A stretch of DNA of 39,088 bases from Rubrivivax sp. (GTDB lineage: Bacteria > Pseudomonadota > Gammaproteobacteria > Burkholderiales > Burkholderiaceae_C). The position numbers and the translations under genes are program-made. The stretch's first letter is position 1; each line of letters starts with the position of its first letter. Below, one piece after another: positions 1 to 39,088 of the stretch. The notes beneath the pieces were generated by a model. It was not told the DNA's origin. It was given only the letters and a program-made list of their open reading frames with translations, and did no database searches. Location: contig JAEUPF010000123.1 in NCBI GenBank assembly GCA_016790425.1, positions 1 to 39,088 on the forward strand. The letters are read 5' to 3'.

Positions 1-43
1 CTTCGCGCGGCCTTCGCGCCCGGGCCCTGCCGCGGCGATCCGC

Positions 44-49
44 TATACT
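44..49 (+). promoter_or_regulatory. Candidate -10 box of the initiator tRNA gene
   Basis: TATACT differs from the consensus TATAAT at one position and lies 14 bases before the tRNA 5' end, a suitable distance for a short primary transcript. No convincing -35 hexamer is visible in the GC-rich bases upstream. Confidence 0.45.
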
Positions 50-62
50 CTCGCCCTTCAAG

Positions 63-139
<77 letters not shown>

Positions 140-149
140 GGATTCTGAA

Positions 150-200
150 GTGCCTGAACTGCCGACAGGCACTCGCGAAGCCCGCCCGGAGCGGGCTTCG
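150..200 (+). terminator. Tandem hairpins after the tRNA, probable intrinsic terminator
   Basis: Two inverted repeats follow the tRNA. GTGCCTG (150-156) pairs with CAGGCAC (166-172). A perfect 10-bp stem, 176-185 with 191-200 and loop CCGGA, is followed by a weak T-rich stretch (TCGTTTG). The second stem also suits termination of the opposing operon, whose last gene ends at 263. Confidence 0.65.
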
Positions 201-262
201 TCGTTTGTGCCCTTCGCGGCCCAGCCATGGCCCGATTGTGGCCCACGGCCGCGGCCGCCTCG

Positions 263-1294
263 TCAGTTCTCCAGCTTGATGTTCGCCTTCTTCACCAGGT
301 CGGCATAGCGCGCCAGGTCGGCTTTCATCAGCGCACCGTAGGCCTCCGGGCCGTTGACGAAGCGGTCGAGGCCGAGGCTGAGCAGGCGCTCCTTCATCTC
401 GGGCGTGTCCATCACCGCGCCGATGTCCGCGGCGAGCTTGTCGACCAGCGCCGGCGGCGTTCCCGCCTTGGCGATGAAGCCGAACCACAGCCGCGCCTGG
501 AAGCCCGGCATGCCGGCTTCGGCGAAGGTGGGCACTTGCGGGATCGCCGGCACGCGGGCGTCGCCGGTCACCGCCAGCGCCTTCAGCCGGCCGTTCGTGA
601 TGAACGGCAATGCGGCCACGGGCGCTGCGAACGAGAACTCGACCTGGCCGCCGATGAGGTCGGTCAGCGCCGGGCCTGCGCCCTTGTAGGCGACGTGGTG
701 GGTCTTGATCTCGGCCATCACGTTGAGCATCTCGCCGGCAAGGTGGGTCGTTCCGCCCGCGCTCACCGACGCGTAGTTGAACTTGCCGGGGCTCGCCTTC
801 GCCAGCGCGATGAACTCCTGCAGGTTCCTGGCCGGCAGCGCCGGGTTGACCACGAGCACCAGTTCGCTGCTGTACAGCGAGAGCACCGGCGCGAAGTCCT
901 TGATCGAGTCGTAGGGCGTGGACATCAGCAGCGGGTTGATCACATGCGTGCTGCTGGCCAGCAGCAGCGTGTGGCCATCGGCGGCCGAGCGCAGCACGTC
1001 GCTGGCACCGATGATGCCGCTGGCCCCCGGGCGGTTGTCGACCACCACGGCCTGGCCCCACTTGTCCTTGAGCTTGTGGCTGAGCAGCTGCGCCACGATG
1101 CTCGTGCCGCCGCCGGGCGGATAGGGCACGACGAAGCGAACCGTCTTGTTGGGGAATCCCTGGGCGACCGCCGCTGCCATCGACAGCAGCCAGCCGCCCG
1201 CGACAAGCGCTGCGGCCGCCGGCAGTCGCCGCGGGGGGCAGCGCCTGCCGAACGCCGACGCTGCGCCGCTGCCGAAAGCAAGCCAGTTCCTCAT
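263..1294 (-). CDS. TTT-family (Bug) periplasmic solute receptor
   Basis: A 343-aa extracytoplasmic binding protein of the tripartite tricarboxylate transporter family, which captures carboxylates for a TctA/TctB-type membrane pump. A long N-terminal signal region ends near AVAQ-GFPN. Mature-protein motifs typical of the family follow: P-N-K-T-V-R-F-V-V-P-Y-P-P-G-G-G, VVDNRPG, S-A-A-D-G-H-T-L-L and V-A-Y-K-G-A-G-P. ATG 1294 is chosen because GAGGG lies 7 nt upstream; an adjacent GTG at 1297 is too close. It is the last gene of the leftward operon 263-8610, so its ligand is probably the substrate of that pathway. No TctA or TctB gene is in the window, so it must use a distant membrane component. 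Confidence 0.9.
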   Translation of the reverse strand: MRNWLAFGSGAASAFGRRCPPRRLPAAAALVAGGWLLSMAAAVAQGFPNKTVRFVVPYPPGGGTSIVAQLLSHKLKDKWGQAVVVDNRPGASGIIGASDVLRSAADGHTLLLASSTHVINPLLMSTPYDSIKDFAPVLSLYSSELVLVVNPALPARNLQEFIALAKASPGKFNYASVSAGGTTHLAGEMLNVMAEIKTHHVAYKGAGPALTDLIGGQVEFSFAAPVAALPFITNGRLKALAVTGDARVPAIPQVPTFAEAGMPGFQARLWFGFIAKAGTPPALVDKLAADIGAVMDTPEMKERLLSLGLDRFVNGPEAYGALMKADLARYADLVKKANIKLEN

Positions 1295-1315
1295 CACGCA
1301 ACCCTCACTGCGAAG

Positions 1316-2458
1316 TCATGCGGAAGATACGCCGGTCGCGGCGGCGTGCGGCGCGCCTGCGCGCGGTGCCTGCTGCGCGCCTGCGCGCGTTGCGATCACC
1401 CCGGCCCCGAACCACGGGCCCTCTTCGTCGCGAAGGCGCAGGCTCAGCGTCGGCGGCGTTGTCGCCGTCGCCACGCCGCGCGAAGGCCACTGCGAAGCGG
1501 CCAGCGTCGCCAGCGCCAGCCCGGCGCGGGCGCCTTCGAGGCGCCAGGATTCGACGCGCGCGCCCGGCAGACGCGGCAATGCCGCGTCGATCGCGGCAGT
1601 GAGTCGTTCGGGCGAATCGGCGGGGGAGTTCGCCAGCAGTTCCTGGAACCACGCTTCGGTGCGCGCGAGTCGCGGCGGTGCCGCCCCGTCGGGTGCGGCG
1701 GTGCGGGCCAGGCGCAGCCAGCACCCCTTGTAGGCCAGCGTGACCTGCAGGGCAACCTCCCGGCCCAGTGCAGCGGTGCCCTCGATGCGACGCAGGCGCG
1801 GGTCGGATCGCATGTCCGGCGCCAGCGCCAGCGCGACCTCCTCGGCGCCGGCGAGGCGAGCCGTGCCTTCGGCGGCCGCCAGCACCGCTGCCGCGTCGCC
1901 GCGGCCGGCTTGTTCGAGCCCAGCGGCCAGCGCGCTGCCGGCGATGGCCAGCGCGCGCTGCACGACGGCTTGCGGCGTGCCGCCGCCTGGCGCCAGCGCG
2001 GCGTCGAGCAGATCGCCCGCTTCCTCGAAGCGCACGTCAGGGCGCCGGCGGCGAACCACCGCGACCACGCCGTCGGGCAGGCCGGCCAGTTCGACCACGC
2101 CCACGCGCAATGCGGCCCCGGCTGCCGCCGGCAACGCGTCGCTCACCCCCTGGCCGAGGTCGAGCGTATTGACCAGGCGATCCAGCCGCGAAGTGGAGTG
2201 GATCCAGTCGGCGACGCGGCGCGACATCGTGGCCACCAGCGTCGCGCCGGCATCCGGCGCGACGACCAGCACGCCGTTGCTCCAGTACGGGATGAAATGC
2301 GTCAGCGCCGACACGGCGGCCGGCCGCGTCAGGTCGGTGTAGACCAGCACGCAGTGCAGAGCGCGTTCGCGCAGGCCGGCGACCAGCGCTGCCATCCGGC
2401 GTTCGAGGAGCGCCGGCGGCACTTCGTCGTGCGACCAGGCCATCAGTCCACGGCGCAT
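1316..2458 (-). CDS. Degenerate creatinase/M24-like protein
   Basis: A 380-aa protein whose first 150 residues resemble a creatinase N-terminal domain. The remainder resembles a decayed M24 'pita-bread' fold: the segment Y-K-G-C-W-L-R-L-A-R-T lines up with the usual G-Y-x-x-D-x-T-R-T strand, but the two Asp, one His and two Glu that bind metal in M24 peptidases are not recognisable. The start has AGGAG 8 nt upstream and lies 13 nt after the stop of the neighbouring M24 gene, so the two are probably co-translated. I infer a non-catalytic partner, or a metal-independent enzyme, working with its neighbour. Homology is assigned by eye and is remote. The C-terminus is Ala/Arg-rich and probably disordered. 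Confidence 0.6.
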   Translation of the reverse strand: MRRGLMAWSHDEVPPALLERRMAALVAGLRERALHCVLVYTDLTRPAAVSALTHFIPYWSNGVLVVAPDAGATLVATMSRRVADWIHSTSRLDRLVNTLDLGQGVSDALPAAAGAALRVGVVELAGLPDGVVAVVRRRRPDVRFEEAGDLLDAALAPGGGTPQAVVQRALAIAGSALAAGLEQAGRGDAAAVLAAAEGTARLAGAEEVALALAPDMRSDPRLRRIEGTAALGREVALQVTLAYKGCWLRLARTAAPDGAAPPRLARTEAWFQELLANSPADSPERLTAAIDAALPRLPGARVESWRLEGARAGLALATLAASQWPSRGVATATTPPTLSLRLRDEEGPWFGAGVIATRAGAQQAPRAGAPHAAATGVSSA

Positions 2459-2471
2459 CGCGGGTCTCCTT

Positions 2472-3584
2472 TCAGCCGCCGACGCTGAACAGCGTGCGCG
2501 GTGTCGCCGTCAGCACCTCGGCGCCTTCGGCGCGCGCGATCGCCGAATCACCGAGCACGACATAACCGACGTCCGGATGGTAGGTGTTGGGATGCACGAT
2601 GAGGGTCATGCCGGCTTCGATCGGCAGCTCGACGTCTTCGAGCAGCGCCGGGCGCGAGTCGACGTACAGCCCGAGCCCGTGGCCGCGCACGCGCGTGTAG
2701 CGGTTGGTCGTGTACTCGCCGAGGCCCGCGGCGCGGAAGACGTCGTTCTCGGTGCGCGCCACCGCGGCGGCGGTGACGCCCGGCCGCAGTGCGGCCAGCC
2801 CCGCCTCCATGCTGCGGCGGAACAGATCGAAAGCGGCCGCCTGCGGTGCCGTCGGCGCCCCGAGCACGAGCGTGCGGCACACCTGCGCGTAGTAGCCGTC
2901 GACGCACGGCGTCAGCTCGGTCGTCACCAGGTCGCCGGCGGCCAGCCGGCGCTCGCCCGGGGGGTGCATGCCGCGAACCTCGCGGCCGCCGGAGCCGAGG
3001 ATCATGAAGTTGTCGGGCACGCCGCGGCTGCGGAAGAAGGCCTCGACCTCCGCGGTCAGCTCGTACTCGGCGCGGCCGGGCCGCGCCGCACGCAGGAAGA
3101 CCTCGTAGCCTTCGTCGGCCATCGCCGCGGCGCGTCGCACCGCTGCGATTTCCTCGTCGCTCTTGCGCATCATCAGTCCGTCGAACGGCTCGCCGGCATC
3201 GGCTAGCCGGCCGCGCCCGGCTTCGACGATGCCGTGCGGCATCAGCTTCAGCGGCGCCGCGGCGACGCGGTGGCCCGGCGCCGCGGCCATGGCGCTCACC
3301 TCGGCAGCGAGCGTGTTCAGCAGGTCGGGCCGCCAGTCGACATCGCAGTCGGGCGCCTCGACGCCGGCGCGCTCGGCCTCCATCGCGCATTCGAGGGTGA
3401 GGCGCACGCTGCCGTCGCTTTCCAGGATGGCCAAGCCGTGGCCTTCGAGGATCGGGAAGTCGCTGACGTAGCGCAGGTAGTCGCAGCGCCAGGCGTTGCC
3501 GTAGACCAGCAAGCGGTCCCAGCCGCGGTCGCGGCACAGCTCGCGCAGGCGCTTGCGCCGTTGCCGGGCCAGGGTCAGCGACAT
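2472..3584 (-). CDS. M24/creatinase-family protein lacking the metal ligands
   Basis: A 370-aa protein with a creatinase N-terminal domain (about 1-135) and a pita-bread domain (about 143-370), the layout of Xaa-Pro peptidases and creatinase. The active-site His is kept in GHGLG (H302). The usual ligands are replaced: the first Asp by E223, the second by Q234 (A-Q-V-C-R-T), the Glu of the GMxxxxEP motif by H331, and the last Glu in the strand Y-V-V-L-G-D is absent. Creatinase itself works without metal, so a metal-independent C-N hydrolase is plausible; a proline peptidase is unlikely. ATG 3584 has AGGAG 8 nt upstream; the reading frame stays open further upstream, but there it overlaps the CapA-like gene. 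Third from the end of the operon. Confidence 0.8.
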   Translation of the reverse strand: MSLTLARQRRKRLRELCRDRGWDRLLVYGNAWRCDYLRYVSDFPILEGHGLAILESDGSVRLTLECAMEAERAGVEAPDCDVDWRPDLLNTLAAEVSAMAAAPGHRVAAAPLKLMPHGIVEAGRGRLADAGEPFDGLMMRKSDEEIAAVRRAAAMADEGYEVFLRAARPGRAEYELTAEVEAFFRSRGVPDNFMILGSGGREVRGMHPPGERRLAAGDLVTTELTPCVDGYYAQVCRTLVLGAPTAPQAAAFDLFRRSMEAGLAALRPGVTAAAVARTENDVFRAAGLGEYTTNRYTRVRGHGLGLYVDSRPALLEDVELPIEAGMTLIVHPNTYHPDVGYVVLGDSAIARAEGAEVLTATPRTLFSVGG

Positions 3585-3636
3585 CAGCGGGTCTCCTGCA
3601 TCGGTGCGGTGATCATCGCGGCGAACGGTGCGGCAG

Positions 3637-5043
3637 TCAGTGCTGCAGATCGACGACGGTCGTCGTGCCGTCCACCGACAGCCGCGTTCCATGGTGCGCC
3701 GACAGGCGCGCCGCGCGCTGCAGAACGCGCGCGGCCACTTCCCCGCGTGCCAGCAGCGGCCGGCCGCGCTGCGCCCGCGGCCTGCCGTGGCCCAGGTCCA
3801 GCGGATGCAGCCGCAGTTCGGCCAGCCGGCCGGCGCGGAAGTCGCAGGTGGCGACGAAGCTCTCCCAGAACGCGGCCTCGGCCGGGAAGCCGCGCGTGTC
3901 GTTGCCGGTGCGCGCGTCGAGGAAGTCGGCCGGCGTCGCTTCATGGCCGAGTCCGAAGCGGCCGTACGACTCCGACGGGAAGACGGGCACGGTGTCGTTC
4001 TGGAACACGAAGTTGCCGAGGCTGTAGAGGATCGGGCGGCCGCGGTAGATCTCGACCCCCAACGTCAGGTGCGGGCCGTGCCCGGCGACCACGTCGGCGC
4101 CGGCGTCGACGGCCGCGCGCGCGAAGGCGGTGGCGAACGCCGCGGGCTCCTCCATGCCGGCGTCGGTGGGCGCGGTCAGCCGGCCGGCGCTGCCGAACTC
4201 GTGCGAGTGGAACGAGAAGATCACCCAGTCGGCCTGGCGGCGCGCCTCGCGGATCGCGCGCAGATTGGCCTCGCCGTCGGCGCGGTTCACGGCGGTGCCC
4301 ACGGTGAAGCCTGCGCCGCGCTCGAAGTGCGCGCCCAGCAGTTCCAGCGCATCGTCGCGCTCGGGCGCCACCTCGCTGGCGCTGTAGAACTGGGCCCGGT
4401 GGCGGGCCCGTTCGGCCGTCAGCCCGAGCGAGTCGCTGATGCGACGCAAAGCGCGCAGCGCCTCGTCGTCGACCTGGTAGCGGCGCGCGAAGCCGAGCGG
4501 GTTGACGCCGGGGCGGCCGGCGGCATCGGGGCGCTGGTCGGCGGCGCGGTTCCAGGGCCGGAAGAACGACGTCGCGGCGACCAGCGCGACGCGGCCGGCA
4601 GGCGTGTCGACGTACGCCGGCGCGCGCGCTTCGGCCAGGTTCGCACCGATGCCCGCGGCCGGGATGCCCGCGCGCGCCAGGTGCGCGGCCATCGCCAGCA
4701 GGCCATCGTGACCGTAGTCGGTGGCGTGGTTGTTGGCGCACGAGACGATGTCGAAGCCGAGCCACTTCAGGTCTTCCAGCAGCCGCGGCGCGGTCGTCAT
4801 CGGCGTGCCCTGCGTGAAGTTGGGCGTGCCTTCGTCGCGTTCGCGCACCACGGTCTCGAGGTTGCCGAAAGCCACGTCGGCGCCGCGCACGAGCGAAGCC
4901 AGCGCGAGGTAGTCGTCCTCGTCGAAGACGGCGAGCGCGCGCGAGGGCATCAGGTCGCCGGCCAGCAGCATGCGGACGTCGCCCCGCTCGGATCGGTACG
5001 GCACGGCTCGGGCTCCGGCAGCTTCAGCGCAGGCTGGCGGCAT
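3637..5043 (-). CDS. CapA-like (PGA_cap) metallophosphoesterase-fold protein
   Basis: A 468-aa protein of the CapA/PgsA family, which has a calcineurin-like phosphoesterase fold and is named for poly-gamma-glutamate capsule synthesis. The family's motifs are in order: AGDLMPSR, NLETVV, CANNHATDYG, FSFHSHEFG, G-H-G-P-H-L-T and Y-S-L-G-N-F-V-F, so the putative metal site is intact. No signal peptide or membrane anchor is evident, unlike capsule CapA. The reported ATG overlaps the 3' end of the TcuA-like gene by 20 nt. ATG 4971 is an alternative but would cut into the first beta strand. No other capsule genes are nearby, so a role in the carboxylate pathway of this operon is more likely than capsule synthesis. 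Confidence 0.8.
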   Translation of the reverse strand: MPPACAEAAGARAVPYRSERGDVRMLLAGDLMPSRALAVFDEDDYLALASLVRGADVAFGNLETVVRERDEGTPNFTQGTPMTTAPRLLEDLKWLGFDIVSCANNHATDYGHDGLLAMAAHLARAGIPAAGIGANLAEARAPAYVDTPAGRVALVAATSFFRPWNRAADQRPDAAGRPGVNPLGFARRYQVDDEALRALRRISDSLGLTAERARHRAQFYSASEVAPERDDALELLGAHFERGAGFTVGTAVNRADGEANLRAIREARRQADWVIFSFHSHEFGSAGRLTAPTDAGMEEPAAFATAFARAAVDAGADVVAGHGPHLTLGVEIYRGRPILYSLGNFVFQNDTVPVFPSESYGRFGLGHEATPADFLDARTGNDTRGFPAEAAFWESFVATCDFRAGRLAELRLHPLDLGHGRPRAQRGRPLLARGEVAARVLQRAARLSAHHGTRLSVDGTTTVVDLQH

Positions 5044-6529
5044 GCAGCGCGGCGCTGCGCCCGCCGATGCGCCCGAACACGGCCCCCGACATCAGGCCGC
5101 TGCCGCTGGCGTAGTTGTGATAGTAGAGGCCGCCCACCAGTTCGCCGGCACCGAAGAGGCCCGGGATGCGCTTGCCCGCGGTGTCCTGCACCGCTGCTTC
5201 TGTGTCGACCTTCAGCCCGCCGAAGGTGAAGGTGATGCCGCACGAGACGCCGTAGGCGTGATACGGCGGCTTGTCCAGCCGCGTGGCCCAGTTGGACTTC
5301 TCGATCGGCAGGCCGCGCGTGGCGAGGCCGTCGCGAACGTTGGGGTCGAAGGGCACGTCGGGTCGCGGTGCCGCGTTGTAGGCGTTGATCGTCGCCAGCG
5401 CGCGCCCGGCATCGACGCCTTCGAGCTTGGTCACCAGTTCCTCGAACGTGTCGGCCTGCACCTTGGTCATGCGGCGGATGCGGTAGTCCTCGCGCAGCAG
5501 GTGCGTCACCTTCTGGTCGAAGACCTGCCAGGCGAACTGCCCCGGCTGGTTCAGCACCTCGCGGCCGTACTTGGCGTAGGTGTAGGTGTGGAAGTCGGCA
5601 CCCTCGTCGAGGAAGCGCTCGCCGCGGGCGTTGAGGTAGATGCCGAAGGTGTAGTTGTGCTTCTGGAAGCTGTCGCCGACGCTGAGGTCGCCGAACGGCG
5701 GCGCGTTCATGTCCCACTCGGTGGCATGGCAGCCTGACCAATGGCCCATCGGCATCGCACCGATGTCCAGCGCCATCTGGATGCCGCGGCCGGTGTTGAA
5801 CGCGGTGCCGCGCACGTGCGCCAGGTCCCAGTTGGGCCCCAGGTAACGCGCGCGCATCTCGGCGTTCGATTCGAAGCCGCCGCAGGCGAGCACCACCGCG
5901 CGCGCGTGCAGCTCCACCGTGCGGCCGTCGCGCCGCGCACGCACGCCGGTGACGCCGCGGTCGTCGTGCAGCAGGTCGATCGCCGGCGTCTCGTACAGCA
6001 CCGGGATCCCCTGCTGCTCCAGGCGCTTGTGCAGCGCCTCCACCAGGCCCGGCCCGCCGCCCCAGATCTGGCACGGCAGGCCGCCCCAGAACTTGAACTT
6101 GCCGCCGACGTTGAAGGCGTGGCTGCCCAGCGTGAGCTGCAGCCGCACGCCCTGCTGGCACATCCAGCGCGCGGTGTCGAAGCTGCGCTTGATCATCACC
6201 TCGGTCAGGTCGGGGTGGCAGCGGTACTGCGTCAGCCGGCCCATGTCGTCGAAGAACTGGCCCTCGGTGTAGGTGTCGAACTCGACGTTCGACAAGTCCA
6301 TCTCCACCATCTCGGGCACCACCTGGCGCAGGTCGTCGGGCCCGTTGTAGGCGAAGCGCAGCATGCCGCCGGTGAAGGTGGAGTTGCCGCCGCGCAGCTC
6401 GCGCGGCGCCGCTTCGAGCATCAGCACGCTGGCGCCGTGCTCGCGGGCCGAGAGCGCCGCGCAGGCGGCGGCGTTGCCCGCGCCGACGACGATGACGTCG
6501 GCGGCCCTTTCGTTGCTGTCGCTGTTCAT
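5024..6529 (-). CDS. tcuA: FAD-dependent tricarballylate dehydrogenase-like protein
   Basis: A 501-aa flavoprotein of the fumarate reductase/succinate dehydrogenase superfamily, closest by eye to TcuA, which oxidises tricarballylate to cis-aconitate. The FAD dinucleotide motif G-A-G-N-A-A is at residues 16-21, followed by E-A-A-P and the TcuA-like G-G-N-S-T-F-T-G-G-M-L-R. The C-terminal FAD motif includes G-G-L-Y-Y-H-N-Y-A-S-G-S-G-L. ATG 6529 has AGGAA about 9 nt upstream and overlaps the stop of the small aconitase-type subunit by four bases (ATGA), indicating translational coupling. No TcuB gene, the iron-sulfur/cytochrome partner that reoxidises TcuA, is present here. The substrate may be another tricarboxylate or an alpha,beta-saturated dicarboxylate. 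Confidence 0.8.
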   Translation of the reverse strand: MNSDSNERAADVIVVGAGNAAACAALSAREHGASVLMLEAAPRELRGGNSTFTGGMLRFAYNGPDDLRQVVPEMVEMDLSNVEFDTYTEGQFFDDMGRLTQYRCHPDLTEVMIKRSFDTARWMCQQGVRLQLTLGSHAFNVGGKFKFWGGLPCQIWGGGPGLVEALHKRLEQQGIPVLYETPAIDLLHDDRGVTGVRARRDGRTVELHARAVVLACGGFESNAEMRARYLGPNWDLAHVRGTAFNTGRGIQMALDIGAMPMGHWSGCHATEWDMNAPPFGDLSVGDSFQKHNYTFGIYLNARGERFLDEGADFHTYTYAKYGREVLNQPGQFAWQVFDQKVTHLLREDYRIRRMTKVQADTFEELVTKLEGVDAGRALATINAYNAAPRPDVPFDPNVRDGLATRGLPIEKSNWATRLDKPPYHAYGVSCGITFTFGGLKVDTEAAVQDTAGKRIPGLFGAGELVGGLYYHNYASGSGLMSGAVFGRIGGRSAALHAASLR

Positions 6530-7161
6530 GGGTTGGTGTTCCTGTCGGGAGCGGGAAAGAGCCACGGCGAACGCTCGCGGTGCGCGCGCTCGAAGGCGTC
6601 GATGGCGTCGCGCTGGCGCTCGGTCAGCTCCAGGTCGGTGAGGCCTTCGAGCAGGCAGCGCTTGCGCCGAGCGCCGATGGCGAAAGGGTGCGCGCGGCCG
6701 TCCGGCCCGGTGGCGGTCTGGCGCGGCAGGTCGATGACGATGTGCGCGCCGGGCGTCCGCTGCACGCTGGCGCGCAGGGCATCGACCGCGGCGGCGGGCA
6801 GCGCCACCGGCAGCACGCCGTTTTGCAGGCAGTTGCCGACGAAGATGTCGCCGAAACTCTCGGCGATGACCGCGCGCAGCCCGAACGCCACCAGCGCGAA
6901 GACCGCCGCCTCGCGCGACGAGCCGACGCCGAAATTCCGTTGCGCCACCAGGATGCGCGCGCCGGCGTAGGCCGGCTGGTCGAGGACGAAGCCCAGCTTG
7001 CGTCCGTCCGCACCGTGGCGCCGGTCGTGCAGGAACACGTGGTCGTGCGGCCCGGGCTCGGCGAAGCTGCGGATCAGCCGCGCTGGACAGATCTGGTCGG
7101 TGTCGACGTTGGACTCGTCCAGCGGGACGGCCACGGCATCGAAAACCTGGAAGGCTTCCAT
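6526..7161 (-). CDS. Aconitase-family small subunit (LeuD-like)
   Basis: A 211-aa swivel-domain subunit of the 3-isopropylmalate dehydratase/homoaconitase family. NVDTDQI is at residues 18-24 and NFGVGSSREAA at 76-86; the usual REHA is REAA here. Together with the adjacent large subunit it should form a dehydratase moving a hydroxyl group through a cis-aconitate-type intermediate. It lies 3 nt after the large-subunit stop and overlaps the TcuA-like gene by ATGA. The context (TcuA-like enzyme, TTT receptor, LysR, no leuB or leuA) argues against leucine synthesis and for a catabolic hydratase. Sequence alone does not fix the substrate. Confidence 0.85.
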   Translation of the reverse strand: MEAFQVFDAVAVPLDESNVDTDQICPARLIRSFAEPGPHDHVFLHDRRHGADGRKLGFVLDQPAYAGARILVAQRNFGVGSSREAAVFALVAFGLRAVIAESFGDIFVGNCLQNGVLPVALPAAAVDALRASVQRTPGAHIVIDLPRQTATGPDGRAHPFAIGARRKRCLLEGLTDLELTERQRDAIDAFERAHRERSPWLFPAPDRNTNP

Positions 7162-7164
7162 GGT

Positions 7165-8610
7165 CTAGAGGTCGGCCACGCCGCCGATGCGGCCGAGCAC
7201 CGCGCTGGCGGCCGCCGAGGCCGGGCTCATCAGGTGGGTGCGGCTGCCCGGGCCCTGGCGGCCGGGGAAGTTGCGGTTCGAGGTCGATGCGCAGCGCTCG
7301 CCCGGCTGCAGGAAGTCCTCGCCGTTGACGCCGGTGCACAGCGAACAACCCGAGTCGCGCCAGGTCAGCCCGGCGGCGATGAAGACGTGGTGCAGGCCTT
7401 CGGCTTCGGCCTGCCGCTTGACACCGCTGGAGCCGGGCACCACCAAGCCGGGCACCAGCGCGTGCCGGCCGTCGAGCACGCCGGCGGCTTCGCGCAGGTC
7501 CTCGATGCGCCCGTTCGTGCATGAGCCGATGAAGACGCGGTCGATGCGCACATCGGCCAGCGGCTGGCCGGGCCGCAGGTCCATGTACGCCAGGGCTTTC
7601 GCCTGCGCCGCGCGCTGCGCCGCATCGGCCTGCGCGGCCGGATCGGGCACGCGGCCGTCGAGCGCGACGCACTGCTCGGGGCTCGTGCCCCAGGTGGCCA
7701 TCGGCACCACCGTGTGGCCGTCCAGTTGCACCTCGCGGTCGAAGCAGGCGTCGTCGTCGCTCGGCAGGCGGCGCCAGGCCGCCACGGCGCGGTCCCACGA
7801 CTCGCCGCGCGGTGCCTCGGGGCGGCCGGCCAGGTACTGCAGCGTCGTGTCGTCGGGCGCGACCATGCCGGCGCGGGCGCCGGCCTCGATCGACATGTTG
7901 CACAACGTCATGCGTTGCTCCATCGACAGCGCCGCGACGGCGCTGCCGGCGTACTCGATGACGTGGCCGGTGCCGCCGCCGGTGCCGATGCGGGCGATGA
8001 TCGACAGGACCAGGTCCTTGGCCGTGGCGCCGCGGCCGAGCCGGCCGTCGACGCGGATGCGCATCGCCAGCGGCCGCGCCTGCCACAGCGTCTGCGTGAC
8101 CATGGCGTGCATCACCTCGGAGGCGCCGATGCCGAACGCCAGCGCACCGAAGGCGCCGTGCGTGGCGGTGTGCGAGTCGCCGCCGCAGATGACCATCCCC
8201 GGCAGCGTGATGCCGAGCTCGGGCGCCACCACGTGCAGGATGCCCTGGCGCGGGTCGTGCAGCCCCACCAGGCGGCAGCCGTGGCGGCGCGCGTTGTCCT
8301 CGAGCGAGACCACCATCTGGCGGATCGATGCGTCGGCGATCGCCGCCACGCCTTGCGCGCGGCGCGTCGTGGGCATGTAGTGGTCGGCGCAGGCGATCAC
8401 CTGGGCCGGGCTGCGCACGGTCCTGCCGCGCCGTTCCATCGCCGCGAACGCCGGTCGCGAGCCTTCGTGGATGAGCGTGCGGTCGACGTAGACCAGCGCG
8501 TCGCCGTCTTCCAGCGCGAGCACGCTGTGCGCGCGCCAGATCTTGTCCAGCATCGTGCGGCCGGTGGTGCCGGAGTTGCCGGGGGCGCCGGCGGCAGCGG
8601 GCGTGTCCAT
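7165..8610 (-). CDS. Aconitase-family large subunit (LeuC-like)
   Basis: A 481-aa iron-sulfur hydro-lyase subunit of the 3-isopropylmalate dehydratase/aconitase superfamily. The cluster ligands are C364 (G-S-C-T-N-G-R) and C422/C425 (S-G-C-S-L-C). G-G-D-S-H-T-A-T-H-G-A-F-G and S-T-S-N-R-N-F-P-G-R-Q-G are also conserved. It is the promoter-proximal gene of the leftward operon, divergent from the LysR gene at 8751. Start choice is uncertain: ATG 8610 gives a short Gly/Thr-rich leader, while ATG 8553 (M-L-D-K-I-W) matches where E. coli LeuC begins to align; neither has a strong ribosome binding site. A further upstream in-frame ATG at 8676 is possible but less likely. Confidence 0.87.
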   Translation of the reverse strand: MDTPAAAGAPGNSGTTGRTMLDKIWRAHSVLALEDGDALVYVDRTLIHEGSRPAFAAMERRGRTVRSPAQVIACADHYMPTTRRAQGVAAIADASIRQMVVSLEDNARRHGCRLVGLHDPRQGILHVVAPELGITLPGMVICGGDSHTATHGAFGALAFGIGASEVMHAMVTQTLWQARPLAMRIRVDGRLGRGATAKDLVLSIIARIGTGGGTGHVIEYAGSAVAALSMEQRMTLCNMSIEAGARAGMVAPDDTTLQYLAGRPEAPRGESWDRAVAAWRRLPSDDDACFDREVQLDGHTVVPMATWGTSPEQCVALDGRVPDPAAQADAAQRAAQAKALAYMDLRPGQPLADVRIDRVFIGSCTNGRIEDLREAAGVLDGRHALVPGLVVPGSSGVKRQAEAEGLHHVFIAAGLTWRDSGCSLCTGVNGEDFLQPGERCASTSNRNFPGRQGPGSRTHLMSPASAAASAVLGRIGGVADL

Positions 8611-8651
8611 GGTCGAGACGGCCAATGTAGGGAGCCGTCGGCCGCTGCGCC

Positions 8652-8669
8652 ATAGAATGCATCGACTAT
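8652..8669. promoter_or_regulatory. Inverted repeat in the LysR/leuC-like divergent region
   Basis: ATAG (8652-8655) and CTAT (8666-8669) form a short dyad separated by 10 bases, between the divergent LysR and LeuC-like genes where a LysR operator is expected. TAGAAT (8653-8658) inside it also resembles a -10 box reading toward the LysR gene. The arms are only 4 bp, so this is a weak candidate. Confidence 0.3.
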
Positions 8670-8750
8670 CAGCCATGCGCGGCGCGCATGGGTTGCCGGC
8701 GTGCCCGGCGTGCCGCCGGCAGCGCCGCGCCGGCGGCGAGGGGCCGGCCG

Positions 8751-9647
8751 ATGAGACTGGAAGACCTGCGTGCCTTCATCCGCGTGGCCGAGTCGGGCAG
8801 CATCTCGCAGGCGGCCCTCGGGCTCGGCCTGACGCAGCCCTCGGTCAGCCGCCTGCTGGCGGCGCTGGAAGAAGAGTGCGGCACACGGCTGTTCCACCGC
8901 ACCGGGCGCGGGGTGCAGCTGACCGAGGCCGGTCAGGCGGCGCTGCCCAAGGCGCGCGCCATCGTTCTCGACGCCGACCGGCTCGTCGTCGACATGCGCG
9001 ACTTCGGCCAGTCACCCTCGGGCGTCGTCACCGTGGCCTTGCTGCCGTGGATGATGCAGCGCATCGCCGGCGACCTCTACGACGAGGTGCGCCGGGCCTA
9101 CCCGCGCATCGTGCTGCGCATGGCCGAGGGCCTGAGCAGCCGCAACGAGGAAGGGCTCGCCGATGGCCGCATCGACATCGCGCTCATCGGCCGCTATCGC
9201 GCCACGCCGGCGCGCGGCGAGGAGGTGCTGATCGACTCGCAGCTGGCATTGATCAGCCCGCGGCGGCCCGAGGCGGTGCCGAAGACGATCGCCTTCCGCG
9301 ACCTGGCATCGATCCCGCTGGTGCTGCCTTCGACGCAGCATCGGCTGCGCGCGGCCGTGGAGGCCGTGGCGCGCAGCCGGCGCGTGCACCTGAACGTCGT
9401 GGCCGAGGCCGATTCCTACGAGGCGCAGAAGGCGATCGTCCGCCGCCAGGGCTGCTGCATGCTGCTCAGCCCCGAGACAGCGCAGCACGACGTGGCCGGC
9501 GGCCAGTTCCACGCCCGCGAGATCATCCAGCCGCGCATGCCGCGCCTGGTGGTGATGTCGACCACCACGCACCGGCCGCTCAGCCGCGCGGCGCGCGGCG
9601 TGGCTGCCATCGTGCGGCGGCTGGTGCGCAAGGCGGCCGCGCGCTGA
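8751..9647 (+). CDS. LysR-family transcriptional regulator
   Basis: A 298-aa regulator. Residues 1-60 are the LysR winged helix-turn-helix (M-R-L-E-D-L-R-A-F-I-R-V-A-E-S-G-S-I-S then Q-A-A-L-G-L-G-L-T-Q-P-S-V-S-R-L-L); the rest is the periplasmic-binding-protein-like effector domain. ATG 8751 is supported by GAGGGG 7 nt upstream. It is divergent from the LeuC-like gene and so probably controls the operon 263-8610 in response to a carboxylate pathway intermediate. An in-frame ATG upstream (8688) would add an atypical Arg/Ala-rich tail and is rejected. Confidence 0.92.
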   Translation: MRLEDLRAFIRVAESGSISQAALGLGLTQPSVSRLLAALEEECGTRLFHRTGRGVQLTEAGQAALPKARAIVLDADRLVVDMRDFGQSPSGVVTVALLPWMMQRIAGDLYDEVRRAYPRIVLRMAEGLSSRNEEGLADGRIDIALIGRYRATPARGEEVLIDSQLALISPRRPEAVPKTIAFRDLASIPLVLPSTQHRLRAAVEAVARSRRVHLNVVAEADSYEAQKAIVRRQGCCMLLSPETAQHDVAGGQFHAREIIQPRMPRLVVMSTTTHRPLSRAARGVAAIVRRLVRKAAAR

Positions 9648-9659
9648 ACGCGGCCGCGG

Positions 9660-9679
9660 TCGAGCGCTTCAGCGCTCGA
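9660..9679. terminator. Bidirectional hairpin between convergent genes
   Basis: TCGAGCGC (9660-9667) and GCGCTCGA (9672-9679) form a perfect 8-bp stem with loop TTCA. The loop contains the stop codon of the leftward gene at 9669. No T-run follows on either side, so termination activity is an inference from position and symmetry. Confidence 0.45.
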
Positions 9680-10022
9680 ACGAGCCCCCGTCGCCCGTGT
9701 CCAGGTGCGGCGGGCAGCGGCCTTCGGCGGGCTCGCCCGTCTCCGGGTCGAGCCAGGTGTTGATGCCGATGGCGTCTTCGGCTTCGGCCAGTGCCAATGC
9801 AGCGGGATCCTGGTCGTCGCGCTCGCGGTCGGCGCGCGCCGCTTCGGCCGAAGGAAAAGGGCCGAACTGCTCGTGGCCGTTGCGGGCCACCCAGTACCAG
9901 CCGTCGGGGTGCAGCACGATGCCCTGCTCGGCGCCGTCGGCGCGGTGTTCTTCGATGACCGCCGCAGCCCCTTGGCGGCGCAGCGGGCGCGGGGGGCGCT
10001 GGGGCTTGGGGTGCTGAAGCAT
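9669..10022 (-). CDS. Conserved-looking hypothetical protein, 117 aa
   Basis: A small acidic, probably cytoplasmic protein with no membrane segment. The N-terminus is Pro/Arg-rich (about residues 1-20). A central segment G-W-Y-W-V-A-R-N-G-H-E-Q-F-G-P-F resembles short aromatic strand repeats seen in uncharacterised proteobacterial proteins, and the C-terminus carries N-T-W-L-D-P-E-T-G-E-P-A-E. ATG 10022 has AGGA 9 nt upstream. The gene is convergent with the LysR gene and divergent from thioredoxin 2. I do not recognise a function. Confidence 0.7.
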   Translation of the reverse strand: MLQHPKPQRPPRPLRRQGAAAVIEEHRADGAEQGIVLHPDGWYWVARNGHEQFGPFPSAEAARADRERDDQDPAALALAEAEDAIGINTWLDPETGEPAEGRCPPHLDTGDGGSFER

Positions 10023-10119
10023 CACGGGAAGTCCTTTCGTGGGCATGCTAATCCAGCCGGCGCGGTCGTGGCGTGTCGCGGCGGGCCCCCGGTGGCGGCG
10101 CGGCGCCTGTTCAGGCGGC

Positions 10120-10137
10120 GCTTGATGACCGTCAAGC
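10120..10137. promoter_or_regulatory. Palindrome upstream of trxC
   Basis: GCTTGA (10120-10125) and TCAAGC (10132-10137) form a 6-bp dyad with a 6-base spacer in the divergent promoter region of trxC. TGGAAT at 10152-10157 is a possible -10 box for trxC, about 30 bases before its start codon. A regulator cannot be named. Confidence 0.3.
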
Positions 10138-10188
10138 CGGCCCCATTTGCGTGGAATCCCGGCCAGACACCCACCACCCGAGCCCGCC

Positions 10189-10629
10189 ATGACGCACCTC
10201 GCCTGCCCGCAATGCGGCACCACCAACCGGCTGGCCGAAGACCGCCTGCGCGACGAACCCGTTTGCGGCCGCTGCGGCGCCGAGTTGATGGCCGCGCGGC
10301 CGGTGGCGCTGGCCGACGCGGTGTTCGACCCGTTCATCGCCGGCACCGAACTGCCGGTGCTGGTGGACTTCTGGGCCGAGTGGTGCGGCCCGTGCCGCAT
10401 GATGGCGCCGCAGTTCGAACAGGCCGCCGCGATGCTGCCGCAGGTGCGCTTCGCGAAAGTCGACACCGAAGCGAACCCGAAGGCGAGCGTGCGCAACCGC
10501 ATCCGCAGCATTCCGACGATGGTGCTCTACGCCGGCGGCCGCGAGGTGGCGCGGCGCAGCGGCGCGATGGCCGCCGCTGATCTCGTGCGCTGGGTGCAGG
10601 CCCAGGTCGCGCAGGCGCCGGCGGGCTGA
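10189..10629 (+). CDS. trxC: Thioredoxin 2
   Basis: A 146-aa cytoplasmic disulfide reductase. An N-terminal zinc-binding module with C6/C9 and C26/C29 distinguishes thioredoxin 2 from thioredoxin 1. The active site W-C-G-P-C is at 65-69 and the cis-proline loop is R-S-I-P-T-M-V-L-Y. Length matches the family (about 139-148 aa). ATG 10189 is the first start that gives the expected M-T-H-L-A-C-P-Q-C N-terminus. It is followed by a universal stress protein after 38 bases, and both fit a stress-response context. Confidence 0.95.
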   Translation: MTHLACPQCGTTNRLAEDRLRDEPVCGRCGAELMAARPVALADAVFDPFIAGTELPVLVDFWAEWCGPCRMMAPQFEQAAAMLPQVRFAKVDTEANPKASVRNRIRSIPTMVLYAGGREVARRSGAMAAADLVRWVQAQVAQAPAG

Positions 10630-10667
10630 GGAAGCCAGAAACCCATAAAACAACCCCGGAGAACCCC

Positions 10668-11129
10668 ATGCCCTACAAGCGTCTTCTCGTGCCCCTGGAC
10701 GAATCGGAAACCGCGCAGCGCGGCCTGGCCGAGGCGGTGACGCTGGCGCGCGCGCTCGGCAGCACGGTGGTGCTGCTGCACGCGGTGGAACTGGCGCCGA
10801 TGCTGCCGGAAGTGGCCACCGGCGAGGCGTGGCAAGCCATCGGCGAGGGCCTGAAGGCCAACGGCCAGCGCGTGCTCGATGCCGCCCGGCAGCGCCTGAG
10901 CGCCGCCGGCGTGCCGTGCGAGGCGGTGCTGCACGAAGCCGATGCCGGCCGGCCGGCCGACACCATCGTTGCCGAAGCCACCGCACAACACTGCGACCTC
11001 ATCGTCATGGGCACGCATGGCCGCCGCGGCATTGGCCGCGCGCTGCTCGGCTCCGACGCCGAGCTGGTGCTGCGCCAGAGCCCGGTGCCGGTGCTGCTGG
11101 TGCGCGGGCAAGGCAGCGCTGCCGGCTGA
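10668..11129 (+). CDS. Universal stress protein (UspA family)
   Basis: A 153-aa single-domain Usp. The N-terminal strand R-L-L-V-P-L-D-E-S and the nucleotide-binding signature G-T-H-G-R-R-G-I-G-R-A-L-L-G-S, followed by P-V-P-V-L-L-V-R, fit the G-2X-G-9X-G(S/T) pattern of ATP-binding Usp proteins. CGGAG precedes the ATG. It lies downstream of trxC and upstream of an NRAMP-family transporter on the same strand. The specific stress is unknown. Confidence 0.93.
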   Translation: MPYKRLLVPLDESETAQRGLAEAVTLARALGSTVVLLHAVELAPMLPEVATGEAWQAIGEGLKANGQRVLDAARQRLSAAGVPCEAVLHEADAGRPADTIVAEATAQHCDLIVMGTHGRRGIGRALLGSDAELVLRQSPVPVLLVRGQGSAAG

Positions 11130-11182
11130 AGCTTTCGCGCGGTTCCTGCCGCGCCGGGCATGAAGGCTGCCGAAGGGCAGCC

Positions 11183-12679
11183 GTGAATCGCACCATCGGC
11201 AAGGCGGCGCAGGCCGCGCTCGCAACGGAAGTGGCGAAGGCGGCGCAGGAAAGGGCCGCCGCAACGGTGCCGGCCGGGCCGGCCAGCGCACCGAGCCCAG
11301 CCACGGACAAGAAGCGCCGCCCGGGTCTCCTCGGCCGCCTGGGCCCCGGCCTCATCACCGGCGCCGCCGACGATGATCCCAGCGGCATCGCCACCTACAG
11401 CCAGGCCGGGGCGCAGTTCCGCTTCGGCCTGGCGTGGACGCTGTTGCTGACGACGCCGCTGATGATCGCCGTGCAGCTGGTCTCGGCGCGCATCGGCTAC
11501 GTCACGCGGCAGGGGCTCGCTGCCGGCATGTGCCGGCTGCTGCCGCGGCGCGCCGCGCTGGTGATCGTCGCGGCGCTGGTGGTGGCCAACACCATCAACA
11601 TCGCGGCCGACATCTCGGCCATGGCCGAGGCCACGCGCCTGCTGACCGGCGGCCCTTCATGGCCTTGGGTGCTGGCCTGGGGCGGCGCCTCGGCGGCGCT
11701 GCAGATCTACGCCTCGTACGAGCGCACCGTGCGCGTGCTCAAGTGGCTGACGCTGACGCTCTTCGCCTACGTGGCGGTGGTGCTCGTCATCGAGGTCCCG
11801 TGGCGGCGCGCGCTCGAGGAATCGGCGGCGCCGTGGCGCGCGCTGCCGCCGGGCTCGGCCAAGGCCTACGCGGCGATGGTGGTGGCGATGCTCGGCACGA
11901 CGATCTCGCCGTACCTCTTCTTCTGGCAGGCCACGCAGGAAGCCGAGGAGCACCGGCGCGCGGCGAAGGCGCCGACGCCTCACCCGGGCGGGCCCGCCGC
12001 CGAGCGGCACGGCGGGCACGACAAAACCGACAAGCGCGGCGGGCACGACAAGCACGACAAGGACGACAAGCAAGACCCGCAAGACCGGCACGGCAAGATG
12101 GCCGGGCGCCTGGCCGCGATCCGCCAGGACACGGTGCTCGGCATGCTGCTGTCCAACGCCGTCGCGCTGTGCATCGTCTTCTCGGCTGCGGTGGCGCTGA
12201 ACCTGGCCGGCCACACCGACATTCGCTCGGCCGCCGACGCCGCCGCGGCGCTGCAGCCGGTGGCCGGCGAGTTCGCGTTCGCGCTCTTTGCGCTGGGCAT
12301 CGTCGGCACCGGCGCCCTGGCCATTCCGGTGCTGGCCGGCTCGGCCGCCTACGCGGTGAGCGAGGTCTTCGGCTGGCGCGCCGGACTGTCGCGCCGCTTC
12401 CAGGACGCGCGCGGCTTCTACTCGATCATCCTGGCGGCCACGCTGCTGGGCACCGCGATGAGCCTGGTGCAGGTCGACGCGATGGCCGCGCTGGTGACGA
12501 GCGCGGTCATCAACGGCGTCATCGCCGTGCCGGTGATGGCGGTGATGCTGCTCATCGGCCGCTCGCGCCGGCTGCTGGGCGAGTTCGTCATCGGGCCGTG
12601 GCTGGCCGCCCTCGGCTGGGCGGCCACCGCGGTGATGGCCGCGGCGTCGCTGGCCATGTTCGCGACGATGTTCGGGTGA
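11183..12679 (+). CDS. NRAMP-family transporter, divergent metal site and His-rich loop
   Basis: A 498-aa polytopic inner-membrane protein of the NRAMP/SLC11 family (proton-coupled divalent cation uptake), with an N-terminal cytosolic tail of about 50 residues. The TM1 motif is DPSG (65-68) instead of DPGN, and TM6 reads T-I-S-P-Y (240-244) where MntH has V-M-P-H. The metal-coordinating Asn and Met are thus replaced, as in non-manganese members of the family. Between TM6 and TM7 is an inserted hydrophilic loop (about 257-305) with seven His and many Asp/Lys. The start is GTG 11183 with GAAGGG 6 nt upstream; no in-frame ATG fits. It follows the Usp gene by 53 bases. Confidence 0.85.
   Translation: MNRTIGKAAQAALATEVAKAAQERAAATVPAGPASAPSPATDKKRRPGLLGRLGPGLITGAADDDPSGIATYSQAGAQFRFGLAWTLLLTTPLMIAVQLVSARIGYVTRQGLAAGMCRLLPRRAALVIVAALVVANTINIAADISAMAEATRLLTGGPSWPWVLAWGGASAALQIYASYERTVRVLKWLTLTLFAYVAVVLVIEVPWRRALEESAAPWRALPPGSAKAYAAMVVAMLGTTISPYLFFWQATQEAEEHRRAAKAPTPHPGGPAAERHGGHDKTDKRGGHDKHDKDDKQDPQDRHGKMAGRLAAIRQDTVLGMLLSNAVALCIVFSAAVALNLAGHTDIRSAADAAAALQPVAGEFAFALFALGIVGTGALAIPVLAGSAAYAVSEVFGWRAGLSRRFQDARGFYSIILAATLLGTAMSLVQVDAMAALVTSAVINGVIAVPVMAVMLLIGRSRRLLGEFVIGPWLAALGWAATAVMAAASLAMFATMFG
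12011..12051 (+). repeat. Direct repeat encoding Gly-Gly-His-Asp-Lys in the NRAMP loop
   Basis: GGCGGGCACGACAA occurs at 12011-12024 and again at 12038-12051, a 27-nt period that preserves frame and encodes GGHDKTDKR then GGHDKHDKD. It suggests the loop grew by tandem duplication. Confidence 0.8.
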
Positions 12680-12739
12680 CGATGGCGCCGTAGCGCGAAA
12701 GCGCGGGCCGCCGCGCGCCGGGTCCTGGATCGAGTCTCC

Positions 12740-12745
12740 AATAAT
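12740..12745 (+). promoter_or_regulatory. Candidate -10 box of the HlyD-ABC operon
   Basis: AATAAT (12740-12745) matches TATAAT at five positions and is one of very few AT-rich spots in this stretch, 49 bases before the HlyD start codon. No clear -35 box is visible. Confidence 0.35.
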
Positions 12746-12793
12746 GCGCGTGCCGCGCGCGGCGTGTGCCGAAGCGCGGCGAGGAGACCGGGG

Positions 12794-13768
12794 ATGACGA
12801 TCGATGCGCAACCGGCCCGCGGCATCGGCGTGCTGGTGGCGGCGCTGCTGCTCGCGGCGTGCTCTGGCGAGGCGACGCCGCCGTGGTCGGGCTATGTCGA
12901 GGGCGAGTTCGTCTACGTGTCTTCGCCGCTGGCCGGCACGCTGACCCGCCTGGCCGTGCAGCGCGGCCAGACGGTGGCGCGCGGCGCACCGCTGTTCGCG
13001 CTCGATGCCAGCAGCGAACGCGATGCGCGCGACGAGGCGGCCGCGCGGCTGGCCACGGCGCGCGCGCAGGCCGCCAACACCACCAAGGGGCGGCGCAGCG
13101 ACGAGATCGCCGTCACGCAGGCGCAGCTGGCGCAGGCGCGGGCGCAGGCCGAGCTGGCCGATGCCGAGCTGGCGCGCCGGCGCGCGCTGGTGGCGCAGAA
13201 CTTCATCTCCGCCGCGCAGCTGGACGATGCGCGGGCAGCCGCCGAGCAGGCGCGCGCCCATGTCGCCGAACTGCAAGCGGCGCTGCGCGTGGCGCAACTG
13301 CCGGCGCGCAGCGACGAGCGCGCCGCCGCCCAGGCCACAGCGCAGGCGGCTTCGGCCGCGCTGGCGCAAGCCGCGTGGCGCGAGCAGCAGAAGGAGCAGA
13401 ACGCGCCGGCCGACGCACTGGTGAGCGACACATTCTTCCAGGTGGGCGAGTGGGTCGGCGCCGGCCAGCCGGTGGTGGCGCTGCTGCCGCCGGCGGGAAC
13501 GCGGGCCCGGTTCTACGTGGCCGAGGCCGAGGTCGGCGCCATCGCGCCCGGGCAGCGCGTGCTGATCCAGTGCAGCGGCTGCGGCGCGCCGATTCCCGGC
13601 CGCATCGAGCGCGTCGCCACGCAGCCCGAGTACACGCCGCCGGTCATCTACTCCAACGCGCAGCGCTCGCGGCTCGTGTTCATGGTCGAGGCGCGCCCGG
13701 ACGCTGCCGATGGCCTGCGGCTGAAGCCGGGGCAGCCCGTGGACGTGCGGCGGGCGCCGGCGCCCTGA
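12794..13768 (+). CDS. HlyD-family periplasmic adaptor lipoprotein
   Basis: A 324-aa membrane fusion protein. The N-terminal signal has a lipobox L20-A-A-C23, so it is probably a lipoprotein anchored in the inner membrane. A biotinyl-lipoyl-like half motif, V-Q-R-G-Q-T-V-A-R-G-A-P-L-F-A-L-D, leads into an Ala-rich coiled coil (about 75-195), then the returning lipoyl half and a beta-barrel segment. Domain order matches YbhG/YhiI-type adaptors. GAGGAG lies 7 nt before ATG 12794. It is the first gene of a three-gene exporter operon with the ATPase (13797) and permease (14836); the cargo is unknown. Confidence 0.9.
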   Translation: MTIDAQPARGIGVLVAALLLAACSGEATPPWSGYVEGEFVYVSSPLAGTLTRLAVQRGQTVARGAPLFALDASSERDARDEAAARLATARAQAANTTKGRRSDEIAVTQAQLAQARAQAELADAELARRRALVAQNFISAAQLDDARAAAEQARAHVAELQAALRVAQLPARSDERAAAQATAQAASAALAQAAWREQQKEQNAPADALVSDTFFQVGEWVGAGQPVVALLPPAGTRARFYVAEAEVGAIAPGQRVLIQCSGCGAPIPGRIERVATQPEYTPPVIYSNAQRSRLVFMVEARPDAADGLRLKPGQPVDVRRAPAP

Positions 13769-13796
13769 GCCCGATGTCAGGACGCACGAGCGGCGC

Positions 13797-14801
13797 ATGA
13801 ACCCGCAAGCCGAAGCGGCCATCGACGTCACCGGCCTCACCAAGCGCTACGGCGGCCGCGCCGTCGTCGACGACCTGGGGCTGCGCGTCGCGCGCGGCCG
13901 CATCTGCGGCTTCCTCGGCCCCAATGGCAGTGGCAAGACGACGACCATCCGCATGCTGTGCGGGCTCCTCGAGCCCGACGCCGGGCGCGGCACCTGCCTC
14001 GGCCTGGACATCATCACCCAGGGGCAGCAGATCCGCCGCCAGGTCGGCTACATGACGCAGCGCTTCGGGCTGTACGAGGACCTGTCGATCCGCGAGAACC
14101 TGGATTTCGTCGCTCGCCTGTACGAACTGCCGCGGCGGCGCGAAGCGGTGGACCGTACGCTCGAGCGGCTCGGCCTCGCTGCACGGCAGGCGCAGCTCGC
14201 CGGCACGCTCTCGGGTGGCTGGAAGCAGCGGCTCGCGCTGGCCGCGTGCCTGATGCACGAGCCGCGCCTGCTGCTCCTGGACGAACCGACGGCCGGCGTC
14301 GACCCGAAGGCGCGGCGCGAGTTCTGGGACCAGATCCACGGCCTGGCGGGCGAGGGCATCACCGTGCTCGTCTCGACGCACTACATGGACGAGGCCGAGC
14401 GCTGCCACGAGCTGGTCTACATCGCCTACGGCAGGGCGCTGGCGCGCGGCACGCAGGCCGAAATCATCCGCGACGCCGCGCTTGTCGTCTGGGCCTTGCG
14501 CGGCGGCAGCGAGCAGGAACTGCCGGCGCTGGTGCAGGCGCTGAAGGCGGCGCCAGGCGTGCTCAGCGTGGCCGCGTTCGGCAACGCGCTGCACGTGGCC
14601 GGGCGCGACGCCGCGCAGCTCGAAGCCGCCATCGCGCCCTATCGGGGCCGGCCGGGCCTGGTGTGGGAACGCGCCGAGGCGAACCTGGAAGACGTGTTCA
14701 TCAGCCTCATCGGCACTGCGCGCGACGACGCCGACGGAAGCGCCCGCGCTGAACCTGGGGTTCGCGCCCGCGCCGAGCGCGGCGGCGCTGCCGCGGGCTG
14801 A
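13797..14801 (+). CDS. ABC exporter ATP-binding subunit
   Basis: A 334-aa ATPase of the drug/lipid exporter type (YbhF/CcmA-like). Walker A G-P-N-G-S-G-K-T-T is at 41-49, the signature LSGGW at 138-142 (Trp where Gln is usual), Walker B L-L-L-L-D-E at 158-163 and an H-loop V-S-T-H-Y-M-D-E-A follows. It has one nucleotide-binding domain, so the functional pump should be a dimer with two copies of the permease. The C-terminal tail is Arg/Ala-rich. It starts 28 bases after the adaptor gene; the ribosome binding site is weak. Confidence 0.93.
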   Translation: MNPQAEAAIDVTGLTKRYGGRAVVDDLGLRVARGRICGFLGPNGSGKTTTIRMLCGLLEPDAGRGTCLGLDIITQGQQIRRQVGYMTQRFGLYEDLSIRENLDFVARLYELPRRREAVDRTLERLGLAARQAQLAGTLSGGWKQRLALAACLMHEPRLLLLDEPTAGVDPKARREFWDQIHGLAGEGITVLVSTHYMDEAERCHELVYIAYGRALARGTQAEIIRDAALVVWALRGGSEQELPALVQALKAAPGVLSVAAFGNALHVAGRDAAQLEAAIAPYRGRPGLVWERAEANLEDVFISLIGTARDDADGSARAEPGVRARAERGGAAAG

Positions 14802-14835
14802 GGCCGGCTGAGCCGCGAGTGCTGCCGCCGCCGCG

Positions 14836-15969
14836 ATGAAGCGCTTCTCCTTCGGCCGCACGCTGGCGGTGTTCATCAAGGAAGTGCAGCAGATGCTGCG
14901 CGACCGGCTGACCTTCGCGATGGCCATCGGTGTGCCGGTGCTGCAACTCGTCCTCTTCGGCTACGCGATCAACACCGACCCCCGGGGCCTGCCGACGACA
15001 CTGGTCGTGCACGACAGCGGTCCGATGGCGCGCACGCTGGTGGCGGCGATGCAGAACACCGGCTACTTCAAGGTCACGCACCACAGCGCCAGCGAGGCCG
15101 AAGGCGAGGCGCTGCTCGACGGCGGCGAGGTGCAGTTCATGGTGGCGATCCCGCCGGACTTCTCGCGCCGCGTGGTGCGCGGCGAGCGGCCGGCGATGCT
15201 GGTGGCCGTCGATGCCACCGATCCGTCGGCCTCGGGCACCGCATTGGCTGCGCTGGCGACGCTGGCGAGCCAGGCGCTGACGCCGGAACTGACCGGCCCG
15301 CTGCGCTCGCTGCAGCCGGGTCCGCCGCCATACGAGATCCGCGTGCATCGCCGCTACAACCCCGAAGGGCTGTCGCGCTTCAACATCGTGCCCGGGCTCA
15401 TCGGCACCATCCTGACGATGACGATGGTGATGCTGACGGGCCTGGCGATGACGCGCGAACGCGAGCGCGGCACGATGGAGAACCTGCTCGCCACGCCGGT
15501 GCGGCCGTTCGAGGTGATGGTGGGCAAGATCGCGCCGTACGTGGCGATGGGCTACATCCAGCTCGGCGTGATCCTGCTGGCGGCGTGGTGGCTCTTCGAG
15601 GTGCCGATGTTCGGCAGCCTGACGCTGCTGCTGGCGATGATCGGCGTGTTCATGCTCGCCAACCTGGCGGTGGGCTTCACCTTCAGCACGCTGGCCAAGA
15701 ACCAGCTGCAGGCGATGCAGATGACGTTCTTCTTCTTCCTGCCCTCGATGCTGCTGTCGGGCTTCATGTTCCCGTTCCGCGGCATGCCCGAGTGGGCGCA
15801 ATGGATCGGCGAGGTGCTGCCGCTGACGCACTTCCTGCGCATCGTGCGCGGCATCATGCTCAAGGGCAACGGCGTGGCGCAGACGCTGCCCGAGCTGTGG
15901 CCGATGCTGGCGTTCCTGGCCGTCGCCGGCGCGGTGGCGCTCAAGCGCTACCGGCAGACGCTCGATTGA
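14836..15969 (+). CDS. ABC-2 type exporter permease
   Basis: A 377-aa membrane protein with one N-terminal transmembrane helix, a large periplasmic domain (about 45-175) and five or so C-terminal helices, the ABC2_membrane_3 arrangement of YbhS/YbhR/YhhJ. The family's cytosolic coupling segment M-T-R-E-R-E-R-G-T-M-E-N-L-L-A-T-P is clear. It ends the HlyD-ATPase-permease operon. YbhGFSR-like systems have two permeases, whereas only one is encoded here, implying a homodimer. Confidence 0.92.
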   Translation: MKRFSFGRTLAVFIKEVQQMLRDRLTFAMAIGVPVLQLVLFGYAINTDPRGLPTTLVVHDSGPMARTLVAAMQNTGYFKVTHHSASEAEGEALLDGGEVQFMVAIPPDFSRRVVRGERPAMLVAVDATDPSASGTALAALATLASQALTPELTGPLRSLQPGPPPYEIRVHRRYNPEGLSRFNIVPGLIGTILTMTMVMLTGLAMTRERERGTMENLLATPVRPFEVMVGKIAPYVAMGYIQLGVILLAAWWLFEVPMFGSLTLLLAMIGVFMLANLAVGFTFSTLAKNQLQAMQMTFFFFLPSMLLSGFMFPFRGMPEWAQWIGEVLPLTHFLRIVRGIMLKGNGVAQTLPELWPMLAFLAVAGAVALKRYRQTLD

Positions 15970-16023
15970 ACGGCGCCCCGGGCGCCCGCGGTGCCCGCTG
16001 CCGGCGACCACCGCCGAAGCGGC

Positions 16024-16998
16024 TCACGCCTGCGGGTGCCCGCCGGTGCTGCCGAGGATGTCGCCGCTGATGAAGCTGGCCGCCGGGTCGGCCAGCAGCA
16101 CATAGAGCGGCGCGATCTCCGCCGGCTGCCCCGGCCGCCCGGTGGGCGACTTGCTGCCGAAGTTCACGAGATCGTCCAGGCTCTGCCCGCCGCCCAGCTG
16201 CAGCGGCGTCCAGAACGGGCCCGGCGCCACTGCATTGACGCGGACGCCCTTGGGCGTGAGCTGCTTGGCCAGCGACTTCGTGAACGAGACGATGGCCGCC
16301 TTCGTCATCGCGTAGTCGATGATGTCCTCGGAGGGGTCGTAAGCCTGGATCGAGGCGGTGTTGATGATCGCCGCCCCCGGCTTCAGGTGCGGCAGCGCCG
16401 CCTGCGTGATCCACAACAGCGCGTACAGGTTGGTCTTGAACGTGTCGTCCATCTGCTCGGGCGTGATGTCCGCCAGCGAGGGGCGCGCCTGCTGATAGGC
16501 GGCGTTGTTGACGAGGATGTCCAGGCCGCCGAGCGCGGCCACCGCGTCGGCCACGAGCTGGGTGCAGAAGGCGTGTTGGCGGATGTCGCCCGGAAGCGGC
16601 ACGGCAAGCCGGCCCTCGGCGGTGATGAGCGCCTTCACTTCGCGCGCGTCGTCTTCCTCTTCGGGCAGGTAGCCGAACGCGACGTCGGCCCCTTCGCGTG
16701 CGAAGGCGATCGCCGCGGCGCGGCCGATGCCCGAATCGCCACCGGTGATGAGCGCCTTGCGGCCGGCGAGCCGGCCCGAACCGCGATACGACTGCTCGCC
16801 GTGGTCGGGGCGCGGCTGCATCTTCGACGCCAGCGCCGGGCGCGGCTGCTGCTGGCGGGGAAACGGCGGCTTGGGGTAGGCGCTGCGGAAGTCGGCGGGA
16901 CGGGCGGCTGGATCAGCGGCCGGGGCGGCGCCGGAAGACGCGCTGGCAGGGGCACCCGCAGCGGCGCGGTGAGGAGAGCCTGGGGCTGGAGCGGTCAT
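16024..16998 (-). CDS. SDR oxidoreductase of the general-stress type (YghA/GSP39-like)
   Basis: A 324-aa short-chain dehydrogenase/reductase. The Rossmann motif TGGDSGIG is at 85-92, NNAA at 164-167 and the catalytic triad is S216, Y229, K233. The roughly 75-residue N-terminal extension ends in K-M-Q-P-R-P-D-H-G-E-Q-S-Y, a segment characteristic of the YghA/GSP39 subgroup. The first 35 residues are Ala/Pro-rich and probably disordered. ATG 16998 has GAGGA about 6 nt upstream. It is convergent with the exporter operon and divergent from a TTT receptor. The physiological substrate is unknown. Confidence 0.9.
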   Translation of the reverse strand: MTAPAPGSPHRAAAGAPASASSGAAPAADPAARPADFRSAYPKPPFPRQQQPRPALASKMQPRPDHGEQSYRGSGRLAGRKALITGGDSGIGRAAAIAFAREGADVAFGYLPEEEDDAREVKALITAEGRLAVPLPGDIRQHAFCTQLVADAVAALGGLDILVNNAAYQQARPSLADITPEQMDDTFKTNLYALLWITQAALPHLKPGAAIINTASIQAYDPSEDIIDYAMTKAAIVSFTKSLAKQLTPKGVRVNAVAPGPFWTPLQLGGGQSLDDLVNFGSKSPTGRPGQPAEIAPLYVLLADPAASFISGDILGSTGGHPQA

Positions 16999-17212
16999 CG
17001 CGGTCCTCGAGGGGCAGCCGGTTCGCTGCAGCCCGGCAACCGCCGTTCCGGGCGCATTGCAGTCGTCCCCGCCGCCCGCGCAGGCTGCGCCCGGCGAGGC
17101 GGCGGCCCGACGGCCTGAACCGGAAGTTCAGGCTGGCTGCTGCCGCCACAGGTCTAGCCAGGACGCCGGCGCCCCGGCCACACTGCGTTCACCCACAGCG
17201 AGGAACACCTTG

Positions 17213-18175
17213 ATGAACCGATTGACCACAGGCCTCGTCGTCGGCGCGCTGGCGCTGTTCGCGGCGGCAGCCGGCGCGCAGACGGCCTACCCCGGCAAGC
17301 CGATCCGATTGGTCGTCCCGCTTCCCGCGGGCGGCCCGAGCGATGCTGCGGCACGCGCGTTGGCCCGGGGCATGGCCGCCGGGCTCGGTCAGGAGGTGCT
17401 GGTGGAGAACCGCCCCGGCGGCAACACCGGTACCGGCGCGGCCGCGGTGCTGCACTCTGCGCCCGACGGCTACACGTTGCTGTTCGCGCCGGCTTCCAAC
17501 GCCGGCCTGCCGCACCTGAGCAAGGCCTCGCCGTACAAGTCGATCGCCGAGTTCTCGCCGATCGCGGCGATCGGCGGCAACACGCAGTGCCTGGTGGTGC
17601 CCAGCAGCGTGCCGGCCAAGACGCTGGCCGAGTTCGCGGCCTATGCAAAGGCCGGCGCCAAGCCGTTGATGCGGGGCTCCAACAACGTCTCGGAGGACAT
17701 GGTGGCGGGTCAGGTCACCGGGGCGCTGGGCATCACGCTCGAACGCGTGCCCTACAAGGGGGCGCCCCAGCTCTTGCCCGACCTGCTCGAAGGCCGGATC
17801 CAGGTCGCGGTGCTGCCGGTGGGTGCCAGCCTTGCGCACGTGCGTGCCGGGCGGCTGGCCATGCTCGGCTGCAGCACGGCCGAACGCATCCCCGCGCTGC
17901 CGGCCGTGCCGACACTGGCCGAGTCGGGCGTCTCGGCCGCGCCGCTGATCACGGCGCACTTCGTGCTCGGGCCCGCGCGGCTGCCGGCAGAGATCATCGA
18001 GCGCCTGGCCGGCGCCGTACGCCAGGCCGCGCAGGCTGCGGAGTTCAAGCAGGAGATGGATCGCCTGTTGATCGTCGGCACGGCCCGGGCGCCGGCCGAG
18101 ACGCGCGAGCTGATGCTGCGGGCCGAGGCGCAGTACGCGCAGTTCGTGCGCGACACCGGCGCGAGCATCGACTGA
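17213..18175 (+). CDS. TTT-family (Bug) periplasmic solute receptor
   Basis: A 320-aa extracytoplasmic carboxylate-binding protein. A Sec signal peptide (1-22) ends at A-G-A-Q, followed by the family motifs Y-P-G-K-P-I-R-L-V-V-P, L-P-A-G-G-P-S-D, V-E-N-R-P-G-G and V-P-Y-K-G-A-P. ATG 17213 has GAGGA 9 nt upstream; a longer upstream frame is not needed. It is a single gene divergent from the SDR, with no membrane TctAB components nearby, so it probably feeds a shared distant pump. The ligand cannot be read from sequence. Confidence 0.9.
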   Translation: MNRLTTGLVVGALALFAAAAGAQTAYPGKPIRLVVPLPAGGPSDAAARALARGMAAGLGQEVLVENRPGGNTGTGAAAVLHSAPDGYTLLFAPASNAGLPHLSKASPYKSIAEFSPIAAIGGNTQCLVVPSSVPAKTLAEFAAYAKAGAKPLMRGSNNVSEDMVAGQVTGALGITLERVPYKGAPQLLPDLLEGRIQVAVLPVGASLAHVRAGRLAMLGCSTAERIPALPAVPTLAESGVSAAPLITAHFVLGPARLPAEIIERLAGAVRQAAQAAEFKQEMDRLLIVGTARAPAETRELMLRAEAQYAQFVRDTGASID

Positions 18176-18375
18176 CCGAAGCGCGTTCAGCGACGGGCCG
18201 GCCAACCGCAGGCACGCCGGCTGTTGACCTTGAGCCAGGGCAGGCCCATGCTGCGCGGCCGCGAGGAAGTACCGCATGGCCTCGGGCGCGTCCGCTGGCA
18301 AGGGAGTGTGGCGTGACCGCGGGTGGATCGGCAATCGTGGCCGGCCCTGCGGCACGCAACTGATGGAGCCCCACC

Positions 18376-19182
18376 GTGAATGCGCCCAACGCCGCGCCCC
18401 CGTCGCCCCGCTTCGTCTTCGACGACGGGGCCGCCTACGAGCAGATGATGGGCCGCTGGAGCGCGCTGGTGGCCGAGCCCTTCCTCGCGTGGCTTGCGCT
18501 GCCCGAGGGTCTGGCCTGGCTGGACGACGGCTGCGGCAACGGCGCCTTCACCGAGGCGCTGCTCGTCCGGCAACGCCCGTCGTCGCTCGTCGGGGTCGAC
18601 CCGGCGCCGGCGCAGCTGGCGTTCGCTCGCCAGCGGGCCGGCACACAGGGGGTCCGCTTCCTGGAAGGCGATGCCCAGGCGCTGCCGCTGCCGGACGCGT
18701 GCGTCGACGCCGCCGTGATGGCATTGGTGCTCTTCTTCCTGCCCGACCCCGCCCAGGGCCTGCGGGAGCTCGTGCGCGTCGTGCGCTCCGGCGGCACGGT
18801 CGCCGCGTACCACTGGGACCTGGCCGGCGGCGGCTTCCCGCTGCAGCCGATCCTCGATGCCGTGCATGCCGAGGGCCACGAGTCCCGCACGCCGCCGAGC
18901 ACCTGGGCTGCGGCGCTGGAAGCGTCGGAACACTTGTGGCGCGCGGCCGGCCTGGTCGAGGTGCAGACACGGCAGTTCGAGGTGCGCCGCCGCTTCGACA
19001 CCTTCGAGGACTTCTGGCGCACGGCGTACGGCAGCCCGCGCCTGCGCGAGCTGTTCGCTTCGTTGTCGCCGCCGGCCCTGCAACGGCTGACCGAGCGCGT
19101 GCGAACGCAGCTCGACCCTGCAGGCCGGGAACCGCTTGTTCTCGTGGCGAGGGCAAATGCCGTGAAGGGGCGCAGGGACTGA
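18376..19182 (+). CDS. Class I SAM-dependent methyltransferase (UbiE/type 11-like)
   Basis: A 268-aa Rossmann-fold methyltransferase. SAM motif I is D-D-G-C-G-N-G (50-56), the acidic residue after strand 2 is in V-G-V-D-P, motif II is E-G-D-A-Q-A-L-P-L-P-D and motif III follows around V-M-A-L-V-L-F-F-L-P-D-P. These features fit small-molecule methyltransferases of the type 11 domain. The start is GTG 18376 with GGAG 8 nt upstream. It is a single gene flanked by two gaps of about 200 bases. The substrate is unknown. Confidence 0.85.
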   Translation: MNAPNAAPPSPRFVFDDGAAYEQMMGRWSALVAEPFLAWLALPEGLAWLDDGCGNGAFTEALLVRQRPSSLVGVDPAPAQLAFARQRAGTQGVRFLEGDAQALPLPDACVDAAVMALVLFFLPDPAQGLRELVRVVRSGGTVAAYHWDLAGGGFPLQPILDAVHAEGHESRTPPSTWAAALEASEHLWRAAGLVEVQTRQFEVRRRFDTFEDFWRTAYGSPRLRELFASLSPPALQRLTERVRTQLDPAGREPLVLVARANAVKGRRD

Positions 19183-19410
19183 ATGATCGTATGAGGAAGC
19201 AGTGTCACCGCTCGCCCAGGGCGGCACACTCTTTCGAAACGGTGTCAGAGCTGCCCGAACTTGCCGCCCGAAGAGCAGCCGCTCGAGCCGGCTTGCGCAG
19301 GGGTCAATGCATGACGGGGCGTCGATTCCGCCCGCACGCGACTCACGACTCCGACAGGGCCAATCGTCGGTCTTCGGAGTGCAAGCGCCGGTGGCGCAGC
19401 CATGTGCCGC

Positions 19411-20388
19411 TCACTCTGGCAGTACCCCGATCTCCTTCACGATTTCACCCCAGCGCGCCGATTCGGCCTTGAGAAAGGCACCGACCTGCGCGACCCCCAT
19501 GCTGCCATCGACGATCGGTCCGATGGCCGCGATGCGCTCGGCGATGTCCTTGTCGCCCAGCAGCGCATTGCAGTCACGGTTGAAACGCTCGATCGCGGCG
19601 GCCGGCGTGCCGACCGGTGCAACCACGGCGAACCAGCCCACCATGTCGAAGCCGGCGTACTTCTCGGCCAGCGCCGGCACCTCCCCCCATCCGGCCACGC
19701 GCTGTGCGGCTGTCGTCGCCAGTACGCGCAGCCTGCCTTGCCTGGCCAGCGCTGCGGTGGAAGCCAGGTCGGCCACCATCGCCTCCACGTGGCCGCCCAT
19801 CAGGTCTTGCGTGCCGACGCCGACCGACGCGTAGGGCACCAGATTGGCCCTCGCGCCGCTGCGCGCATTGAACAGGCGAGCGATCATGCCGCTGAAGGTG
19901 CGCGGGCCTTCGTTGCCGAGGGTCAGCGTGCCGGGTGCGGCCTTCGAGCGCGCGACCAGATCCTCGACGGACTTCAGCGGGGACTCGGCGCGCACCAGCA
20001 GCGCGAACGGGCTGCGCGCGATGAAGGCCACCGGCACGAAGTCCTTCGCCGGATCGTACGGCAGGACCTTGAACAGCAGCGGATTGGTCACCAGCGCCGC
20101 GGTGGTCGCGAAGTAGAACGTGCTGCCGTCGCCGGGCGAGCGCGCGGCGGCCTGGGCGCCGATCGTGTTCTGACCGCCGGGCTTGTTCTCGATCACCACC
20201 ACCTGGCCCCACAGCTTGCCGAGCCGGTCGCCGAGGGCGCGCGCCACGTTGTCGGGCCCGGATCCCGGCGGCTGCGACAGGATCCAGCGCACCGGCCTGT
20301 CGGGCCAGGTATCCGCCTTCACCGGCGCGCCCATGGCGGCGAGCGCAGCGCTGGCGGCGCCGCCCAGGGCAAATGAACGTCGTTGCAT
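19411..20388 (-). CDS. TTT-family (Bug) receptor with a Tat-like signal
   Basis: A 325-aa solute receptor, last gene of the leftward operon 19411-24770. The N-terminus M-Q-R-R-S-F-A-L-G-G is a twin-arginine-type signal, so it may be exported folded. Family motifs are W-P-D-R-P-V-R-W-I-L, Q-P-P-G-S-G-P-D-N and V-I-E-N-K-P-G-G. ATG 20388 is preferred over GTG 20394 because GAGGAA lies 7 nt before it. Its ligand is probably the substrate of the operon's FAH and dehydrogenase enzymes. Confidence 0.9.
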   Translation of the reverse strand: MQRRSFALGGAASAALAAMGAPVKADTWPDRPVRWILSQPPGSGPDNVARALGDRLGKLWGQVVVIENKPGGQNTIGAQAAARSPGDGSTFYFATTAALVTNPLLFKVLPYDPAKDFVPVAFIARSPFALLVRAESPLKSVEDLVARSKAAPGTLTLGNEGPRTFSGMIARLFNARSGARANLVPYASVGVGTQDLMGGHVEAMVADLASTAALARQGRLRVLATTAAQRVAGWGEVPALAEKYAGFDMVGWFAVVAPVGTPAAAIERFNRDCNALLGDKDIAERIAAIGPIVDGSMGVAQVGAFLKAESARWGEIVKEIGVLPE

Positions 20389-20446
20389 CGTCACCTTCCT
20401 CGTCGTGGGTGAAAGTCCAATGTCCGTCGAACGCCCGGGCGCGCCG

Positions 20447-21313
20447 TCACGCCGCTTCGGCCTCGATCGGGGTGCGCAGCACTCCGATGCGCTCGACCTC
20501 GATCTCGATCGTGTCGCCCGGCTTCATCCAGACCGGTGGCGTGCGTGACTGGCCGACGCCGCCCGGTGTGCCCATCACGATCACGTCGCCCGGATCGAGC
20601 GTCATGCACTGTGCGAGCAGGTGGATCGTTTCGTCGACCGCGAAGATCATGTCGCTGGTGTTGGCGCTCTGCATCACCCGGCCGTTGAGGCGGCTCTCGA
20701 TGTGCAGGCCCGAGGCCCCCGGCGGCAGCTCGTCTGCCGTGACCAGCACCGGCCCGAAGGGCCCGGTGGCATCGAAGTTCTTGCCGATGGTCCATTGGCC
20801 GGTGCGCTTCTGGTAGTCGCGCACCGAGATGTCGTTGAAGCAGCTGTAGCCGAACACGAACTCGAGTGCGCGCGAGCGCTCGACGTGGCGCGGCACGCGG
20901 GCGCCGATCACCACGGCCAGCTCCGCCTCGTAGTCGAGCTTGTCCGACACCTTCGGCACCAGCGCCGGTTCGCCATGGGGCAGCAACGAACTCTTCCCGC
21001 GGTAGAAGAACCACGGGTAGTCGGGCTTGTCCCTGCCGCCCTCCTTCGCGTGATCGAAGTAGTTGAGGCCGAGGCAGATGATCTTGCCGGGTTCCGGCAC
21101 CAGCGGCGCGAGCCGCTGCTCGGCGAGTTCCAGCCGGGCCGCGCCCGAAGCGATGGCCGCCGCCCCTTCGAGGCGAAGGTCGGCCCCTGCGGACAGCGCA
21201 GCGCGCAGGTCGGCCGCCACCCCGGGACGGGCGTCGGCGAGGTCGATGATCGACGCCGCGTCGACGACAGCCAGACGCGGCTGCGCGCCACGCAGGTAGG
21301 TCACGAATCGCAT
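20447..21313 (-). CDS. Fumarylacetoacetate hydrolase (FAH) family protein
   Basis: A 288-aa enzyme of the FAH superfamily, whose members hydrolyse, decarboxylate or tautomerise beta-keto and 2-oxo acids using Mg2+ or Mn2+. The metal-ligand pattern is present: D-Y-E-A-E-L-A-V-V-I-G and F-N-D-I-S-V-R-D-Y-Q, plus M-G-T-P-G-G-V-G. The N-terminal domain (about 1-70) precedes the catalytic fold, as in the 280-aa bacterial members. AAGGAA is 6 nt before the ATG. It shares an operon with a second, distinct FAH protein (23871), so the two probably act on successive intermediates. Confidence 0.9.
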   Translation of the reverse strand: MRFVTYLRGAQPRLAVVDAASIIDLADARPGVAADLRAALSAGADLRLEGAAAIASGAARLELAEQRLAPLVPEPGKIICLGLNYFDHAKEGGRDKPDYPWFFYRGKSSLLPHGEPALVPKVSDKLDYEAELAVVIGARVPRHVERSRALEFVFGYSCFNDISVRDYQKRTGQWTIGKNFDATGPFGPVLVTADELPPGASGLHIESRLNGRVMQSANTSDMIFAVDETIHLLAQCMTLDPGDVIVMGTPGGVGQSRTPPVWMKPGDTIEIEVERIGVLRTPIEAEAA

Positions 21314-21448
21314 GCGGGTTCCTTCATGTCGAGCCGGTTCATTCGTCGCGACCCAGTTCGCTCGCGGTGAGCGGCAGCGCCGCGTGGTCCGTGCGGCGCT
21401 TGTAGGCGCCGTTCGGAGCCACCGCCAAGGTCAAGGCGTCGTCGAGGT

Positions 21449-22411
21449 TCACGGCTTCCGAGCCGGCGCCGCCGGGGCCGGCAGCTCGTCGGCCAGCAGC
21501 GCCAGGCCGCGGCGAAGCATCCCCGCGTAGCGCTCGCTCTCGGCCTGGCGCTCGGCCGGTGGCCAGACGAAGAACCCGCGGCCAGCCTTCAGGCCGAAGT
21601 GGCCCGCGCTCACGTGGTCCTGCAGCGTCCTCGACGGCACCGCCGCGCTGCACAGGGATGGATAGATCGTGGCGGCGGCGGCGCAATGAACGTCGAGGCC
21701 GCCGTGATCACGCTGGAGCACCGGGCCCGCGGCAAGGAACCGGAAGCCGAAGCCGAATCGCACGGCCGCATCCACGTCCTCCGGCGAGGCCACGCCATCG
21801 TCGATGAGGGCGAAGGCTTCGCGCGCGAGCGCATGCTGCAGGCGATTGGCCAGAAATCCAGGCAAGTCCTTGCGCACCAGCACCGGCACGCTGCCGCACC
21901 CCCGCATCCATGCCACCAGATCCTCGGCGGCACGCTCGTCGCTCGCCGGGCCCATCACGACCTCGACCAGCGGCACCAGATGGGCCGGCATGAAGAAGTG
22001 CAGGCCGAACATGCGGCGCGCGCCCGCCAGTCCCGAGCCGATCTCGCGAATCGGGATGCCCGAACTGTTGCTCGTCAGCAAGGCGTTGGCAGGCGCGAGG
22101 CGGTCCAGTTCGGCGAAGACCTGCCGCTTCACGCCCAGCTCTTCCGGAACGTTCTCGACGACGAGGTCCACGTCGGTCCAGTCGACCTCGGCCAGCGTCG
22201 CCGCGGTGTCCAGTGCGGCACCGGCGGCGCGGTCCACCGGCAGCAGACCGCGCACCCGCTCGGCCGCAGCAGCACTTCGAGCGGCGCCGGCATCGACGAG
22301 CGTGACCCGGCTGCCGCCGCGGGCCAGAACGACGGCCACGTCGCTGCCCATCGTGCCGCAGCCGACCACCACGGCATGACGCAGCGCAGGTGTCGCTGGA
22401 GTGCGGTTCAT
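21449..22411 (-). CDS. 3-hydroxyacyl-CoA dehydrogenase-family protein
   Basis: A 320-aa NAD-dependent dehydrogenase with both domains of the 3HCDH family. The Rossmann motif is G-C-G-T-M-G (17-22); family motifs E-N-V-P-E-E, S-N-S-S-G-I-P-I and G-L-H-F-F-M-P-A-H-L-V-P-L-V-E-V-V follow, the last resembling the H-F-F-N-P motif around the catalytic His. No enoyl-CoA hydratase domain is attached. Such stand-alone proteins include 3-hydroxybutyryl-CoA, L-carnitine and L-gulonate dehydrogenases, so a hydroxy acid rather than a CoA ester is possible. ATG 22411 lies 8 nt after the PEBP stop and has no clear ribosome binding site, suggesting coupling. Confidence 0.85.
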   Translation of the reverse strand: MNRTPATPALRHAVVVGCGTMGSDVAVVLARGGSRVTLVDAGAARSAAAAERVRGLLPVDRAAGAALDTAATLAEVDWTDVDLVVENVPEELGVKRQVFAELDRLAPANALLTSNSSGIPIREIGSGLAGARRMFGLHFFMPAHLVPLVEVVMGPASDERAAEDLVAWMRGCGSVPVLVRKDLPGFLANRLQHALAREAFALIDDGVASPEDVDAAVRFGFGFRFLAAGPVLQRDHGGLDVHCAAAATIYPSLCSAAVPSRTLQDHVSAGHFGLKAGRGFFVWPPAERQAESERYAGMLRRGLALLADELPAPAAPARKP

Positions 22412-22419
22412 GATGACGA

Positions 22420-23001
22420 TCAGTGTGCGAAGCGCACGACCAGGCTGGCCGCACCGAGGGCCTTGCCGTTCAACGCCTCGAGCAGCTGGCCCTTGGTCAG
22501 GCCCGGTGACAGCGCACCCGGCTCGAGCGACGTGGCGATGAGCGTGAAGACGTAGTGCTGCGGCGCATTGCCGCGCGGGGGGCAGGGGCCGAGATAGGCC
22601 ATGCCCGGGGTGTTCCTGCCTGCCGTGAACCGGGTGGGGGTCGACGTGGCCTCGCCCTCTGCCAGCCCGGAGACCGTGGCCGGGATGCCATAGGCCGTCC
22701 AGTGGTTGACGCCGAGGCCGGAGCGACCGGCCTGGTCGTCCATCAGGATCGCGAAGCTGCGTGTCCCCTGGGGCGGTCGTGCCCATGCCAGTGCGGGGGA
22801 GAGGTTCTCACCGACGCAGTTCGGATTGCCAGGGTTCTTCCCTGCATAGGGCCGGCTCAACATGGCGTTGTCGTCGAACGTCGGCGAGCTGAGCGTGAAG
22901 CCGGCCTGTGGGGGCGTGCCGGGCATGGCAGTGCAGGCGCTCAGCAGCAACACCAGAAAGGGCGATGCCATCGCCTTCGATGCGATTCGGTGTCCGGGCA
23001 T
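22420..23001 (-). CDS. PEBP / YbhB-YbcL family lipoprotein
   Basis: A 193-aa phosphatidylethanolamine-binding-protein-like protein. The signal peptide ends in a lipobox L20-S-A-C23, so it is probably a lipoprotein. Family motifs are G-V-N-H-W-T-A-Y-G-I-P and L-G-P-C-P-P-R-G-N-A-P-Q-H-Y-V-F-T-L; the usual DPDAP reads D-D-Q-A-G. ATG 23001 has AGGAG 7 nt upstream, which decides against the longer upstream start. Bacterial YbhB/YbcL proteins have no firm biochemical role. Placement between a dehydrogenase and an SDR inside a catabolic operon is unexpected. Confidence 0.88.
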   Translation of the reverse strand: MPGHRIASKAMASPFLVLLLSACTAMPGTPPQAGFTLSSPTFDDNAMLSRPYAGKNPGNPNCVGENLSPALAWARPPQGTRSFAILMDDQAGRSGLGVNHWTAYGIPATVSGLAEGEATSTPTRFTAGRNTPGMAYLGPCPPRGNAPQHYVFTLIATSLEPGALSPGLTKGQLLEALNGKALGAASLVVRFAH

Positions 23002-23067
23002 GTGCCGTCTCCTGTGGGTGCTGATGCCGTCCAATGCGTGAGAGCGCGCCATGGCGGTCGATGGCCC

Positions 23068-23844
23068 TCAGGCGCCGACCATCGCCAGGCCGCCGTTGCA
23101 GAGCAGGAACTGGCCGGTCATGTGGCGCGAGTCTTCGGCCGCGAGGAACAAGGTCGGCCCGACCATGTCCTCGGGCGTCGCGATGCGTCCGAGCGGGGTC
23201 TGTCGCAGCACCTCTTCCCGTCGGCCGGTCTTCCAGTCGTGCCGGTTCTTCAGCGCCTCGGTCTCCATGAACGCGGCGCCCAGGGTGTTGACGCGCACCT
23301 TCGGTGCCAGCGCACGGGCGTACGACTTCGTGATGCCGATGACTGCGTACTTCGCCGCCGCGTACTGCGGCGCGCGGGGGCTGCCGGCGATCACCACCTG
23401 CGAGCCGATGTTGACGATCACGCCGCCGTCACCGTCGACCATGCGCGAGCCGACCTCGTGCGTCATGAACATCGTGCCCTTGACGTCGACTGCCAGCGTG
23501 TGGTCGATCACCTGCTCGTCGAACTCGCGCCACGAACGCTGATCGGAGGCCATGTCGCCGACGTTGTTGACGAGCACGGAGACCGGGCCGAACTCGAAGG
23601 CGGTCTTGCAGATCCGGCGCACGTCGTCCAGACGCGCGATGTCTCCTTGCACGGTGGTCGCCCTGCGTCCGAGCGATCGGGCCATCGCGGCCACCTGTTC
23701 GGCACCTGCGGACGAGCTGTTGTAGTGCACGACGACGTCCGCGCCTTCGCGCGCAAACGCTTCGACGAGCACCGCGCCGAAGCCGCGCCCCGCGCCGGTC
23801 ACGAGCACCACCTGGTCCTGAAACCGACCTCTTGCCTGGCTCAT
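23068..23844 (-). CDS. SDR family oxidoreductase
   Basis: A 258-aa classical short-chain dehydrogenase. TGAGRGFG (16-23) binds NAD(P), NNVG is at 93-96 and the catalytic residues are S148, Y161 and K165. The C-terminus has G-R-I-A-T-P-E-D-M and G-Q-F-L-L-C-N-G-G as in FabG-like enzymes. ATG 23844 has GGAG 6 nt upstream. It is second in the operon, 26 bases after the FAH gene. A hydroxy/keto acid substrate is inferred from the neighbours. Confidence 0.92.
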   Translation of the reverse strand: MSQARGRFQDQVVLVTGAGRGFGAVLVEAFAREGADVVVHYNSSSAGAEQVAAMARSLGRRATTVQGDIARLDDVRRICKTAFEFGPVSVLVNNVGDMASDQRSWREFDEQVIDHTLAVDVKGTMFMTHEVGSRMVDGDGGVIVNIGSQVVIAGSPRAPQYAAAKYAVIGITKSYARALAPKVRVNTLGAAFMETEALKNRHDWKTGRREEVLRQTPLGRIATPEDMVGPTLFLAAEDSRHMTGQFLLCNGGLAMVGA

Positions 23845-23870
23845 GGCTGCTCCGCTGCGATCCGTCACGT

Positions 23871-24770
23871 CTAGAACCCCTGCCAGGCCGGTGCGTCGAC
23901 GCCGTGGCCTTCCTTCCAACTCACGACGCGGTTGCGCAGGGTGCCGATGCCCTCGATGCTCGCCTCGATCAGATCGCCCGGCTTCAGGTACCACGCCTGC
24001 GGATCCTTGCTGAAAGCGGCGACCCCTGCCACGGTGCCCGTCGTCACGATGTCGCCCGCCGAGTAGCCTGCGGGCGAGAACTTGCTCACCAGTTGCGGCA
24101 GCGTGACCAGGAGGTTGCGCGTATTCGAAACCTGACGCTTCTCGCCGTTCACCGTCAGCAGCAGGTCGAGCTTGTAGGGATCGGGAATCTCGTCTGCAGT
24201 GACGATCCACGGTCCGAAGGGACAGAAGGTGTCGATCGACTTGCTGAAGACAAAGTTCTTCGACTGCATTTCGCGCCGCTGGATGTCGCGCGCGGTGACG
24301 TCGTTGAAGATCACGTAGCCGGCGATCACGTCGGCGGCCTGCTCGACGCTCAGATGCTTGCTCGCCTTGCCGATGATCATCGCGAACTCGAGCTCGTAGT
24401 CGAGCTCCTTCGTCAGGTGTTCCGGGTAGATGATCGGATCGTCCGGGCCGATGATCGCGTCGGGATTCTGGAAGAACATGATCCAGGGGTGGATCTCCGC
24501 GACCCAGTTGGCGCGCTTGCCTTCCTCACCGTGCTCGGCGTAGTTGCCGGCCGTGTGGAAGATCTTCTTGGGAATGATCGGTGCGTTGAGCTTGACGTCG
24601 ACGAGTCTGAAGCGGTCCTTCGTCCGAAGCCTGTCCGCTTCGGCAGCGACGTGCATGCCGCCCATCTCGAACAGTCGGCGCATGTCACTGACATCGACGG
24701 CAGTGACGTGGTCTCCTTCGACGATGCCGACGCGCTGGCGGCCGTCCTTCGTGAATGTGGCGAGTTTCAT
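23871..24770 (-). CDS. Fumarylacetoacetate hydrolase (FAH) family protein
   Basis: A 299-aa FAH-superfamily enzyme, promoter-proximal gene of the operon. Metal-site motifs are L-D-Y-E-L-E-F-A-M-I-I-G and F-N-D-V-T-A-R-D-I-Q, with T-T-G-T-V-A-G-V near the C-terminus. It differs clearly from the other FAH protein of the operon (20447), for example in a longer N-terminal part and Q-S-K-N-F-V-F-S-K-S. ATG 24770 has AGGAAGG about 6 nt upstream. Hydrolysis or decarboxylation of a 2-oxo or beta-diketo acid is typical; the exact substrate is not predictable. Confidence 0.9.
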   Translation of the reverse strand: MKLATFTKDGRQRVGIVEGDHVTAVDVSDMRRLFEMGGMHVAAEADRLRTKDRFRLVDVKLNAPIIPKKIFHTAGNYAEHGEEGKRANWVAEIHPWIMFFQNPDAIIGPDDPIIYPEHLTKELDYELEFAMIIGKASKHLSVEQAADVIAGYVIFNDVTARDIQRREMQSKNFVFSKSIDTFCPFGPWIVTADEIPDPYKLDLLLTVNGEKRQVSNTRNLLVTLPQLVSKFSPAGYSAGDIVTTGTVAGVAAFSKDPQAWYLKPGDLIEASIEGIGTLRNRVVSWKEGHGVDAPAWQGF

Positions 24771-24829
24771 CGGCGCCTTCCTGGGCTTCCTGCAACGCCC
24801 GGCATGCTGCCGCCCTTCAACCCTCGGAA

Positions 24830-24858
24830 CCAATACTCCTTATTGCATGTGCTATTGG
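24830..24858. promoter_or_regulatory. CAATA/TATTG repeat array, probable LysR operator
   Basis: CAATA (24831-24835) and TATTG (24841-24845) form a perfect inverted repeat with a 5-base spacer. A second TATTGG (24853-24858) mirrors CCAATA (24830-24835). This lies in an unusually AT-rich stretch of the divergent region between the FAH operon and the LysR gene, as expected for a LysR binding site. TTGCAT (24843-24848) and TTATGG (24865-24870), 16 bases apart, may be the LysR gene's promoter. Confidence 0.5.
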
Positions 24859-24943
24859 GCGAGCTTATGGATGCGCCGCAGCATGTCGCGGCTCTCCTAG
24901 AATGACTTGCACCCCGCCGCTTGGACGGGCGGCGCGCGCCCCG

Positions 24944-25852
24944 ATGCGGATCGACCCTCGCCGACTGCTCGATCTCCTCGCCATCTCCAGGCACGGGACA
25001 ATCAGCGCCGCCGCGGAGGCTCTGAATGTCTCTCAGCCGGGTCTGTCGCAGAGCGTGGCCCAGCTCGAGCACGGTCTGGGCGTGCGGGTCCTCGATCGCG
25101 ACCGGCATGGCGCCCGTCTCACGGAGTTCGGCCGTGTGCTGGTGTTCCATGCCAGGGCGCTGGAGGCCCTGCTTGCCGGCGCAAAGGAGGAGACTCGCCT
25201 GCACGCGCTCGGTATCGAAGGACCGTTAGCCGTCGGCATCACCCCCGTCAGCGCGGCTTCCCTGGTACCGCAAGCGTTGGCCATGCTGTTGGAGGAAACG
25301 CCGAAGGTGTCGGTGTCGCTGGTGGAGGGCCTGGACGACGATCTTCTGGGAATGCTGCGCGCGCGCGAACTCGACATGGTGGTCAGCCGCCTGCGCCCGG
25401 GACTGGGTGGTGTCGCCAGCGAGCCGCTGATCTCCGCGGACTGGGCGCTGATCACCCACCCGAAACACGCGCTGGCCCGGCGCACATCGGTCCGACTGGC
25501 GGAGATCCCCGAGGAACGCTGGGTCTTGCCGGCTGGAGGCAGCGCCTTCCGGCGCCAGATGGAGATCGTGTTCGAGGCGGCCGGCCTGCCGTGGCCGACG
25601 GCCGGCATCAGCACCAACTCGATCCTCGCGATCAAGTCGATCGTGATGAGCACATCGGGCGTGAGCATCATGTCGCCGCTGCTGGTGGACGTGGAGCGGC
25701 AGGCCGGGCGTCTGCACGTCGTGCCGCTGCACGAAGTGGCGCCCCTGCAGCCCGTGGGAATGCTATGGCGCAGCCACGACGAACCGTCTCGGGTCGTCGC
25801 CCGGTTTGCGGAGTGCTTGCGGCTCGCTGCAGGCAAGACGTCCCGAACATGA
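24944..25852 (+). CDS. LysR-family transcriptional regulator
   Basis: A 302-aa regulator with the winged helix-turn-helix at about 1-60 (L-L-D-L-L-A-I-S-R-H-G-T-I-S-A-A-A-E-A-L then N-V-S-Q-P-G-L-S-Q-S-V) and a substrate-binding-like effector domain. It is divergent from the FAH/SDR/TTT-receptor operon and is its likely regulator. ATG 24944 gives the normal N-terminus; ATG 24902 would add 14 residues, and neither start has a clear ribosome binding site. Confidence 0.9.
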   Translation: MRIDPRRLLDLLAISRHGTISAAAEALNVSQPGLSQSVAQLEHGLGVRVLDRDRHGARLTEFGRVLVFHARALEALLAGAKEETRLHALGIEGPLAVGITPVSAASLVPQALAMLLEETPKVSVSLVEGLDDDLLGMLRARELDMVVSRLRPGLGGVASEPLISADWALITHPKHALARRTSVRLAEIPEERWVLPAGGSAFRRQMEIVFEAAGLPWPTAGISTNSILAIKSIVMSTSGVSIMSPLLVDVERQAGRLHVVPLHEVAPLQPVGMLWRSHDEPSRVVARFAECLRLAAGKTSRT

Positions 25853-25928
25853 CGGCCCGCTTCGGACGAAGGCGCGAGGCGAACTCCAAGTCCAGGTCCA
25901 ATCATGAAGGGCACCGGGCCGGCGCCGA

Positions 25929-25970
25929 TCACTCCACCGTCACCGACTTCGCCAGGTTCCGCGGCTTGTG
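25929..25970 (-). pseudogene. Relic of a second glmS 3' end
   Basis: Read leftward, these 42 bases encode [13 protein letters not shown] and a TGA stop, matching the last 12 residues of the intact glmS just upstream (stop at 26028). Seven of those 12 codons differ silently, so this is not a recent copy. The homology fades beyond the lysine, leaving only the tail. The 57 bases between the relic and the intact stop hold no recognisable gene. Confidence 0.75.
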
Positions 25971-26027
25971 GTGCTCCGCGCGGCGCTGCGCGCCTTCACA
26001 TCGCTGGCGCGTCGCAAGCCGTGCCCG

Positions 26028-28070
<2,043 letters not shown>

Positions 28071-28127
28071 GGTTGCCTGGCCTTTGCTGGGGCTGGAAGG
28101 GCGCAATGCTAGGAAGCCGGGGGTGAA

Positions 28128-28182
28128 ATGTTCTGCCGAAATATGGCTGTTGATGGCTGGCAACGGCCGTTCGTGAGAACAT
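28128..28182. promoter_or_regulatory. Long-spaced inverted repeat between glmS and the Lrp-type gene
   Basis: ATGTTCT (28128-28134) and AGAACAT (28176-28182) are a perfect 7-bp inverted repeat 41 bases apart, in the divergent intergenic region and relatively AT-rich. Lrp-family proteins often bind spaced sites near their own gene, but no consensus match is claimed. Confidence 0.35.
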
Positions 28183-28212
28183 GCAGCGCATGCTTCCATT
28201 TGGCCGTCCAAG

Positions 28213-28716
28213 ATGAACGATGCCTTCACCCTGGAACTCGATCCGACCGATCTGCGCCTCTTGGAGCAGCTTCAGGCCGACGCTTCGCTGTCGAACCAGG
28301 ACCTGGCCGCCGCCGCGCACACGTCGCCGGCCACTGCCTTGCGCCGGGTGCGCCGGCTGGTGGATGCGGGCGTCATCGACCGCCGCGTGGCGCTCTTGAA
28401 CCCCGAGCGCATGCGCCTGGCCGGTGGCGAAGGCCTGAGCGCGATCGTCGAGATCTCGCTCGACCGGCAAGGCGCCGAGCACCTGGACGCGTTCGAGCAG
28501 CGCGTGCAGCCCGACGCCGAAGTGCAGCAGCTGTGGCGCGTCTCGCCCGGCCCCGACTTCGTGCTCGTCGTGCACTGCGCGCTCGGCATGGCCGGCTACC
28601 ACGCGCTGGTGCAGCGCCTGTTCACGCAGGACGCCAACGTGCGCAACGTCAAGGCGTACTTCAGCGTCAAGCGCGCGAAGTTCGACCCGCGGGTGGTGCT
28701 GCGGCAAGCCGGGTAG
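28213..28716 (+). CDS. Lrp/AsnC-family transcriptional regulator
   Basis: A 167-aa regulator. The N-terminal helix-turn-helix spans about 10-60 ([24 protein letters not shown] with spacing typical of Lrp). The C-terminal RAM-type ligand and oligomerisation domain includes G-P-D-F-V-L-V-V-H and [10 protein letters not shown]. It probably controls amino-acid-linked genes and itself. It is divergent from glmS and convergent with the RlmI-type methyltransferase gene. Confidence 0.92.
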
Positions 28717-28752
28717 CAACTCTGGCGCGCAGGCTTTGCTGCCGCCACCCCG

Positions 28753-29943
28753 TCAGCTGCGCACGACCGCCAGACCCTTCAAGTACTCCCCTTCGGGAAA
28801 CACCAGCGTCGTCGGATGGTCCGGTGCGCCTTGCAGGCGGGCGACGATGGCGCCGTCCACTTCGGCGTCGATGCCGGCGCCGGCGACGATCTTGTGGAAC
28901 AGCTCTGCACCGACGCCGCCCGAACAGCTGAAGGTGAAGAGCAGCCCACCGGGGGCAAGCAGTTTCAGCGCCAGGCGGTTGATGTCCTTGTAGGCGCGGG
29001 CGGCGCGCTCGGCGTGCGCGGCCGTGGGCGCGAACTTCGGCGGGTCGAGCACGATGGCGTCGTAAGGCTCGCCGGCCTTCAGTGCCTGGCGCAGGAAGGC
29101 GTTCACGTCGGCATCGGCCACCGTGCTGCGCGCCGCGTCGAAGCCGTTGCGCTGCACATGCGCCTGCACGCGCGCCAGCGCCGGGGCCGAGGAGTCGACG
29201 CTCGTCACCGCCTGCGCGCCGCCGGCCAGGGCCGCCACGGTGAAACCGCCCGTGTAGCAGTAGGCGTTGAGCACGCGCCTGGCGCCCAGCCGCCGCACCC
29301 ATTGCGCGAAGAGCGCGCGGTTGTCGCGCTGGTCGAGGTAGAAGCCGGTCTTGTGGCCGCTGGCCACATCGAGCGCCAGCGTCCAGCCGTGCTCGCGGAT
29401 CGTCACCTCGGTGTCGCCTTCGCCGCGCAGCCAGCCGGTCACCGGGCTCAGCCCTTCGAGGCCGCGCACGCCCGAGTCGCTGCGCTCGTAGAGGCGCATG
29501 CAACCGGTCGCGGCCAGCAGCGCATCGGCGATGGCGTCCTTCCAGCGCTCGGCGCCGGCAGAGAGGAACTGCGCCGAGAGCACCTCGCCGTAGCGGTCGA
29601 CGATGAGCCCGGGCAGGCCGTCGGCTTCGCCGTGCACCAGGCGAACGCCGTCGCTGGTGGCGGGGAAGATGCCCAGCCTCTCGCGCAGGGCCAACGCGTG
29701 CGCGACGCGGCGCTTGAAGAACGCGTGGTCGATGCGCTCGGCTTCGTCGAAGCTCCAGGCGCGCACGCGGATGGTGGAGGTGCCGCTGTAGGCGCCCCAG
29801 GCGAGGAAGCGGCCGTCGTGCGCCTCGACGCGCACGGTCTCGCCGGGGTCGGCACGGCCCCGGGCGACGCTGCCCTGGAACACCCACGGGTGGCGGCGCA
29901 GCAGCGAACGCTCCTTGCCTTCGACGAGGCGGATGGACTTCAT
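28753..29943 (-). CDS. rlmI: 23S rRNA cytosine-5 methyltransferase, RlmI-type
   Basis: A 396-aa SAM-dependent methyltransferase, the same length as E. coli RlmI, which methylates C1962 of 23S rRNA. An N-terminal PUA-like domain (about 1-75) is followed by a linking domain and the catalytic Rossmann fold: S-G-H-K-T-G-F-Y-L-D-Q-R-D-N, N-A-Y-C-Y-T-G-G-F, D-P-P-K-F at 300-304 and the catalytic Cys in T-F-S-C-S-G (C340). Its ATG overlaps the stop of the WYL regulator gene by four bases (ATGA), implying coupled translation. Confidence 0.93.
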   Translation of the reverse strand: MKSIRLVEGKERSLLRRHPWVFQGSVARGRADPGETVRVEAHDGRFLAWGAYSGTSTIRVRAWSFDEAERIDHAFFKRRVAHALALRERLGIFPATSDGVRLVHGEADGLPGLIVDRYGEVLSAQFLSAGAERWKDAIADALLAATGCMRLYERSDSGVRGLEGLSPVTGWLRGEGDTEVTIREHGWTLALDVASGHKTGFYLDQRDNRALFAQWVRRLGARRVLNAYCYTGGFTVAALAGGAQAVTSVDSSAPALARVQAHVQRNGFDAARSTVADADVNAFLRQALKAGEPYDAIVLDPPKFAPTAAHAERAARAYKDINRLALKLLAPGGLLFTFSCSGGVGAELFHKIVAGAGIDAEVDGAIVARLQGAPDHPTTLVFPEGEYLKGLAVVRS

Positions 29944-30701
29944 CGGCGCATTGTCGGCGGGCCTGCGCTGCCGGTCGTGCCGCCCCTCTTCGCTGCGGCC
30001 CCCTTGCGCCGGCCCGTGCCTTCCTCTGCGCCCACGGCGCGCAGCAGGTCGGCCAGCGTGCGGCCGGGCTCGTCGCGGAAGCGCTCCTCGCTCGTCTCGA
30101 TGCGCCGCACGCGGTCGATGCGGAAGCTGCGGAAGTCGCGCCGCAGCTCGCACCATGCGGCCAGCGTCCACGCCGCGCCCCAGAAGAAGCAGCCGAGCGG
30201 GCGCACGGTGCGCGTGCTGGCGCGCCCTTGCTCGTCGGCGTACGCCAGCACGAGCTTGCGGCGCGCGACGACCGCCTGGCGCATCGCCGCCAGCGTGGCC
30301 CGCACCTCGGGTGCGATGCCGGCGTCGGGCGCGAACAGCGCCAGGCTCTCGGCGGCGGCGCGCGCGTCGGCGGGCAGCACGGCGAGGATCTTCGACAGCG
30401 CCGCTTCGGCTTCGGCGGCCATCGCCGCGTCCAGCCGCGGCTGGGCGATGCGCACCGCCGCCACCAGCGCCTGCGCCTCGGGCGCGGTGAACATCAGCGG
30501 CGGCAGCGTGAAGCCGGCGCGCAGCCGATAGCCGACACCGGCCTCGCCCTCGAACGGCACGCCGCGCGCTTGCAGGTCGGCGATGTCGCGGTACACCGTG
30601 CGCACCGACACCTGCAACCAGCCGGCGAGCTGCTCGGCCGTCGTGAGGCGCCGCCCGCGCACGAGCTGCACGAGTTCGAAGAGGCGGTCGGCACGGCGCA
30701 T
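29940..30701 (-). CDS. YafY-type WYL-domain transcriptional regulator
   Basis: A 253-aa protein with an N-terminal HTH_11 domain (about 5-60; L-F-E-L-V-Q-L-V-R-G-R-R-L-T-T then V-R-T-V-Y-R-D-I) and a WYL domain (about 140-215) with R-P-L-G-C-F-F-W-G-A-A-W-T-L-A-A-W-C and F-R-S-F-R-I-D-R-V. WYL regulators sense nucleic-acid or nucleotide-type ligands. The tail is Gly/Arg/Lys-rich. It is followed by the RlmI gene with a four-base overlap, and preceded by the VOC gene at a 91-base gap. Confidence 0.9.
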   Translation of the reverse strand: MRRADRLFELVQLVRGRRLTTAEQLAGWLQVSVRTVYRDIADLQARGVPFEGEAGVGYRLRAGFTLPPLMFTAPEAQALVAAVRIAQPRLDAAMAAEAEAALSKILAVLPADARAAAESLALFAPDAGIAPEVRATLAAMRQAVVARRKLVLAYADEQGRASTRTVRPLGCFFWGAAWTLAAWCELRRDFRSFRIDRVRRIETSEERFRDEPGRTLADLLRAVGAEEGTGRRKGAAAKRGGTTGSAGPPTMRR

Positions 30702-30792
30702 CGGCGGCGTCAGAGGGGCGGCGGCACCGGCGACAACGGTTCGCGCGCGCGTTCGCGATGCCCCCGCGGCGCCGCCGGTGCCGGAGGGCGGC

Positions 30793-31164
30793 TCACGTCA
30801 GCGCGTGCAACCCGACGCGGTTGCCTTCGCTGTCTTCGATGTGCGCGAAGACGCCCATGCCGTCGGGCAGCGTCACCTTGGGCGTCAGCAGCTTGCCGCC
30901 GGCAGCGGCCAGGCGCGCCAGCGCGCTGTCCAGCGTCGGCGCCACGCCCAGGTAGACGAGCGTGCCGGTGCCGGCCGGCGTGGCGCCGGGGCCGGCCATC
31001 ACGCAGCCGCCGGCGCCCGGCTCGGTGTAGGGGAACACCGCCAGCGTCGTCTCGGGCCCCATCGCCTCGCGCCGCAGGCTCGCGCCGAGCAGCTTCTCGT
31101 AGAAGCGCTGCGCGCGGTCGATGTCGCGGGCGGGAATCTCGAACCAGTTGATCGCGTTCGTCAC
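30793..31164 (-). CDS. VOC (glyoxalase/bleomycin resistance) family protein
   Basis: A 123-aa single VOC protein: W-F-E-I-P-A-R-D-I-D-R-A-Q-R-F-Y-E-K-L-L-G at the N-terminus and I-E-D-S-E-G-N-R-V-G-L-H at the C-terminus, the paired beta-alpha-beta modules of the fold. The start is GTG 31164 with GGAG about 8 nt upstream; no ATG gives the complete first strand. The frame is open further upstream but there it is antisense to xerC. The substrate is unknown. Confidence 0.9.
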   Translation of the reverse strand: MTNAINWFEIPARDIDRAQRFYEKLLGASLRREAMGPETTLAVFPYTEPGAGGCVMAGPGATPAGTGTLVYLGVAPTLDSALARLAAAGGKLLTPKVTLPDGMGVFAHIEDSEGNRVGLHALT

Positions 31165-31337
31165 GGTCTCTCTCCGGGTTGTGGCCGCGAACCTTTGCTG
31201 TGTGGCGGTGCACGGCGGGTGGGTGAGGCCGTCATCGTGCAGGGGGGTTCCTGACAGCGTGGTGGCAGCAGGAGGGCCGGCAGGGCCATCCGCGCAGTGG
31301 GGCGAAAGCGGCGGGCGCAGGCGTGCGGGCCGCGGCC

Positions 31338-32363
31338 TCAGCCCTTGCGTCGCGCCCGCGGGTGCGCCGCGTCGTACACGCGCGCCAGGTGCTGGTGATC
31401 GAGCTTCGTGTAGACCTGCGTCGTGGCGATGCTGGCGTGGCCGAGCAGTTCCTGCACCGCGCGCAGGTCGCCGCTGGACTGCAGCAGGTGGCTGGCGAAA
31501 CTGTGCCTGAGCATGTGCGGGTGCACCGGCGTGGCCAGGCCGCTGGCCAGCGACTGGTGGCGCAGCCGCAACCGCAATTGCCCCGGCGAAAGCCGCGTGC
31601 CGCGCCGGCTGACGAACAGCGCCGCTTCGTCGCCGCGCGCGAGCTGCGCGCGCACCGCGAGCCACGCCTGCAGCGCCGCCGCGGCGGCGCTGCCCACCGG
31701 CACGCTGCGCCGCTTGCTGCCCTTGCCGAGCACGTGCGCCGTGGCGCCGGCGAGGTCGATCCAGCCGCGGCCGAGCCTGTCGGCGGTGGCGCTGGCCTGC
31801 ACGTCCAGGCCCAGCACTTCGGCGATGCGCAAGCCCCCGCCGTACAGCAGCTCGACGATGGCGTGGTCGCGCAGCGCAAGGGCCGCGCCGGCCTCGCTGG
31901 CCGGCGTGCGCGCCTCCTGCCCTGCGTGCTCGGCCAGCTGCACCGCCTGTTCCACCGAAAGCGCCTTCGGCAGCGGCTTGCCGGCCTTCGGTCCGCGCAG
32001 GCCCTTCACCGGGTTGGCGGCAACCTCGCCGCGGCGGCCCCAGTGCGCATAGAGCCCGCGCCACGCCGACAGCGCCAGCGCGATGCTGCGCGGCGCCAGG
32101 CCGCTGCCGCGCAGCGCCGCGGCCCAACTGCGCAAGTGGTGGGGTTGCGCCTCCTTCAGCGGCACGCCTTCGCGCGCCGCGCTCGCCTGCAGCCGGGCCA
32201 ATGCTTCGCCGTACAGGACCAGCGTCCTCGGCGCCAGGCGCCGCTCGACGCGCAGGTGCCCGAGGTACTCCTGCACCTCGGGCGCCGCCGTTGCGATGCT
32301 GTCGTCCACCCGAGGGCCTTCGCGCGGGCCGCGCTGCCGGGCCAGCGCGTCAACGCCGGCCAT
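31338..32363 (-). CDS. xerC: Tyrosine recombinase XerC
   Basis: A 341-aa site-specific recombinase acting with XerD at dif to resolve chromosome dimers. All catalytic residues are visible: R179, K217, H283, R286, H309 and the nucleophile Y318, in G-G-G-L-R-I, G-K-G-S-K-R-R, H-P-H-M-L-R-H-S-F-A, L-G-H-A-S and T-Q-V-Y-T. The N-terminal SAM-like core-binding domain spans about 25-115. It is 6 bases downstream of the DUF484 gene, and dapF lies just before that, the usual dapF-DUF484-xerC order. A Gly/Arg N-terminal extension of about 20 residues is unusual. Confidence 0.93.
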   Translation of the reverse strand: MAGVDALARQRGPREGPRVDDSIATAAPEVQEYLGHLRVERRLAPRTLVLYGEALARLQASAAREGVPLKEAQPHHLRSWAAALRGSGLAPRSIALALSAWRGLYAHWGRRGEVAANPVKGLRGPKAGKPLPKALSVEQAVQLAEHAGQEARTPASEAGAALALRDHAIVELLYGGGLRIAEVLGLDVQASATADRLGRGWIDLAGATAHVLGKGSKRRSVPVGSAAAAALQAWLAVRAQLARGDEAALFVSRRGTRLSPGQLRLRLRHQSLASGLATPVHPHMLRHSFASHLLQSSGDLRAVQELLGHASIATTQVYTKLDHQHLARVYDAAHPRARRKG

Positions 32364-32369
32364 GCCCGC

Positions 32370-33080
32370 TCACACCCGCAGCCGCCACAGCGCTGCGCCG
32401 GCCAGCTCGCCGATGCGCATCAGGAACTCGGTGCCCATCTCGGCGGCGTAGCGCGTGGGGTCGGGCGAGCCCAGCACCAGCAGCCCGAACGCCGCGTCGC
32501 CCTGACGCAGCGGGATCATCGCCACGCTGGCAACCGTGGCCGGGTCGTCGAGCCAGGCCACGGCCTCGAAGCCGGCGTTCACGCCGCAATACGGCAGCGT
32601 GAGGCTGGCGGTGAAGGTCTTCACGTCGTCGCTCACCGGGCGTGCGAAGGAGGGTCCGCCGCCGCTTTCGCTGCTGCCTTGGCCTTCGCCATCGCCGGCG
32701 CCTGCGCCCTGGTACTCCGGCGCCAGCCCCCACAACCGGATGGCCGCCTGGGGCACGAGGAACTCGTGCTTCAGCGTCGCGACCATCGCGCCGGGCAGCG
32801 CGGCGGGGTCGGCGGTGCGCATCAGCGTGCGCGTGAAGCGATGCAGCCGGTCGGCCAGCGCCATGTTCTCCTGGCCGGCGCGGATCATCTCCACGATCTT
32901 CAGCTCCAGCCCCTTGATGCGCTCGCGCAGCATTTCCATCTGCCGCTCCGAGAGCGTGACGGCGCGCTGCCCGTGCGGGCTGGTGAGGCGGATGCCCGCC
33001 AGCAGCTCGGCGTGGCGCTCGAAGAAGCCGGGCGTGCGCGCAAGGTAGGCCGCGATCTCGGCTTCGTCGGGCAGGCTCAT
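32370..33080 (-). CDS. DUF484 family protein
   Basis: A 236-aa cytoplasmic protein with a helical N-terminus (E-A-E-I-A-A-Y-L-A-R-T-P-G-F-F-E-R-H-A-E-L-L), a coiled segment about 45-90 and a GAF-like C-terminal domain ending near G-E-L-A-G-A-A-L-W-R. The family has no proven biochemical role and is usually found between dapF and xerC, as here. A Gly/Ser/Glu-rich insertion occurs around residues 125-145. GAGG lies about 7 nt before the ATG. Confidence 0.9.
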   Translation of the reverse strand: MSLPDEAEIAAYLARTPGFFERHAELLAGIRLTSPHGQRAVTLSERQMEMLRERIKGLELKIVEMIRAGQENMALADRLHRFTRTLMRTADPAALPGAMVATLKHEFLVPQAAIRLWGLAPEYQGAGAGDGEGQGSSESGGGPSFARPVSDDVKTFTASLTLPYCGVNAGFEAVAWLDDPATVASVAMIPLRQGDAAFGLLVLGSPDPTRYAAEMGTEFLMRIGELAGAALWRLRV

Positions 33081-33135
33081 GCGAGAACCTCGGCGCTGCG
33101 CGCTGCGGCATTCGCCTGGGGAACGGCCCGGTGGC

Positions 33136-34065
33136 TCATAGCGTGATCTCTCCTTCGAACACGAACTCGGCCGGCCCCGTCATGCGCACCGTGGCGCCGT
33201 CGGCCGGCCATTCGATCGTCAGGTCGCCGCCGCGCGCGTGCACGAGCACGCGGCGCGGGTGCGCCCCCAGCCAGCCCAGGCGGATGCCGGCAACCACGGC
33301 GGCGCAGGCGCCGGTGCCGCAGGCCAGCGTCTCGCCGGCGCCGCGCTCGTAGACGCGCAGGTTCACCTCGGTGGGCGAGAGCACCTGCACGAAGCCGGCG
33401 TTGACGCGCCTCGGAAAGCGCGCATGCCGCTCGATCAGCGGCCCGAGCGTGGCCACCGGCGCCGCGGCGACATCGGCCACGCGCATCACCGCGTGCGGGT
33501 TGCCCATCGAGAGCACGGCCACCTCGCCCAGAGCGCGGCCGTCGTCGGCGGCCAGCGGCCACAGCTCGAAGCCGGGGGCGGGAGCGGACGCACCGGCGAA
33601 TGCCGGTGCTTCGGAGGACGCACCGGCGAATGCCGGACCTTCGCGCCGCGGCACCAGGCCGGCTGCATCGAACGGGATGCGCGCGTGCTCGAAGATCGGC
33701 CGGTTCATGTCCACCGTCACCTGGCCGTCCTCCTCGAGCACGAGCTCGAGCAGGTTGTTGACCGTCTCGACCTTGATGCGACGCCGGTCCGTCAGCCCGC
33801 GCGCGTGCACGTAGCGCACGAAGCAGCGCGCGCCGTTGCCGCAATGCTCCACCTCGTCGCCGCTCGAATTGAAGATGCGGTAGCGGAAGTCCACACCCGG
33901 CGTCGCGCTCTTCTCGACGACGAGGATCTGGTCGGCGCCGATGCCGAAGCGCCGGTCGGCCAGGCGCTGCGCCTGCGCGGCGGAGAGTTCCAGCGGCGAA
34001 CGGGTGCCGTCGAGCACGACGAAGTCGTTGCCCGCGCCTTGCATCTTGGTGAAGTGCAGCTGCAT
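33136..34065 (-). CDS. dapF: Diaminopimelate epimerase
   Basis: A 309-aa cofactor-independent racemase converting LL- to meso-diaminopimelate for lysine and peptidoglycan. The two catalytic cysteines are C75 (E-H-C-G-N-G-A-R-C) and C249 (L-A-C-G-T-G-A-C). It is 35 residues longer than E. coli DapF, mainly because of an insertion at about 140-165 with a tandem repeat ([10 protein letters not shown] / [10 protein letters not shown]). ATG 34065 gives the standard [15 protein letters not shown] start. GACAAT at 34073-34078 is a possible -10 box very close to the start codon. Confidence 0.96.
33586..33645. repeat. REP-like palindromic tandem repeat inside dapF
   Basis: Two 30-base units (33586-33615, 33616-33645) share their first 21 bases exactly. 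Each contains the palindrome core ACCGGCGAATGCCGG, which in unit 1 extends to the perfect 8-bp stem GCACCGGC / GCCGGTGC with loop GAAT. They lie in frame and encode two 10-residue repeats of DapF. The look resembles REP-type elements whose translation gives Pro-Ala-Phe-Ala-Gly motifs. Confidence 0.75.
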
Positions 34066-34121
34066 CGGCGCTATTGTCTCGCGGCGACCGGCGGGCGGCG
34101 TTGGCCAGCCGCGCGCCTGCG

Positions 34122-35033
34122 TCAACCGGGCAGCGACGCAGCCAGCACTGCGCCCCAGGCACGCGCTGCCGCCTGCAGGCCAGCGGCCGTGAAGTGGCAG
34201 TCGTCTTGGCGCAGCGGCCCCGCCAGTGCGTCGGTGTCGGCGCCGGCGCGCACGTCCGCGTGGCGCGCGATCAACGCGTCCTGCGCCGCACGGATGACGG
34301 CGCCGCCCGCGCCGCTGCGGCAGCGCGTGGAGCGGGCCAGCAGGATCGGCGCGCGCACGCCGGCGCCGCGCAGCTGTTCGCGCAGCGCTTCGAGGCCCTG
34401 CACGTAGCGCGCCGCCGAGGTGCCCTCGCGCGCATCCGCCTCGCCCTGCTGCCAGAGCACGAAGTCGGCGGGAAAGTGCCGCGCATCACGCGCGGCCAGC
34501 CATCGGCCGAGTTCGCTGCGCAGCGGACTGCCGGGGTGCGTCCACTCGGCGACGGTCGTGCCTTCGACCGCCAGCAGGCTCAGCACCACTTCGCGTGGTT
34601 CGCCCAGCCGTGCCAGTTCGCCTTCGAGCAAGGTCCAGATCGAGCGATCTCGGCCGGTGCCTCCGGGCAGCGGGTCGCCGAGTCGGTGGCACGCCTTGCC
34701 GTCGAAGGCCGTCACGACCGCCGAGGCAGTGCCGGCTGTCGCGGGCGGCCGGTGCGGCAGCGCTTCGCCGCCGTGGTTGCCGGCATTCGACTGGCCCAGG
34801 ACGAGCAGGACCAGTGGCTTGCGAGCACCCGCCGGCCTCGGCACGGTCCAAGGGCACGGCTCTGCCCCGCGTTCCGGAAACGGGGCGACGCCGGCCAGCC
34901 GTGCCCCAAGGCGCACGACCGCTTCGGGCCGCTGCCAGAACGAGCGCAGGCCTTCGACCACTGCCGCGGCGATCGCGATCAGCGCCGCCGCGGCCACCAG
35001 GGCAGCCGCCCGGCGACGGGGCAGGGACTTCAC
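34122..35033 (-). CDS. SGNH / sialate O-acetylesterase-like hydrolase
   Basis: A 303-aa protein with an N-terminal membrane anchor or signal (about 8-27) and a periplasmic esterase domain. Block I G-Q-S-N is at 80-83 with nucleophile S82, Q-G-E at 196-198, and D277-D-C-H280 supplies the catalytic D-x-x-H. The start is GTG 35033, overlapping the acyltransferase stop by four bases (GTGA), so the two are translationally coupled. Acyltransferase-3 plus SGNH modules, usually fused, O-acetylate surface glycans; here they are separate genes. It may transfer or remove acetyl groups. Confidence 0.8.
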
Positions 35034-36100
35034 GAGCGGCGCTTGGCGTAGCGGGCCCGGATCGCCCGCATCGCTGGCCGCTCCACCCCGAAGGTGAGCA
35101 TCGCGGCCAGCACGACGACGACGACAAAGGCGACGGCGATGCCTTGGTCCATCGAGCCGCCGCGCGCCAGGACCGCGCGCTGCACGACCCAGCCGATGTG
35201 CTCGTGCACCAGGTAGAGCGGGTAGGAGATCAGGCCGAAGAAGGCCAGCAGCGGGTTCTCGAGCCAGCGCGCCCTGCCCCCCGCCGCCGCCCAGACCCAT
35301 AGCGCCAGCGCGGCGGCCAGCGAGGCGACCACCCAACCTTCGATCCACGCCAGAGTGCCGATCGCGAGCGCGGCGGTCAGCCCGATCGCGCCGCGGCTGC
35401 CGCTGCCGCCCGCCCGGGTGGCCTGATAGATGCAAATGCCCAGGGCGAACCAGGGCAGGTGGGTCAGGTTGAGCAGGCGCGCCAGCGTCCACGACAAGTC
35501 GACGCCGAAGTGCTTCGACGACACGTCATAGAACACACGCAGCGCGAGCAGCAGGCACAGGAAGACATGCACCCGGCGCAGTTGGCCGCTGACGAAGAGC
35601 GCCAGCATGGCCGCGTAGAAGAGCATCTCGACTTCGAGCGACCAGTACACCGAGTCGACATGCGGCACATTCAGGAGGCCGTGCACCATGATCAGGTTGG
35701 CCACGGCATGCCAGGCGCTGACTTCCTTGCCAGGCAGCCCCGCGAAGCTGACCACGGCGAACGTCAGGGCCACTGCAGCCCAATAGGCCGGGAACAGGCG
35801 CGATAGGCGCGACACGACGAAGTCCATCGCGCTGCGCGTGCGCTCCAGCGTCATGAAGATGACGAAGCCGCTGATGATGAAGAAGAGATTGACGCCGAGG
35901 TAGCCGCCCCACGCGAACGACAAGCTCGGGGTGTCGGCCGCGCCATACAGCTTCATGAACTGCGTGGTGTAGTGGAACACCACCACAGCGAGGGCGGCAA
36001 CCCCGCGCAGCGAATCGATGGCTGCGAGGCGGCCGGCACCGCCCTTGGCCGCCGCGGCAAGGGCTGCCGTCGCCCGGGGCGCGACCTGACTGGTTGTCAC
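35030..36100 (-). CDS. Acyltransferase-3 family integral membrane O-acyltransferase
   Basis: A 356-aa polytopic membrane protein of about ten helices. The family's opening motif is R-L-A-A-I-D-S-L-R-G-V-A-A-L-A-V-V-V-F-H-Y with the conserved His, followed by G-V-N-L-F-F-I-I-S-G-F-V-I and V-Y-W-S-L-E-V-E-M-L-F-Y. It probably moves acetyl groups across the inner membrane for the coupled SGNH hydrolase (34122) to place on a surface polysaccharide. GTG 36100 is the only plausible start before the first motif; no ribosome binding site is evident, so the exact N-terminus is uncertain. Confidence 0.88.
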   Translation of the reverse strand: MTTSQVAPRATAALAAAAKGGAGRLAAIDSLRGVAALAVVVFHYTTQFMKLYGAADTPSLSFAWGGYLGVNLFFIISGFVIFMTLERTRSAMDFVVSRLSRLFPAYWAAVALTFAVVSFAGLPGKEVSAWHAVANLIMVHGLLNVPHVDSVYWSLEVEMLFYAAMLALFVSGQLRRVHVFLCLLLALRVFYDVSSKHFGVDLSWTLARLLNLTHLPWFALGICIYQATRAGGSGSRGAIGLTAALAIGTLAWIEGWVVASLAAALALWVWAAAGGRARWLENPLLAFFGLISYPLYLVHEHIGWVVQRAVLARGGSMDQGIAVAFVVVVVLAAMLTFGVERPAMRAIRARYAKRRS

Positions 36101-36201
36101 TCGAACGGAACATGCAGCGTGGAGTCTGCGAGTGTGACAAGCGCGCGGGCATCTCGACGGCAGCCGCGCGCCGGGCACTCGCCGAGCGCGAGGATTGTCA
36201 C
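36094..36201. repeat. Three copies of TTGTCAC/GTGACAA before the acyltransferase gene
   Basis: TTGTCAC occurs at 36094-36100 (containing the GTG start on the other strand) and 36195-36201, and its complement GTGACAA at 36134-36140. TTGTCA at 36135-36140 read leftward could also act as a -35 box. These are possible operator sites, but the motif is short. Confidence 0.3.
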
Positions 36202-36204
36202 GTT

Positions 36205-37101
36205 TCAGTACACCGGCGCCGCCCCCGGCGGCCGCGTCTTGAAGCGCTTGTGCACCCACAGGTACTGCGCGGGATAGAGGCGGATCTGCGCCTCGACGAA
36301 GCGGTTCATCGCCGCCGCGTCGGCTTCGGGGTCGGCGGTGGGCCAGTGCTCCCAGGGGCTCACGAAGTGAACACGCCAGCCGCGCCCGTGCGGCAGCATC
36401 TCGGCCACCAGCGGCTGCACGCGCATGTTCAGCGACTTCGCCATGCGCGAAGGCGCCAGCAGCGTCGCCGCCGGCACACCGAAGAAAGGCACGAAGGCGG
36501 CGTCGCGCAGCCCGAAGTCCATGTCGGCGGGGTTGAAGAACGCCAGACCCCGCTTGATGGCGCGCACCACCGGCAGCGCGCCGGCCGAGCGTTCGAAGAA
36601 CATGTCGCGGCCAAAGCGCGAGCGGCCGCGCTTGAACGCGGCGTTCAGCACCGGGTTGCTCTGCGGCGTGTAGACGTCGCAGCCGGCGCGCGTCTGGTGC
36701 AGCTGCACCGCGGTGCCGCAGATTTCCAGGCCCACGAAGTGCGGCACCAGCCACATCACCGCGCCCGCGTGCCGCTCGGCGAACGAGACGTCGCCTTCCA
36801 CCTGGATCAGCCGCTTCAGCCGCGCTTCGCTGGCATGCCACAGCACGCCGCGTTCGACGAGGCTGCGGCCGAGCCAGCGGAAGTGCTCGCGCACCAGCGC
36901 TGCACGCTCGCGCGGCGACAACTCCGGCAGGCACAGTTCGACGTTGACGAGCGCCACGCGCCGCCGCTGGCGGCCCACCAGGTGCAGCACGCGGCCCAGG
37001 CCGCTGCCCAGCGCCGACAGCAGCGGCAGCGGCAGCCAGTGCAGCAGCCACACCAGCGCCAGCAACGCGCGGGCCAGCCCGTTGACGAGCGCGCGCTTCA
37101 T
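36205..37101 (-). CDS. LpxL/HtrB-family lipid A late acyltransferase
   Basis: A 298-aa inner-membrane acyltransferase that adds a secondary acyl chain to lipid A. One N-terminal transmembrane helix (about 8-30) precedes the catalytic H-x4-E motif P-H-F-V-G-L-E. N-P-A-D-M-D-F-G stands where E. coli LpxL has a D-Q-D-type motif, and L-Y-P-A-Q-Y-L-W-V-H-K-R-F-K is the usual C-terminal signature. It lies 13 bases after a second LpxL-type gene. Which chain and position each enzyme handles cannot be told. Confidence 0.9.
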   Translation of the reverse strand: MKRALVNGLARALLALVWLLHWLPLPLLSALGSGLGRVLHLVGRQRRRVALVNVELCLPELSPRERAALVREHFRWLGRSLVERGVLWHASEARLKRLIQVEGDVSFAERHAGAVMWLVPHFVGLEICGTAVQLHQTRAGCDVYTPQSNPVLNAAFKRGRSRFGRDMFFERSAGALPVVRAIKRGLAFFNPADMDFGLRDAAFVPFFGVPAATLLAPSRMAKSLNMRVQPLVAEMLPHGRGWRVHFVSPWEHWPTADPEADAAAMNRFVEAQIRLYPAQYLWVHKRFKTRPPGAAPVY

Positions 37102-37114
37102 GAAGCGGCTCGCC

Positions 37115-38011
37115 TCACGCGCTCTCCTGCCGGCGCGGATTCTTGTAGCGGTGATAGCCCCACAGGTACTGCGAGGGCGCGCGAGCGATCAGCAGTTCCA
37201 TCGAGCGGTTGATGGCGCAGGCGTCGACGCGCTGCGCCTCGGCCTCGTCGGCCGGCAGCGCGGCCGCGGCGGGCAGCGGCGCGGGCATCGGCATCACTTC
37301 CACGTGCCAGCCGGCGCCGCGCGGCAGCCGCCGGCCCCAGATGGCCAGCATCGCGCAGCCCGTCTGGCGCGCCAGCTTGCCCGCCAGCGTCATCGTGTAG
37401 GCGTCGCGGCCGAAGAAGGGCGCCCACACGCCCATGCCCTCGGGCGGCACCTGGTCGGGCAGCAGGCCCACGCTCTCGCCCTTGCGCAGCGCGCGCAGCA
37501 GCTGCCTTACGCCGCCCAGCGTGGCCGGCGCGGTGGCCAGGTGCGGCCGCGCGCGGGCGGTCTCCTCCAGCTCGCGCAGCGTGGCGTTGCGCGCCGGCCG
37601 GTACAGCACGGTGATCGGCTGGTGCGCGCCGAAGCGTTCGGCATACGCCTGGGCGCAGATCTCGAAGCAGCCCATGTGCGGCGTCAGCAGCAGCAAGCCG
37701 CGGCCGGCGGCGATGGCTTCCTCGACCAGCGCTTCGCCGCTCCACGACACCGGGTCGGCGATCGGCGCGTCCTGCGCGCGCAGCCACAGCCGCGGCGTCT
37801 CCATCGACATGCGGCCGGCCGCGGCCACCGCTGCGCGGCGGTCGGCCGCGCTCACGCCGGCCGCCGCCGCGTTGGCCTGCAGCCGCTGCCGGTAGCTCGG
37901 CGAAAGCGCGTAGGCCGTCCACCCGAGGCCGGTGCCCAGCCCGTGCAAAAGGCGCAGCGGCGCGCGCGCAAGGCCCCGCGCCAGCCACAGCAGCAGCCCG
38001 CCAGAAGACAT
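37115..38011 (-). CDS. LpxL/HtrB-family acyltransferase (second copy)
   Basis: A 298-aa member of the same family, first gene of the pair. The H-x4-E motif is P-H-M-G-C-F-E, followed by L-L-P-D-Q-V-P-P-E-G and a C-terminal S-Q-Y-L-W-G-Y-H-R-Y-K. ATG 38011 (M-S-S-G-G-L-L-L-W-L) begins just before the hydrophobic N-terminal helix; an upstream ATG (38056) would add a polar stretch and is less likely. The gene is divergent from metK, with which it shares a 253-base intergenic region. Confidence 0.9.
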   Translation of the reverse strand: MSSGGLLLWLARGLARAPLRLLHGLGTGLGWTAYALSPSYRQRLQANAAAAGVSAADRRAAVAAAGRMSMETPRLWLRAQDAPIADPVSWSGEALVEEAIAAGRGLLLLTPHMGCFEICAQAYAERFGAHQPITVLYRPARNATLRELEETARARPHLATAPATLGGVRQLLRALRKGESVGLLPDQVPPEGMGVWAPFFGRDAYTMTLAGKLARQTGCAMLAIWGRRLPRGAGWHVEVMPMPAPLPAAAALPADEAEAQRVDACAINRSMELLIARAPSQYLWGYHRYKNPRRQESA

Positions 38012-38018
38012 GGTTCGG

Positions 38019-38024
38019 TAGAAT
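38019..38024 (+). promoter_or_regulatory. metK: Candidate -10 box for metK
   Basis: TAGAAT (38019-38024) differs from TATAAT at one position. A transcript starting about 7 bases later would carry a leader of roughly 230 nt before metK. No good -35 box is visible, so the assignment is tentative. Confidence 0.4.
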
Positions 38025-38056
38025 TTCGAGGTACAGGCCGCCGAGTTAACGGACAA

Positions 38057-38233
38057 CTTGCGGGGCGGCCGGCGGGTGTGAAGCTTAAGCGAGCCGAAGG
38101 GGCCCTTCTCCTCGGACGCCGCAAGCCAAGGCAGCCGCAGCCCGCCGGTCCCGACGCCGGCTGGCTTCTTCCGCTAAAGCGTTCGCCGCGGCTCCAGGGA
38201 ACACCACTGACCGACGCGCGACGCGAGTCAGTG
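38057..38233 (+). promoter_or_regulatory. Structured metK leader, possible regulatory RNA
   Basis: Three nested or consecutive stems can be drawn. CTTGCGG (38057-38063) with CCGCAAG (38119-38125) encloses a 55-base domain. AGCCCGCCGG (38139-38148) with CCGGCTGGCT (38157-38166) has one mismatch and is followed by TCTTCC, terminator-like. CACTGAC (38205-38211) with GTCAGTG (38227-38233) lies 19 bases before the ribosome binding site. metK is a common target of SAM-sensing RNAs, but I do not recognise a SAM-I, SAM-II or SAH riboswitch consensus here. Confidence 0.45.
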
Positions 38234-38264
38234 CAACTTCCGCCTAGACATTGGAGCCCCACAA

Positions 38265-39088
38265 GTGGCGAACGACTTCCTCTTCACCAGCGAATCGGTT
38301 TCCGAAGGCCACCCCGACAAGGTCGCCGACCAGATCTCCGACGCGATCCTCGACGCGATCTTCAAGCAGGACCCGCGCTCGCGCGTCGCTGCCGAGACGC
38401 TGACCAACACCGGCCTCGTGGTGCTGGCCGGCGAGATCACCACCAACGCGCACGTCGACTACATCCAGGTCGCGCGCGACACGATCAAGCGCATCGGCTA
38501 CGACAACACCGAGTACGGCATCGACTACAAGGGCTGCGCCGTGCTCGTGGCCTACGACAAGCAGAGCAACGACATCGCGCAGGGCGTCGATCACGCGTCG
38601 GACGACCACCTCAACACCGGCGCCGGCGACCAGGGCCTGATGTTCGGCTACGCCTGCGACGAGACGCCGGTGCTGATGCCCGCGCCCATCTACTACGCGC
38701 ACCGCCTCGTCGAGCGCCAGGCGATGCTGCGCAAGAACGGCAAACTGCCCTTCCTGCGCCCCGACGCCAAGAGCCAGGTGACGATGCGCTACGTGGACGG
38801 CAAGCCGCACAGCATCGACACCGTGGTGCTCTCCAGCCAGCACGCGCCCGAGATGAGCCTGGGCACGAAGATGAAGCCCGAGTTCTACGAGGCGGTGATC
38901 GAGGAGATCATCAAGCCGGTGCTCCCGAAGGAGTGGCTGAAGGACACCAAGTACCTCATCAACCCCACCGGCCGCTTCGTCGTCGGCGGCCCGCAGGGCG
39001 ACTGCGGCCTCACCGGCCGCAAGATCATCGTCGACACCTACGGCGGCGCCTGCCCGCACGGCGGCGGCGCCTTCAGCGGCAAGGACCC
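38265..39088 (+). CDS. metK: S-adenosylmethionine synthetase (3' end beyond window)
   Basis: The first 274 residues of methionine adenosyltransferase, which makes SAM from methionine and ATP. Visible signatures are [13 protein letters not shown] (ATP/metal binding), [22 protein letters not shown], and the P-loop-like G-G-A-F-S-G-K-D at the window end. The start is GTG 38265 with GGAG 8 nt upstream, giving V-A-N-D-F-L-F. The complete protein should be about 390 aa, so some 115 residues are missing. Expression may be controlled by the structured leader. Confidence 0.97.

Follow-up and report, generated by a model that had tools for sequence, protein, structure and literature searches.

Operon architecture and conservation

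The window, the whole stretch of 39,088 nucleotides from Rubrivivax sp., contains seven close-packed leftward genes and a divergent LysR gene, which confirms the observation made in the initial annotation. The features are listed with coordinates, strand and assignment.

263..1294, minus strand: TTT (TctC/Bug-type) periplasmic receptor (PF03401, 226.8 bits; cut-off 27)
1316..2458, minus strand: M24b, degenerate partner of creatinase/prolidase fold
2472..3584, minus strand: M24a, pita-bread hydrolase-like, with non-canonical E223/Q234/H302/H331 at the M24 metal-ligand positions
3637..5004, minus strand: CapA/PGA_cap family protein (PF09587, 179 bits), predicted metal-dependent Calpha-epimerase of MslH type
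5024..6529, minus strand: TcuA-like FAD-dependent dehydrogenase, paralogous to canonical TcuA (NF006130 and TIGR02485 scores)
6526..7161, minus strand: LeuD-like small hydratase subunit (aconitase superfamily), a paralogue (TIGR00171, 154 bits; cut-off 116)
7165..8553, minus strand: LeuC-like large subunit (TIGR00170, 610 bits; cut-off 560), [4Fe-4S] cysteine motifs kept
8554..8750: intergenic region between the divergent genes, holding a single perfect T-N11-A dyad (8676-8688), a candidate LysR box
8751..9647, plus strand: divergent LysR-type regulator (PF00126 and PF03466)

Because the gene caller overlooked the M24b gene of the window, and some genes at loci of lower GC content, the key genes were verified by tblastn. 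For the CapA-like gene a GTG start at 5004 is favoured, an ATG at 5043 also being open.

The same order (LeuC, LeuD, TcuA-like, CapA-like, M24a, M24b, TTT receptor) is found in two betaproteobacterial metagenome-assembled genomes at ~75% DNA identity, so that the block is present in three genomes in total, tightly spaced and with 60-85% protein identity. One of these two copies lies on a contig that begins within LeuC, and the other has the receptor inverted and no LysR alongside. By eye, the flanks vary past LeuC (locus L032 against the window) and past the receptor (L032 against L033). At the search thresholds LysR has no match in L032 and lies outside the block common to that locus and the window. 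The claim that the gene set is a conserved unit is thus borne out, the genes co-occurring in a shared order, and the operon probably moved as one unit. No title or abstract on this gene set was found in the literature searched.

The nearest solved relatives of the receptor are Bug27 (2qpq, 226 bits) and 2dvz (225 bits). They do not decide its ligand, because the scores of Bug27, 2dvz, BugD and a terephthalate-binding protein lie no more than 50 bits apart. TctA and TctB membrane genes are absent from the eight genes of the operon, and the contig ends 262 bp past the receptor; TctA occurs at five other places in the genome, one of them a contig-end fragment.

Hydratase and flavoprotein

The LeuCD-like pair resembles isopropylmalate dehydratase in passing the curated LeuC and LeuD cut-offs and in retaining the Fe-S cysteines (C345, C403 and C406, invariant in 8/8 aligned LeuCs). 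It differs in being an extra copy with lower scores, in its small-subunit motif, altered to GSSREAAV (REHAPWA becoming REAAVFA), and in its linkage to TTT and flavoprotein genes instead of leuB. A housekeeping leuC-leuD-leuB-asd locus on contig C41 (LeuC 762 bits, LeuD 271 bits) rules out the operon pair as the leucine enzyme of the genome. The pair is thus not the sole isopropylmalate dehydratase present, and with the conserved gene order this means that neither outcome named in the initial annotation as refuting its reading was observed. A parallel cluster on contig C15 of the same genome comprises TTT, LeuCD and allantoinase-like amidohydrolase genes and, past one opposite gene, a flavoprotein and a PrpB-like lyase, the amidohydrolase and lyase calls both being below curated cut-offs.

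The flavoprotein, queried without its first nine residues, scores 573 bits with NF006130 (cut-off 369) and 277.6 bits with TIGR02485 (cut-off 372.55). It forms its own clade in a 48-row flavoprotein tree in which the deeper forks are weak and the genome's own partial TcuA is left out. The initial annotation had proposed an import-oxidise-hydrate route, and its reading is supported in part. A TcuA-like dehydrogenase, an aconitase-family gene and a TTT receptor recur together in two more clades of the flavoprotein tree, L022/L084 and L178/L182, which supports the idea of oxidation followed by hydration. The proposed substrate does not fare as well. Tricarballylate itself is unlikely, since contig C25 of the same genome carries its own TcuA(partial)-TcuB-TTT locus, no operon gene matches TcuB, and the operon flavoprotein shares ~40% identity with that TcuA; the separate flavoprotein clade also speaks against tricarballylate and cis-aconitate. 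The full route, in which tricarballylate or a conjugate of it would be imported, oxidised by TcuA to cis-aconitate and hydrated by LeuCD to an isocitrate-like product, appears very improbable. The NF006130 TcuA cut-off is exceeded, LeuCD belongs to the aconitase superfamily, and in L182 a flavoprotein of the same family lies beside LeuCD, with a 902-residue ORF bearing an aconitase-type match and TTT receptors; however, the TIGR02485 cut-off is missed, TcuB is missing from the seven shared genes, and an epimerase would have no role on a symmetric acid. Compared with the Tcu system (TcuA-TcuB-TcuC), the operon likewise has a TcuA-superfamily flavoprotein next to a LysR gene and a protein for carboxylate uptake, but it lacks TcuB and TcuC, its receptor is of the TTT type, and it contains additional LeuCD, CapA and M24 genes.

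Among the nearer TcuA-like relatives, 40 of 81 non-self places were fetched. CapA is present in 0/40 of these neighbourhoods and an aconitase-family match in only 3/40; the flavoprotein family therefore has no fixed link with the operon chemistry. General co-occurrence of TcuA-like and CapA genes across Burkholderiales is ruled out by the same neighbourhoods, and the link between the two is specific to a few clades. By eye, several of these relatives adjoin other oxidoreductase-like genes.

CapA-like protein and M24 pair

The closest match of the CapA-like protein is the MslH structure 8gq9 (E 7e-76; 159/391 residues identical over the compared stretch). MslH is a lasso peptide C-terminal Trp epimerase, and the available text of its description gives the positions of its metal and catalytic residues (PMC10406935). 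Both proteins belong to the calcineurin-like/PGA_cap family, and in the alignment the CapA-like protein keeps 8/8 of the residues given there, which would provide a six-coordinate Ca site and His/Asp dyads. It differs from MslH in falling below the cut-off of the MslH model (NF038314, 315 bits against 700), in its operon neighbours, which are of catabolic families, and in the Trp pocket, where 2/9 of the residues named in that text are kept and seven changed. One change, MslH L348 to R378, is invariant among 8 aligned CapA sequences. The CapA-like protein had been taken for a hydrolase of conjugates; the 8gq9 match and the eight residues, as that text reports them, argue instead for a Calpha-epimerase of MslH type. 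A capsule synthesis protein is ruled out by the other operon genes, which are not of capsule families, and by the kept MslH residues.

When the best 80 CapA relatives are considered (many of their loci end at contig ends), the M24 pair is on the same locus in all four that exceed 50% identity and in none of the other 76. Four plasmid contexts were inspected of 265 records. One relative neighbours D-aminoacylase, alanine racemase, creatininase and hydantoinases, one in Rhizobium follows a dipeptide-type ABC transporter, another has an ABC transporter and a DapE-annotated gene as neighbours, and the fourth context gives no functional hint. The plasmid records label this branch of the CapA family as capsule synthesis.

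At the five metal-ligand positions (canonical D, D, H, E, E), M24a reads E, Q, H, H, G in an alignment to 3q6d judged by eye, and thus equals the canonical ligand at 1/5 positions and differs at four. The E/Q/H/H set is invariant in five aligned M24a sequences. The pita-bread fold is found in the M24a model, and its top fold matches are creatinases, tied with prolidases and DoeA, so that M24a is not assigned as exactly a creatinase. M24b has no Pfam or NCBIfam family match; its predicted structure is nevertheless a full two-domain fold, which rules out the truncated half-fold that the lack of a Pfam match and the hhalign span had hinted at. Relative to the M24B enzymes creatinase, prolidase, ectoine hydrolase DoeA and DddP, the pair is set apart by the single canonical ligand of M24a, the degeneration of M24b and the constant pairing: immediately downstream of M24a lies a degenerate partner in 8/8 loci found. 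In the available text on RdDddP, an enzyme of M24B fold, dimerisation shapes the substrate site (PMC4108388). Hydrolysis of a conjugate by the pair, as first suggested, remains plausible as an interpretation; the changed ligand positions set M24a apart from the canonical metal enzymes of the M24 family.

The eight loci include CapA in five cases, hydantoinase AB in three and both in one; no CapA was seen at the HyuAB-M24 loci L020 and L112. The profile match between M24b and the partner in L034 and L035 covers only ~200 N-terminal columns, and the candidate catalytic His207 of M24a is not kept at these two loci. M24b matches occur in at least 5/399 genomes of the order (E 1e-3), the genuine-looking ones being confined to the genome itself, G167 and G204, and in at least 3/398 genomes of the phylum (1e-6), where the two non-self matches are weak. 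These counts are lower bounds, because the surveys for M24b and TcuA-like genes scored no more than the top 3 to 5 preliminary candidates per genome. A plasmid search for M24b gave 3 records from one genus at 24% coverage.

In L035 a TTT receptor accompanies CapA and the M24 pair, a gamma-glutamyltranspeptidase gene lies ~5 kb away from CapA, and neither LeuCD nor the flavoprotein has a match. The CapA-M24 and LeuCD-flavoprotein halves could therefore serve separate steps or substrates. The operon might accordingly be composite, with one gene group (CapA, M24a/b and the receptor) processing a gamma-glutamyl or peptide-like compound and another (LeuCD and the flavoprotein) serving a different carboxylate, the two sharing only their regulation. 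L035 and the Rhizobium CapA relative behind its dipeptide-type transporter are consistent with this, but the tight seven-gene order kept at 60-85% identity in three genomes fits one pathway better, and we regard a composite operon as rather unlikely.

A proposed catabolic route

We consider it an even chance that the operon is catabolic and serves a substituted di- or tricarboxylic acid that is chiral and N-conjugated (as an amide, a ureide or a lactam derivative) and would be epimerised, hydrolysed, dehydrogenated and hydrated. We infer the order of the steps, as well as each substrate and activity. The TTT receptor would capture the substrate, to be imported by TctAB encoded elsewhere. The CapA-like protein, as a Ca-dependent epimerase of MslH type, would interconvert stereoisomers at the carbon next to the carboxylate. 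M24a would then break the C-N bond, M24b being the non-catalytic half of a putative heterodimer. The TcuA-like flavoprotein would oxidise the resulting substituted succinate to a maleate- or aconitate-type double bond, to which the LeuCD-like hydratase would add water, giving a substituted, isocitrate-like malate. A methylisocitrate-lyase-type enzyme could afterwards split this product; in L032 a gene of this type lies beside the operon, and the present genome has three PrpB matches, all below cut-off, the best on C15. We know of no established activity for any operon member. The three-genome block, the clade recurrences, M24 pairing, the neighbours of CapA relatives and the C15 cluster argue for the catabolic operon, as do the 8/8 MslH residues and RdDddP so far as the available texts describe them. 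Against it stand the missed MslH cut-off, the 0/40 CapA neighbourhoods, the split seen in L035, the occurrence of CapA and M24 apart, the unkept His207 and the N-terminal-only partner match of L034 and L035, the weak deeper forks of the flavoprotein tree, and the operon genes themselves, among which neither an electron acceptor for the flavoprotein nor a lyase is evident.

Dimethylmaleate hydratase (DmdAB) is a LeuCD-type enzyme that acts on a substituted maleate in nicotinate fermentation and is followed by a dimethylmalate lyase of the ICL superfamily. By analogy, the operon might degrade a substituted cyclic imide or half-amide: M24a/b would act as a (half-)amidase, CapA would racemise a substituted succinamate, the flavoprotein would form a dialkylmaleate, and LeuCD would hydrate it as a dimethylmaleate hydratase. 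The M24 pair is associated with hydantoinase/oxoprolinase AB in L020, L112 and L034, the C15 cluster has its allantoinase-like amidohydrolase (below cut-off), and L022, L032 and L030 have PrpB/ICL-like genes (below cut-off) close to their LeuCD-flavoprotein clusters. However, the operon itself has no ring-opening enzyme, the substrate class is guesswork, and no literature match was found for the nicotinate analogy. Set beside the fermentation pathway, the likeness lies in a LeuCD-type hydratase for a substituted maleate with an ICL-superfamily lyase next, whereas this operon has no lyase and other upstream enzymes. Such a route seems distinctly unlikely.

A bolder extension of the catabolic reading, which we offer tentatively as a possibility, is that CapA, M24a and M24b form an undescribed portable module: a Ca-dependent Calpha-epimerase akin to the lasso peptide epimerase and a heterodimeric pita-bread hydrolase (a new conserved E/Q/H/H site in place of the dinuclear metal site, with a pseudoenzyme partner) used with different cores. 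These cores would be LeuCD with a TcuA-like dehydrogenase, hydantoinase AB and possibly gamma-glutamyltranspeptidase. The module may give access to stereoisomers of amide or imide conjugates that could not otherwise be used; in the boldest form, its substrates may include alkyl-maleimide- or succinimide-type products, e.g. from tetrapyrrole decay. Judged by their families, the operon enzymes look soluble and amenable to expression and assay.

If the catabolic reading is true, the operon imports and breaks down a chiral acid, probably of amide type, by an uncharacterised route. One branch of the extensive CapA family would gain a catabolic role, the M24 enzymes would gain a paired lineage whose active site has been rewired, and TcuA-like dehydrogenases with LeuCD paralogues would be oxidise-then-hydrate tools of TTT-linked operons.

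Layout and recurrence of the operon

The 39,088-base window is an entire contig (C2) of a MAG of 4.31 Mb and 82% completeness. Gene calls and family matches confirm the seven leftward genes and divergent LysR described in the initial annotation:

263-9647, minus strand: TTT receptor, M24b, M24a, CapA-like protein, TcuA-like flavoprotein, LeuD and LeuC, with LysR diverging from LeuC

The genes are separated by only -20 to 52 bp, so a single transcript is plausible. Judged against relatives, CapA probably starts at a GTG at 5004 and LysR at 8751. Elsewhere the window holds:

11183-12679: Nramp-type transporter carrying an insertion rich in His, Asp and Lys (HGGHDKTDKRGGHDKHDKDDKQD...), its Pfam match falling in two stretches
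17213-18175 and 19411-20334: two more TTT-type receptors
20447-21313 and 23871-24770: fumarylacetoacetate-hydrolase-family genes accompanying these two receptors

Scanning contigs with a CapA alignment gave 189 relatives, of which the best 80 were retained. The order LeuC-LeuD-flavoprotein-CapA-M24a-M24b-TTT receptor recurs in two of these 80 loci, L032 (Betaproteobacteria MAG, groundwater) and L033 (Burkholderiales MAG, palsa), at 74.8% DNA identity over a 6,895-bp alignment and 76.5% over 6,417 bp, respectively. The receptor gene matches at 73-76% across most of its length. In L032 the receptor is inverted, no LysR match adjoins the block, and the alignment stops at the LeuC start, past which the flanking ORFs, compared by eye, are unlike those of the window; the L033 contig begins within LeuC. 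Past the receptor, where the window stops, gene content differs by eye between L032 and L033. CapA is scarce in the genus (one full-length match at 36% and fragments in two among 24 other genomes).

LeuCD and the TcuA-like flavoprotein

Because a higher-scoring leuC-leuD-leuB-asd cluster is present on contig C41 of the same genome (LeuC, 762 vs 610 bits in the window; LeuD, 271 vs 154 bits), the window LeuCD is an extra copy, which disposes of the possibility, raised initially, that it is the genome's only isopropylmalate dehydratase. Window LeuC retains the Fe-S cysteines. The housekeeping small-subunit motif REHAPWA is altered in the other eight of nine aligned copies, and its window form, REAAVFA, suggests a changed substrate. 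No LeuC nearer than 57% was found in 18 same-genus genomes, and the best match in 30 other genomes was 60%.

The flavoprotein scores above the cut-off of one TcuA model and below that of another. In a 48-row tree (with weak deeper forks, some long branches, and the genome's own partial TcuA left out), it forms a clade with L032 and L033 (100/100), separate from L022, L042 and one of two L084 copies (100/99) and from L178 and L182 (100/100). Each of the three clades has members with aconitase-family genes nearby: LeuCD in the window clade, LeuCD of a different subfamily at L022 and L084, an aconitase-type match at L178 and, at L182, LeuCD together with an ORF of 902 residues that gives an aconitase-type match. 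Speaking against such a link, among 40 neighbourhoods of the nearest flavoprotein relatives, fetched from 81 non-self places, only three contain an aconitase-family match (L174, L178 and L182) and none contains CapA. At L084, a single block (3353-13109) combines two TcuA-like flavoproteins, L022-type LeuCD and CapA with several TTT receptors.

The initial interpretation is borne out in part. Its oxidise-then-hydrate core stands as the likeliest reading. Tricarballylate, its suggested substrate, does not fit: contig C25 of the same genome carries a partial TcuA, TcuB and TTT locus, likely the true tricarballylate locus, whose TcuA is ~40% identical to the window flavoprotein. These genes occupy 7897-10819 of L191 (G000:C25:8000-18819), where the contig end cuts TcuA.

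The CapA-like protein and the M24 pair

The nearest solved relative of the CapA-like protein is MslH, a lasso peptide Trp epimerase reported to be Ca-dependent, in which E44, N87, H259 and H261 sit at the metal and H88/D91 and H295/D11 form dyads (PMC10406935). Relative to the residues named there, all eight metal and dyad positions are identical in window CapA (D30, E63, N105, H106, D109, H279, H281 and H325), two of nine Trp-pocket residues are retained, and R378 replaces L348. R378 and seven of the eight catalytic or metal residues are invariant across eight aligned CapA sequences, the exception being D30 (Glu in L042); a more distant copy (L023, genome G029) additionally lacks the second metal histidine. 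Since the catalytic residues are kept and most of the Trp pocket and L348 are changed, window CapA, judged by sequence, carries the epimerase's catalytic apparatus and probably acts on a substrate different from that of MslH. The conjugate-releasing role once suggested for it gives way to epimerase as the most likely function.

Four contexts were inspected among 265 plasmid records with CapA relatives: D-aminoacylase, alanine racemase, creatininase and hydantoinases (Haladaptatus), a dipeptide-type ABC transporter (Rhizobium), an ABC transporter plus a gene annotated as DapE (Sulfitobacter), and one giving no functional hint (Roseomonas). At L196 (G036:C11), 8845-14055 holds a LeuCD paralogue, TTT receptors and a mandelate-racemase/muconate-cycloisomerase-type enzyme, which possibly parallels the epimerase role proposed for CapA.

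The two M24 genes encode an unusual, rewired pair. Aligned by eye with prolidase 3q6d, M24a has E, Q, H, H and G where the metal ligands are D, D, H, E and E. E223, Q234, H302 and H331 are invariant in five aligned sequences and retained in the divergent L034 and L035 copies (31-35% identity); the L112 copy, split over two frames, has Q, H and H, the E position not being visible, and two weaker matches (L018 and L187) lack the pattern. A degenerate M24-like gene lies directly downstream of all eight genes with the pattern (window, L032, L033, L017/L020, L016/L021, L112, L034 and L035, the partner in the last two being a profile match of only ~200 columns). M24b is modelled as a complete two-domain fold. 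Because dimerisation shapes the substrate site of the M24B-fold enzyme RdDddP (PMC4108388), the pair would most naturally form an M24a-M24b heterodimer in which a single site works.

An apparently portable unit and the proposed route

All four CapA relatives above 50% identity among the best 80 of 189 (L032-L035) have the M24 pair at their locus, and none of the other 76 loci does at the thresholds applied, many being cut by contig ends. The pair lies beside hydantoinase/oxoprolinase AB (HyuAB) in L020 and L112, with both HyuAB and CapA in L034, and with a TTT receptor and CapA in L035, where a gamma-glutamyltranspeptidase gene lies ~5 kb from CapA; in L021 (G167) the contig stops at M24a. Going by these arrangements, CapA-M24 resembles a portable unit for which LeuCD-flavoprotein is one core among several. 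A few kb past the L035 cluster lie a CRISPR-like array (13500-16800; ~40 copies, 60-bp spacing) and a type I-F Cas2-3 gene (17414-20779).

Contig C15 of the same genome carries a cluster of TTT, PRK00402-type LeuCD and an allantoinase-like amidohydrolase, with a flavoprotein and a PrpB-like lyase past one opposite gene (amidohydrolase and lyase both below curated cut-offs). It occupies 3631-11603 of L030 (G000:C15:15000-34000) and is possibly a parallel carboxylate/amide route. Its logic is similar although its C-N hydrolase is unrelated, and for this reason the favoured substrate is an amide, imide or ureide rather than a free tricarboxylate. The operon would import its substrate, epimerise it at Calpha, cleave a C-N bond, dehydrogenate the product and hydrate it. 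This whole route is the best reading, held with evenly divided confidence, and dehydrogenation-hydration is its firmer portion.
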